DNA from: Bacteroidota bacterium
GTDB taxonomy: Bacteria > Bacteroidota > Bacteroidia > Chitinophagales > Chitinophagaceae
DNA: 50,690 bases
Assembly (NCBI GenBank): GCA_003175695.1
Contig: PSRA01000245.1
Location: forward strand, 1-50,690
Direction: 5' to 3'
The notes beneath the pieces were generated by a model. That model searched no databases and had not been told where the DNA came from. It saw nothing but the letters and a program-made list of their open reading frames with translations. The translations under genes and the position numbers were made by a program. Below, in pieces: positions 1 to 50,690 of the stretch; position 1 is the stretch's first letter, and every line of letters begins with the position of its first letter.

Positions 1-72
1 CCCTTTAGCTCAGTTGGTTAGAGCATCTGACTGTTAATCAGAGGGTCGCTGGTTCAAGTCCAGCAGGGGGAG
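1..72 (+). tRNA. tRNA-Asn (anticodon GTT), lacking its first base
   Basis: The stretch folds as a complete cloverleaf apart from base 1, which lies just outside the window. The anticodon stem TCTGA/TCAGA encloses the loop CTGTTAA, so the anticodon is GTT (Asn). The T-arm is GCTGG/CCAGC around TTCAAGT. The 3' acceptor strand AGGGGGA (65-71) pairs with the 5' strand if the missing base is T. The discriminator is G72 and is followed by CC. The gene's 3' end is the integration site of the element that follows. Confidence 0.95.
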
Positions 73-1570
73 CCTCACTTGACAGGCCATCAGCAATGAT
101 GGCTTTTGTATTTGGCTTTTGTCCGAAAGTGATTGAATCAGAACAGATTAACGAAAGCAATGTGCTCTCTTCCCCGGTTCGATACTTTTCGCCGTCAAAA
201 ATCAATTTTCCCGGGAATATCGAATCAATGATTTTGTGTTTTATTTCCAAAGGAGCGTTAGTAAAGTAAAATGTGATTTTTGACAGAAAGGAAATGCCAT
301 ACATCAAATGGTGGTCAAATCTCGTTTCTACCACAGATAATTCACAGTTAATTTGCTCCATTCTGGCAATTTCTTCCTTCACGGTCCCGGATATGCGCCG
401 ATAATCATCATCAGCAATGCTACCACTGACCCACTTGAAATCCAGTGATTTTAATTTCAAATTCATTTCCGCCAATTTGTTTTTGTTATCCATCAACCTT
501 GACTCTTTCGTCCCTTCATGCTCTTCAAAAACATCTCGCAGGATTTCCGTGTAAAGTTCTGCCACCTCAGTGTTCACCCTGATGTTCGCCAGGAATGATT
601 CAAATTTAGAGTTGACTAAGTCTGCTTCAATTCTTTCCTTGCAACCATGTTGACAATGATAATAATGGTATTTTTTATTCCTGCCCTTAGATGAACTTGC
701 AGTTAAATTGTTGCCACATATGCGACATTTCAGATGTCCACGAAGTGGAAATAGCAGTTTGATTTTTGAGGGTTTGGCCTGTTTCCGGTTTCTACCGTCA
801 AGTATTGCCTGCACAGCTGAAAAAGTATCCTCGTCGATAATCGGTTCATGGATGCCCTTTACAACTTCGCGTGGTTCATTTTTCCATGCATCCAATACAA
901 TTTGTCCTGTATAAAATGGATTTCTCAATATGTTTAGCAGTGATTGTTTACTGCATTTAAAACCGGCCCTGTTCAATTCTTTGCGGATAGCATCTGGTGT
1001 TTTTAAGCCCAGGCTTACCAGCCTGAATGCTTCAATAACGAAGTGCGCATCAGGACTCTTCTTCACTATCTTTGTGACTGGATCATTTACATAGCCTTTG
1101 GGTGCCTTCCACATCCATCTACCTTGGCGTAACGCCTGACGCATTCCCTGCTTCGTATTTATGCCCCTCCTTTCATTTTCCACCTGCGGCATCGCCATCT
1201 GGATGACCAATGGGATAAGATTTTCTGGAATGGCTTCATCATAATTATTTTCCAGAAATTGGAGGTCGACCCCGAGCTCTTTGAGGGTGGCTTTCATTGC
1301 CAGGGACTCCAGGAGGTTCCTGGAAAATCTATCCCACCTGACTACAACTAACTGCTTAGGTTTTATCTTTTTTGCCTTCAGGTCTGCAAGAAACTGCTGG
1401 AATTGTGGACGATTAAAATCCTTCGCAGAATGATCGTCCTGGTAATGCTTCAAAATATTTTTTCCGTGTTGTTCGCAGTAAGCTCGCAAACGCCTTTCCT
1501 GGTCTTGTAGGCTGAAGCCTTTTTCCCGTTGGTCGTCAGTTGATACTCGGGTGTATATTACAGCGTCCAT
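38..1570 (-). CDS. Large serine recombinase (site-specific integrase)
   Basis: This 510-residue protein has the full large-serine-recombinase plan. A resolvase catalytic domain covers about 1-140, with nucleophile Ser10 in YTRVSTDDQ and the conserved Arg cluster RWDRFSRN. A Recombinase domain covers about 150-260. A zinc ribbon follows (CRIC, then two later Cys near 310), and then a coiled coil at about 350-410. It should catalyse integration and excision of the surrounding element at the tRNA 3' end. The last residues, APPAGLEPATL, are antisense tRNA sequence, so the stop codon lies inside the tRNA gene. The native tail appears to be encoded at 14511-14658, at the other end of the element. 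The start ATG overlaps the small upstream gene. Confidence 0.95.
   Translation of the reverse strand: MDAVIYTRVSTDDQREKGFSLQDQERRLRAYCEQHGKNILKHYQDDHSAKDFNRPQFQQFLADLKAKKIKPKQLVVVRWDRFSRNLLESLAMKATLKELGVDLQFLENNYDEAIPENLIPLVIQMAMPQVENERRGINTKQGMRQALRQGRWMWKAPKGYVNDPVTKIVKKSPDAHFVIEAFRLVSLGLKTPDAIRKELNRAGFKCSKQSLLNILRNPFYTGQIVLDAWKNEPREVVKGIHEPIIDEDTFSAVQAILDGRNRKQAKPSKIKLLFPLRGHLKCRICGNNLTASSSKGRNKKYHYYHCQHGCKERIEADLVNSKFESFLANIRVNTEVAELYTEILRDVFEEHEGTKESRLMDNKNKLAEMNLKLKSLDFKWVSGSIADDDYRRISGTVKEEIARMEQINCELSVVETRFDHHLMYGISFLSKITFYFTNAPLEIKHKIIDSIFPGKLIFDGEKYRTGEESTLLSLICSDSITFGQKPNTKAIIADGLSSEAPPAGLEPATL
66..74. other. attL core of the integrative element (GGGGGAGCC)
   Basis: This 9-bp block at the tRNA 3' end recurs exactly at 14659-14667. 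It lies inside the 3' coding end of the recombinase on the minus strand. Exchange at this core joins the recombinase frame to an open frame at the far end in the same codon phase. A short shared core fits serine recombinases, whose crossover is 2 bp. The exact crossover dinucleotide cannot be read from one integrated copy. Confidence 0.8.
86..107 (+). terminator. Element-derived terminator after tRNA-Asn
   Basis: GCCATC (86-91), loop AGCAAT, GATGGC (98-103) and a T run follow the tRNA by 12 bases. It is inside the element and inside the recombinase coding region on the other strand, so the element appears to replace the tRNA terminator it displaced. Confidence 0.7.
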
Positions 1571-1709
1571 CAGTCAAATTTTTTTTGATTAATTCATATT
1601 CAAGTCTGGCAATTTTATAAAGCAATTCTCTTATTTTTTTCACTTCTTCATCGTTGTATTTTTTGCCGTCGGCATTCAAAATTTGAGTGCTTTTGGTAAC
1701 TGAGACCAT
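1536..1709 (-). CDS. Small protein overlapping the recombinase start
   Basis: A 57-residue frame starts MVSVTKSTQI and is charged and probably helical, with an EEVKKIRELL stretch. Its last 35 bases overlap the recombinase start in another frame, which suggests translational coupling. It reads in the direction of the recombinase and lies immediately upstream. The family was not recognised. A role as an accessory of the recombinase is only an inference from position. Confidence 0.5.
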   Translation of the reverse strand: MVSVTKSTQILNADGKKYNDEEVKKIRELLYKIARLEYELIKKNLTDGRCNIHPSIN

Positions 1710-1787
1710 CGTCTAACAATTCAGCATGCCTTCCAGTTTTTTTTGGTAAGGTCAGCGGTTTGCATTTGCTCGTTGATTTCAACATAG

Positions 1788-2597
1788 CTAAAATTTTTCT
1801 TTTATAATATGTGTGATATTCTTTATCTCGCCATTTTCTGTTTTGACAGTTATCTCATCATAATTGCTTTCTCTCAAAATCTTATAAAGTTCTTTCTCAA
1901 CTTTTGCAACTTCTTTTACGAGCGTTATGATTTTACCGTTTTTTAATTTGACTGAAATGGATTTAAATGCGCCGGTCCTTATTTCGAGAATTAGTTTCAT
2001 CTCACTCGATGATAATTCCAAATTATTTCCCCGCAAAACTTCTAATTTTCTATCCTTATACAAGCCTTGAATTAATCTGTGGAGACTTATGCTTATGTGG
2101 TTGTCTAATTCCGACAATTGATTTTCCAATTCGATTTCTTCTTGGCTTGCAATCTGAATATCAAAATCCTTAAAAACTAAAAAATAGACTGGTTTCCGAA
2201 ACGATAAAAAGTACGCACAATAGAATTCAAGCAGAGGGTAAACGGAAGGACATTGCTTTTCGGTTGTCCTTAAAAGCTTCTCCTTAATATGTCTAATATT
2301 TTCTATAGACACCCCAAATTTTCTTAATTCAACTATTAATTGAATCCAGACAGCATCAACAAAACTAAATTTGCGCCATCCAGTGCCTTCTTCTCCTCTC
2401 TCTACTTTAAACAGGCCATTTTTTTCCCAATGATTTAAGATTCGATAGCTGAGGTCTTCTGTGTTTATTTTTCTATCTCTGCGATTTAATTTTTCTCTAA
2501 TGTGAAGACCGTCTTCGGAAAAATAATTTGAACATAATAAATCGAATTTGTCGCTTAAAGCCCAAAAGTCATTAAACGCCTTTTCATTCTCATCCAT
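1788..2597 (-). CDS. MerR-like transcriptional regulator
   Basis: The protein has 269 residues. Residues about 45-115 resemble a MerR-type winged helix: LSYRILNHWEKNGLF, then a wing with GWRKFSFVDAVWIQLI, then a helix with ELRKFGVSIENIRHIKEKL. The remaining ~150 residues match no domain I know and may be a sensor or dimer region. It is transcribed divergently from the helicase/type III operon across a 157-bp gap with two palindromes (2640-2655 and 2671-2684). It is therefore a good candidate for controlling that operon and its own expression. Such control would let a newly arrived element express methylase before nuclease, but that timing is inference. Confidence 0.7.
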   Translation of the reverse strand: MDENEKAFNDFWALSDKFDLLCSNYFSEDGLHIREKLNRRDRKINTEDLSYRILNHWEKNGLFKVERGEEGTGWRKFSFVDAVWIQLIVELRKFGVSIENIRHIKEKLLRTTEKQCPSVYPLLEFYCAYFLSFRKPVYFLVFKDFDIQIASQEEIELENQLSELDNHISISLHRLIQGLYKDRKLEVLRGNNLELSSSEMKLILEIRTGAFKSISVKLKNGKIITLVKEVAKVEKELYKILRESNYDEITVKTENGEIKNITHIIKEKF

Positions 2598-2639
2598 AAT
2601 TCTTACTTATTGGTAATATCTGCTAAAGATATGAAAAAT

Positions 2640-2684
2640 CTTTCCAATAGGAAAGTTTCATTAAAAATGTGAAACAATAGTTTC
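2640..2684. promoter_or_regulatory. Twin palindromes in the divergent regulator/helicase promoter region
   Basis: CTTTCC-AATA-GGAAAG spans 2640-2655 and GAAAC-AATA-GTTTC spans 2671-2684. Both are perfect inverted repeats with the same AATA centre, and the centres are exactly 30 bp apart, about three helical turns. A looser repeat, GTTTCA/TGAAAC, overlaps the second. The position between divergent genes, one encoding a MerR-like protein, suggests operator sites bound on the same face of the DNA. Confidence 0.5.
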
Positions 2685-2754
2685 GCAACACCTATTTTTT
2701 AATTTACATGACACAACATATTGAATTTAAATATATTATAGATAAAGTGGAGCT

Positions 2755-5565
2755 TTGAATTTCTGCTACTTACAAGAAACACCATGCGAAAATTGTATGT
2801 TTACTAATTGTGTGAGATTAGGCTGTTTTGCCAACAAAAGACCAACAAGAATGAGACATACAATAGAGCAAACAGATGCAATTAACACTATTGATAAAAA
2901 CCTTCTTATCATAGCTTGTGCGGGTTCAGGAAAGACCCAAGTGATTTCTGAGCGCGTTATTAATATTCTTGAGCAAGGTATCCATCCCTCAAAAATTATT
3001 GCATTTACATACACGGAAAAGGCAGCTGCAGAATTACAAGCAAGAATTTTAAAACTATGCAGGGAGAAATTGCCAGAACTAAAAGGCCTCGCGGAAATGT
3101 ATATCGGCACGATTCATTCATGGTGCTTGAATGTATTGCAGGACTACAAATATGAATTTCAAAAGTTCTCTGTTTTGGATGAAATTAAACTGAAGCTCTT
3201 TGTTGAACGAATGTTTAATACCATTGGGATGAAAGACCTTAATATGGAAAGATTTAAGGATACCGGGCATTTTATCCAATTGATGGGGATACTCAGGGAA
3301 GCGGAATTTGGCAATCGGGCAGATGTGCCTGAAGAACTTTTCAGTGCTGTAGATTCTTATGAAACCACATTGCTTCATAGTTGTTACCTTGATTTCACAA
3401 TGATTATGACGAAGGCTTTTCAATTCCTCAAACATGATGAAGCCTTTCGAACTAAAATAAAACAGAATATTGGTTTTTTAATCGTTGATGAATACCAAGA
3501 TGTAAACCCCATCCAGGAATTAATAGTCCGGGAGCTTTATGAACTTGGTGCAAATACATGTGTTGTTGGTGACGACGACCAAACAATCTTCCAATGGCGC
3601 GGAAGCGACATTGACTATATACAGCACTTTATGGTTCGCTACCACAACGTGAAAGAGGTTATTTTGAATGATAATTTTCGCAGTTCAAAGGCAATCGTTG
3701 ATGTTGCTTTAAAAGTGATAACAAACAATTCGGCAAGGCTTTCGAAGCAAATGGTTGCAAAAGGATTCCAGTCATATGAGAAAGGGGATATTCTTTACAA
3801 TCAGTTTGCATCCGTGGATGAAGAAAATAAATTCATTGTAGATTCAATCAGAAATCTTAGAGGCACTAAATTTCAAGATAAACTCGAAACTGAACCAAGA
3901 GGGCTTGACTATTCAGACTGTGTTATACTTGTACGTAAATGGAAGAAAGCTGATGCTATAATTGAAGCTCTTCAAGCAGCACAAATCCCATTTATAGTTA
4001 CTGGCGTAAACAATCTATTCCAACGTCCCGAAGTCGGAGCAGCGAGAGCAGTATTTATGTACCTAAATGATCAATTAGACAAGGCAACTTTAAAACATCA
4101 TTGGCAATCTCTTAGCGACAAAATACGAGATCAAAAACTGAATGAGGCTGTTTCCTATTTAGACAATAATAAGCCGCGGAAAAGCACATATTACGAACGA
4201 TTCAACATCCAGGCAATCTTTCAAACATTTCTGGACAAAGTAGGTGTCCGAGAAGACATCTTCGCTAGCGAAGACGAACAAGAAGTATCGGGATTTAACA
4301 ATGAAGAAATTATTTTTTATAATCTCGGAATGTTCAGCCAAATCATTCACGATTTTGAGACCATTTATTTTACGTACAGCCCCGAAAGGAAACTCTTAAC
4401 CTTTCTAAACTTTCTGCTATACTCAGCAGCAGATTATTATCCTGAAGGCTGGCAAAATAATACATACAAAACACCAAACGCCGTCCAAATCATGACCATA
4501 TATCAGGCTAAGGGTTTAGAATTTCCTGTTGTTTTTGTGCCAGGGCTTAACAAGAACTACTTACCCTCCAAGCAACCATCGGGGAAACAAGTTTGGCATT
4601 TCATTGACCGAAACCTTATTAAAGGTGTCGAACGCTATTTCCCAAGAGAGGAGGATGAACGAAGACTTATGTATGTCGCAATAACCAGATCAAAGAAGTA
4701 TCTTCTAATGAGTAGAGCGCCAGATGGAAAACTACAGGGACAAGAATCTATTTTTGGCAAGGAAGTGCGAAAATCTGATTATGTAATCATATCACCAAAT
4801 CGTGATTTTTCTGAAAGGGTACGTACAACGCCCAAACCTTTTCTCGAAAGCTCGAGTATTTCGTTGAACTTCTCATTGCTTAAGTCATTTTTTGATTGTC
4901 CATATAGTTTCAAATTCAAAACATTCTATGGCTTTATTCAACCAATCAATGCCAGGCAGGGGTATGGCTCAGCTATTCACAATACATTGATGGAGCTTCA
5001 CCGAGAATATCTTGATGGAAATCAAATACTTAAAGAACAGCTAAATAATCTACTTCATCGACATACAAATTTTCCTTACGCGACTGAAACTATTAGAACA
5101 GACATGACAACAAGGGCCGACAATGCTGTGAACATTTATTATGATAAAAATTCAACTGAGTTTATTCAAATAGAATTTGCCGAGAAAGAAATTCAACTTG
5201 ATTTAGGGGATGGAATTATTGTTAACGGAAAAATGGATTTGATTAAAAAGAAAAATCTTGATGGTTCAATTGAGAAAACCATTGTTGATTTTAAATCGAC
5301 CGAGGATGCGCAAGCGTATAACGCTACAATTGACCAATTACAACTCTATGCGTTAGGTTATCGTAGTCTTACCGGCGAAAATGCGGATTTCTTACAGATC
5401 TACAACTTAGATACTAATGAAGGCTTTAAAAACGAACTAACTGCACATGACCTTGATTCAATTAAGAAAAAAATAATTTCAGCAGCTAACGACATTAGAA
5501 ATAACAATCTCAACCATACATGCAATAATCCTGAGTGCGTTTGCAAATTCAAAACAACTAAATAA
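2755..5565 (+). CDS. UvrD/PcrA-like helicase with C-terminal PD-(D/E)XK nuclease and Cys cluster
   Basis: The protein has 936 residues. SF1 helicase motifs are in order: Walker A CAGSGKT ending at Lys60-Thr61, DEYQD near 243, GDDDQTIFQWRG, NFRSS, YQAKGLEFPVVFVPG and LMYVAITRSKK. The C-terminal ~230 residues form a RecB-like nuclease: Asp in GKMD near 828, then DFK near 845-847 and QLQLYALGY. One Cys near 715 plus three at the C-terminus (C-x4-C-x-C, about 923-930) resemble the Fe-S cluster of AddB/Cas4 nucleases. Translation starts at TTG 2755 if the Cys-rich N-terminus (C11, C14, C19, C24) is real. ATG 2851 is the alternative. Only 9 bp separate it from mod, so it probably shares the type III operon and processes DNA ends or invading DNA. 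Confidence 0.85.
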   Translation: MNFCYLQETPCENCMFTNCVRLGCFANKRPTRMRHTIEQTDAINTIDKNLLIIACAGSGKTQVISERVINILEQGIHPSKIIAFTYTEKAAAELQARILKLCREKLPELKGLAEMYIGTIHSWCLNVLQDYKYEFQKFSVLDEIKLKLFVERMFNTIGMKDLNMERFKDTGHFIQLMGILREAEFGNRADVPEELFSAVDSYETTLLHSCYLDFTMIMTKAFQFLKHDEAFRTKIKQNIGFLIVDEYQDVNPIQELIVRELYELGANTCVVGDDDQTIFQWRGSDIDYIQHFMVRYHNVKEVILNDNFRSSKAIVDVALKVITNNSARLSKQMVAKGFQSYEKGDILYNQFASVDEENKFIVDSIRNLRGTKFQDKLETEPRGLDYSDCVILVRKWKKADAIIEALQAAQIPFIVTGVNNLFQRPEVGAARAVFMYLNDQLDKATLKHHWQSLSDKIRDQKLNEAVSYLDNNKPRKSTYYERFNIQAIFQTFLDKVGVREDIFASEDEQEVSGFNNEEIIFYNLGMFSQIIHDFETIYFTYSPERKLLTFLNFLLYSAADYYPEGWQNNTYKTPNAVQIMTIYQAKGLEFPVVFVPGLNKNYLPSKQPSGKQVWHFIDRNLIKGVERYFPREEDERRLMYVAITRSKKYLLMSRAPDGKLQGQESIFGKEVRKSDYVIISPNRDFSERVRTTPKPFLESSSISLNFSLLKSFFDCPYSFKFKTFYGFIQPINARQGYGSAIHNTLMELHREYLDGNQILKEQLNNLLHRHTNFPYATETIRTDMTTRADNAVNIYYDKNSTEFIQIEFAEKEIQLDLGDGIIVNGKMDLIKKKNLDGSIEKTIVDFKSTEDAQAYNATIDQLQLYALGYRSLTGENADFLQIYNLDTNEGFKNELTAHDLDSIKKKIISAANDIRNNNLNHTCNNPECVCKFKTTK

Positions 5566-5574
5566 GAAGATCCT

Positions 5575-7539
5575 ATGCCTAAAATATATACAGGCTCGCT
5601 ACAATTAGATTGGTATAACAAACAAAAAGCTATTCTGCTTGCAAATTCTTCAGAAGTTTCATCCATTGAAATGACACCCGCTCCCAAAGTCAATTGGGTA
5701 AACAAGGATGAAGCGCTTTTTTATGAAATTAATGAAGATGAAGGTCGTGGCCTTAGGCCTTTTTGGGTTGACCGTAATGACATACGAATAAAAGAGGCAC
5801 GGCCTCTAACCCTTCAAAAAGTTTACTCTGCGATTTCAATAAATAGCCAGGGAACATTGCCAGGAATGCAAATGACTTATGAAGTTGTAGAATCGCAAAG
5901 TGAGGAAATTCAATTTGAGAACATCCTTATTAAAGGAGATAATTTACTCGCTTTGAACGCCATAAAAAAAATATTCGACAACAAGTTGGAGTCTGAAAAG
6001 GTGAAATGTATCTACATTGACCCACCTTTTAATACTGGGCAAGCATTTGATTATTATGACGATAATTTAGAAAGATCTGAGTGGCTCACTATGTTAAGAG
6101 ATAGAACCGTTATTCTAAAGTCGCTGTTAAGAGAAGATGGGTTTTTTATAGTTCACCTTGATGATTCAGAAGTCCATTATTGCAAAGTTTTAATGGACGA
6201 GGTGATGGGTTCTTCCAATTTTATTTCGCATGTAACTTATGAAAGGTCTGGTGTTGCAGGTTTGGGCCAAGGTGGTTTTTTGGTCAATACAACAGAGCAT
6301 ATTCTATTGTATAGAAACGTACTGCCTCCTCTTGGCAACAACGTTGGAAGTTATGCATTGGATGAAAATACAATTAGACGTTATAATAGAATCTTAAATA
6401 ACACAGGAGACTCAACTTTAGTCGAAGAATTTATTTCTAAATCTAATAAAAAGCCAGTTAAAATCTTCAAGCATTCAAACTTTGAAATAGAAACAATTTC
6501 ACTTTCTAATTTCAAGGAAAGAGAGGCAGAAATCAGGAGGATATACGCTAAAAATTTGAATTTCCTTTTTAGAGGCAACCAAGTTCAAAAAGAAAACTCT
6601 TTTCAAAACGATTTAATTGATAAAATGGAGAAAGATTGCCTTTATTCAGTTATTTATACTCCGAGCCGGGGAAGATTTAAGGATGAAGAAACGACACTCT
6701 ACTACTTTAATAAAGAGCTCTTATCTTGGTTAGGTGATAACGCTGTTGTCGATGGGGATGACATTGTTAAGTCCTTAAAATTAACCACACTCTGGGATCA
6801 TGAAGACATTCCGAAGGCAGATATTGCAAATGAAGGCGGTGTTGATTTTCCGCGGGGAAAAAAACCTGAAAATCTTTTAAAAAGAATATTTGATTTGTGT
6901 ACAAATGAAGGGGATTTGATTTTAGATTGTTTTGCTGGTTCAGGAACTTCTTTGGCAGTTGCTCATAAAATGAACCGAAAATGGATAGGTGTTGAAATCG
7001 GGAATCATGCGGATACCCACATTATTCCGCGACTGAAGAATGTACTTTCTGGAAGTGATCAATTAGGAATCTCGAAAAAGGTAAATTGGAAAGGAGGCGG
7101 ATCTTTCAAGTATTATCACTTAGGTAGTTCAATTATTAAAATCCAGAAAGACACTTCTGGCGATTTTAACTGGTCACTTGGCAAACATTTTATTGAGGAA
7201 TCACTTTTGCATTCTTATGATTACATTTTAGATACTACAATCGATTTGTCTGCTGATAATCTTTTTTCGAACAAAGAGGAACTTCCTGTTGTGGGAGTTC
7301 AAAGAATCGGCTCGAGAAACCGCGTTGCAATAGTCTCACTTAACGAACCCGAAGGCAATTTAGGTAACTTGGCTTATGAAGAATTACAAGCCCTTTATAT
7401 TGCAGTAAAAAAGAAATATGCGCCAGAATATATTAACATCTTTACGAATCGAGGTATTGAAATCGCTTTTGATTCAAAACCTGATGACCTTGAAGTAGTC
7501 AAAGTTCCTCATGCAATATTTGCAGAATTAGAAAAATAA
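5575..7539 (+). CDS. mod: Type III restriction-modification methyltransferase subunit (Mod)
   Basis: This is a 654-residue amino-methyltransferase of the beta order. The catalytic motif DPPF (149-152) comes first and the AdoMet-binding motif with FAGSGT (about 453-458) comes later, near ILDCF and KWIGVEIG. The region between, about 160-420, is the variable target-recognition part. It should methylate adenine in a short asymmetric site and provide sequence recognition for the Res subunit. It lies between the helicase gene (9 bp) and res (3 bp), so the three are almost certainly co-transcribed. The recognition sequence cannot be read from the protein. Confidence 0.9.
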   Translation: MPKIYTGSLQLDWYNKQKAILLANSSEVSSIEMTPAPKVNWVNKDEALFYEINEDEGRGLRPFWVDRNDIRIKEARPLTLQKVYSAISINSQGTLPGMQMTYEVVESQSEEIQFENILIKGDNLLALNAIKKIFDNKLESEKVKCIYIDPPFNTGQAFDYYDDNLERSEWLTMLRDRTVILKSLLREDGFFIVHLDDSEVHYCKVLMDEVMGSSNFISHVTYERSGVAGLGQGGFLVNTTEHILLYRNVLPPLGNNVGSYALDENTIRRYNRILNNTGDSTLVEEFISKSNKKPVKIFKHSNFEIETISLSNFKEREAEIRRIYAKNLNFLFRGNQVQKENSFQNDLIDKMEKDCLYSVIYTPSRGRFKDEETTLYYFNKELLSWLGDNAVVDGDDIVKSLKLTTLWDHEDIPKADIANEGGVDFPRGKKPENLLKRIFDLCTNEGDLILDCFAGSGTSLAVAHKMNRKWIGVEIGNHADTHIIPRLKNVLSGSDQLGISKKVNWKGGGSFKYYHLGSSIIKIQKDTSGDFNWSLGKHFIEESLLHSYDYILDTTIDLSADNLFSNKEELPVVGVQRIGSRNRVAIVSLNEPEGNLGNLAYEELQALYIAVKKKYAPEYINIFTNRGIEIAFDSKPDDLEVVKVPHAIFAELEK

Positions 7540-7542
7540 GAT

Positions 7543-10500
7543 ATGCCAAAAAGAAAACCTAAAGCCCAAACTACCTATTTCGAAAAACATTCGAAGCTCC
7601 TTGCGAACGTTGTCAAATCATATCGTGAAAGCACTTCATCGTTTAATCTATTTGCAACAAGCGATTTTGCAGCTTTTAATTCTATAGAGAATGGCATTAC
7701 AAAACATCCATTACGGTATTATCAGATGGATGCATTGTACATGCTTGACTATCTACTCAAATGCAATGATAGCAGACCAGAAAAAAAAGACCTCTTAGAA
7801 ATTGTTGATGAAGAAAAGCACATAAAGGCGCCGTTCTTAGGTTACGAAATGGCTACTGGTTCCGGTAAAACCATGCTGATGGGTGCGAGTATATATTTTT
7901 TAAATGAAAAGTTTGGCATCGATAACTTCTTAATTATTACGCCAGCATCAACCGACATTTATCAAAAAACAATTAGAAATTTCCAGTTGGGCAATTTCGA
8001 TTCAATATGGGCAGATGATACACCATTTACTTTCAATTTAATCACTGGCGACAATTATACACAAAATCTTTTTTTTGATAGTAACAAGGACGCAAATATC
8101 TTCATTTTTAACATTAGCAAGTTTGGTGCAAACGCAACGAATACTGAACTAACTTGGGAGTCGGCAATATGGCAAGACGAAAAAGGAAACAATATTAGTA
8201 TTAAGCAATTTCTAAAAGACAAGAAATTAATCATCATTACTGACGAAGCACATCATGCACAAACCAGGGTCGCTTCAAAAATTATTCGAAACTTCCATCC
8301 CTCTGCTGTTCTTGAATATACAGCTACGGCAATTGAAAATGAAAAGAGCTTAGATAAGAAGAATCAAACGATAATATATAAATATGATATACGCAGATTT
8401 TTGGAAGATGGTCATGGAAAATTAGTAAGAGCAGTCGCTTTGGCAACTGGAAACAAGAGTAAGAAAGCCGATGTGAGTAGTAATGAAAAATTTAAATTGG
8501 TAACACTATTCTTGATTCACTTGTTAAAGAAGGAAGCTATATTGTTAGACCCCAAAAGCAAAAATTTAAAGCCTATTGCCTTTGTCAAGGTCAAAAATGA
8601 CACGGGTTACACTCAAAAAATTTTTGACTATATAAAAAACGACCTTGCCGATGACCTTGAAAGCATTAATATTATTATCGAAAAAATTAAAGCGCAAGAC
8701 CTTGAAATAACCTCATTACTTATAGAGCTCTATAAAGGCAAATACCAGGACAAAATAGATATGCTTCGTGAAGATGTTAGAAAGGCCGCAAGCACAGCCA
8801 TATTCTATCATGGCCAGTCCAGCAAAGAAACTGAAAAGAAATTTCTGAATATTAGGAAAAACGAAGTTGAAATAATTGTCTACATGCAACGTCTCGATGA
8901 GGGGATTGACCTTCCAAACATATATTCGATGGCAGTTATAAATGACACGGAAACAGATTTTAAAACCTCTGTGAAGCAAATTATTGGCAGGGGGATAAGG
9001 CTTAATAAAGACAAAAGAGAATTTGATGACGAAAAGAATTCATTTAAAGCAAACGCGGAGAAATTACATATCATTTGTGACCAGGGCAAAAATTTCGAAG
9101 AAGTTATAGTGGCAATACAGCAGGAATTTGGCTTAAACAACAAGTATCTTAGCTTTGATAAAATCCGGACTCCAGTAATCAATAAATCAAAACCAGATTT
9201 ATTAACTGGCAAGTACATCCCACACATTAAGGCCGATTTGAAGGCGAAACAGGATGTCAATCTTATTTCACTTATTACAAATGTACAGGGAATTACGTCA
9301 AAATTTGTAGAAGATAATTGCTTGGAAGGTGAAAATGATACCGTAAAAAGGTTTCTCAAATATCGGCCCGACCAATTCTTTGTAGAAGTTGACATTTTCT
9401 CTGATAAGAAAGTTTATCACAAGCAAATCAAGGAAGAAGGTGGCGAACCTACTACTCTCCAAATAACAGATAAGGAGCTAAAAAAAATTTATGGCCTGGT
9501 ACAAAAGACGCTGCCCTGTCTACCCGATACAGAGACTTCAAAAAAAGCTTTTAAAGACTATATTGACACTTTTAATCAAATAGGCTTACAATATTATAAA
9601 TTAGATGACGCAGATGAAAAATTAGCTTTGAAGCTATTTGTCGATGCGTTTAGTTTTTATTATCGAAACAAAATAGAAAAGGACTATTTCGTTCTTGACT
9701 TCCGCCAGCTTAATGAGGAGGAAAGTTGGAGCTTAAAAAAAGAATTTCATGATTACGAATTAAGAATTCCTGAAGACCAGGTTGGAAACAACGTCCGATT
9801 GAAGGCTATGGATAAGCAAAAGATAATTGAACTAATTGAAGCTCAGTACAACTTCTACGGTTATGAAAAATCAATTTACGACTATGAAAAGTTTGACTCA
9901 TATACCGAGTACAAGTTAGCTCAATATGCCGATGAAATATTAAAAAAGGTTGCTAAAGAAAAAAAGCCGTTTTGGATTCGCAATCAGCGAAACATTTTCT
10001 TTAGCTACGGCTCGAAAAGGTATTTTCCTGATTTCATTATGTTTAAGGACGATATGATATATGTCATTGAAACAAAGGGCGAGGTTTTCTCTGACACCAA
10101 GAAAAACGCGTTACTGAAAAAATTGGACGAGGTTCCTGGGGAAGGCGGGATAAAAGGATTCAAAGGTATACTCGTATTTTCTTCCCAAATGGAAGAAATG
10201 GGAACTGATGTAGTTGAGTGGGATAAGTTTATTAAAGAAAGCGAGGAAACTTTGATTCGCCAGCAATCGCAAGACCAGTTGATTTCTGAGCCCAATGAAG
10301 AAGATAAATTCATTAAATATATTCCTGTATATTCACCCGATAAAGCCTATCGTAAATTTATTAAACTTCAGAAGACTCCAAAACCTGAGGGTTGGCTTGC
10401 CCTTAAAAATAACAATTCTAAATTACCTGAAACTGTTTTTGCTACACAAGCAAAAGGGCAAGCACTTTCACCATCGTACCCCCATAACGCATGGGTAATC

Positions 10501-10761
10501 TTAATTCATTCAAAAGATTTTGATGAAGCCACTGGGAAGCTGGCGCTTGTTTATAGCCTTGTAATAGAAGATGAATATGGGGGAAACTGCACCATTCGAA
10601 AGGTTGAAATTGAGGAAACAAAAGCCAAAGGCAAGTTATTTGGCGAAAAGCGAGTAATGCTCTGTGCGCTCAACTCAGAAAATAAACCGATAGTAATTGA
10701 CAATATTACTTCAAATGATGAATTAGAAATAGTCGGTCTTGAATATGTACTTCAAAATTGA
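7543..10761 (+). CDS. res: Type III restriction enzyme helicase/endonuclease subunit (Res)
   Basis: The protein has 1072 residues. SF2 helicase motifs are Walker A ATGSGKT (104-110), DEAH (234-237), a motif V region with DEGIDLP and motif VI QIIGRGIRL. A PD-(D/E)XK endonuclease follows: PD near 829-830 and ETKG near 843-846, as in EcoP1I/EcoP15I Res. About 225 residues beyond the nuclease are extra; they start around SPDKAYRKFIKL and end LEIVGLEYVLQN, and I do not recognise them. Res needs Mod for recognition and uses ATP to move or diffuse to a second unmethylated site before cutting. The gene follows mod by 3 bp. Confidence 0.9.
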   Translation: MPKRKPKAQTTYFEKHSKLLANVVKSYRESTSSFNLFATSDFAAFNSIENGITKHPLRYYQMDALYMLDYLLKCNDSRPEKKDLLEIVDEEKHIKAPFLGYEMATGSGKTMLMGASIYFLNEKFGIDNFLIITPASTDIYQKTIRNFQLGNFDSIWADDTPFTFNLITGDNYTQNLFFDSNKDANIFIFNISKFGANATNTELTWESAIWQDEKGNNISIKQFLKDKKLIIITDEAHHAQTRVASKIIRNFHPSAVLEYTATAIENEKSLDKKNQTIIYKYDIRRFLEDGHGKLVRAVALATGNKSKKADVSSNEKFKLVTLFLIHLLKKEAILLDPKSKNLKPIAFVKVKNDTGYTQKIFDYIKNDLADDLESINIIIEKIKAQDLEITSLLIELYKGKYQDKIDMLREDVRKAASTAIFYHGQSSKETEKKFLNIRKNEVEIIVYMQRLDEGIDLPNIYSMAVINDTETDFKTSVKQIIGRGIRLNKDKREFDDEKNSFKANAEKLHIICDQGKNFEEVIVAIQQEFGLNNKYLSFDKIRTPVINKSKPDLLTGKYIPHIKADLKAKQDVNLISLITNVQGITSKFVEDNCLEGENDTVKRFLKYRPDQFFVEVDIFSDKKVYHKQIKEEGGEPTTLQITDKELKKIYGLVQKTLPCLPDTETSKKAFKDYIDTFNQIGLQYYKLDDADEKLALKLFVDAFSFYYRNKIEKDYFVLDFRQLNEEESWSLKKEFHDYELRIPEDQVGNNVRLKAMDKQKIIELIEAQYNFYGYEKSIYDYEKFDSYTEYKLAQYADEILKKVAKEKKPFWIRNQRNIFFSYGSKRYFPDFIMFKDDMIYVIETKGEVFSDTKKNALLKKLDEVPGEGGIKGFKGILVFSSQMEEMGTDVVEWDKFIKESEETLIRQQSQDQLISEPNEEDKFIKYIPVYSPDKAYRKFIKLQKTPKPEGWLALKNNNSKLPETVFATQAKGQALSPSYPHNAWVILIHSKDFDEATGKLALVYSLVIEDEYGGNCTIRKVEIEETKAKGKLFGEKRVMLCALNSENKPIVIDNITSNDELEIVGLEYVLQN

Positions 10762-10857
10762 CTAAGTCTTACTAATAAAATCAACCGCCTTTATTCTTAC
10801 CAAAGGAGTATCGAAAGCGGCAAAAACTGTCATCCTAAAGAGGCCAAACAGTTTTAA

Positions 10858-11025
10858 GTTCATCAGCTCATTTGGGCATATATTATTTCGGTCACACCAT
10901 ACTTGAAAGTAAAACCAAAATTTGGTGACGGCACTTTGACAAAAATGGACTTTGAAAAAAATCACATTCTGTTCTTGGAGACTGATATGAATTATCTAAA
11001 TAAATTATTTGAGAACAAAATCTAA
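10858..11025 (+). pseudogene. Possible 3' remnant of an unknown gene after res
   Basis: An open frame of 55 codons without a good start reads like the end of a real protein; it contains ISVTPYLKVKPKFGDG and ENHILFLE-like text (FEKNHILFLETDMNY). It follows res by about 100 bp in the same direction. The family is not recognised. The rest of 10762-11146 shows no other convincing gene and no terminator hairpin. Confidence 0.3.
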
Positions 11026-11146
11026 AGCGGTTTAAATCAGATAATTTTCATTTATGGTATGCAATGGATACTTTCCATGATTGGTCAACAGTGTAGTATT
11101 CTGGGTTTTCCATAATATGGGAGTCCATTGCAAAGTAAAAGATAAA

Positions 11147-12331
11147 TTACCATCCTGGAACAGGCTTTGGTTTGTAGTTTTCAATCGGGTATCGCATAAT
11201 GACTACTGAATATTTTGTCGAACAATTAGGGTAACCTGCAATATTGCAAGCCTGAATATCAAGATATGCAGAACAATTAATTATTAATTCCCAAACATCA
11301 AAATGGTCTCCAACGACCCTGTTAAGAATGTATTGGTGAATGTTCTCTGAATGTCCATTGTGGCTATTTATATTGATTCTATATTTTCTTGGTTGGCCAT
11401 TAACCACCTCATTATTATTCTCGATTAATAATACGGTAGCTCCATTTTGACTGCTATTTACAGCCTTATACTCGTTATCAGCATAAGACTGTTCAAATTC
11501 CGACCGAGTGTAAATAGTGCCCACCAGACTAATAATTTCACTGTGAAGTGTTCTATACTCGAAACCTTTGGAATAACATGATAAGAATGGTCTTGTTTCA
11601 GTTTTCCCATTTTTGGTAATAGTCATGGTTTTACCCTCATCACATTCTCCAGTTTTATTAAAAATATATAATTCTCCGTTGGCATAAAATACTGTTTCAC
11701 TATGATTAGTAGATTTTTCTTTAGGTTCAATATTGCCTACGTTGGAGTGGCTTCCAATTCTTAATAGACGATAAGCAATATAAATATCCTTACCAGTCAA
11801 TTTTATCGATTTGTGATTAGAATATGCTTCCTGCGCTGCAATTTTTAAATTTTGATTTCGGGGGCTGACGTTTATCCCCAATGTGTCAGAAATATTTTTC
11901 CCAGTACCAATCTCTACACTGCCTGCTTTTACGGCCTCCCATATAACTACTGTCTGGTCTGAAAAATTGATCTTAAAAATATCACCAACAGATACAATCT
12001 CCAGATTCTTCAATTTAATGGAAAGATTTTTATCATTTTGATAGCTTGGATTGATGCCCAGCCAACTAAGGATGGAGAATCTGACACCAGCATTGAAACC
12101 TGATGAATTGTCTACATCGTATGTTTCAACAGAAATTGTGTGATTCAGGCTTTGTGAGTCCAATCCAGCATAATTTATTGGACCAATATTTTCGCTCCAT
12201 TGAGCGCCTATTGGAATATCAGTTCGTGGCAGACTTAAAACATTAAATTCCTGCAAGGCATTCGCAATATTCTGCGCGTATAGTGCACAAGTAGCGATAG
12301 AAAATAACGCGATTAAGTAAAAATACTTCAT
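11147..12331 (-). CDS. Secreted protein of unknown function, downstream of the caspase gene
   Basis: This 394-residue protein begins with a clear Sec signal peptide (about 1-20, cleavage after YAQ). No domain was recognised. The mature part is rich in Asn, Ser and Tyr and looks like a beta-rich extracytoplasmic protein. It contains a few Cys residues, including a late group (NCS, ACN, NCS) that could form disulfides. It is 47 bp downstream of the caspase-domain gene on the same strand, so the two are probably one transcript. An exported partner beside a cytoplasmic caspase is odd for a defence pair. It could be a target, an envelope sensor or an unrelated passenger. Confidence 0.75.
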   Translation of the reverse strand: MKYFYLIALFSIATCALYAQNIANALQEFNVLSLPRTDIPIGAQWSENIGPINYAGLDSQSLNHTISVETYDVDNSSGFNAGVRFSILSWLGINPSYQNDKNLSIKLKNLEIVSVGDIFKINFSDQTVVIWEAVKAGSVEIGTGKNISDTLGINVSPRNQNLKIAAQEAYSNHKSIKLTGKDIYIAYRLLRIGSHSNVGNIEPKEKSTNHSETVFYANGELYIFNKTGECDEGKTMTITKNGKTETRPFLSCYSKGFEYRTLHSEIISLVGTIYTRSEFEQSYADNEYKAVNSSQNGATVLLIENNNEVVNGQPRKYRININSHNGHSENIHQYILNRVVGDHFDVWELIINCSAYLDIQACNIAGYPNCSTKYSVVIMRYPIENYKPKPVPGW

Positions 12332-12378
12332 AGAATTTCGTTTTTGATTTCGCAGATTTGATCTACAACCTCATTGTC

Positions 12379-13839
12379 CTATCGATTAAAGTAAAAGTCT
12401 GCGGTAAGCGACGTTGATTCCCAAGGAATTTGTTCTTCTTTTGATTTATCCATCACTTCTAATCTAACCTTTTGGAACAAGGTAGTTACTGGTAAGCCTT
12501 TTTCGGGCATGTAATTCAAAAGAGCTTCAGTATACAACCCATTATTGCCACTTCCGTCACTCGCTGTGTTACCTGGAGATGTTGAGTAAGCTATTAAAGA
12601 GCCCTTGGGAGCATTCATCATTGCCAAGCCACGCTGATTGATGCCGCGCGCCCAACTTCGCTCAAACGGATTGTTTCTGCATGCGTCTAAAATTAGAAAA
12701 TTAACTGAGGTTCTTGCCTCCTCCATATACGCCAGTAATCTTCCAGCTTCAACACAATCGTATTCGACAAGTTTTTCAATGGCGAGCTTTGCGTCAATTG
12801 GTATTAAATAATTTAGACCTTTCACTTGCACCCCATGACCTGCGAAATAGAAAAGTCCCACGTCGCTTCCCTTCAGTTTATCACCGAATTCGTCAATTGC
12901 CACTTTTAATTCCTTTTGGGAAGGATCTATTTTTTTTGTGACTTCAAACGCAAGTGAACTAAGCATTGATTCCATTCCGTTTGCATCATTTAGTGGATTT
13001 ACAAGTGAATTAGCATGCTCATAAGAGCTGCATCCTACAACTAAAGCTTTTCTTATTTCAGATTTTACGCTACCAGTAGTTGAACCAGGAGTTGATTTTA
13101 CAAATCCAATTTCAACTGGGGAAAAGATTGGATGACCTACGATTGCCTCGGATTTTTCGAGTGTAAATCCGTCGCGTTTAAGATTATTTATATATATTTC
13201 AACTAACGTTGTTAATTCCTCCTTGTTAGTTCGCACAGCAGGATGGAGAGTCAAACACAAAAAATCAAGGAATTCTTTATCGGGAGCATGCAAAATATTA
13301 AATCTATTGTCAGTGAACACCCATTCTACAGGCCAGTCATCATTCAATACTGTATGCCTTTGGATATCCTCTGAGGCAGTTTCATACCTTGAATCATTTG
13401 ACGGTAAATGCGTCAAATCATACAGTCTCCCGAGAAAGGTTCGTTGATCAAGATTACCGTACCATGTAATTCTTGTAATTAAAAAAGCATCAAGAATATT
13501 TCTGCGTGTCGACAATTGAATTTTTTTTGCATTTGAATTCTGCGTTTTTTTCTCAATTTCATTTTGTCGTTTATAAGTACTTCTGATCTTGCCACCATTA
13601 CCCATAAATGTTTCGCCCTGTGAAGACGTAATCATAAAGTCTCCGTCATAGAAATCAATTTCTTTCCCTTCCCGCAATTCTCTCAAAATGTTCATAATTG
13701 TCACTCGCAGATTTTTTTGCTGATTGAATGTTAGGTCTACGGATTGTTCAGCGATAATTGGAGCAATGTCAACGTTGGCTAACGGGTTTCCGTCGACCAA
13801 TGCGAGTAGCTTCTTTGTTAAATCGTACCTGTCTATCAT
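12379..13839 (-). CDS. AbiJ_NTD3-like/caspase (C14) fusion protein, candidate abortive-infection effector
   Basis: The protein has 486 residues. About 1-85 looks like a small helical/winged-helix region. About 108-230 resembles the AbiJ N-terminal domain 3 seen in phage-defence proteins: RRNILDAFLI, ITWYGNLDQRTFLGRLYDL, PSNDSRY, DDWPVEWVF and LTLHPAVRTNKEE. About 265-486 is a metacaspase-type peptidase with the catalytic dyad His335 in YFAGHG and Cys387 in LDACRNNPF. The family cleaves substrates after basic or acidic residues once activated. Bacterial caspases often act in abortive infection, triggered by phage. Domain identification is from memory of the family patterns. It sits in the defence element and precedes the secreted-protein gene. 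Confidence 0.8.
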   Translation of the reverse strand: MIDRYDLTKKLLALVDGNPLANVDIAPIIAEQSVDLTFNQQKNLRVTIMNILRELREGKEIDFYDGDFMITSSQGETFMGNGGKIRSTYKRQNEIEKKTQNSNAKKIQLSTRRNILDAFLITRITWYGNLDQRTFLGRLYDLTHLPSNDSRYETASEDIQRHTVLNDDWPVEWVFTDNRFNILHAPDKEFLDFLCLTLHPAVRTNKEELTTLVEIYINNLKRDGFTLEKSEAIVGHPIFSPVEIGFVKSTPGSTTGSVKSEIRKALVVGCSSYEHANSLVNPLNDANGMESMLSSLAFEVTKKIDPSQKELKVAIDEFGDKLKGSDVGLFYFAGHGVQVKGLNYLIPIDAKLAIEKLVEYDCVEAGRLLAYMEEARTSVNFLILDACRNNPFERSWARGINQRGLAMMNAPKGSLIAYSTSPGNTASDGSGNNGLYTEALLNYMPEKGLPVTTLFQKVRLEVMDKSKEEQIPWESTSLTADFYFNR

Positions 13840-14091
13840 TTTACATTTGAAAATGAGACTATAATTGCGTTAGATTATATTCTTTTATGTGCCCCTGGAG
13901 GTTTTTGCAAGAAATGTACTTAGGCGAAAATAAATGAATTGGTTCAAAAAATTGTTTATGTGGAGCTTTCTGTTGGATTGTGGCCCATGTTTGCCATTTT
14001 GGCGTTAAAGGTTAAATTTGAGAGATAAACCGTTTGGGGGCTGCTACCCTCTACAGGAGACTTAGCACAACCCGACCCCAACTATCCAAGT

Positions 14092-14229
14092 CTATTTCAT
14101 GGCGCTATTGTACCGAACTAAGTCTGTTCTTACCCCATTTAGGCCATTCGAACGGAGACCCTGCAGCTCTTCCCTAAATTGGGCGAGGCTTCTAAAGGAC
14201 TTCGATACGTAAACTGTGCTGGTTGCATC
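14092..14229 (-). other. In-frame 45-codon extension after the stop of the 85-aa gene
   Basis: The TAG ending the 85-residue gene is followed in the same frame by 45 sense codons (starting DATSTVYVSKSFRSLAQF, ending YNSAMK). The text looks protein-like. It may be a decayed longer gene, a readthrough tail or a separate short gene using a nearby start. The neighbouring 13840-14091 shows no gene. Confidence 0.3.
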
Positions 14230-14487
14230 CTAAATCCATTCCAACGGGTCCTTCTCTTTAGCATCGACCAAATCAATGGTCTGCATCTTGGGAAATACAT
14301 AGGGCATTAATTTGATCAGTAGCTCTATTTTCATTTTCGTGTCCGTAATGCTGTCTAAATATTGAGGTAGGTTTTGGACTTCCTTTTCCAGCGCCTCTCT
14401 AAGCATTGTCCTAAGTTCAATCGTGTTACGATTGGGGACACCTTTGATCCTGCCACCAATCTTGCTATGTCCTGCTTCAAATGCCAT
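14230..14487 (-). CDS. Small basic protein of a mobile-element type (GGRxKGxPN motif)
   Basis: The protein has 85 residues and begins MAFEAGHSKIGGRIKGVPNR. The GGR-x-KG-x-PN segment resembles the N-terminus of small phage and island proteins of the DUF5681 type; the rest is helical (LREALEKEV, IELLIKLMPYVFP). Function is unknown. It lies 24 bp downstream of the displaced recombinase tail and reads the same way, so in the excised circle it would follow the recombinase gene directly, as an operon partner. Confidence 0.55.
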   Translation of the reverse strand: MAFEAGHSKIGGRIKGVPNRNTIELRTMLREALEKEVQNLPQYLDSITDTKMKIELLIKLMPYVFPKMQTIDLVDAKEKDPLEWI

Positions 14488-14510
14488 AGTTATTACTATT
14501 TAATACTACT

Positions 14511-14658
14511 TTATTGATTCAATACTAAAGTGGGAGGATAATGCCTGAATATGGCAGAGTTGTTCATCTGCGTCGTTTCTACCGAAGTATCGATAAAACG
14601 GCTTAGACCATATACTCTAAGTAGATCTTCCTTGAATTGGTTCGAGAACAAAACACTT
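14511..14658 (-). other. Displaced 3' end of the recombinase gene (used only in the excised circle)
   Basis: Across the attR core the minus-strand frame reads APPS VLFSNQFKEDLLRV and continues to VLNQ and a stop at 14511. The recombinase at attL reads SSEAPP through the same core in the same phase. Joining the ends therefore gives a recombinase of about 550 residues whose last 48 are encoded here. In the present arrangement this segment has no proper start of its own; an apparent frame from 14738 merely reads chromosomal sequence into it. Confidence 0.75.
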
Positions 14659-14667
14659 GGGGGAGCC
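14659..14667. other. attR core of the integrative element (GGGGGAGCC)
   Basis: This is an exact copy of the tRNA 3' end core at 66-74. The next bases (CAAGTAGACA and a strong terminator) look like the original flank of the tRNA gene. Left of the core is element DNA, as shown by the recombinase tail. Confidence 0.8.
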
Positions 14668-14676
14668 CAAGTAGAC

Positions 14677-14703
14677 AAGTCGGCAAATTTGCCGACTTTT
14701 TTA
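14677..14703 (+). terminator. Perfect-palindrome terminator, presumably the original tRNA-Asn terminator
   Basis: An 11-bp perfect inverted repeat, AAGTCGGCAAA/TTTGCCGACTT, is followed by a T run on the plus strand. It begins 10 bases after attR. Before insertion it would have followed the tRNA-Asn gene. Confidence 0.8.
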
Positions 14704-14796
14704 TTTTCGAATTCGCTCAGGGTGATAGTATACTCCAAGGGGTAATTAATTAGTTGCTCTGAATTGAAGACTTTTTTAATACCGCTTTTAAATCGT

Positions 14797-15003
14797 CTAC
14801 CATTGCACTAAACGGTCTTTTGGATATTTTTCTGTTATATGCAAAAGGCGGCGCGTTTTACCCAATTCGTTAGATTTATTAATCTCCTCTTCCTCGCAAT
14901 CTTTTGCCGCGCAATACAAATTATACAAATCTGTTATGGGCCTCCCTTCATTGTCAAATCTTATCCAAACTTCCACAAGAATATCTAAATTAAAATCGGT
15001 GTC
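14797..15003 (-). pseudogene. 3' remnant of an unknown gene, cut by an IS3-family fragment
   Basis: About 68 codons ending at a TAG (14797-14799) read as ordinary protein: VEVWIRFDNEGRPI, LYNLYCAAKDCEEEE, RRLLHITEKYPKDRLVQW. The frame loses its start at about 15003, exactly where the IS3 transposase homology begins. The family was not recognised. Confidence 0.5.
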
Positions 15004-15288
15004 GGATCAGTGCGCAAAGAGGCAGGCCACTGCACCTTAGAACAGATAATGGTCCTGAATTTATCAGTCACAGACTTCAGCAATGGTGTTTAGCAAACAA
15101 TATTACTATACAATATATCCAACCTGGAAGACCCATGCAAAATGCTTATGTGGAAAGAAAAGAATGGCAGCCTGAGAAGAGAACTGCTCGATGCCTACCC
15201 TTTTTTACAACTCGAAAAAGTGAGAATGATGTGCGAGGAATGGAGAATGTATTACAACAACAAAAGGCCGCCTAAAGCTTTGGGTTAA
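15003..15288 (+). pseudogene. IS3-family transposase (OrfB) remnant, frameshifted
   Basis: The frame reads RPLHLRTDNGPEFISHRL, holding the second Asp of the DDE triad, then IQPGRPMQNAYVER with the third acidic residue. A frameshift near 15150-15160 moves the rest (SLRRELLDAYPFLQLEKV, YYNNKRPPKALG) to another frame. Only the C-terminal part of the integrase core is left and no terminal inverted repeats were found. It is inactive. Confidence 0.8.
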
Positions 15289-15314
15289 CTGACACCAAGC
15301 CGGTGCTTTTCCCG

Positions 15315-15338
15315 ACCAATAACATTCACTATATTGGT
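15315..15338. repeat. Inverted repeat just upstream of the TonB-C-domain gene
   Basis: ACCAATA (15315-15321) and TATTGGT (15332-15338) form a perfect 7-bp inverted repeat with a 10-base loop, ending 3 bases before the ATG at 15342. It could be an operator or a hairpin blocking translation start, or an IS-end relic. Confidence 0.35.
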
Positions 15339-15341
15339 TAG

Positions 15342-16073
15342 ATGAAATGGATACCCCTGCTATCCCTAATGGTATTCTCTACTGTAGCTAAATCACAGGA
15401 TACTGATTCCTACTATGTCTTTGATAAGCATTGGAAACCTACAGAAGTAAATTCAGCTCGTTATTTCCTCCATATTCATCAATTCAATGACACCTGCTGG
15501 CAATGGGATTATTATAATTACACTGGGCCGCTTATTAAAACTGAACGATACAAGGATAAAGACGGAAAGATCCGGCACGGCTACTCTCGTCATTATGATG
15601 TAAAGGGCTTGCTTGATTCCGTCTCGTACTATAAGTATGGCAAAAAGAATGGCAATTCTTACAAATATTCCGGAGAAAAGTTTCACGTCATGCTTAAATA
15701 TGTCTACCGGGACGACACTCTGATTAGCGTGATAAACCCGGATACTGTCAAAAATGAAAAAGTAAACCATACAGATGAAAGAGAATCCGACTATCCTGGA
15801 GGGGTCAAAGCCTGGACCGACTACCTTAATAAAAATCTCATCTATCCAGAAAGAGCACAGAACGAGCGTATTCAGGGCGATGTCCTCGTCATGTTTACCG
15901 TGGATCAAAACGGGCTTGTTGAGGACCCATCTATAGCGAGGTCGGTCGAATACTCACTGGACGATACGTCCATCAAGATCATAAAGGATTCGGGAAAATG
16001 GAACCCTGCGCATCAGGATGGCAAACTGATCAAATCTTATAAGATGCAGACGATTTACTTCAGGTTTCAATAG
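15342..16073 (+). CDS. Exported protein with MORN-like stretch and TonB C-terminal domain
   Basis: The protein has 243 residues. A signal peptide spans about 1-18 (cleavage near VAKSQ). A region at about 65-110 has MORN-variant character (KDGKIRHGYSRHYD, KNGNSYKYSG). The last ~90 residues are a TonB C-terminal domain: YPERAQNERIQGDVLVMFTV, WNPAHQDGKLI. There is no proline-rich linker, so it probably does not span the periplasm as classical TonB does. Bacteroidota have many such proteins of unclear role. It stands alone between an IS3 remnant and a helicase remnant. Confidence 0.8.
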   Translation: MKWIPLLSLMVFSTVAKSQDTDSYYVFDKHWKPTEVNSARYFLHIHQFNDTCWQWDYYNYTGPLIKTERYKDKDGKIRHGYSRHYDVKGLLDSVSYYKYGKKNGNSYKYSGEKFHVMLKYVYRDDTLISVINPDTVKNEKVNHTDERESDYPGGVKAWTDYLNKNLIYPERAQNERIQGDVLVMFTVDQNGLVEDPSIARSVEYSLDDTSIKIIKDSGKWNPAHQDGKLIKSYKMQTIYFRFQ

Positions 16074-16099
16074 ATCGGATCGCTGTTTTGTCAAATTAA

Positions 16100-16507
16100 T
16101 TACAATCCCATATAATATGAAGATCGCTTTGCTACAATTGCAGCCCGCATGAAAACAACCTTGGCCTCAAGTCCTTTCGAAGCATGAATTGTTTTGGATT
16201 GAACTTTTACGTTCTCGTCTTTGAAGCGGAAAAAATAGGGCGTAAACATTTTACTCCTCCGATACAGGAATAGAATATCATCATTAGTTAGCCCGTCCTC
16301 CAATAACTCTCTTACTTTATCAAAGCAGAACTGGACATTTTCTTCTTCGCTGTTGCCCGAGTACACAACAATTTTATGTTCAGATTTCTTTGACGCCTGA
16401 ATGTCTTTTTCAATTTTGAATTTGTTGTGTTTGATAACCTCGTTACTTGCGCCAACAATATCTTGTGTACTTCGATAATTCAAATTCAGCTTAATAACCT
16501 TTGAATT
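16100..16507 (-). pseudogene. UvrD-family helicase fragment
   Basis: About 135 codons match the middle of an SF1A helicase: KVIKLNLNYRSTQDIV is the motif IV region and VQSKTIHASKGLEAKVVFM the motif V region. Walker A, DExQ and motif VI are missing. Homology begins near 16507, and the frame ends at 16100 shortly after motif V. It is a decayed gene, not obviously a piece of either complete UvrD-type gene in the window. Confidence 0.75.
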
Positions 16508-16602
16508 TGCACAGAGAATTACTTGCGTACTGGCAAGTTCCGTGATTTCCCCGGTTAAGTATGGTCGAAATTCACGCTATTTTTGTAGGAATTCTCATAG
16601 GT

Positions 16603-18522
16603 ATGGTTTTCCGTTCCTACTGCTTCATAATATTAATAACCCTTTTTTTAGGATTAAGCGCATACGGCCAGACATCCGCTCCGGGGTGCAATTCGTCATA
16701 TTACAGGGGGACATATACAAGTCAGTTACCACTGATGAGCGATGTTGATATTTGGTCCCAGGTCGTTGGACCGGACGGCAGCCTATACCTCGGTGTCATG
16801 AATTATCCAGAATATTCGGTCGCCAAACTGGATACCGCTGGAAATGTTCTATGGAACAAATCATATGATACAGTATTTCTCAAATACTCAGGCAAAACCA
16901 TCATGGATATTGACGGCAACCTGATTACTCTCCTATCGGAGAGTAATATCATCAAAACGGATACGGCGGGGAATATTTTTGCTTCCAGGAAACTGGCCTT
17001 ATCTACAATTACTGGTCGATATGGAACTTATGTGCCTGACTCATATATAGGTGATGTAGTCGTCCTTGCTAACGGCGACAAAGTGTTTTTGATCTGGACA
17101 AATGGTGCGGCGCAGCTTTTTTTAGTGGAGACCTCGCCAGACTTGGCTACCATCAGGTGGACGAAAGTTTACAGTCAATGGTCCGATATCCAAACGAAAC
17201 CAGCGATTATGGCAGATGGCAATAATTTGGTGTTTGCCACCGGCTTTGGGTTGGCCGGCTCTGGTTTACAGAATCGTACGGTGCTCATGGTCCTGGATGG
17301 AAATACTGGCGCCACGCTACAAGAACGCTGGTTTGGGCAACTTATTTATTTTCAAAATCTCTCCCGCTTCAATAACGGCTATCTATTCGCCGGAGCAGCC
17401 ACATCAAAGGATGAAATGAATTTCTTAAACTATGACAGCTTAATCTATATAAGAACTGATCTCTCCCTGAATGTATTAGCGGCCAACTATTTTCCTTCTT
17501 TATCCCTTGATTACGTGCAAGGTTACCCGTTCCTTGTTAAAGCACAGGCTGATGGATCTGCCTATGGAATTTATTCAAGCCTGGATACTATGACCCTTTT
17601 TCAGATTAGCCCCAATGATGTAATAGAATGGGCCAACAGCCTTCCCAACACCAGCTCAGGCTTCTATCAGCACGCCAGATTTCTGACCCTGGCACCGTCA
17701 GCCATATATATAACCACACAGGAATGGTCGTCGGCGACAACTGCAGCTAACATCGTGCTCTCGCCGGGGTTTATGTTATATAAAACCAGTTATTCAGGAT
17801 CTTTTCCATCCTGCACTAAACCTGGACCCGGGCATATGAGCATGACCCCTTATCCCTTGTTTCCTGTTTCCCCATACATAGAGTTAACCGATACTACTGC
17901 ATTCACCGACTCGAACTATGCCCTGCAGGTAGTTACTGCACCTGCCATCATAGGAAACACCTGCACAAGCATGCTGCCCAGCTGCGACAGTTTGAAAGTT
18001 ACGGGTAGTCCAAATGTTTGCGACAGCGGGAGATTCAGCGGCACCACGAATCTTGGATGTTCCCTTCCGGTAACTTGGACGGTCATCGGCGGCCCCGACA
18101 CAGCCATCATTCATCCGGAAAACAATAATGTGGTTTCAATCAGTTTTCCCAAGAGCGGGGCTTATATGGTTAAGGCAATTGTCAACTCCAATTGCATTAC
18201 GGAAGACAGCATGATGGTGAACGTACTCACCGACAAACAATGCCTGACCGGATTCCACATGCCCAATGCCTTCACTCCAAATGGTGATGGGAAAAATGAC
18301 ATCATCCGGCCTCTGATCTCAGGGGACGTCGCCAGATACAGATTCACCGTGTATAATCGTTGGGGCGAGTTGCTTTTTGAATCTTCAGAACTTTTAAAGG
18401 GATGGGACGGAACATTCCTGCATACCCCACAGCCAGCGGGCGGATTTGTTTGGTATTGCCAATACCAGTTGCAAGGACAGGCATTGCAAACTCAAAAGGG
18501 AACTTTCGTGCTGATCAGGTGA
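16603..18522 (+). CDS. Secreted protein with type IX (gliding-motility type) C-terminal sorting domain
   Basis: From the ATG at 16603 the protein has 639 residues; an upstream ATG at 16561 would add 14 residues before the signal peptide. The signal peptide runs from MVFRSYCFII to about AYGQ. The middle, about 40-450, has repeated beta-strand segments with D/G-rich turns and looks like a beta-propeller. A small domain with Cys residues follows. The last ~90 residues are a type B sorting domain: PNAFTPNGDGKNDIIRP, YNRWGELLFES, GWDGTF, PAGGFVWYCQYQ. The type IX system would secrete it to the cell surface. Its ligand is unknown. Confidence 0.85.
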   Translation: MVFRSYCFIILITLFLGLSAYGQTSAPGCNSSYYRGTYTSQLPLMSDVDIWSQVVGPDGSLYLGVMNYPEYSVAKLDTAGNVLWNKSYDTVFLKYSGKTIMDIDGNLITLLSESNIIKTDTAGNIFASRKLALSTITGRYGTYVPDSYIGDVVVLANGDKVFLIWTNGAAQLFLVETSPDLATIRWTKVYSQWSDIQTKPAIMADGNNLVFATGFGLAGSGLQNRTVLMVLDGNTGATLQERWFGQLIYFQNLSRFNNGYLFAGAATSKDEMNFLNYDSLIYIRTDLSLNVLAANYFPSLSLDYVQGYPFLVKAQADGSAYGIYSSLDTMTLFQISPNDVIEWANSLPNTSSGFYQHARFLTLAPSAIYITTQEWSSATTAANIVLSPGFMLYKTSYSGSFPSCTKPGPGHMSMTPYPLFPVSPYIELTDTTAFTDSNYALQVVTAPAIIGNTCTSMLPSCDSLKVTGSPNVCDSGRFSGTTNLGCSLPVTWTVIGGPDTAIIHPENNNVVSISFPKSGAYMVKAIVNSNCITEDSMMVNVLTDKQCLTGFHMPNAFTPNGDGKNDIIRPLISGDVARYRFTVYNRWGELLFESSELLKGWDGTFLHTPQPAGGFVWYCQYQLQGQALQTQKGTFVLIR

Positions 18523-18714
18523 ATAATCTCAAATCGTCTGTGGGAACCTTCGAAATCCAATAAAAAAGAATCGGACATAGGGTGTCGAGAAAGCAAACAA
18601 CGGCTTATTCAAGATAATCTTTTGAATTCTGGGTGTTCCAGAATGTTGACTGATTTAAAGCTTGTTGTCACTTAAGGTTGGGGATAGTGCTAGTTGCATA
18701 ACCCAATTTTAGAA

Positions 18715-18849
18715 CTATATAGTTTGCACCGTCACGACGAGCGGCGCGCTTCCGGCGAGCAGAAAGATGTCCGGTCCGATCATCACCCGGTAGGCATAGT
18801 CCTGAAACCACCGGTGCATCATCCACCAGACAATTTGCCAGATAAAGCT
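18715..18849 (-). pseudogene. FtsX/MacB-type ABC permease fragment
   Basis: Forty-four codons read WQIVWWMMHRWFQDYAYRVM then FLLAGSAPLVVTVQT, the penultimate segment of Bacteroidota MacB-like permeases, typically W-x2-x-FAYRI followed by a membrane helix. It stops at TAG 18715-18717 before the usual end. Both sides are missing. Confidence 0.6.
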
Positions 18850-18911
18850 GTGAAGAGTATAGTTGACTTGTATGATCAAGTTGTGACGATTACCTGAAGC
18901 AGAAAGGGAGG
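18838..18911 (+). pseudogene. Degenerate tRNA-like stretch (possibly tRNA-Thr, TGT)
   Basis: AGAGTATAG-TTGACTTGTA resembles the D-arm/anticodon region of tRNA-Thr(TGT), and the 3' end GGGAGGAGCC followed by a terminator resembles a tRNA 3' end. The T-arm and 5' acceptor strand do not fold, so it is not a working tRNA. It could be a relic of an old integration site. The call is by eye and weak. Confidence 0.3.
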
Positions 18912-18928
18912 AGCCTTACTGGACAAAC

Positions 18929-18950
18929 CCGCATTTTCGCGGTTTTTTTT
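18929..18950 (+). terminator. Rho-independent terminator after the tRNA-like stretch
   Basis: CCGC (18929-18932), loop ATTTTC, GCGG (18939-18942), then eight T residues. It follows the tRNA-like 3' end by 17 bases, as terminators follow tRNA genes. Confidence 0.6.
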
Positions 18951-19069
18951 AATTTTTCGATCCGCCGAAACCATTGACTGGCCTGCATATCAGCGAGACT
19001 ACCGAATTCAGGCGAGCGGTTCGAGGTTTCTTATTTTACAAAATTGAGCATCTTTTTGAAGGCATTCTC

Positions 19070-19222
19070 TTAAAGGGTGGATTTTAAAATTTCTTCTTTT
19101 TTGAATTGTGTAGCTGTTTTCCCAAAGACACTTTTAAATATCTTATTAAGGTGACTTTCATCTGTAAAATTCATTTCATCAAGTTGAATGTAAACCGTGT
19201 CAATGAATGACTTTCGGAGTTT
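19070..19222 (-). pseudogene. AraC-family regulator fragment (C-terminal HTH), left copy
   Basis: The frame reads YIQLDEMNFTDESHLNKIFK then SVFGKTATQFKKEE and stops at 19070. This is the second helix-turn-helix of an AraC/XylS DNA-binding domain, including its Y/F-G-x-TP-like end. The start and first HTH are missing. Part of it (19117-19180) is repeated at 29321-29384 on the other strand. Confidence 0.75.
19117..19180 (-). repeat. Inverted repeat, left copy (AraC HTH segment)
   Basis: These 64 bp match the opposite strand of 29321-29384 at 62 of 64 positions. Outside this block the two AraC fragments diverge. The repeats face each other across the 10-kb nuclease/helicase module. Confidence 0.85.
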
Positions 19223-19263
19223 AGGTCAGAAAGTTTTGAGGTCGTCTATTGGGAATCCATAAT

Positions 19264-22200
19264 TCACCTCGCAACTTCCAAGAATCTGCAGAACGCATTG
19301 GCAAGCCTCATTTGTTCTACATACTTACAATCAGGTTCAAATAGTTTTGGGCTCGCTACCAAAATGAAAGTAGACCGTGCCCTTGATACTGCCACATTAA
19401 ATCTATTCCCGCTATACAAGAATTCCATTCCTCTTGGCGCGTCAGCCGCAGAAGAAGTCGCCATTGAAAATATGATCACTGGAGCTTCCTGCCCTTGGAA
19501 TTTGTCAACTGTTCCAATTTGTACGCCATTTGGCAAGAGTGTGGAAAGTAAATTTACCTGCGCATTGTAAGGAGAGATTACTTTTATATCTCCTGTTGTT
19601 AACACTTTAGTTCTTTTGTCCTTATCAGTATAACGGACGGTTCCATGTGTAAGGCGTGCTATCAATTGTTGAATGTATTCTGCTTCTGGCGGACAGGAAC
19701 TTTGACATCCATCATGATTAATGGGTCGATAAAAAAGCCCGGCTCCTTCAAATTCTGCGTCACCTTCGAGTCGCTGATATTCTAGTCCTGGCTTGCTGTT
19801 CAGCCTGCTTTCATAAAACAATTCAGAGTCAAATTTGCAAATCGAGGGATGCATTCTCCATGTCGTATCCAGGAATATGCCCTTGTTTTCATGAATCGTT
19901 TGGTCACCACTCAAAATATGTTGAAGTGCAGACACCTCAGTGCCGTCAGGATGACTTCCCTGCTGCGGTTGTCGCAATTGTTGAGGGTCTCCGAGCAAGA
20001 CAAGATTGGTTGCAGCTTGAGACACGGCAAGCGTATCTATAAGGGCTAGTTGGCCAGCCTCATCTACAATTGAAACATCTACACTATTTTCCATTTCATG
20101 CCGCGCCCAAAGCCACGACGTGCCGCCCACTAGATTAACTAACCCAGTGCTTAATGCTCGAGCAACTCCATCGTTGTCTGTCTCTTCCCTAATTCGAGGA
20201 TCTGGATCATCTGATTTTTCCTTTACTCTTCGCATAGCGCTCACTGGTACACCCATTGCGTCTGCAGCATTGAGCACTTTTGTCATTAGTCCGATGATAA
20301 CTTTATGACTTAGGGCAGTGATCCCAACTTTTTTCCCAGCTTTGATGGCTTCGACAATCATAATCGCTCCTGTATGACTCTTGCCCGTCCCTGGAGGACC
20401 TTGAATTGGAAGAACTCCTTGATCTAGCAATTTCATCCAGGCGACAGCCTTGTGCTGAGCATCATTAGGAAGATCTAAGTCTCCATGTGACCTAGGAGGT
20501 AGATTGATCAATAGATCCCTCCCTGCTCTGTACAGGCCTGGTGAGTCTATCCCGTTCTGCAATACCCAACTGGCAATTCTTTCTATTGCTTCAGACTTAA
20601 CTTTGTCTTCAATGATAGTAATTGTGAAAACATTTGCAGGGTGAATTTCTTTGACAGAAGGTCCTTTCTTAATTCTTATCTTGTTTTCGTTTTCATTAAT
20701 TTGAACTACTTCTCCGATCTTTTTTCCATCTATTGTATTATATAAGTCGTCGCCTCTTCTGATTTCGAAATCTTGTAACGGAAATGCATACTCGTCAATC
20801 ACACTTTTTTTGTCAGGAATTCTGTTGCCAGTGAAAGTTAAATCGCCAATTCCAGATTTCTCTTCCAGCATCTCTACGGTTGAGAGCTCTCGCAACCTAA
20901 AAAATTCCCACCATTTTGATTTTTTTTCGCGCCTGTACCAATCTACCATATTGGCTAAGAGCCATTGTGCCTGCTGTTGCTTTGATCGCTCTTCAACATT
21001 TACTGGAAGACCATCCAGCAATTGTTGAATCAGAAGAGCAATTCTTTTTTGATAGTCATCTAATTCTTCGCTTGGGGAACCATCGCCGGGTTGAGGACGG
21101 GAAATTAGCTGTCCGGTTTCTTCCAGTTGAGTTCGCAAAGACTCAAGCCAATCGCGAAGTTTGAGTGTGGAAAGGCAATCCTCCTGGTTGTACTTTTCAA
21201 CTACAGCCATAGTCTCACTCTCCAACACAGTTTGTCCAGCTTCTATTTTTCGCTGTACCTCCCTCAATTTTTCCGCTGCCGCTCTAAGTTCTTGGGCCCT
21301 TTCGAATTCGTGAAATTTCTCAAGCGCTTTCAATGAATAGGTTTCTACTCCGGCTTGAATTGCCTGCTTCGTTACAGTATGTAAATCGACAAAAATTCCT
21401 GCTCGAAGCATTTGATCTACTTCATTCTCACGAGTTCCATATTTACCCATGAGTCGTTTCATGGCAGTCGGTTCATATGCGGCAAAGTGATAAATGTGCA
21501 TGTGCGGAAATCTTTGCCATAGCTCTATAGCAGTATCAATAAAGGTCTCAAATGCCTTTTTCTCTTCCGATTGATTGAGAGCCCAAATTTTGTTGTATTT
21601 GTCGATTTGATTTGCAACTATCCAACCAAATAAATATTCCATTCCGCCGCCCCGAACAAAGGGATCTCCTTCCAAGTCAAAAAAAATGTCACCTGATGAA
21701 GGCGCAGGTAGTTTGAAAAAGCCGCGACCCTCGGATAAAGTTGTTAGTTCATAAATGGATTTATTTGTGTTCCTCGCCTGCACTTGCAATTTTGCCTGAT
21801 TACGAAGTTTTTCAAAGGTTTCAACTGTTCCTCGTTGCGGTTGAAACTGCAATGGACTTGGGAGTTGAGCGAGAGCTTCCATAGTTGTAATTCGGTGACG
21901 ACCCAATTCGCTTTCATGTGCTGAGGAAAGTCCCGCTACAAAAGAAAGATGGTCATCTGCACGGAGTCGTGCGTTACATCTTTCGAACCAATTACATATG
22001 TCACAAAATGAGCATGGCGCGGGATAAGTTGTTTCAGGGCCATCGTAATTTGCAGTGGCTAATAAAAGTTGTTTTTTGATGTACCTATAGTACGCTACGA
22101 AATCATCAATTCTATAGGAAAGTAGTTCATTATTTTCGCTTGGAATAGCAACATGAATGTACTCTGGATTCACCTGCTGTATGTCAGCGACCATTTCAGA

Positions 22201-22653
22201 ATAAAGGCAGAGTTGTAAAATAGTCCCAACGCGAGTGTGTGTGGTAAGTTTGGAATCGATAACCTCATAAGACCAGTTGCCTAGCCGACTTGGAATTGTT
22301 ACTTTTCGCATGAAATCGGCTCTTCCCTGCCACTCGTCAAGTTTTAGAGAAGCCTGATAAATAATGTCAATTCCATTATTCATTGCATTGATGGTGCGTT
22401 CAAGAGATGACCTTCCTTCTTCATTTTCAGGTTCCGAAATACTAAAACCTTTATCCTTAAGAGTCTGCAAATACTCTTTCTCAAATTCAAAGCCCCTCTG
22501 CTGAATCGCTGCCAGGGATGGATCTCTTACCGGAGGAATTTCCAATACGCCCAAAGCACCAGCTTGATCCAGAGTCGTCAAATGCTTGCAAGCCATGAAA
22601 TGAGAAAGATCCATGGCGGAAAGTATCAAGGTTGAGCTGGAAGAAGATTTCAT
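19264..22653 (-). CDS. TM0106-type RecB-like nuclease fused to a Upf1/DNA2-like helicase
   Basis: The protein has 1129 residues. About 10-235 is a Cas4/RecB-like nuclease: Cys22, GRAD with Asp112, EVIDSK (130-135) and a Cys group C214/C217/C220/C226, probably an Fe-S site. About 315-500 is a DnaQ/RNase H-fold region (FFDLEGDPF, Asp326/Glu328; later HIYHFAAYEPTA and YNQEDCLST). About 735-1129 is an SF1B helicase: Walker A GPPGTGKS near 752, VDEAGQ near 862, GDPQQL, VDKFQGQEAP and NVAVSRAR. It would resect or unwind DNA ends. It is transcribed divergently from the RecQ-UvrD fusion, with 354 bp between. Confidence 0.85.
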   Translation of the reverse strand: MKSSSSSTLILSAMDLSHFMACKHLTTLDQAGALGVLEIPPVRDPSLAAIQQRGFEFEKEYLQTLKDKGFSISEPENEEGRSSLERTINAMNNGIDIIYQASLKLDEWQGRADFMRKVTIPSRLGNWSYEVIDSKLTTHTRVGTILQLCLYSEMVADIQQVNPEYIHVAIPSENNELLSYRIDDFVAYYRYIKKQLLLATANYDGPETTYPAPCSFCDICNWFERCNARLRADDHLSFVAGLSSAHESELGRHRITTMEALAQLPSPLQFQPQRGTVETFEKLRNQAKLQVQARNTNKSIYELTTLSEGRGFFKLPAPSSGDIFFDLEGDPFVRGGGMEYLFGWIVANQIDKYNKIWALNQSEEKKAFETFIDTAIELWQRFPHMHIYHFAAYEPTAMKRLMGKYGTRENEVDQMLRAGIFVDLHTVTKQAIQAGVETYSLKALEKFHEFERAQELRAAAEKLREVQRKIEAGQTVLESETMAVVEKYNQEDCLSTLKLRDWLESLRTQLEETGQLISRPQPGDGSPSEELDDYQKRIALLIQQLLDGLPVNVEERSKQQQAQWLLANMVDWYRREKKSKWWEFFRLRELSTVEMLEEKSGIGDLTFTGNRIPDKKSVIDEYAFPLQDFEIRRGDDLYNTIDGKKIGEVVQINENENKIRIKKGPSVKEIHPANVFTITIIEDKVKSEAIERIASWVLQNGIDSPGLYRAGRDLLINLPPRSHGDLDLPNDAQHKAVAWMKLLDQGVLPIQGPPGTGKSHTGAIMIVEAIKAGKKVGITALSHKVIIGLMTKVLNAADAMGVPVSAMRRVKEKSDDPDPRIREETDNDGVARALSTGLVNLVGGTSWLWARHEMENSVDVSIVDEAGQLALIDTLAVSQAATNLVLLGDPQQLRQPQQGSHPDGTEVSALQHILSGDQTIHENKGIFLDTTWRMHPSICKFDSELFYESRLNSKPGLEYQRLEGDAEFEGAGLFYRPINHDGCQSSCPPEAEYIQQLIARLTHGTVRYTDKDKRTKVLTTGDIKVISPYNAQVNLLSTLLPNGVQIGTVDKFQGQEAPVIIFSMATSSAADAPRGMEFLYSGNRFNVAVSRARSTFILVASPKLFEPDCKYVEQMRLANAFCRFLEVAR

Positions 22654-23007
22654 TTAGAAAAAATTATTTCTGCAGATTAATATAAAATCAGATTGCATTT
22701 CGAATACTCTGAAGATAAAGCTTTTGCTGGTTTCGAATAAATTTCTCATCAATAATAATTGGGCAGCAGATTGGAAAATTGATAGTATGTGGAAGAAATG
22801 TTTATTTTTTCAAGCTTCCGGAAAATCATTTTGCCATTAGTGTTCAAAATCATTTGCAATCCTAACCATCTTTTGTATTTTAGTTACAAGCGGAAAATTT
22901 GCGCCTGAGCTTAGTGATTTTTAAAATTCCTACAAGACATCAGGTGCGTTCCCTTGACAGCAATTTACATGGAACCAACATCATTACTCAAAGCCAACAA
23001 ATAAAAG
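22654..23007. other. 354-bp intergenic region between divergent nuclease/helicase genes
   Basis: The stretch is AT-rich and must hold both promoters, but no clear TTTG/TAnnTTTG pair and no strong palindrome was found. No gene is visible in it. Confidence 0.4.
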
Positions 23008-26000
23008 ATGAATTCAATTACATTCATTGATACCGAGATTGAACCAAAGACTGGAAAGATTCTCGATGTTGGTGGCATCAAGGACGATGGAAGTTCTTTT
23101 CACAAAAATTCGATATCTGATTTCGTCCAATTTCTCAGAGGATCTCAGTTCATCTGTGGGCATAATATTTTCAACCACGACCTAAAGTATGTTGAAAAAG
23201 CCCTTAATGAGGCGGGAATAAATGCCGCGAGCGTAATCGACACATTGTATCTTTCACCGTTGCTTTTCCCAACTAAGCCATACCATGCTCTATTGAAAGA
23301 TGACAAGCTTCAAACAGAAGAAGTGAATAATCCTTTGAATGATTCTATTAAGGCAAAGGATTTATTTCATGATGAAGTTGCTGCGTTCAAACAAACTGAT
23401 GTTGCGCTTAAACAAATCTTCTATTTCTTGCTGAATGACAAAAGGGAATTTCACTCTTTTTTTCGGTTCATTGGATATACCAGTGCAAACTCAATACCTG
23501 AAATATTGATCCGCCAAACATTTGAAAATGAAATTTGCGAACATTCTGACTTGTCTAAATTAATTACGGAAAGCCCAATAGAACTTGCTTACTGTTTATC
23601 ATTAATTAATACATTCATCCATAGCAAGGAAGTACATTCAATCACGCCGCGCTGGGTTCTTAAGAATTATTCCGAGGTAGAAAGAATTATGTTTCGACTT
23701 CGAAACAAACCCTGCTTGACCGGATGTGTGTATTGCAATAACGCATTGGATATCCACAAGGGCTTGAAAAGGCATTTTGATTTTGATTCTTTTAGAACTT
23801 ATGGTGGCGAACCTTTACAAGAAAAAGCCGTTAAAGCTTCAATAGACAACAAATCTATACTTGTAGTTTTTCCAACTGGTGGAGGGAAGTCCATCACTTT
23901 TCAAGTTCCGGCTTTGATGAGTGGCGAAAGCTCTAATGGTTTAACGGTTATAATTTCTCCATTGCAATCGCTGATGAAAGACCAAGTTGACAATCTTGAA
24001 AAAGTTGGAATTACAAAAGCGGTCACAATAAACGGATTACTTGATCCTATTGAAAGAGCTAAATCATACGAAAGAGTGGAAGAAGGCTCTGCATCCATTC
24101 TATACATTTCACCTGAATCGTTGCGCTCCCAAACTATTGAGAGACTAATATTAGGTAGGAAGATTGTTCGTTTTGTCATTGATGAAGCGCACTGCTTTTC
24201 GTCCTGGGGGCAGGATTTCAGAGTTGATTACTTATATATCGGTGATTTTATCAAGTCAATTCAGGAAAAGAAGAACCTGGAAGATGCAATTCCAGTTTCA
24301 TGCTTCACCGCAACGGCCAAGCAGAAAGTTATAGAGGACATTAAGGATTACTTTAAAGAGAAACTTTCTCTTGAGCTTCAGCTTTTTACTTCTAAAGCGT
24401 CAAGAACGAACCTTCAATACAAGGTTTTTGAAAAGGGAGATGAAGAAGAAAAGTACCAGTCTGTAAGGGATTTAATTGAAGAAAAGAATTGCCCGACTAT
24501 TATTTATGTTTCAAGAACACGAAAAGCAGATGCACTTGCCGAGAGATTGACCGAAGACGGGTTCATTGCAAAACCCTTCCATGGCAAGATGGATGTGAAA
24601 GAGAAAACCGCCAACCAGGACGCTTTCATAAAAGGTATGGTGCCAATAATGGTCGCTACCTCAGCATTTGGCATGGGAGTCGACAAGAAAGATATTGGTA
24701 TGGTGATTCATTACGAAATTTCCGATTCGCTTGAAAACTATATCCAAGAAGCAGGTAGAGCGGGACGTGATGAAAATATTGTTGCCGATTGCTTCGTATT
24801 ATTTAATGAGGAAGACCTCGGCAAGCATTTTATTCTTCTGAATCAAACCAAACTTTCGATTAAAGAGATTCAACAGATTTGGAAGGCCATAAAAGAGATT
24901 ACAAGATTTCGTTCAACTGTTTCAAACTCGGCATTGGAAATCGCACGAAGGGCAGGTTGGGATGACAACGTGGTTGAGATTGAATCAAGAGTAACTACAG
25001 CCATTGCGGCATTGGAAGATGCTGGTTATTTGAGGCGAGGACAAAACATGCCAAGAGTTTTTGCTAATAGCATTCTTTCTAAAAATGCACAAGAAGCAAT
25101 TGATAAAATAAATGCGTCGTCAAGGTTTGAGGGAGGCCAGAAAGAGAAGGGGATCCGAATAATAAGGAAACTTTTTTCAAGCAAAAGTAGAAAACAATTA
25201 AACAATGATAGTGTCGAATCGAGAATTGACTATATCAGCGATCACTTGGGAATTGTAAAAGAGGAGGTGATAAACATTGTGAATCTTCTTCGTGAGGAAA
25301 AGATTTTAGCTGACGCGAAAGATTTGACTGCTTTCATCAAAAAAGGAGATAACAAAAATCGTTCACTTAACATTGTCGAATCATTCTGCAAAATTGAAAA
25401 CTTTTTACTTCCAGAATTTGATGACCAGGGAAAGACATTTCACATAAAGGAACTAAATGAGGAAGCGGAGGCAAACGGCTGTGCAGATGTAAACATAAAC
25501 AAGATTAAAACCATCCTCAATTTTTGGTCTATTAAGAATTGGATCCAGAGACAGAATTTAGAACATTCTAAGAATCATGTTGTTGTTCTTTGCCTTCAAC
25601 CCAAGGAAGTTCTCAAGGAAAAATTGGAGAAACGGCATGAATTGGCAAGGTTCATTATAGAGTTTCTATACGAGAAAACCAAAGATGAAGAGGAAAAAGA
25701 AGAGGTGCTTGTTCAGTTTTCAGTTCAAGAGTTGAAAGAAGAGTTTAAAAAGCGACCAAAGCTTTTTGAGATCCAGGCGTCTTTTGAAGATATCGAAGAC
25801 ACTCTTTTTTATCTTTCGAGAATTGATGCAATAAAAATAGAAGGAGGCTTTCTTGTTCTATATAATCGCCTATCTATTGAAAGACTTGAACAAAACAACA
25901 AGGTGGGATATAAGATAGATGATTATCAAAAACTACATCAGTTTTACGAAAGCAAGATTCAGCAAATTCATATTGTTGGAGAATATGCAAAGAGAATGAT

Positions 26001-27828
26001 TAACGACTATAGAGATGCATTGCAGTTTGTGGAAGATTATTTCCAACTGAACTACACTTCATTTCTAAATAAATATTTCAAGGGTAGTCGGCAAAACGAA
26101 ATAAAACGAAACATTACCCCAGCAAAATTTAGACAACTTTTTGGAGAGCTTTCTCCAACACAACTGAAAATAATCAGCGATAAAGAGTCAAAATATATTG
26201 TTGTAGCAGCCGGCCCCGGAAGCGGTAAGACAAAAGTTTTGGTTCACAAACTTGCTTCATTGCTTTTAATGGAAGATATAAAGCATGAACAATTGCTTAT
26301 GGTCACCTTTTCTAGGGCAGCAGCAACGGAATTCAAAAAGCGTTTAATCCAACTTATTGGCAACGCAGCCAACTTCATTGAAATAAAGACATTTCATTCG
26401 TATTGTTTTGATCTCTTAGGGAAAGTTGGAAGTTTAGAGAAGTCTGATGCGATTTTGAAAAAAACTTTAGAGAAAATCAAGAATAAGGAAGTTGAAGCAA
26501 GCCGAATAACAAAGACTGTTTTGGTAATCGACGAGGCGCAGGACATGGACGAGGATGAGTTCAGTCTGATAAATGTTCTGATGGACCAGAATGAAGAAAT
26601 GAGAGTGATTGCGGTTGGCGATGACGACCAGAATATTTTTGAATTCAGGGGAGCAAGCTCTAAGTATCTTGAAAGGTTTATACAGGTAAATAAAGCAGTC
26701 AAGTATGAGTTAGTTGAAAATTACAGGAGTAAGGGTAACATAGTCGAGTTCACAAATCAGTTTGTTCTACAGATTCGACACAGATTGAAGGATGCTCCGA
26801 TTATGGCGAACCAATCCGATAATGGAAAAATAAAATTGATCCGCTATAGAAGTGCCAACCTCATTACTCCGCTTGTGCATGACATACTCGCGTCTGGACT
26901 TAGAGGAACTACTTGTGTCCTTGCAAAGACAAATGAGGAGGCATTACAAATCACAGGGCTCCTTTTGAAAAATGGAATGCGTGCAAAGGTGATTCAGACA
27001 AATGACGGATTCAATTTGTATAATCTCCTTGAAGTTAGATTCTTTTTAAGCCAACTTAATTTGGCAGACGATGTTTTCATTATTCGTGATGAAATTTGGG
27101 ACAATGCGAAACGAGAGCTAATAAATAAATTTCGTAATAGTACTAAGTTGGAAGTTTGTATCAACATTATCAAAGATTTTGAAGCAACAAATCCAAAGAG
27201 GAAATACAAATCAGATCTGGAAAGTTTCATTCGCGAATCCAAGTTGGAAGATTTTTTCAACGAGAATGAAGAAACAATCTTCGTTTCAACAATTCATAAG
27301 GCAAAGGGAAAGGAGTTTGACAATGTTTTCCTATTGCTTGAAAACTTCAATTCTTCTACCGACGAAGCCAAACGACTTTTGTATGTAGGCATGACAAGAG
27401 CAAAGCAAAATCTGACATTGCATGTAAATTCAGGTTATTTTGACAATTTTTCAGTGGAAAATTTAGAGCGAATCGAAAATGGAGAGATACATTTGCCCCC
27501 AAATGAAATGGCCCTACACCTAACCTACAAAGATGTTTGGTTAGACTACTTCATGAACAAACAATCACTAATTTCCCAATTTATAAGCGGAGACGTTGTG
27601 ACCTTGAACGGAAATGAATGCTTTAATTCCAAAGGACAATCAGTGCTAAAATTTTCACAGCAGTTTATTAAGCAGATCGAAAGGATCAAGGAGAAAAACT
27701 ACGAATTGAAAAGAGCAAAAGTGAATTTCGTTGTTTACTGGCTGAAAGAAGGAACTGAACAGGAAGTAAAGATTATATTGCCAGAAATTTATTTTGAGAG
27801 GAGAAATCAAGACTTAATTGGCCGATAG
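23008..27828 (+). CDS. DnaQ-like exonuclease/RecQ helicase/UvrD helicase triple fusion
   Basis: The protein has 1606 residues. About 1-170 is a DEDD exonuclease fold: D8-x-E10 in FIDTE, GHNIFNHDLKYV with Asp58, and a third motif NPLNDSIKAKDLF (about 108-120) in which Asn replaces the usual His. About 270-770 is a RecQ helicase: PTGGGKS (289-295), DEAH (392-395), SAFGMGVDKKDI and QEAGRAGRDE (580-589), then a winged-helix region. About 1040-1500 is a UvrD helicase: AAGPGSGKT (1067-1075), DEAQD (1175-1179), GDDDQNIFEFRG, NYRS, TIHKAKGKEFDNV and YVGMTRAK. Two motors of opposite usual polarity in one chain suggest a DNA-end or fork-processing machine. The next gene starts within about 60 bp. Confidence 0.9.
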   Translation: MNSITFIDTEIEPKTGKILDVGGIKDDGSSFHKNSISDFVQFLRGSQFICGHNIFNHDLKYVEKALNEAGINAASVIDTLYLSPLLFPTKPYHALLKDDKLQTEEVNNPLNDSIKAKDLFHDEVAAFKQTDVALKQIFYFLLNDKREFHSFFRFIGYTSANSIPEILIRQTFENEICEHSDLSKLITESPIELAYCLSLINTFIHSKEVHSITPRWVLKNYSEVERIMFRLRNKPCLTGCVYCNNALDIHKGLKRHFDFDSFRTYGGEPLQEKAVKASIDNKSILVVFPTGGGKSITFQVPALMSGESSNGLTVIISPLQSLMKDQVDNLEKVGITKAVTINGLLDPIERAKSYERVEEGSASILYISPESLRSQTIERLILGRKIVRFVIDEAHCFSSWGQDFRVDYLYIGDFIKSIQEKKNLEDAIPVSCFTATAKQKVIEDIKDYFKEKLSLELQLFTSKASRTNLQYKVFEKGDEEEKYQSVRDLIEEKNCPTIIYVSRTRKADALAERLTEDGFIAKPFHGKMDVKEKTANQDAFIKGMVPIMVATSAFGMGVDKKDIGMVIHYEISDSLENYIQEAGRAGRDENIVADCFVLFNEEDLGKHFILLNQTKLSIKEIQQIWKAIKEITRFRSTVSNSALEIARRAGWDDNVVEIESRVTTAIAALEDAGYLRRGQNMPRVFANSILSKNAQEAIDKINASSRFEGGQKEKGIRIIRKLFSSKSRKQLNNDSVESRIDYISDHLGIVKEEVINIVNLLREEKILADAKDLTAFIKKGDNKNRSLNIVESFCKIENFLLPEFDDQGKTFHIKELNEEAEANGCADVNINKIKTILNFWSIKNWIQRQNLEHSKNHVVVLCLQPKEVLKEKLEKRHELARFIIEFLYEKTKDEEEKEEVLVQFSVQELKEEFKKRPKLFEIQASFEDIEDTLFYLSRIDAIKIEGGFLVLYNRLSIERLEQNNKVGYKIDDYQKLHQFYESKIQQIHIVGEYAKRMINDYRDALQFVEDYFQLNYTSFLNKYFKGSRQNEIKRNITPAKFRQLFGELSPTQLKIISDKESKYIVVAAGPGSGKTKVLVHKLASLLLMEDIKHEQLLMVTFSRAAATEFKKRLIQLIGNAANFIEIKTFHSYCFDLLGKVGSLEKSDAILKKTLEKIKNKEVEASRITKTVLVIDEAQDMDEDEFSLINVLMDQNEEMRVIAVGDDDQNIFEFRGASSKYLERFIQVNKAVKYELVENYRSKGNIVEFTNQFVLQIRHRLKDAPIMANQSDNGKIKLIRYRSANLITPLVHDILASGLRGTTCVLAKTNEEALQITGLLLKNGMRAKVIQTNDGFNLYNLLEVRFFLSQLNLADDVFIIRDEIWDNAKRELINKFRNSTKLEVCINIIKDFEATNPKRKYKSDLESFIRESKLEDFFNENEETIFVSTIHKAKGKEFDNVFLLLENFNSSTDEAKRLLYVGMTRAKQNLTLHVNSGYFDNFSVENLERIENGEIHLPPNEMALHLTYKDVWLDYFMNKQSLISQFISGDVVTLNGNECFNSKGQSVLKFSQQFIKQIERIKEKNYELKRAKVNFVVYWLKEGTEQEVKIILPEIYFERRNQDLIGR

Positions 27829-27889
27829 CTACCAATATGTTGGGATGCGCGTTGCTATAGGGTTACGCGAATAATTAAACATCTTGTAA

Positions 27890-28024
27890 ATGAATATTCA
27901 TGAATTGTGAGAAGCTCAAGTTAGATTCGAAAATCAAATCGAGGGCGTCGAAGAAAAAAGAAAAGACCTATATGAGCTTCGCGAGTCGTTTGTAAAATAT
28001 TTCAATCGAAAAAGAATTTCGTCG
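27890..28024 (+). pseudogene. Original N-terminus of the DUF3883-like gene, broken by TGA at codon 7
   Basis: From ATG 27890 the frame reads MNIHEL-stop, and then continues open and in frame as EAQVRFENQIEGVEE, YELRESFVKYFNRKR into the annotated gene. The sequence after the TGA (27908-27910) has no ATG, GTG or TTG until 28025. The segment reads as a natural continuation of the protein, so one base change (or a sequence error) probably shortened it. Confidence 0.6.
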
Positions 28025-29155
28025 ATGGCAATTGACGACTATGCCGCGGGAGTTAGTCGTCCTGAGAAAGGATTCAATTTTTGCTACACATTAGAAAGAA
28101 AGTTGGATGGCCTGGGTAGAATATCTGGTTCACCCGCACCAAAATTTGGTGTGTATTTTGGTAAAAGAGGGAAAAATTCGAGAGACGCTTATCAGTTTGT
28201 GAGGAAATTTGGTGACACATATCAAGAAGCATTTGAGGGAGTTCGTAGATCAATATTAGAATTATTGGACGCGGGAGAAAGCGAAAATATTGAGGCGATA
28301 GTGGCCAACATGATTTCTCCAATGGTGAAGGGAAAAATCCTTTCTACCTATTTTCCTTACAGATATTTAAACATCTTTTCTCCTGACCATCTAGACTACT
28401 ACTTAATTCAACTTGATTTAGATACCATGAATTTAATGCGGGAGGATCCCGTTGTAAAGCGAGAGGCGCTAATTGAATTTAAGAATCAAGATCGTGTTAT
28501 GAAACACTGGGCCGTTGATTTATTTGCATATTTTCTTTACACAGAATATCCTGGCAGGCCACCTAAGAAGGAAAATTCGTTCGGCGCTATTGGAGATCCA
28601 TTGAGAAACTATAGAATTCCTGAGTTTCCAGGTAATCCAATTGCGGAATTTATTTCTTTAAATATATTACCTCCTTCAGAAGTTAAATTGGTAACCACAG
28701 ATCGACCAAAGAACGAGACTGGCAAGGTCGATTTCGAAAATGAGTCGAGACGTCTAAGGAGACTTGGGGATAGAGGCGAAAAGGTGGTAATGGATTTAGA
28801 AATTAAAAGGCTCAATGACGCCGGTCGAAATGATTTAGCAAGAAAGGTGTTACGAGTTTCTTTGATTTCTGACTCATATGGATACGACATTCACTCATTT
28901 GAAATAGATGGGAAAGACAAATTCATTGAAGTAAAGGCAACTGCTTCCAAGGCTGGTTCGGCAAATTTTTATCTTTCTTCTAACGAGTTAAATCAAGCAA
29001 AAAGATTTGAGAATTATATTCTTTACATGGTTTTTGAAATCGAGTCCAAGTCGCCTAAAGTGTGGCCCATAGGAAATCCCTTCAATCCTGAGAATACAAA
29101 CGCAGTGATGACGCCGACCAACTTCAGAATAACAATCAAGGCAGAGGCAACTTAG
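28025..29155 (+). CDS. DUF3883-like (PD-(D/E)XK fold) protein, N-terminus probably lost
   Basis: From ATG 28025 the protein has 376 residues. About 20-190 resembles N-terminal parts of restriction-like proteins (KFGVYFGKRG, FPYRYLNIFSPDHLDYY). About 240-376 fits DUF3883, a restriction-endonuclease-like fold: LGDRGEKVVMDLE, YGYDIHSFE and FIEVKAT, where the D...E-x-K of the motif is intact. It lies downstream of the RecQ-UvrD gene on the same strand and is probably co-transcribed. It may be the nuclease or modification reader of the module. The 45 codons before this ATG also look like part of it, behind a premature stop, so it may be inactive. Confidence 0.75.
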   Translation: MAIDDYAAGVSRPEKGFNFCYTLERKLDGLGRISGSPAPKFGVYFGKRGKNSRDAYQFVRKFGDTYQEAFEGVRRSILELLDAGESENIEAIVANMISPMVKGKILSTYFPYRYLNIFSPDHLDYYLIQLDLDTMNLMREDPVVKREALIEFKNQDRVMKHWAVDLFAYFLYTEYPGRPPKKENSFGAIGDPLRNYRIPEFPGNPIAEFISLNILPPSEVKLVTTDRPKNETGKVDFENESRRLRRLGDRGEKVVMDLEIKRLNDAGRNDLARKVLRVSLISDSYGYDIHSFEIDGKDKFIEVKATASKAGSANFYLSSNELNQAKRFENYILYMVFEIESKSPKVWPIGNPFNPENTNAVMTPTNFRITIKAEAT

Positions 29156-29216
29156 GTTTAATCTAATGATGGCTTTTTTATTGCATAACTCCTAAAGCGT
29201 TTGAATCTGAAAAAGG

Positions 29217-29273
29217 TCATTCTGTACGCAGAGACTTGACTGGATTGACCAACGCGGCCCTCATTGATTGGAT
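29217..29273 (-). pseudogene. C-terminal end of an FtsX/MacB-type permease gene
   Basis: Nineteen codons read IQSMRAALVNPVKSLRTE-stop, the standard C-terminus of Bacteroidota MacB-like permeases (AALANPVKSLRTE). The rest of the gene is missing: the AraC fragment on the plus strand begins nine bases beyond. It could be from the same gene as the fragment at 18715-18849 or from a neighbouring paralogue. Confidence 0.7.
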
Positions 29274-29281
29274 CCCTAACC

Positions 29282-29401
29282 CGATTAAGATTTAGCGATC
29301 TGACCATTTCTCAAATTGCCGATGAAATGAGTTTTACAGATGAAAGTCACCTTAATAAGAGATTTAAAAGTGTCTTTGGGAAAAAGTTGGATATTTTATG
29401 A
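29282..29401 (+). pseudogene. AraC-family regulator fragment (C-terminal HTH), right copy
   Basis: Thirty-nine codons read LRFSDLTISQIADEMSFTDE then SHLNKRFKSVFGKKLDIL-stop, the second HTH of an AraC regulator. The first half of the gene is gone. It contains one arm of the 64-bp inverted repeat (29321-29384). Confidence 0.75.
29321..29384 (+). repeat. Inverted repeat, right copy (AraC HTH segment)
   Basis: It matches the reverse strand of 19117-19180 at 62/64 positions; the two differences are single substitutions. Confidence 0.85.
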
Positions 29402-29579
29402 GTGTAAGAGGTAAGTATCTGCGGCGTCTTTTTCTTGCGCTGGCTTTTAGAGCGCAGACTAATGGTCCCCCTCTAAGAGAATAAGCAAATTAGATTTGTA
29501 TGATAATTTCAACGTGTAGCTCCTGACGCCTATGTGTATCCCGGCGTTGAAATCTCATTAGCAATGAAGGACTGAATCG

Positions 29580-29587
29580 TATTTTTG
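29580..29587 (+). promoter_or_regulatory. Putative -7 element TATTTTTG for the SLC13 gene
   Basis: The sequence matches the Bacteroidota TAnnTTTG consensus 24 bases before ATG 29611. No convincing TTG/TTTG -33 element lies at the right distance. Confidence 0.35.
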
Positions 29588-29610
29588 ATACATAAACCAG
29601 GAATTATCGT

Positions 29611-30999
29611 ATGGAAAAAGTAAAAACCAAACGATTAGGTTCTTTCAACATTTGGAGAAAAGGAATCTATTTCGTTTTATCCTTTTTAGTTGCGCTGTTG
29701 TTAACCTACTTAATAAAGGCTCCAGGTTTCACTGATTCACAGAATTATGTTTTGTTCCTGTTGTTCTTTGCCATCGGCTTATGGCTGACGGAAGCGATTC
29801 CGCCATTTGCCGTGGCCTTGTTCATTATGGCTTACCTGATTGTAACTCTTGGCGACCAAAGATTCAATTCAGAACCACAGAGCGTAGCTAAATATGTCCA
29901 GACTTTTTCAAACAGCATCATCTGGTTAATTCTATCCGGATTTTTTTTAGCAGAGGCGATGACCAAAACAGGTATCGACACGGATTTTTTCAGGTTCTCA
30001 CTCCGGCTTTCCGGTCACGAGCCCAAGAAAATCCTTCTTGGGATCATGATCACAACTATGGTTGCTTCCTTCGTCCTGTCAAACACAGCAGCAACAACTA
30101 TGGTTATTGCAGCCGTGATGCCATTGCTCAGGTCACAGGGAAAGAGTCGCTTCGCCAGAGCGCTGCTGTCAGGAATTCCACTTGCGGCGGCAATGGGTGG
30201 GATGGGTACTATAATTGCGACTCCGCCTAACGCAATAGCTGTGGGTGAGCTGGAAAACATAGGGATCAAGATAGATTTTCTAACATGGATGAAAATTGGT
30301 ATGCCTCTTGCCATCCTGTTAACATTCAGTTGCTGGTTCTTTTTGTCAAAACTTTATATCAAGGAAAGTTTCCCTGTCAGCATTGAATTACCCGCGCAAA
30401 AAGAACATCAGGGCAAGAGGGAAAAAATTCGAAGACTTATTGTCCTAGTGGTGTTGATAGTAACAGTTTTGTTGTGGCTCACTACCTCTCTGCATCACTT
30501 CTCAATTTTTGCTGTATCAATAGTGCCCATCGTTTCTCTCACTATGACAGGCATTTTAAAAGCTGAAGATATTCGGGCTCTGCCCTGGGACTCGCTGTTA
30601 TTAGTAGCAGGGGGTTTGTCATTGGGACTCGCATTACAGGAAACGCAGCTTCTTGAACATTTCACCAGGAATTTCAAGGAGACGACGTTGGGTCCAGTAC
30701 TGCTTTACTTTGTTTTTGCATACCTGACGACCATATTCGGTAATTTCATGAGCAATACTGCTACAGCGACTATACTGATTCCCCTGGGTATCTCCCTAAT
30801 GCCTGATCACGCTAAGTACATAGCCCTTATTGTTGGTTTCGCGTCTTCCACCGGTTTACTACTCCCTGTATCGACACCTCCTAACGCCGTCGCCTATAGC
30901 ACGGGATTGATGGATCAAAGAGACTTTCTGAAAGGGGGACTGCTGGTAGGTATACTCGCGCCGCCACTCATAGTTTTGCTTGTTCTGCTGCTTTTGTAA
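29611..30999 (+). CDS. SLC13/DASS-family sodium:anion symporter
   Basis: The protein has 462 residues with about 11-12 membrane helices. Both internally repeated SNT signatures are present: SNTAATTMVIAAVMP (about 150) and SNTATATILIPLGIS (about 385). Each is followed by a TPPNA loop (ATPPNAIAVGE, STPPNAVAYSTG), which binds sodium and the carboxylate. It should import a di- or tricarboxylate, or sulfate, with Na+. The substrate cannot be told from the sequence. It is monocistronic, between the AraC debris and a decayed DUF4139 gene. Confidence 0.9.
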   Translation: MEKVKTKRLGSFNIWRKGIYFVLSFLVALLLTYLIKAPGFTDSQNYVLFLLFFAIGLWLTEAIPPFAVALFIMAYLIVTLGDQRFNSEPQSVAKYVQTFSNSIIWLILSGFFLAEAMTKTGIDTDFFRFSLRLSGHEPKKILLGIMITTMVASFVLSNTAATTMVIAAVMPLLRSQGKSRFARALLSGIPLAAAMGGMGTIIATPPNAIAVGELENIGIKIDFLTWMKIGMPLAILLTFSCWFFLSKLYIKESFPVSIELPAQKEHQGKREKIRRLIVLVVLIVTVLLWLTTSLHHFSIFAVSIVPIVSLTMTGILKAEDIRALPWDSLLLVAGGLSLGLALQETQLLEHFTRNFKETTLGPVLLYFVFAYLTTIFGNFMSNTATATILIPLGISLMPDHAKYIALIVGFASSTGLLLPVSTPPNAVAYSTGLMDQRDFLKGGLLVGILAPPLIVLLVLLLL

Positions 31000-31028
31000 A
31001 ATTTGGCTTAACAAATGTTCATCATCCC

Positions 31029-31376
31029 CTAGTTTAATACCAGTTTTTTGTCCTTTGGATATTTCACTTTGTAACTGATATCTACTTTTTTTTCCTGGGC
31101 TGGTTGTAAAGCGATTGCCCAGGTCGCAATACCTGTTTCTTTCTGGACGTTGGCTTCCTTTGCTTTTGCATCTTCTACACTGATCTCCGTGGTGGTGGAA
31201 ACGGGAATTTGATCGAGAATCATAATATTCAATGGCACACGCTTCGCATTTCGAATGCTGATCTCATATTGCCTCGAATCGGACCGGTTGCTTCCAATTA
31301 ATTTCTTTGAACTGTAATCTTTTACAAGTTTGCGTGAAATGTTTATCCCGTAAGGGACGCGGGGAAAGCCTCCAAA
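31029..31376 (-). pseudogene. C-terminal fragment of a MuiA-family (DUF4139) protein
   Basis: About 115 codons read LVKDYSSKKLIGSNRSDSRQ, MILDQIPVSTTTEISVED, TGIATWAIALQP and YKVKYPKDKKL-stop. This is the end of the DUF4139 beta-barrel-like domain of proteins annotated as mucoidy inhibitor MuiA. The N-terminal two thirds are missing, and upstream lies the TetR promoter instead. Confidence 0.75.
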
Positions 31377-31406
31377 TTCTAAAATTTCAACTTTTTTAAT
31401 AAAAAG

Positions 31407-31436
31407 TTTGAAATTATAAAAATACCGCTATATTTG
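31407..31436 (+). promoter_or_regulatory. Bacteroidota sigma-ABfr-type promoter of the TetR gene
   Basis: A -33 TTTG (31407-31410) and a perfect -7 TATATTTG (31429-31436) are 18 bp apart. Transcription would begin at about 31441-31443, four to six bases before the ATG at 31447, so the mRNA would be nearly leaderless. Confidence 0.6.
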
Positions 31437-31446
31437 AATTTGACTT

Positions 31447-32070
31447 ATGAAACCCACTACGAAGGACTCTAGTAAAAAAGAACAGGTCAAAGAAAAGATA
31501 GGCAGGGTGGCTATGAAATGTTTTGCGAAGTACGGGCTCGACAAAACAACATTGGACGACATCGCAAAAGAAGTAGGATTGAACAAGGCTTCCTTGTACT
31601 ATTACTATAAGAACAAAGAGGATATATTCCTTGAGGTGGCTATCAGAGAAGGACAGGATTTTTTGGGAACACTTCAGGCGCATGTTCTTGAGAAAAAAGG
31701 AACAAAGGCAAGAGTTATTTTTTATTTGGTGGAGCGAATCAACTATTACAAAAATATCCTGAACATGAATCGGGTCTCTGCGGAAACACTGAACAGAATG
31801 CTTCCCAGATTTTTTGAACTATTTGATGCGATCACTAAACAGGAGGTGGAATTTGTTTCCAAGATCATTCTTGAAGGAGTAAAGACAAAAGAGTTGAAAC
31901 AAGTTAATCATCAAAGACTGGCCTCTTCACTTATCACTATGAATGATGCGTTGAAGCATCACGCAGAACACAAAGCAATTTTGAAGAATCAGGATGAGAT
32001 CGACTATAGCCAGATAACAGAGGAAATGAAGCTTCTCGTCTGTCTGATCTTTAAAGGTCTGATTAAATAG
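31447..32070 (+). CDS. TetR/AcrR-family transcriptional regulator
   Basis: The protein has 207 residues. The N-terminal HTH (about 15-65) has the TetR pattern CFAKYGLDKTTLDDIAKEVG then NKASLYYYYKNKEDIFLEVA. The remaining ~140 residues are helical and form the ligand and dimer domain. It starts a plus-strand run with an aldehyde dehydrogenase 19 bp downstream and a TonB-dependent receptor further on, so it likely represses these genes in the absence of a hydrophobic inducer. Confidence 0.9.
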   Translation: MKPTTKDSSKKEQVKEKIGRVAMKCFAKYGLDKTTLDDIAKEVGLNKASLYYYYKNKEDIFLEVAIREGQDFLGTLQAHVLEKKGTKARVIFYLVERINYYKNILNMNRVSAETLNRMLPRFFELFDAITKQEVEFVSKIILEGVKTKELKQVNHQRLASSLITMNDALKHHAEHKAILKNQDEIDYSQITEEMKLLVCLIFKGLIK

Positions 32071-32089
32071 CAATGTATTATTGAATCAA

Positions 32090-33475
32090 ATGTCCGTATC
32101 CGTTTTAACTGTTAAGGACCTGATGGAAATGCGCCATGCCGTTGAAAGCGGGCGCACGCTATCAATCGAATTCAGGAAACACTTATTGATTTCTTTGAGA
32201 GATGCGATTCTTGAGTATGAAGAGGAGATTTACGTAGCTCTGCACAAAGATTTGAGAAAAAGCAGGGAAGAAGCATATGCTACTGAAATCGGCCAGCTGC
32301 TTACGGAAATAAGGATTGCACTCAAGAATATTCGCAAGTGGTCCAGCCCTCAACCCGCGAAAACTAACCTGCTCAATTTCCCATCATCTTCGAAAATCAT
32401 TCATGATCCGCTCGGTGTTGTACTTATCATTGCGCCCTGGAACTATCCTTTCTTATTATCACTCAGGCCTCTGATCGGTGCCATTGCCGGAGGGAACACT
32501 ATTGTGCTCAAACCTTCAGAACTGGCTCCTTCGAGCTCCACGCTTCTGGAAAGAATGATAAGGGAAACTTTTCCGAAGAAGTATGTATCCATCGTTTGTG
32601 GTGACGGCAAAAAGACGGTTCAAACCATGATGGAAATTTTCAGGTTTGATCATATCTTTTATACAGGCAGCTCCGTGGTGGGAAAGCTCATTTATCAGCT
32701 TGCTGCCCAGGAACTGATTCCAGTTACACTCGAACTTGGGGGGAAAAGCCCCGCCATTGTTGAAAAAGATGCTTCCATTTCAACTGCAGCAAAAAGAATT
32801 GCATTGGGCAAGTTCATTAATGCCGGTCAGACCTGCGTAGCACCGGACTATCTGCTGGTGCACCGTTCAATCAAGAATGAATTCCTTCAAAAATTAGAGC
32901 AATGCATAAAGAACTTTTATGGAGATAATCCTCAGCAAAGCGAGAGCTATGGCAGGATCATCAATGAAAGGAATTTTGACAGGTTGATGAGATGCCTGGA
33001 TGGAGTCAAAATACTTTTTGGAGGCGATCACGACAGAAAGAACCTCTTTTTTTCACCCACAGTGGTTGAAGTTGTACAACCGAACGCTCCGGTTATACGT
33101 GAAGAGATTTTCGGTCCCATCCTGCCTCTTTTCACTTTTGAAAATATAGACGAAGCATTGGAATTGATTGCAACCAATCCTTCACCACTGGCATTTTATC
33201 TTTTTACCGAAAATGCTGAGCAGGAAAAGTCCTGGATCAAGCGTGTACGTTTTGGCGGAGGCTGTATAAATAATACTATATGGCAATTGAGCAATCATCA
33301 TTTGCCATTCGGTGGAATAGGGAATAGCGGGATTGGAGCATATCACGGTGAACAGTCTTTCGACAGATTTACCCATGCCAAACCAATCATGAAAACACCA
33401 ACGTGGTTTGATCCTGCAATCAAGTATCCGCCCTTTGATGGAAAGTTGAAATGGTTCAAGAGGATGATCAGATGA
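32090..33475 (+). CDS. NAD(P)-dependent aldehyde dehydrogenase (class 3-like)
   Basis: From ATG 32090 the protein has 461 residues, the short length of class 3/fatty aldehyde dehydrogenases; a TTG at 32081 would add three residues. Landmarks are APWNYP, KPSELAPSSS, TGSSVVGK, ELGGKSP with the general-base Glu, and AGQTCVAPDY with the catalytic Cys. EEIFGPILP and PFGGIGNSG also fit. It oxidises an aldehyde to the acid. Coupled after the TetR gene (19 bp) and followed by a TonB-dependent receptor, it may handle fatty or aromatic aldehydes made by the hydroxylase at the end of the cluster. Confidence 0.9.
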   Translation: MSVSVLTVKDLMEMRHAVESGRTLSIEFRKHLLISLRDAILEYEEEIYVALHKDLRKSREEAYATEIGQLLTEIRIALKNIRKWSSPQPAKTNLLNFPSSSKIIHDPLGVVLIIAPWNYPFLLSLRPLIGAIAGGNTIVLKPSELAPSSSTLLERMIRETFPKKYVSIVCGDGKKTVQTMMEIFRFDHIFYTGSSVVGKLIYQLAAQELIPVTLELGGKSPAIVEKDASISTAAKRIALGKFINAGQTCVAPDYLLVHRSIKNEFLQKLEQCIKNFYGDNPQQSESYGRIINERNFDRLMRCLDGVKILFGGDHDRKNLFFSPTVVEVVQPNAPVIREEIFGPILPLFTFENIDEALELIATNPSPLAFYLFTENAEQEKSWIKRVRFGGGCINNTIWQLSNHHLPFGGIGNSGIGAYHGEQSFDRFTHAKPIMKTPTWFDPAIKYPPFDGKLKWFKRMIR

Positions 33476-33577
33476 CTAAACCTTTAGGAATAATTCTCAT
33501 ACAGAGAGAGCGATTCCAATATCCTTGAATATCAGTTTTGACTGATGATTTGTTAACCGTAAAACGATCGATTTGTA

Positions 33578-36337
33578 ATGAGAAAGATTTCACTAATTCT
33601 GCTGCTTTCGGGTTTGCTTTGCCCTGGAATCAACTATGCACAGACAGTCATTAAAGGAGTTATTCGCAACAGTGTAACCAAAGAGGCCGTTCCAGCCGTG
33701 TCCATCGCCATCAAAGGAATGACAAATGGTGATTTTACTGATGACAGGGGAAGATTTCATCTCAAGAGTTCTCGCCAGCTTCCACTAATCTTAACCGTAA
33801 GTTCCATTGGATTTGAGACGAAGGAGGTAAGCGTCGAGAGTGTCAATTCTTCACTTGAAATATCTCTGACACCAACTGTAAGTGTTGGACAGGAAGTGGT
33901 TGTATCTGCAAGCAGAAGCGCACAGAGAAAATTATCGTCGCCTGTCACCATTGAACAGATAAGCAACAAGGATATCATTCGCTCACCCCAAATGAATTAT
34001 TATGATATGGTTCAAGGCCTGAAAGGTGTGGATGTAACGGTTTCAAGTCTCGGATTTACTTCCATAACAACCAGGGGTTTCAACACCAGTGGAAATACAA
34101 ATTTTACTCAGATAGTTGACGGGATGGATAACCAGGCTCCAGGACTGAATTTTCCGCTTGGGGCCGCCATTGGACTGAACCAGTTAGATGTTGATAACAT
34201 TGAAATTCTTTCTGGCGCATCGTCGGCACTTTATGGTTCAAGAGGTCTCAATGGTACAATGGTCATGACAGGAAAAGACCCATTCAAATACCAGGGCCTA
34301 AGCTTTCAAATCACGCAAGGTGTGAATCATGTAAGAACCTCCGGAAGCAATGATCCTGTCGGACCTTCACCTTATTACGATTGGTCCTTGAGATGGGCGA
34401 AGAAAATAAGTGACAAACTTGCCTTCAAGGTCAATGTTCAATATACGCAGGCAAAAGACTGGGTGGCGACAGACTCCACCAACAAAAATGGACCGGGTTC
34501 AAAATATACAGATCCGAATTATAATGGCGTCAATTATTATGGCGGTGCAACTTCAGTAGACATCAATCCCTTCCTCGAAGCCGCAATGGCAGGTGACCCT
34601 TCTCTTTCACCAATCGTCGGTCCTATTGTTGGTAAGGGCCCCAACTATGTTTCCCGCACCGGATATCCCGAGTACGGATATCTTGACAACAACGCGAAAC
34701 TTCTGAAAACGAACGCAGAATTAAGATATAAGATCAAACCAAATCTTGAACTGATCATGTCGGGATCATTCGGCACAGGAAGTGTTGTGTATACCAATGA
34801 TACGAGGTACCAGCTGAAGAATTTTAAAGTGGGACAATACCGTGCAGAACTCAAGTCGGATAATTGGTTTTTCAGAGCTTATACTACACAGGAGAATTCA
34901 GGCAACACGCTCGTAGCAGGTCCCACCGCTCAATTGATTAATGAAGCCTGGTTACCCAGTTTCGATCCCAACACGGGCGATGGATGGTATCCGAGATATT
35001 CGGCCGCCCTGATCGGAGCCATGGCTCAGGGATCAGATCCTGGTTCGGCAGCGTGGTTAGCCAGGCAGCAGGCGGATCAGGGTATGCCAGCTCTTGGCTC
35101 AGCATTGTTCAATCATCTGAAGGATAGTATTTCTTCCAAACCCATTACCAGCGGTGGCACACTTTTCGAAGATCGCAGCAAGCTATACAATGCAGAATTC
35201 CAATATAATTTTTCTCACCTGGTCCATTTTGTAGACATAATAGCGGGCGTAAATTGGCGTCTGTATCATCTAAATTCCAAAGGAACTCTTTTCCCCGATG
35301 ATAACGCACCGATTGATGTTTACGAATACAGTGCTTATGTTCAATTCGCTAAAAAATTAATTGACAAAAAGCTTACCCTGAGTGCTTCTTTCAGGGAAGA
35401 CAAGAACACTCTTTTTGAACAACCCAAACTGACCAGCCGCCTGTCGGCCGTTTATGAAGTAGCGAAGAACAATTACCTGCGATTCTCTTATCAAAATGCC
35501 TACAGCTTTCCGAGCAATATTCAATCCCTTCAGAATACCCTCAATGGATATAACAGTTATTCTTCGGGTGGAGCTAAACGTTTGTTAGATGGCCATTACC
35601 ATTTTGACCAATACGCACCTTACACGCTTTCGAGCGTGGAGACATATCAGCAGACCAATGATCCAAACAGCTTGCAAAGATTTATCTACAACGATATCAA
35701 GCCCCAATCTGTTAACGCTTTTGAATTGGGATATTCTGCCCTTATTGCTAATAGATTGTTGATTGATGTTCTTGGTTACTATTCAACCTGGCAGAATTTC
35801 ATTGGATATACAGACGTCGCCAATACGCCGGGTACCAATGATCCCAACGCATTTAAGGATCACAGCACGTATGTTCAATACAATATCGCCTTCAATGGAG
35901 GACAAACAGTTAATACCTATGGATACGCGGCGAGTGCCAGTCTTGATCTGCACAAAAACTTTCTAATCAAGGCAAATTATTATTCTGATTTCTTGCAAAA
36001 CAGAAATAACAGCCAAATCAATAACTTTAATACACCCAAGTATCACATTAATGCTGAATTTTCCAACACCGGATTTGGTAAGGGCCAGCGTTGGTCATTC
36101 AGCACGGCATTGCGATACAAGCCAGCCTATTATTATGTGGTTTCAGGAGGACTGGCAAGCGGAAACGTTCCCGCGTCTGTTGTCTTGGATGCCCAGATCA
36201 GCTATAAAGTACCTTCTATACATTCCTCCTTTAAACTTGGATCAACCAACCTCACGAATAAATATTATTCAACAGGCGTAGCTAATCCAAATATTGGGGG
36301 AGTCTATTACGTCACCTATGCTTACAATGTTTTCTAG
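33578..36337 (+). CDS. TonB-dependent outer-membrane receptor (SusC-like plan without SusD partner)
   Basis: The protein has 919 residues. A signal peptide (1-22, ending INYAQ) is followed by a carboxypeptidase-regulatory-like domain (about 25-105: IKGVIRNSVTKEAVPAVSIA). Then come a plug (about 115-235: NYYDMVQGLKGVDVTVSSLG, IEILSGASSALYGSRGLNG) and a 22-strand barrel rich in aromatic residues to the C-terminal F. It imports a bulky substrate using TonB energy. No SusD-like gene is adjacent. The neighbours encode an oxidative lipoprotein/cytochrome/hydroxylase set, so a hydrophobic organic ligand is more likely than a glycan. Confidence 0.9.
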   Translation: MRKISLILLLSGLLCPGINYAQTVIKGVIRNSVTKEAVPAVSIAIKGMTNGDFTDDRGRFHLKSSRQLPLILTVSSIGFETKEVSVESVNSSLEISLTPTVSVGQEVVVSASRSAQRKLSSPVTIEQISNKDIIRSPQMNYYDMVQGLKGVDVTVSSLGFTSITTRGFNTSGNTNFTQIVDGMDNQAPGLNFPLGAAIGLNQLDVDNIEILSGASSALYGSRGLNGTMVMTGKDPFKYQGLSFQITQGVNHVRTSGSNDPVGPSPYYDWSLRWAKKISDKLAFKVNVQYTQAKDWVATDSTNKNGPGSKYTDPNYNGVNYYGGATSVDINPFLEAAMAGDPSLSPIVGPIVGKGPNYVSRTGYPEYGYLDNNAKLLKTNAELRYKIKPNLELIMSGSFGTGSVVYTNDTRYQLKNFKVGQYRAELKSDNWFFRAYTTQENSGNTLVAGPTAQLINEAWLPSFDPNTGDGWYPRYSAALIGAMAQGSDPGSAAWLARQQADQGMPALGSALFNHLKDSISSKPITSGGTLFEDRSKLYNAEFQYNFSHLVHFVDIIAGVNWRLYHLNSKGTLFPDDNAPIDVYEYSAYVQFAKKLIDKKLTLSASFREDKNTLFEQPKLTSRLSAVYEVAKNNYLRFSYQNAYSFPSNIQSLQNTLNGYNSYSSGGAKRLLDGHYHFDQYAPYTLSSVETYQQTNDPNSLQRFIYNDIKPQSVNAFELGYSALIANRLLIDVLGYYSTWQNFIGYTDVANTPGTNDPNAFKDHSTYVQYNIAFNGGQTVNTYGYAASASLDLHKNFLIKANYYSDFLQNRNNSQINNFNTPKYHINAEFSNTGFGKGQRWSFSTALRYKPAYYYVVSGGLASGNVPASVVLDAQISYKVPSIHSSFKLGSTNLTNKYYSTGVANPNIGGVYYVTYAYNVF

Positions 36338-36421
36338 AATCATCGCATATATGTAGCCGTTTGACAAATACGGTTCAAAAAAAATTGGATCCATCATTTG
36401 CAGAAGAAAAATGAAATAAAA

Positions 36422-37717
36422 ATGAAAGTAAAAAAAGTGATGATGCAGGGCATTCCCTCCATTGTATTTGTGGCTTGCCTGTATTTATTAGCATGCAATA
36501 ATTCCCGGGATACTGCTCCTGATTATAAGACGACTCTTGAATTTGGACCCGGACAGGAAAATAAAATCATAGAGGCTTTTTTGACCCTTAAAGACAGTTC
36601 GGAAATTCATATTAAAGAAGGCCTGTATAAGATCGAGAATTTAAGCCTCGCCCAACTTAAACATATTCTGATCCGTGGAGATGGTCCGGGCAAGACTGTC
36701 ATCGATTTCTCCGGGCAAACTCAAGGTGGAGAAGGAATACGCGTTACCGATGCCACGGATTTTCGGATTGAAGACATGACCATTCGCGATTCAAAAGGAG
36801 ACTTGCTTAAAATAAATAAAAGTCAGCATGTAACAGTTAAAAATCTTCATGCCATTTGGCAAAAGGCTGACTCTACCAGTGGAGGATATGCGATTTACCC
36901 GGTTTTGTGCAAAAATGTACTTATTGACAGTTGTTATGCAGAAGGCTCTTCCGATGCTGGGATTTATGTTGGTCAGACTGACACTGCTGTCGTCCGCAAT
37001 TGCAAAGCTTCCAGGAATGTCGCGGGTTGCGAAATTGAGAATACAAGTCATGCTGAAGTTCTTAACAACGAATTCTTTGGAAACACAGCCGGCTTTTTAG
37101 TTTTTGATTTACCTGGCTTGTCCAAACGAGGGGGCTTTGTGAAGGCTCATGATAATCAGATCCACGACAATAACATTAAGAATTTCGCGAAAGCGGGGAG
37201 CTTTGGCACGTACTGGGGCGTGGGGAACGCTTCTCCGGGAAGCGGAGTAATTGTCCTGGCTGCTTCCAATGTGGAGATCTACAACAATCAAATCCTCAAC
37301 AACAATTCCAGTGCTATTGAGCTTGCCTCAGGATTTGCAGTGGATGACAAGGCAGCGGAGAAAATTAATGAGAATTATTTCCCGATTTCTAAGAATATCT
37401 CCATTCATGATAACACGATGACAATGGGTAACAGCTTTCCCGAGCCTGCCTATGCGCATCATATTGGAAAAATGCTTGTTGCCATTGAGCAAAAGCTCAA
37501 TGCCAGCGACAAGAACAGGAAGGACAAGAGAATTCCATTTATAATGTATGATGGTATCAGTTCGAATATTCTCAACAAGGGTTCACAATCGAATCCAGAT
37601 TCGCTTTGTATCCGCCAGCAGGGGGATAATCTTTTCGTCAATGCCGATTTCCTTCAAATATCCAATCCTGCCAAGTGGAATCCGACCACAGATTGGAAAG
37701 CCTATGGATGCAATTAA
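36422..37717 (+). CDS. Parallel beta-helix lipoprotein (TIGR03805-like)
   Basis: The ATG at 36422 is preferred to a TTG 24 bases upstream because it opens a lipoprotein signal peptide ending in LLAC (431 residues). Residues about 60-330 form right-handed beta-helix coils with repeated N/D-ladder segments (FRIEDMTIRDSKGDLLKIN, VLIDSCYAEGSSDAGIYVG, VVRNCKASRNVAGCEIEN). Such proteins with a neighbouring diheme cytochrome are known as a conserved pair in Proteobacteria and Bacteroidota. It is probably outer-membrane-anchored. The function is unknown; polysaccharide lyase activity is not supported by visible catalytic residues. Confidence 0.8.
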   Translation: MKVKKVMMQGIPSIVFVACLYLLACNNSRDTAPDYKTTLEFGPGQENKIIEAFLTLKDSSEIHIKEGLYKIENLSLAQLKHILIRGDGPGKTVIDFSGQTQGGEGIRVTDATDFRIEDMTIRDSKGDLLKINKSQHVTVKNLHAIWQKADSTSGGYAIYPVLCKNVLIDSCYAEGSSDAGIYVGQTDTAVVRNCKASRNVAGCEIENTSHAEVLNNEFFGNTAGFLVFDLPGLSKRGGFVKAHDNQIHDNNIKNFAKAGSFGTYWGVGNASPGSGVIVLAASNVEIYNNQILNNNSSAIELASGFAVDDKAAEKINENYFPISKNISIHDNTMTMGNSFPEPAYAHHIGKMLVAIEQKLNASDKNRKDKRIPFIMYDGISSNILNKGSQSNPDSLCIRQQGDNLFVNADFLQISNPAKWNPTTDWKAYGCN

Positions 37718-37785
37718 AGTGAGCTTAATTGAATGAAAGGCTGTGGTGAATTAATGAATGGTGAAGTTTTAAAAATTAACGTGAA

Positions 37786-38868
37786 ATGAGAAGAAGAGTA
37801 ATGGTGGCAGGAACCTTGATCGGGGTGACGAGCGCCTGCATGATGGGAATTCAAAGTTGTAGAAACAGTTCGGAATCTGAAGTGAAAGAAAAAAATTCGA
37901 AAGAGTTTGTATTCAAAGAAAAGCTGTCTGAATATGGATTCTTCACCGGCGATCTCAAAGATCTTCATCCGGCCAAGGGAGTAGCCAGATATGAATTGGC
38001 AACACCTCTTTTTACTGACTATGTATTGAAGGATCGATTTATCGTGCTTCCAACAGCACAGAAAATCAGGTACACTGCCAGTGGCCCGCTTGATTTCCCT
38101 GATTCAACAATCATAATTAAAAATTTTGCATATAGAAGTAAGGACAATCAGAAAATCATGATTGAAACCAGGTTGCTTGTAAAAGATGCAGAGAAAAAAT
38201 CGTGGTTGGTCATGGACTACCTGTGGGACAGCACGCAAACTGATGCACAAAAGCATATCACCGGTGCTAAGATTCCAATAAATCTGTTGGACGGCGCTGG
38301 GAACAATATTTCCACCGTTTACCAGGTTCCAAACACCAACGATTGCAAGCGATGTCATTATTCAAATGGGACCCTGACTCCAATCGGGCCAAAAGCACGC
38401 AATCTAAATTACGTGCTCATAGGTCACCAGGAAAGTCAACTCACTGAATGGGAAAAACAGGGTATGATCTCCGGTATGCCTCCGATTGAACAAGTGGAGA
38501 AATTGCCTGATTGGAAGGACAGTGTCCATTTCGATCTTTCCCAGCGTGCAAGAGCTTATCTCGATGTAAACTGCGCACACTGTCATACTCAAGGTGGCGA
38601 CGCTATGAATACGGGCTTGTTCCTTGAATACCACCAGAAAGATCCTTTTCACATAGGTGTCATGAAAGAGCCTGTTTCAGCAGGGGGCGGAGCAGGAGGA
38701 ATGAATTATGACATCATACCGGGGGATGCCAATCATTCTATCCTGGCTTATCGCATGAACAGCACAGAGGCGGGAACCGCCATGCCAGAATTAGCAAGAA
38801 CAGTTATCCATAAAGAGGGAGTTGCCCTGATTACAAAATGGATCAATGAAATGAAGGGTAAACATTAA
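37786..38868 (+). CDS. Diheme c-type cytochrome of the SO2930/TIGR03806 type
   Basis: The protein has 360 residues. A lipoprotein-like N-terminus ends in IQSC (Cys25). Two CxxCH haem-binding motifs are spaced about 80 residues apart: CKRCH near 187 and CAHCH near 264. The region between is helical, with GHQESQLTEWEKQG. It follows the beta-helix lipoprotein gene (69-bp gap), reproducing the known gene pair. It should pass electrons in the periplasm or at the outer membrane, perhaps to or from the hydroxylase encoded next. That partner is inference. Confidence 0.8.
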   Translation: MRRRVMVAGTLIGVTSACMMGIQSCRNSSESEVKEKNSKEFVFKEKLSEYGFFTGDLKDLHPAKGVARYELATPLFTDYVLKDRFIVLPTAQKIRYTASGPLDFPDSTIIIKNFAYRSKDNQKIMIETRLLVKDAEKKSWLVMDYLWDSTQTDAQKHITGAKIPINLLDGAGNNISTVYQVPNTNDCKRCHYSNGTLTPIGPKARNLNYVLIGHQESQLTEWEKQGMISGMPPIEQVEKLPDWKDSVHFDLSQRARAYLDVNCAHCHTQGGDAMNTGLFLEYHQKDPFHIGVMKEPVSAGGGAGGMNYDIIPGDANHSILAYRMNSTEAGTAMPELARTVIHKEGVALITKWINEMKGKH

Positions 38869-38904
38869 CCGGGAAATAAGTTGATAGAATAACCACCAAG
38901 TAAT

Positions 38905-39723
38905 ATGAATGTTTTTTTTAATTATTGGGAACATATTTCCAGTGGACAAAGGGTTCTCATCCTGATGGTGGGCATGATATTGTTCTGGTTGGTGGAAGGA
39001 TATTATCCTCTTTTTTCTTTTTCATTTAACAGGTATAAACATGCTGGTGTAAACTTTGTTTTTCTTACCTGCACTCTCTTGCTGAATGTTATTTTTGGAT
39101 TCAGCACTATTAAAATATCCGGATGGATCGAGCAACATCATGTTGGCATTTTATACCTGCTTAAGCTACCAGGCTGGATTAACCTGATTCTTGCAGTTTT
39201 TCTTTTAGATTTTTTCGGGCAGTACCTTCCGCACTTCATGATGCACAAGGTTAAATGGATGTGGAAATTTCACATGGTTCATCACAGCGATACAAAGGTG
39301 GATGTAACGACCGGAACCAGGCATCACCCGGGGGAATGGATATTTCGTGAGTTCTCCACTATAGTTGGCATACTCATTCTGGGAATACCGATAGCTTACT
39401 ATTTTTTGTACAGGAGTCTGGCAGGTTTTTTTACTCATTTCAATCATGCTAATATTCGTATTCCGTTCTTTCTCGATAAACCCATCAGCTGGATTTTTGT
39501 ATCACCTAACATGCATAAAGCGCATCATCATTTTAAAAGGCCTTTAACGGATACCAATTACAGCAATATATTTTCGATCTGGGATCGCATTTTTGGAACA
39601 TTCGCTTACGAGGATCCTAAGAATCTTACTTTTGGACTGGACGTGTTGGAAGGAAAGAGTGATGAAGATATTGCTTACCAGTTCAAGATTCCGTTTGATA
39701 AGACGATTAAGACGGACTATTGA
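38905..39723 (+). CDS. Sterol desaturase/fatty acid hydroxylase-family membrane protein
   Basis: The protein has 272 residues with about four membrane helices. The di-iron histidine clusters are intact: HFMMH, HMVHH, RHHPGEW and MHKAHHHF. The family inserts oxygen into C-H bonds of sterols, carotenoids or fatty chains, or cleaves alkyl ethers, using two irons. It closes the plus-strand cluster 36 bp after the cytochrome gene. Its last 7 bases overlap the end of the convergent ADP-ribosylglycohydrolase gene. Confidence 0.85.
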   Translation: MNVFFNYWEHISSGQRVLILMVGMILFWLVEGYYPLFSFSFNRYKHAGVNFVFLTCTLLLNVIFGFSTIKISGWIEQHHVGILYLLKLPGWINLILAVFLLDFFGQYLPHFMMHKVKWMWKFHMVHHSDTKVDVTTGTRHHPGEWIFREFSTIVGILILGIPIAYYFLYRSLAGFFTHFNHANIRIPFFLDKPISWIFVSPNMHKAHHHFKRPLTDTNYSNIFSIWDRIFGTFAYEDPKNLTFGLDVLEGKSDEDIAYQFKIPFDKTIKTDY

Positions 39724-40649
39724 AACGCCAGCCGCTTACAGAGATTCTCAATGTCATTGTTTCTGGCGATCTGACTTATCCATGGCGCGGGGATATTTTC
39801 AAATCCGTGCAACAAGCCTGCGAGCCCGCCGGTAACGCAACCTAAGGTATCTGTATCTTCTCCAAGGTTGACTGCCTTTAATGTGGCATCAGCATAGTTG
39901 CTGGTATTCAACAGACACCACAATGAAGCTTCCAGCGTATGGATGACGTATTCGTCTGAATGTATACGAGTTTCTCTTTCTTTTTGAATATTTCCTTTCA
40001 GAATTCTGTCGAATAATTCTATTTCGGATTTGTCAAACCTTTTTTCATTTACAAATTCGTTTACGCAGTTTTGCATTTTTTGGTATGCCTCGATGCTATT
40101 TAATCCTTCCAGCAGATGCTTGGCAAAATCGATAAAAATGAAACAAGACAATACAGATCGAACATGAGCATGAGTGATAGACGACACTTCTCTAACCCTA
40201 TCATAAGTTTCATTGTGCGGCAGGTCCTTGACATAGAAAACTAAAGGCAGAATACGCATAAGGGATCCATTGCCATTGTCACCTTCTGTCGTGCCGCCCG
40301 ATCTTTCCGGGGAAATTCCTGAAATCAACTTCTCAATGGCATATTGTGTTGCAATTCCAAGATCAAACCTGTTATTGTTGGCTGACCAAAAGCCGTTCAA
40401 TTTCCATTGGACAAAATAAAATGCGATTTCCTTCAAATCATAGCCATGCGTAAGACTTTCCGCGAGGCAAAATGCAAGGCTACTGTCATCGCTCCATATT
40501 CCCGGAGGTTGATTCCATGTGCCGTGGCCTATCATATTTTCAACGGGATTGGCTTTCAGATAGTCCCGTGTTCTGAATTCTACGGGAACACCTAAAGCGT
40601 CACCCACAGCAAGGCCAAATAATGCAGATTTGATTTTTTCAAGCATCAT
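39717..40649 (-). CDS. ADP-ribosylglycohydrolase-family protein
   Basis: The protein has 310 residues. The family landmarks are present: AVGDALGVPVEF at the start, GIWSDDSSLAFCLAESL with the metal-binding acidic group, NGNGSLMRILPL, and GEDTDTLGCVTGGLAGLLHG near the end, whose two Asp residues bind the second metal. It hydrolyses ADP-ribose from a protein, RNA or small molecule; the target is not known. It stands alone on its strand and its 3' end overlaps the hydroxylase gene by 7 bp. It is not close to any recognisable ADP-ribosyltransferase. Confidence 0.9.
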   Translation of the reverse strand: MMLEKIKSALFGLAVGDALGVPVEFRTRDYLKANPVENMIGHGTWNQPPGIWSDDSSLAFCLAESLTHGYDLKEIAFYFVQWKLNGFWSANNNRFDLGIATQYAIEKLISGISPERSGGTTEGDNGNGSLMRILPLVFYVKDLPHNETYDRVREVSSITHAHVRSVLSCFIFIDFAKHLLEGLNSIEAYQKMQNCVNEFVNEKRFDKSEIELFDRILKGNIQKERETRIHSDEYVIHTLEASLWCLLNTSNYADATLKAVNLGEDTDTLGCVTGGLAGLLHGFENIPAPWISQIARNNDIENLCKRLAFQ

Positions 40650-40836
40650 TTAAATTCTAACAGTTTTTAAAATCAGCTTCGTGTCAAAATATGAATTATT
40701 TTTTGTTTATATATTTCAGCTCTGTCCGATCTATTAAGTTTTTCACAGCAGTACTTTTTAGGTGAGCCAAAGTGCTTTCTCAGTCTTCTTTAACCTATTT
40801 TAAGAGATCGCCACTTTTGAAGTAAGCGAAAGCAAA

Positions 40837-41976
40837 TCAGAATTTATCAGCCGCTTTTTCGCGTAGAGAAATATCTTTTGCGATTCTTTTTGCATCTAAA
40901 GAAATTTCGCGGATCTGCCCCCGTGGACTAATCCAAAATCCGCAGAAATAGAGGCCGTCCTTGCCAAAGAAATTCTGTTGCGATGTGGGTAATTTTAAAT
41001 CATCAAATCGGGATTTATCAACCTCTAGGATGTCAGCATAATTTCGGTCGTATCCAATGGCGGCAATGATGGCATCGAATTCCTCCTGGTGTCCATTTTC
41101 AAAGACTACTGATCGGCCTGCAATTTTCTTTATGCCTCCCAGCACCCTTATATGCCCCTGACGTATATACGAAATTACGCCTATATCAAGGACAGGAACA
41201 GTTTCTTCGCGGCGAATCTGTTCAAAAGCGCCGTATGGTTTTTTCTTGAGCCCCCATTTCTCAATATTTCCAAATGTCAATTTCATAATAGGAGCACTGA
41301 GGGTATCTCCAAGTCGGGGTGGAAGGCGGCTAAGAAACATACTGACTTCCAGAATTGGAATGCCCATGAGGTCACGGGGAATGATATTGACTGGAGAACG
41401 AACGGACATGAAGGCATTTGCTCCATGCTCACTCAAGTCGATGGCAATTTCACAAGCAGAATTGCCGAAACCGACAACCAAAACTCTTTTATCCTTGAAG
41501 TCCTGGCCAGACTTGTACACCTGGCTATGAATGAGATCGCCAGGAAAGGTTTCGATACCTTCAAATTGGATGAGCCTGGGTTTGCAGAACGGCCCTGTTG
41601 CAATGACAACATATTTGGATTTGAAAATTCCATTATTGGTTTCAGTGATCCAATATTCGCTTTGCCTTTTTATCGTCTTTGCTTCTGTTTTGAAGATAGG
41701 CTGGAGGCCAAATTCCTTCTGATATCCTTCCAAATAATCAACCACCTGTTGACGGCTTGGATAACGAGGTATAGATTTATCGAATTTTTTAAAAGGAAGA
41801 CTTGAAATTCTTTTGTTTGTGTGCAAGTGCAATCGGTTGTAATGATGGCGCCAGGGTGAAGCAATGTTATCTTCCTTTTCGATGACGGTTGGATGGAGAC
41901 CTTGCTTTTTCAGTGATGCTGCGACTGCCAGGCCCGAGATGCTGGAACCAACGATAAGGATAGCTGTTTCTGTCAT
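40837..41976 (-). CDS. Flavin-containing monooxygenase-like NAD(P)/FAD oxidoreductase
   Basis: The protein has 379 residues. An FAD site near 7-12 reads VGSSISG, with serines where GxGxxG would have glycines. Then come the motif PRYPSRQQVVDYL and a second Rossmann site for NADPH near 175 (RVLVVGFGNSACEIA), followed by VIATGP and a late IAAIGYDRN. This is the plan of YUCCA-type flavin monooxygenases. It probably uses NADPH and oxygen to oxidise a small molecule. The loss of glycines in the first site may lower FAD affinity. The gene is alone on its strand. Confidence 0.8.
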   Translation of the reverse strand: MTETAILIVGSSISGLAVAASLKKQGLHPTVIEKEDNIASPWRHHYNRLHLHTNKRISSLPFKKFDKSIPRYPSRQQVVDYLEGYQKEFGLQPIFKTEAKTIKRQSEYWITETNNGIFKSKYVVIATGPFCKPRLIQFEGIETFPGDLIHSQVYKSGQDFKDKRVLVVGFGNSACEIAIDLSEHGANAFMSVRSPVNIIPRDLMGIPILEVSMFLSRLPPRLGDTLSAPIMKLTFGNIEKWGLKKKPYGAFEQIRREETVPVLDIGVISYIRQGHIRVLGGIKKIAGRSVVFENGHQEEFDAIIAAIGYDRNYADILEVDKSRFDDLKLPTSQQNFFGKDGLYFCGFWISPRGQIREISLDAKRIAKDISLREKAADKF

Positions 41977-42117
41977 GGGGGTTAATCAAGTTTAAAAAGG
42001 GAAATCAGGTTCCCGGAAAGATTTTTTCACTGGTAGAAATTACGGTGATACTAGTGATCTATCCTTAAGTGTAGAACACAGTCATTCAATTCCTAAAGTT
42101 CCTTAGCCAAGCCGCTA

Positions 42118-42612
42118 TTATTGTTTAGCATGAGTGTTCATCATGGACCAGTGTGCATTTCTCAATTTCCATTTTCCTTCTCGCCAATGAGCCAGCCCTG
42201 AAAAATAACCATCTTCTGAATCCTTTATTCCACCAGCATTAGTTTTGTCCTCATGGTAAGTTGCCGCAACAGAGGCGAAATTTCTATCAATCACATCAAC
42301 TCGAATATTTTTCCAACGCAAGTCAATTTTGTCAATCAGCTTGACAAGTTTGTTATTCACAAATACTTTGGCTGAGTCATAATTTGGAAAAACTAGAATC
42401 CCTTCCGATGCCATATAGAAATCATCCGAATTTTCGAAATATTGCAGCCACGTATGCGGGCCATTTTGCGTCACCTCACGAGAGACAGATTCCATGAAGG
42501 CACGTACACTATCCTCTACTCCTGGAAAGGAATTGGTTTCGGAAACAGTGGAAGATTGGGTGCATCCCAGGGCAAACATCGTCAGGATTAGCAACGTGAA
42601 TGACTTTATCAT
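42118..42612 (-). CDS. Small lipoprotein with NTF2/SnoaL-like (DUF4440-type) fold
   Basis: The ATG at 42612 (164 residues) is preferred to the longer frame from 42669 because it opens a lipoprotein signal MIKSFTLLILTMFALGC. The rest fits the cone-shaped NTF2 fold: VEDSVRAFMESVSREV, PHTWLQYFENSDDFYMASEG, WKNIRVDVIDRN and the closing WREGKWKLRNAHWS. Many proteins of this fold are of unknown function. It is last of three exported proteins on this strand. Confidence 0.7.
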   Translation of the reverse strand: MIKSFTLLILTMFALGCTQSSTVSETNSFPGVEDSVRAFMESVSREVTQNGPHTWLQYFENSDDFYMASEGILVFPNYDSAKVFVNNKLVKLIDKIDLRWKNIRVDVIDRNFASVAATYHEDKTNAGGIKDSEDGYFSGLAHWREGKWKLRNAHWSMMNTHAKQ

Positions 42613-42646
42613 GATTGCACTTTGAGAATACTGCAAGCATAGGGAA

Positions 42647-43111
42647 CTAGGATTTGACAATATCAACAAGCCGGAACAGCTGATTATTGTAGACTAAGGT
42701 TCCTTTCAAATGATTGCCCTCTCTGACAAATTTCCATACCCCATTCGTTGCGGGTACGGATTCAATTGCATTCATTTTTTCATCGTAATGAAATTGAATA
42801 GTTCCCATTTCCAGTTCATTACCATTGACAATCTTGTTTGCCTTTAATTCAAGAATCAGATTTTTATCAGTAGTTGAAATATAGAATACCACTGATTCGT
42901 CATGACAGGCAGATCCTTTTACCTGGCATATAGATTTTCCTCTCCATATTCCACGAAATAAACTATCAGATTTGATTTGTTGTTGAGATTGTTGGCCTTT
43001 GGCATGAAAAGAGAGAGAAAAAAGAGTGAGGCAAATACAAATTTGCCAACATCTCCTCACCTTTTGATAAAATTTCGGCTTTGGTTCCCGAAACTTGAAG
43101 GCATTTCTCAT
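42647..43111 (-). CDS. Exported protein of unknown function
   Basis: Starting at ATG 43111 (154 residues), a basic stretch (RNAFKFREPKPKFYQKVRR) precedes a hydrophobic segment and FHAKGQ cleavage site. The mature part looks like a small beta-barrel (FRGIWRGKSICQVKGSACHD, GTIQFHYDEKMNAI, NGVWKFVREGNHLKGTLVYN) similar to domains in lipocalin-like proteins. A longer frame to 43162 exists. It is 51 bp downstream of the next exported-protein gene. Confidence 0.6.
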   Translation of the reverse strand: MRNAFKFREPKPKFYQKVRRCWQICICLTLFSLSFHAKGQQSQQQIKSDSLFRGIWRGKSICQVKGSACHDESVVFYISTTDKNLILELKANKIVNGNELEMGTIQFHYDEKMNAIESVPATNGVWKFVREGNHLKGTLVYNNQLFRLVDIVKS

Positions 43112-43162
43112 ATCACGTAATTTATTGCAAAAAGTTTGCAATAAATCGAATTCGCTATTCAA

Positions 43163-43957
43163 TTATTCAATCCAGGTTCGTTTTGCCTTGACTAATTCCC
43201 ATTTTCCATTGGTCTTGTGCATGAATGCATAACCTCCTTCATAGATCATCCGGTAATCAATCAGGGCATTTTGAAGATCCCTATCAATTAAAATTCTTGT
43301 GGCATAAGGATAGGAATAAAGTTGCCAATACCCTCCCCAGTGTCCGTACCAGATTTTAACAAATTTGGAGAGAAACTTCATCCGCTTTTCGGATTCTCCT
43401 TTTGCCCTGGCAGGCGACATAATACTTCCCGTTCCCAAATTAGAATACTTGTTCCCCAAAAATTTATTCAGCAAAGAATCATATTGACCCGTTAAGAACA
43501 CGCACTTTGCCTCAGTAAAGGAAAGTCGTGGACGGAAATGAACCAGTGAATCACAATTGCCCTTGGTTCGGTTATTCAGGACGGCATTATTAAGAATTGC
43601 CTTGTCATCCTGAAATAAGTTGGCAATGCTGTCCACAAGAGTATATTCGATTTTATCCTGCAGAATCAGATATTTTGCGTTTTTGTAAATTTCATTTCCG
43701 AATGCTGAACCCCCATCCCTGGGAATATCTTTTGGATCATAAAATGCCTGGAAGATTTCGTAAATATTTTTTTCGGTGTCATTCAATTCAAGGAATTCTG
43801 CGTTGCTCACTGCCCTTGTTTCAGAAGCCCAATTTTCGAAGAACAACTGTAATGTTTCCAGTGATTTGCTATTGTAAGAATTAAAAAGCAGGCTGTCGCT
43901 CTGACCTTGGGTTGCCATGTTGAAAAGAAGAGTGATACATAAAAAAGGTATTTTCAT
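43163..43957 (-). CDS. Exported protein of unknown function
   Basis: Start 43957 gives a signal peptide MKIPFLCITLLFNMATQGQS (264 residues total); the frame extends to 43987 without adding sense. The mature protein is helix-rich early (ETLQLFFENWASETRAVSNA) and ends with a beta region (YRMIYEGGYAFMHKTNGKW). Cys residues are few. No family was recognised. It is the first of a three-gene minus-strand group of exported proteins. Confidence 0.65.
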   Translation of the reverse strand: MKIPFLCITLLFNMATQGQSDSLLFNSYNSKSLETLQLFFENWASETRAVSNAEFLELNDTEKNIYEIFQAFYDPKDIPRDGGSAFGNEIYKNAKYLILQDKIEYTLVDSIANLFQDDKAILNNAVLNNRTKGNCDSLVHFRPRLSFTEAKCVFLTGQYDSLLNKFLGNKYSNLGTGSIMSPARAKGESEKRMKFLSKFVKIWYGHWGGYWQLYSYPYATRILIDRDLQNALIDYRMIYEGGYAFMHKTNGKWELVKAKRTWIE

Positions 43958-44192
43958 GGCGGGGTCTTTGGATAGGGATGCACCCAAGATTTGATTTGCA
44001 CAATTTCTCTGATCAGCCTAGAGATATCAGCAGGCTTTAAGCACTCCAAAAAGGGCTAATTCGGGGGCGAAGGCCTTAAATGGGCATGTGAACTATGCTT
44101 ATCAAGCGCCATTCCGTGCGTCTTAGCGACCTGGAAATCGCTACCGGATTTTAGGAAATTTTGCTTTAAGGTCAGTCATTTGATTAAACTTC

Positions 44193-44200
44193 TAGCTTTG
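44193..44200 (+). promoter_or_regulatory. Putative -7 element TAGCTTTG for the Crp/Fnr gene
   Basis: The sequence matches TAnnTTTG 14 bases before ATG 44215. No clear -33 element was found. Confidence 0.35.
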
Positions 44201-44214
44201 TTAAAAAGAGTCTT

Positions 44215-44796
44215 ATGACGGATCAGCCCCTGGTTCAATTTTTTACGCAAACAAATTTGGTTTCATTTCAAAAGGCGCAGGAAATAGCATCTGCGTTTTC
44301 CCACAAAGAATTAAGAAAAAATGAGTTTCTTTTGAAAGAAGGCAAAATCTCCAACCAATATTTTTTTCTTGAGCATGGATTTATGAGAGCTTTTGCCTTT
44401 GATACGGAAGGCAACGACGTAACAACAAATTTCTTTTCAGATAAGCAGGTCGTGCTCGAAGTGTCATCGTTTTTTAATCGGACTCATTCAAAAGAAAATA
44501 TTCAGGCTATTGACGACTGCACTGGTTGGTTTATCACCTATGAACAATTGAATGACCTCTTTCACAGCCTTCCTGAATTCAGAGAATTCGGAAGACATAT
44601 TCTTGTTACGGTTCTTTCTGCTCTTAAATCGAGAATGTTGTCGATGATCACTGAAACGGCAGAACAACGATACGACGCTTTATTAAAATCTAATCCAGAA
44701 GTTTTTCAGCATGCACAGTTAAGGCATATCGCTTCCTATTTGGGAATCACCGACACTTCGCTGAGTAGAATCCGTAAGGAATATGCAAAAAAGTAA
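44215..44796 (+). CDS. Crp/Fnr-family transcriptional regulator
   Basis: The protein has 193 residues. A cyclic-nucleotide-binding-type domain covers about 15-130 (LKEGKISNQYFFLEHGFMRA, TNFFSDKQVVLEVSSF). A short C-terminal HTH follows (LRHIASYLGITDTSLSRIRK). The cyclase-contact residues of CRP (RE in the PBC) are absent, as is usual in Bacteroidota members. Ligand and targets are not known. It is alone on the plus strand, 104 bp before the membrane-protein gene. Confidence 0.85.
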   Translation: MTDQPLVQFFTQTNLVSFQKAQEIASAFSHKELRKNEFLLKEGKISNQYFFLEHGFMRAFAFDTEGNDVTTNFFSDKQVVLEVSSFFNRTHSKENIQAIDDCTGWFITYEQLNDLFHSLPEFREFGRHILVTVLSALKSRMLSMITETAEQRYDALLKSNPEVFQHAQLRHIASYLGITDTSLSRIRKEYAKK

Positions 44797-44900
44797 ACCC
44801 GATCATTTTCTTGTCATTTGGTAAGAAGAAAGATTGATTATTCGCATTTCTTTGTATTCTCTTTTCTCGTCAAATCTTTTGATCATTAAACTTTATCACG

Positions 44901-45671
44901 ATGAAAATCAGTTTTTCAACGCCGGGAATTCTATGGCTCCTACTGTCGGTCGCATGTGTGGCAGTTTTATTTTTTGGATTGAACCTTGTTCTTGGAAGAA
45001 CTGGATGGCCAAAGAATCGTCGCAATAAGATTTTGGCAATTGTGACGATTGCAATTGTTGCATGGATCATTTTACTGGCAAATCTTTCTGCCATAGGATT
45101 CTTTTCAGATTTTAGCAAAATTCCTCCCAGACCGGTTTTTTTAATACTCATCCCTTTTCCAATTGTACTCGGATTTGCCCTGTCGAAAGCCGGAGGTCAA
45201 ATTCTAAAACACACGCCTCCCCACTGGTTGGTGTTGATGCAATCGTTCCGAATCCTCGTCGAAATATTGATCTGGATCGGATTTTTAAGAAAACTTCTGC
45301 CCGTCCAGATGACATTTGAAGGAGGCAATTTGGATATATTGACTGGTCTTTTGGCCATCCCGGTTGGATATTTTTTATGGAAGAAACCCGGACTGTTCCC
45401 TAAAATGGCTTATGCATTCAATATTATTGGTTCAGTTTTCCTAATCAATGTCTTGATCATAGCGGTACTTTCTATGCCTTCACCCATTCGGTATTTTATG
45501 AATGAACCTTCCATCCGTATTGTTGGAGAGTTCCCTTTTGTTTTGTTGCCAGGTGTGATGGTTCCTATCGCATATTCCTTGCATATTTTATCTTTTCGAC
45601 AATCTTTTCTGTGGAGTCGAACTCGCAGACAATTCATTACAAACATCAGCCAGACCAAAACGGTCTCTTGA
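44901..45671 (+). CDS. Integral membrane protein of unknown function
   Basis: The protein has 256 residues with about seven membrane helices (LLSVACVAVLFFGLNLVLG, VTIAIVAWIILLANL, VFLINVLIIAVLSM). The loops hold basic residues (GRTGWPKNRRN, WKKPGLFPK). No family was recognised, though the layout resembles unnamed Bacteroidota 'hypothetical membrane' proteins found beside Crp-like regulators. Its last 26 bases overlap the convergent CPBP gene. Confidence 0.7.
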   Translation: MKISFSTPGILWLLLSVACVAVLFFGLNLVLGRTGWPKNRRNKILAIVTIAIVAWIILLANLSAIGFFSDFSKIPPRPVFLILIPFPIVLGFALSKAGGQILKHTPPHWLVLMQSFRILVEILIWIGFLRKLLPVQMTFEGGNLDILTGLLAIPVGYFLWKKPGLFPKMAYAFNIIGSVFLINVLIIAVLSMPSPIRYFMNEPSIRIVGEFPFVLLPGVMVPIAYSLHILSFRQSFLWSRTRRQFITNISQTKTVS

Positions 45672-46500
45672 AATTCTTTCTCCCCAACCATAAAAACATT
45701 ACAGCCAGCAAGGAGCAAATAATTGCGGACTGTAAAGAATTTCCGGGACCAGCGCTGCCACCTGTTAGCCATGCCGGCCCGCCGATGCTGCTGCTTAAAA
45801 GGACTTTGTCTACAGAAATGCCAGGATTTATTCCTCCAAAAATAGCTGGCTCAGCAAAATCCCATGCGAAATGAAAAAAGATTGGAAGCCACAGGCTTCT
45901 TGAATAAATGAAAAGTGCACTTGTCAGCCACCCGGCTTGTGCAATAGTGGCCCATACGGAAATAAAGCTAGCTCCTTTTCCAGATGCGTGGATGATGCCA
46001 AACAAGAGTGATATAATTATCAAAGAAATAAAGGTGCCAAGGCTATTTTCGATCAATCGGAAAAATATTCCTCTCAAGGCGAGTTCTGCCATGAATCCCG
46101 CTACGATTGAAGTAATAAAGCCCGGGATTAAAAATGCAGCAGGGTTCACGCCAAGGACTTCGTACAGGCCTCGCAGATAGATTACAAAGATGTTGAACGA
46201 TTGGATCAAGAAGCCGAGAAAAAGTCCCGTAAGCGATAATGAGATGAAATTTGATTCGCTTAATTCAGTCACGCTGCGCTTTTCATATCTGTTGAACAGG
46301 AAAATATATCCGGCCAACGAAAGTGAAATTTGAATGGTAGCTACCAAAAGATCATTTATAGCTCCGAACCCCGAAGTAGCAATCGGCAGCCATTTCCTGA
46401 TGGTTTCGCCAATCAAACCCGAAGTAAAAATAATCGCAAGGCCTGCAGCGATTTTTGTGAGTGGAAAGTTGATTATCTTCTTTATCGTCGGCTTTTGCAT
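45646..46500 (-). CDS. CPBP-family intramembrane protease-like protein, first catalytic Glu replaced
   Basis: The protein has 284 residues with about eight membrane helices. The CPBP/Abi motifs are recognisable: motif 1 reads AELALRG where EExxFRG is usual (Ala for the first Glu), motif 2 is FGIIHA, and the late HFAWD holds His and Asp. The family processes prenylated or bacteriocin-like peptides. With the first Glu gone the protein may be inactive or act as a scaffold. It is convergent with the membrane-protein gene (26-bp overlap). Confidence 0.8.
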   Translation of the reverse strand: MQKPTIKKIINFPLTKIAAGLAIIFTSGLIGETIRKWLPIATSGFGAINDLLVATIQISLSLAGYIFLFNRYEKRSVTELSESNFISLSLTGLFLGFLIQSFNIFVIYLRGLYEVLGVNPAAFLIPGFITSIVAGFMAELALRGIFFRLIENSLGTFISLIIISLLFGIIHASGKGASFISVWATIAQAGWLTSALFIYSRSLWLPIFFHFAWDFAEPAIFGGINPGISVDKVLLSSSIGGPAWLTGGSAGPGNSLQSAIICSLLAVMFLWLGRKNFKRPFWSG

Positions 46501-46556
46501 AATAAAGATGGAACTAACTCTCTTTTATTTTTCGCATGGTGATTGAATGGCCGCGG

Positions 46557-47426
46557 TCAATAATATGTGTATTTGATGACTCCTCCATATGGTGTCCCGG
46601 GTTCCATGTCCGATTCAATTATTTTTCCGCCGGCGTCAGGGATTACAGTATAATTAACACCACCCGGTGGTAAGCCACTACCTGAACCCGCAAGTTTATT
46701 CAAGAGATTTCTGGATATAAAATCTGTAAATCCTCCATAGCCATCATAAGTAAGAATAAAGAGTAGCGGGCCAACCGACTGGCTTATGGACGACTGATAG
46801 CCAGGATTCGGATAAGCGGAATATCCTAAGAACAAATTGGCAGATAAAGAATCACCTGTGCCTGAAAGGTTGGGATAATAAATATGCTCCCTTTGAATGT
46901 CGCCATTTGACATGAACATCGTGTCAATCTGGTAGTCGCCTGGATTATTGCTTCCTTCAAACAAAACAGTTGACACAATGGTGTTTTCTGAATAAGAATA
47001 ATAAGTCACAAACCCGGTTCCACTCGCACTTGTGTCTTTGATAATTCTGTTTTGGGCATCGTAGAATAATTGATGATGAACAGGTATGCCTTGCCGGCCA
47101 TCAAGGTAAGTGTAAGAATCCGGCAAGGAGTGATTAGTGGGGAAAGAAAATTCGGTAATGATGCTGTCTTGGACGGGATAACCTGCCGACGTGTCATATC
47201 CGTGCTGCGCAAACCGTACAAGTCGCTTTGCGCTATCGTAACTAAATGAATCTACAATTTGATTGCTATGGGTGTAGAACCTAGCCGATGAAAGCAAAGT
47301 TGTAGATGAATTGGATGAACCGCTGGCAGAATTGTCTTTATTGCACGAAAAAAGAGCAAACCAGGCTACTAGTACATAACCCAGCCTTCGTGTAATCTTA
47401 AAGGTTATTAGAGGAATTATTGACAT
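46557..47426 (-). CDS. Lipoprotein with YD/RHS-like repeats
   Basis: The protein has 289 residues. A lipobox-like end (FALFSC near 28) is followed by a low-complexity SASGSSNSS linker. The body has repeated strands with Asp/Tyr turns (YDSAKRLVRFAQHGYDTSAG, FYDAQNRIIKDTSASGTGF, VKYTYY-type end), typical of DUF4595 lipoproteins in Bacteroidota. It should be outer-membrane-anchored. Function is not known. Confidence 0.65.
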   Translation of the reverse strand: MSIIPLITFKITRRLGYVLVAWFALFSCNKDNSASGSSNSSTTLLSSARFYTHSNQIVDSFSYDSAKRLVRFAQHGYDTSAGYPVQDSIITEFSFPTNHSLPDSYTYLDGRQGIPVHHQLFYDAQNRIIKDTSASGTGFVTYYSYSENTIVSTVLFEGSNNPGDYQIDTMFMSNGDIQREHIYYPNLSGTGDSLSANLFLGYSAYPNPGYQSSISQSVGPLLFILTYDGYGGFTDFISRNLLNKLAGSGSGLPPGGVNYTVIPDAGGKIIESDMEPGTPYGGVIKYTYY

Positions 47427-47504
47427 GATTTCGAGGACTTCGGTTGGATAAATAGAAATTTACAAAAAATACCTGTATCATAAGCAGTAATTAAATTCCT
47501 TGGT

Positions 47505-47512
47505 TAGTTTTG
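47505..47512 (+). promoter_or_regulatory. Putative -7 element TAGTTTTG for the ferritin-like gene
   Basis: The sequence matches TAnnTTTG 25 bases before ATG 47537. The -33 element is not obvious. Confidence 0.35.
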
Positions 47513-47536
47513 ATGTCGAACAACCAGTAACTATAT

Positions 47537-48100
47537 ATGAAACTTGCGCATAATGAGTTGATAGATCTTTTGCAAAGGGCATATTCGGCTGAGAAGGCTG
47601 CCGCTTTCGCATATCAGGGTCATGCAGATTCAGTTAAAGATACAGGAGAAAAAAAGTCAATTCGACAAATTGAAATCGACGAATGGAATCACAGGCAAGA
47701 AGTATTGGCTATTATGAACCTATATAGTGTCCCCGTCTCCAAATATTATGAATTGAGATTTTATCTCATAGGTAAGTTGATTTCCCGCAGCTGTTATGTT
47801 ATTGGTTGGTTTATGCCATATTATTTTGCTGGCCGACTGGAGAGTGGAAATGTATGTGAATATTTTCGGATAAAGCAATTTTTCAATTCATTGGGCATCA
47901 GGGATCACGACAAAATTTTATATGAAATGGGAATGAAAGAGAAAGAGCATGAAATTTACTTCCTGCAAAAAATAAAAAGCGACAAGCGGCTTCCGCTATT
48001 TGAGAAGCTATTTTTTTGGGGGAACAAAAAGAGCTTCAACAATGTTGATCTTGACAAGAAATACCCCGTAGAGGAATCGGATGGTTACTGCAAAAATTAA
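47537..48100 (+). CDS. Ferritin-like (di-iron-fold) protein
   Basis: The protein has 187 residues and is mostly helical. Metal-site motifs appear in order: AEKAAAFAYQGHA with Glu and His, QIEIDEWNHRQE (E-x2-H), ESGNVCEYFRIK with Glu, and KEKEHEIYF (E-x2-H). The spacing agrees with a four-helix bundle carrying a di-iron site. It may be an oxidase or a demethoxyubiquinone-hydroxylase relative. A hydrophobic stretch (SCYVIGWFMPYYFAG) between the halves suggests membrane contact. The convergent JmjC/cupin-8 gene ends 52 bp away. Confidence 0.75.
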   Translation: MKLAHNELIDLLQRAYSAEKAAAFAYQGHADSVKDTGEKKSIRQIEIDEWNHRQEVLAIMNLYSVPVSKYYELRFYLIGKLISRSCYVIGWFMPYYFAGRLESGNVCEYFRIKQFFNSLGIRDHDKILYEMGMKEKEHEIYFLQKIKSDKRLPLFEKLFFWGNKKSFNNVDLDKKYPVEESDGYCKN

Positions 48101-48152
48101 TTGAAGCGTTTCTTTGCAACCGAAAGCCAGGCAAAATTACCAGGCAATAGGT

Positions 48153-48998
48153 TTAACGAGAAAAGGTATCCGCCAATTTGCAGGTTTGTCCGCCCAGCCA
48201 CGCATAACTATATTTGGCGATTGCTTTCACAGTCCCTTCTCTTTTCTCGAAATCCCAAACATCTTTCAGAAAGTCCTTATAGTTTTTGCTATTCAACTGA
48301 TCGAATGCAACAGAAATTGTCGGGGTAAGAGAATACGCAGAATGCCATGTGCCAAATGGAATAAATAATGTTTCGCCTGCGCCTACCGTGAAGTGGATAG
48401 GGGTTGCATTTTTATACTTCGGATATTTTTCGAAATCTGGTTCGAATATATTTACTTCAGAACGCCAGGGATCATCGGGTCTGGGATAAAGAAACTCTTC
48501 TTGTCCACGTGGAAAGACAGTGAAGCGTTTTTCGCCATAAAGCTGGTTGATCCATGCGTTGAGATGATAATAATCCAGGTGGAGATATGGAAATTTGCCA
48601 CCTGGCCCGCCAATAAAAACTTCAGTGGCGCTTCCCCAATGACCTCTCTTGAACCACTTTCTTTCCAACCAATTGGGGCGAGCATAATTCAAATGAAGTG
48701 GCTCTATCAGGGGCAAGATTTCAGGCAATTTGGATGGGATATCAAATAGAAATGGGTAAGGTGCGGGATTGCTTTCGGAACTTTTCTCGACCATATCCAT
48801 GATTTCTCGCATGGTATAAGTCCTGCCACCTTTTTCGGTTGTTCTGTCTCCATAGTTTTCCCGGAACCAATCAGGAGTGAACAGGCCATTTGCTTTCCAC
48901 ACCTTCGACGCATTTGTAAATACCAGCGGAATCCCCGGTTTATAATGTTCTTCCATAAACTCTTCATACGAAACATCCGCTTTTCTCTTGATTTCCAT
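48153..48998 (-). CDS. JmjC/cupin-8 family Fe(II)/2-oxoglutarate dioxygenase-like protein
   Basis: The protein has 281 residues. The double-stranded beta-helix core has the iron ligands HLD (in YLHLDYYHLNAW) and the distal His in FGTWHSAY. AGETLFIP and the surrounding GEKRFTVFPRGQEE are typical of the cupin-8 group, related to FIH and tRNA wybutosine hydroxylases. It probably hydroxylates a protein or RNA side chain; the substrate is unknown. It is the only gene on its strand here. Confidence 0.85.
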   Translation of the reverse strand: MEIKRKADVSYEEFMEEHYKPGIPLVFTNASKVWKANGLFTPDWFRENYGDRTTEKGGRTYTMREIMDMVEKSSESNPAPYPFLFDIPSKLPEILPLIEPLHLNYARPNWLERKWFKRGHWGSATEVFIGGPGGKFPYLHLDYYHLNAWINQLYGEKRFTVFPRGQEEFLYPRPDDPWRSEVNIFEPDFEKYPKYKNATPIHFTVGAGETLFIPFGTWHSAYSLTPTISVAFDQLNSKNYKDFLKDVWDFEKREGTVKAIAKYSYAWLGGQTCKLADTFSR

Positions 48999-49537
48999 GA
49001 TTGTCCGGTTTTAGGAATTGTGTTGGAAAGCCGATAAAAGTAGACATTAAAAATCGAAATTGCAACGGGCTTTAAGGGTATTCGTTTACTGCTTTTCTTT
49101 GAACATATTATGGAATTTTTAATTTGATCTTGGGCTGTTCATTAGGTAAATAGTCCCAGCAGCTTTCCCCTGGTTGCTAAAAAAACCAGTAAGCAAATCC
49201 GGTAATACCGGCTTCTTCATGAACTTCATTATCAGTTAAAGCAACTTCGGAGATTCTGAAATTTCACGAAGATAATGGACAGCGCAAACCCTATGATATC
49301 CAATAGATTAGTATGCATATTCTGGGAGCATTATCGGCTTGCCATAAAATTCCGGCATAATCTGAAATACAGCTGATAAGAAGTTGTCTACGTACAAAAA
49401 GCGACTATTGAAAGGGGCAAACACGCAGGTCCCATCCGAGTTACCACTGTGATAATCAAGCCGGTTTGGTTTAACTTGCTGCAATGATCTTTGAAGCTGT
49501 CTGTAGCTTAACCAACAGTCCGAGCCAAATTCTTTTT
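48999..49537. other. 539-bp region without a recognised gene
   Basis: Two adjacent small hairpins lie at 49170-49189 (CTGGTT/AACCAG) and close by (CCGGT-AAT-ACCGG near 49200). They could end transcription or act as operators. No coding sequence was supported; an open frame leading into the XRE gene from 49484 has no reason to be part of it. Confidence 0.4.
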
Positions 49538-49966
49538 ATGAGCTTCCTGCCAAAAAATCTGCGATATTTAAGGAAAAGGAGATCTGAGAGACAAGCAGAT
49601 GTAGCCAAGCAGGTGAAAAAGAGGCAAAATACCATCGGCAATTGGGAAAACGGCATTAGTGAGCCCAGTATCAGGGAGTTATATTTGTTATCCGGCTATT
49701 TTGATGTGAGTCTCGATGATCTGGTCTTTGCAGATCTAGAAAAGCTTGAAAGCTTAATAAAGGCTGATATCCAAACTGGCTCCAGTTTCGCAAAATCAAC
49801 CCGGCATGACCTCCATTTTGTAGCAAAAAACATGGCTAATGAGGGAAACCGCGACCAATTCTGGCTGATTGCGCGGGAATTAAGAAAGATTAATGAAAAA
49901 TTAGATGTGATAAAACTGAATTTGGGATTTAATGCCCGGGAGATCGACATGAAATATCCAAAATAA
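49538..49966 (+). CDS. XRE-family HTH transcriptional regulator
   Basis: From ATG 49538 the protein has 142 residues. The Cro/cI-type HTH (about 5-62) reads NLRYLRKRRSERQADVAKQV, TIGNWENGISEPS and LYLLSGYFDVSLDDLV. The C-terminal half is helical (ELRKINEKLDVIKLNLGF) and could be a coiled coil for dimerisation. A similar HTH plan is common in Bacteroidota. The gene is isolated, so its targets are unknown. Confidence 0.85.
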   Translation: MSFLPKNLRYLRKRRSERQADVAKQVKKRQNTIGNWENGISEPSIRELYLLSGYFDVSLDDLVFADLEKLESLIKADIQTGSSFAKSTRHDLHFVAKNMANEGNRDQFWLIARELRKINEKLDVIKLNLGFNAREIDMKYPK

Positions 49967-50661
49967 GGGGTTCCGAAACTCAGAATTATCCTCGGGACAT
50001 ACTAAACACCTTACATGTATTAATGGTGCCAGTGTTAGGGTACCGGCTTTTATCGCCAAACTTCCAACTGCAATTATATATTATTATGGTGTGCAGCTAT
50101 TGTCGTATGGAGTATAACGGTTAGAAGTATTCTCTGATTTGGAGGAACCTTCCATTTTTCGGAATTTTTTTATGCTTACGGAAGATTGCCAAAAATTTCT
50201 TTAAATAATTCCACGCTTATAAACTGCTGGTTATTCATTCGTTAACCAAGCATTCGGCGAAAATGATTCAATTTATTTTTTTTGGTATGTGGATTGAAAA
50301 AATATATTGTAGCTCTTTAAAAAATCAGTGGTTTTTCTCTCCAAACTTTTTAGATCCATTCGTCGAAAAAGGTTATGAATTGAAAAAAAGAATGGCAATA
50401 TTTGTAACGTACTAGCATAAGCGCCACTCGCTTTTCGGACAATAAGCTTCAAAGCTTCTCCGTTATTGGAACTAAGAGTATCCACATAATTCCTTGAGAA
50501 AAGCCGCACTCGCGATCAGCATGAAAATCACCTCCCGAATAAGGATCTGAAATTGTAACTAGTCTGATTGCAATTCCTAGAAAAAACCGTTTAATACTTA
50601 GGTATTAAGCAAGATCATATTTGGTAACGACCCTATTTTGAAAACTATTAAATCGTTCGTC
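49967..50661. other. 695-bp region without a recognised gene
   Basis: A 78-codon minus-strand frame at 50273-50509 has no homology I can recall and no ribosome-binding signal, so it is not called. The region is AT-rich and ends with the start of the next gene. Confidence 0.35.
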
Positions 50662-50690
50662 ATGAAAACGTTGTCTAAACTCGTATCCAC
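50662..50690 (+). CDS. Start of a gene cut by the window edge
   Basis: ATG 50662 opens MKTLSKLVS, running into the window end. The basic, then hydrophobic start could be a signal peptide. Nothing more can be said. Confidence 0.35.

Follow-up and report, generated by a model that had tools for sequence, protein, structure and literature searches.

What becomes of a recombinase when recombination takes place inside its own coding sequence? The question is raised by a 50,690-nucleotide stretch of a Bacteroidota contig (hereafter the window, meaning the whole of the DNA analysed), at the left end of which a recombinase gene runs antisense into a tRNA gene. A sequence-only reading had proposed that the recombinase's own attachment site lies within this gene and splits it, and that the tail of the protein changes on integration. 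Here we examine that proposal in the window, in related loci and at the far ends of related elements (Table 1).

Table 1. Features of the element and its surroundings, in window coordinates.
Feature	Position	Strand	Basis
tRNA-Asn(gtt), tRNA side of attL/attB	1..74	+	sequence; ARAGORN
Large serine recombinase, integrated form, 510 aa	38..1570	-	Pfam, PDB relatives, Foldseek
Core GGGGGAGCC at attL	66..74	no strand	sequence count and shuffles
Hairpin and T-run, inside recombinase 3' coding end	86..107	+	sequence; family comparison
Full circle-only tail, 48 codons and stop; variable past conserved part	14511..14657	-	in-phase reading, far-end comparison
Conserved part of circle-only tail, SVLFSNQFKEDLLRVYGL	14604..14657	-	far-end comparison
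GGTTCGA, inferred zinc-domain recognition motif, far attP half-site	14639..14645	+	sequence; offset scan
Core GGGGGAGCC, far end	14659..14667	no strand	sequence count and shuffles
Probable recombinase C-terminus remnant, neighbouring (tandem) element; contains terminator at 14677	14668..14744	-	tblastn
Second recombinase C-terminal remnant, frameshifted	18894..19035	-	tblastn, sequence

Results

A recombinase encoded at two ends

The integrated reading frame contains Resolvase, Recombinase and zinc-ribbon domains in that order, all above Pfam cut-offs (PF00239, PF07508, PF13408), and its PDB relatives include the A118 integrase (4kis). In a structure model (mean pLDDT 79, pTM 0.37) long helices span residues 334-382 and 387-412, and the top Foldseek matches, with E 3e-20 and a whole-chain TM of ~0.3, are complexes of serine integrases. 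The modelled protein has the coiled coil within a zinc domain and the known-integrase fold of a large serine recombinase.

The 9-bp core occurs twice in the window, whereas in 100 dinucleotide shuffles it averaged 0.12 copies and never reached two; the core proposed earlier is borne out, and placing both element ends from its two copies is plausible. The recombinase frame passes the core in the same codon phase at each copy. Positions 38-74 are antisense to the tRNA and encode the last residues of the integrated protein, which reads ...LSSEAPP and then the eight residues AGLEPATL. From the far core, EAPP is followed instead by 48 residues to LVLNQ, for a total of 550 aa. Both C-termini, their lengths and their common phase agree with the sequence-only reading. 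Judged from the sequence of both ends, the mobile element encodes its recombinase in two pieces at opposite ends, with attP within the coding region. The recombinase with the conserved tail could be made only from the free circle; the inserted form would end in tRNA-antisense residues. At this level the split of the recombinase by its own attachment site is confirmed, and the proposed change of tail on integration is supported.

The tRNA target and the surroundings of the element

The first base of the tRNA-Asn gene lies off the contig, and the default scan misses the gene for this reason; ARAGORN places its start before the contig. Its T-loop motif is GGTTCAA (51-57). The adjoining hairpin and T-run is likely a replacement terminator for the tRNA: among the 77 family members for which a tRNA was called, 74 have a terminator at the equivalent place, compared with 0-10 at five control offsets.

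This recombinase family belongs mostly to Bacteroidota. Of 80 related genome loci, 67 have the recombinase running antisense into a called gene for a tRNA or tmRNA, and these genes are of 19 kinds; under a stricter definition, which asks that the recombinase frame end within such a gene, the count is 51 of 90 loci examined. Members whose recombinase does not extend into a tRNA have other tails, both in genomes (L071, L079, L085 and G127_4) and in viral sequences (L143, L145 and L152). When the three viral loci were checked for phage genes, the tail peptide was absent at their junctions; L143, with phage-type genes past its junction, may represent a natural attP that lacks the tail peptide.

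The terminator at 14677 had been taken to mark an empty tRNA-Asn locus. The DNA around it (14668-14744) resembles a recombinase C-terminus by tblastn, matching L076 (65% over 20 aa, E 0.002) and L008 (40% over 47 aa, E 0.022), the latter in an alignment that continues into the tail. It is therefore probably not the host's own tRNA terminator, and we rejected it as host flank in favour of a probable remnant of another family recombinase. The second remnant, at a core-like GGGAGGAGCC (18906-18915), matches L079 (E 8e-4) and L068 (E 0.005). A search for an empty site in 33 genomes of the genus, including the source genome, with at most nine candidates scored in each, found only the genome's own match reaching the junction; the nearest other match begins at window position 15045. 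At the seven loci fetched for this search, ARAGORN calls no tRNA.

A 5-bp offset between the half-sites

The distance from the core to GGTTCGA at the far end exceeds that to the T-loop motif in the tRNA by 5 bp. Candidate far ends of related elements were scanned with the spacing left free, requiring a core run of at least 6, at least 7 of 9 identities and a terminator. GTTYGA lies at offset +5 in 10 of the 11 such candidates (eight elements), with one at 0 and none elsewhere. The pattern depends on the filter: 14 of 26 candidates fall at offsets other than +5 if no terminator is required, and 11 of 24 do so if the terminator is kept and the core limits are loosened. Structural work on an A118-type integrase models a 5-bp shift of the zinc domain between attP and attB (PMC3783163). 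GTTYGA is presumably the zinc-domain site, and its sequence position, shifted outwards by 5 bp in attP relative to attB, is that expected for a large serine recombinase.

Protein-level conservation of the tail

Of the 100 element records scanned, many of them incomplete, a minority yielded a far end. Eighteen, chosen by eye, read in the recombinase frame as a peptide like FSNxF..DLxxLxxL. Four of these (G036, G113, G115 and G119_31) lie outside the offset-scan filters and G117 has no terminator; the anchor of G036 is a variant hexamer assigned by position. G014 (13906) and the first G123 pick (32811) were dropped from the statistics as they have no +5 motif, and the G123 site at 32681 was used in place of the latter. 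G121 and a second G014 candidate (48662), which have no terminator, were left out; their DNA scores equal some that were kept, and their peptides do not match the tail. The S-N residues of the peptide are partly forced by the DNA motif.

Over 11 codons the BLOSUM62 score per site of the 18 far ends is 0.66 in the recombinase frame but -1.04 and -0.71 in the two alternatives; leaving out G127b, which is frameshifted, changes the values to 0.96, -0.97 and -0.68, and beyond the usual stop the score drops to -1.43. Identity by codon position in 17 far ends is 0.42/0.60/0.29, and none of 2000 codon-order shuffles reached the observed value. There is no stop within 12 codons after the motif in 17 of the 18. 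Openness of the frame alone is weak evidence for coding, since 55% of background sites are also open to 14 codons, as are 16 of 17 far ends. Tail and recombinase similarity are correlated (Mantel r 0.32 for n=15, a value attained in 53 of 5000 permutations). A profile built from seven tails placed five of seven non-training, terminator-backed +5 far ends in the top 31 of 4442 motif sites. Taken as sequence comparisons, these results indicate that the tail is under protein-level selection, and the circle would therefore yield a recombinase with a conserved C-terminal tail.

Exceptions occur. The peptide is poor in two of 13 terminator-backed +5 far ends, G127b being frameshifted (rank 3902) and G034b weak (rank 339); seven of nine further +5 candidates without a terminator have no good peptide, and it is absent from a G014 far end with core and terminator. 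Searching viral contigs with the tail DNA pattern for a natural attP gave three matches, none behind a recombinase. One recombinase, in G036, reads naturally into ENSNLLLEDLLDLCPLL, and three further copies of this far end are ~87% identical. Among the 204 distinct ORF ends of the family in the DNA retrieved, one bears the tail motif, which fits integrated copies yet leaves one natural fusion.

The sequence-only reading had expected homologues to share the 48-residue tail. In related elements the tail does match over roughly its first 18 residues; the rest is not conserved. Structure prediction for the tail piece alone (ORF 14511-14738) gives a helix at residues 33-43, NQFKEDLLRVY, which is weak support because the mean pLDDT is only 56.

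Discussion

The best explanation overall, and one that we consider reasonably probable, is a tRNA-targeting integrative element with attP in its recombinase gene, in which integration resets the directionality of the enzyme. The left end would supply the catalytic, DNA-binding and coiled-coil parts, and the right end a short C-terminal tail, predicted to be helical at low confidence. A linker of ~30 residues would join the two, its DNA also holding the tRNA terminator and the crossover core. The tailed recombinase would be the enzyme that integrates; loss of the tail on integration would leave the resident enzyme less able to re-integrate, or shifted to excision, and the reaction would thereby reset the directionality of its own enzyme. 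The tail may in this way set integration against excision. More tentatively, the family may represent widespread tRNA-targeting serine recombinases with a built-in directionality switch, in which recombination adds or removes the conserved tail encoded at the far end and so covalently replaces a separate directionality factor.

The large serine integrases of A118, phiC31 and Bxb1 share with this family the domain order, the coiled coil and the 5-bp zinc-domain shift; their genes are not known to cross attP, and for direction they depend on a separate factor. SSV-type archaeal virus integrases are tyrosine recombinases. Their integrase extends across attP, as here (PMC4383910). In the Myxococcus phage Mx8, attP likewise lies in the integrase gene and the C-terminus is swapped on integration (PMC4701971), and the window by its sequence shows the same two features. 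Mx8 IntP is, however, a tyrosine recombinase (PMC4701971), whereas Pfam identifies a large serine recombinase in the window, and its family has tRNA or tmRNA targets and a conserved far-end peptide. That paper also describes streptococcal rumA ICEs, in which the att site lies inside a serine integrase gene, as it does here; its authors suggest that the two integrase forms may differ in function (PMC4701971). There the target is a protein gene and exchange alters the reading frame of both proteins. The family described here is not inserted in rumA: the target is the 3' end of a tRNA or tmRNA (tRNA-Asn in the window, one or the other in 67 of 80 genome loci), the element supplies a terminator, and the conserved circle tail is in frame. 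Searches of the literature found no system that combines tRNA targeting with a conserved tail specific to the circle, and according to the 2014 Islander paper no serine recombinases directed at tRNA or tmRNA 3' ends were known.

Other roles for the tail have to be weighed. It could be the ordinary end needed for full activity, with attP just inside the gene as in Mx8; its loss would then weaken the resident enzyme and stabilise the integrated state without any active switch of direction. The Mx8 integrase exchanges a 112-residue end for one of 13 and is called less active (PMC4701971), a review states that the change altered specificity without inactivating the enzyme (PMC6070905), and conservation of the tail in most located far ends would suit such a role. 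We nonetheless regard it as rather unlikely: the integrated gene has no interruption before the tRNA codons, which leaves the resident protein without visible decay, and either this protein or another copy has to serve for excision.

Conservation of the far end purely as a DNA-level attP arm, with the open frame incidental, appears very improbable. In its favour, the GTTCGA motif at its fixed +5 spacing reads as the S-N codons on the opposite strand, and the peptide is missing from some elements and viral loci. Yet conservation extends ~12 codons past the motif, beyond the 25 bp of half-site that the protein touches in the A118-type structure (PMC3783163), and stops at about the stop codons; the frame and codon-position tests favour protein coding, and we rejected an incidental reading frame. 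It is also improbable that the tail serves as a signal for degradation or stability and so limits the lifetime of the enzyme in the circular form. Several short tails do end in small hydrophobic residues (LAALAA, LASIVA, LANLAI), which we take to resemble ssrA-type degrons, but others extend for tens of residues to different endings (LVLNQ in the window, RIGSI in G066), and the SN..DL core, not the last residues, is the best-conserved part.

Why serine integrases act in one direction is a central question, and their usefulness as DNA tools rests on it. A reaction that rewires the C-terminus of its own enzyme would make the question of direction testable with two versions of one protein. The 5-bp rule and the tail profile aid in placing the far ends of such elements, and the family offers many serine recombinases for tRNA and tmRNA 3' ends.

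Results

A recombinase gene split by its own attachment site

The window (contig G000:C119 of a fragmented source assembly; 275 contigs, 78.8% complete) starts inside a tRNA-Asn(gtt) gene, and holds exactly two copies of the 9-bp core, a count reached in 0 of 100 shuffles. The ORF at its left end was identified as a large serine recombinase by domain matches, PDB relatives, a structure model and Foldseek, and its final eight residues are antisense tRNA. When the element is joined as in a circle, the recombinase frame passes through the second core into 48 further codons, giving 550 aa in total. This same-frame join upholds the sequence-only reading, which had proposed that the element's attachment site divides the recombinase gene and that the C-terminus changes on integration. 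Residues 478-510 have a pLDDT under 50 in the model, fitting a flexible linker.

The element carries defence-type cargo. An 85-aa ORF adjoins the far end; in the circle it lies downstream of the tail, and it may either encode a directionality factor or have no connection.

Features of the element and its right-hand neighbourhood
Feature	Position	Strand	Source
Large serine recombinase	38-1570	-	Domain matches, PDB relatives, structure model, Foldseek
Defence-type cargo	2755-13839		
UvrD-family helicase with PD-(D/E)XK domain, PADLOC GajB-like	within 2755-13839		Pfam/PADLOC
Type III modification and restriction genes	within 2755-13839		Pfam/PADLOC
AbiJ_NTD3-caspase protein	within 2755-13839		Pfam/PADLOC
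85-aa ORF	14230-14487	-	Pfam and PADLOC: no match
Circle-only tail	14511-14657	-	
Probable recombinase C-terminal remnant, reading on into the tail	14668-14744	-	Sequence match
Another recombinase C-terminal remnant	18894-19035	-	Sequence match

Target genes and far ends across the family

Relatives of the recombinase are present in 46 of 98 genomes (its own counted among the 98). Twenty family members (set A1) served as queries for scans of GTDB genomes and IMG/VR, from which the best 80 loci each were retained; these are the most similar loci rather than a random sample, and the majority are labelled Bacteroidota. We inspected 90 loci, made up of all 80 from genomes plus the 10 viral ones with the best E-values. 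In 67 of these, all genomic, the recombinase ORF extends in antisense into a tRNA or tmRNA gene that was called and is intact; 19 kinds of gene are hit in all. By the narrower test that the ORF end inside such a gene, 51 of 90 remain. Several of the other 23 finish in tRNA-like fragments, as judged by eye. tmRNA is the antisense target of family members L110, L115, L021, G112_8 and G117_64.

Of the 77 element records in which a tRNA was called, 74 have a T-run hairpin (dG <= -8) within the 75 bp of recombinase gene adjoining the tRNA, versus 3, 2, 0, 2 and 10 records at five control offsets 200-1000 bp into the gene. The gene end therefore seems to provide a terminator for the tRNA as well as making up one attP arm.

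A first pass based on core repeats and downstream terminators carried forward 11 candidate far ends. In eight, the motif GTTYGA is set off from the core by exactly 5 bp more than the T-loop of the tRNA is; those lacking it were the candidates from G036 and G014 and the first G123 pick. An offset-free scan of 100 element records under strict limits (core run of at least 6, at least 7 of 9 identities, terminator) placed 10 sites (8 elements) at +5, one at 0 and none elsewhere. The +5 offset accounted for 12 of 26 sites when no terminator was required and 13 of 24 with a terminator and looser core limits; far ends were located in a minority of records. Because this offset matches the shift modelled in PMC3783163, where the zinc domain of a serine integrase sits 5 bp closer to the crossover in attB than in attP, the T-loop is, by analogy, probably the attB recognition motif.

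The tail is conserved as protein

We read 18 far ends in the recombinase frame and scored the 11 codons that follow the motif. In frame, BLOSUM62 averaged 0.66 per site, versus -1.04 and -0.71 in the two other frames (0.96 versus -0.97 and -0.68 without the frameshifted G127b) and at most 0.00 on the antisense strand. Two stops occur in frame, both in G127b, versus 25 and 11 in the other frames. Identity at codon positions 1, 2 and 3 is 42, 60 and 29% (17 far-end sequences), and 0 of 2000 codon-order shuffles matched the observed score. Farther out, the score drops to -1.43 at codons 24-34 and is -1.29 at codons 40-50 (16 far ends, excluding G036 and G127b). The frame is open for 14 codons in 16 of 17 far ends versus 55% of 4262 background motif sites (binomial P 0.0005), which is weaker evidence for coding than the score tests. 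Judged by these sequence comparisons, the tail is protein-coding. Similarity between tails tracks that between recombinases to a modest degree (Mantel r 0.32, reached by 53 of 5000 permutations, n=15).

A profile built from seven tails, excluding the motif-encoded S-N, ranked 4442 sites. Terminator-backed far ends outside the training set took ranks 15 to 31 (G101, G127a, G100, G007_27 and G123) or failed (G034b, rank 339; G127b, rank 3902). Nine +5 candidates have no terminator; of these, G117 (rank 11) and G028_4 (rank 33) scored high and the other seven did not. Among the high-ranking sites we inspected 17 that were additional or related, and 11 of them have, by eye, a T-run hairpin (dG <= -12) just past a tRNA-end-like core. 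In G005_13 (L325-L326), three far-end copies with the identical tail HFLSDLKLLASL lie within ~8 kb (concatenated positions 17621, 19913 and 25805), apparently a remnant array.

Fusions, probable tandem remnants and members without the tail

One recombinase in G036, a single-contig genome, continues straight into a family-type tail (VENSNLLLEDLLDLCPLLGITG), the only tail motif at an ORF end among 204 distinct family ORF ends. Its left neighbour resembles another far end rather than a tRNA, and three further copies of that far end are ~87% identical. Across these four copies (L339-L342, query included), DNA similarity continues past the tail stop codon.

The window locus is itself probably a decayed tandem array, because sequence matches place two probable recombinase C-terminal remnants there (modest E-values, 0.0008 to 0.02). 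The terminator at 14677, previously taken as a mark of the host flank, is for the same reason not safe: it lies inside the first of these probable remnants.

The far end of G014, with core and terminator, lacks the peptide. Other tails occur in viral loci L143, L145 and L152 and in loci L071, L079, L085 and G127_4, none of which runs into a tRNA. L143, with a DNA-primase gene past the junction, could be a naturally occurring attP that lacks the tail peptide, so some family members may dispense with it.

Discussion

The two closest precedents that we found in open PMC full text are Mx8 and the streptococcal rumA ICEs. Mx8 is a functional precedent for an integrase altered by integration, its post-integration form being called less active in a passage of PMC4701971 and changed in specificity in one of PMC6070905; in the rumA ICEs, the C-terminus of the serine integrase is different in the excised form (PMC4701971). 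Full-text searches of the open PMC library turned up no description of serine recombinases that target tRNA genes and have a conserved tail confined to the circle, a result that falls short of proving novelty. The main text of a 2022 large-serine-recombinase survey (PMC10083194) contains neither "tRNA" nor "C-termin", and the relevant passages of PMC12884075 count attB sites in tRNA genes with no split by integrase class.

Comparative analysis of the sequences establishes that the attachment site divides the recombinase gene, that the conserved tail is readable only in the circle or in a tandem, and that the integrated copy has lost it. We infer that the tailed protein would be the form that integrates, and that loss of the tail may weaken re-integration or favour excision.
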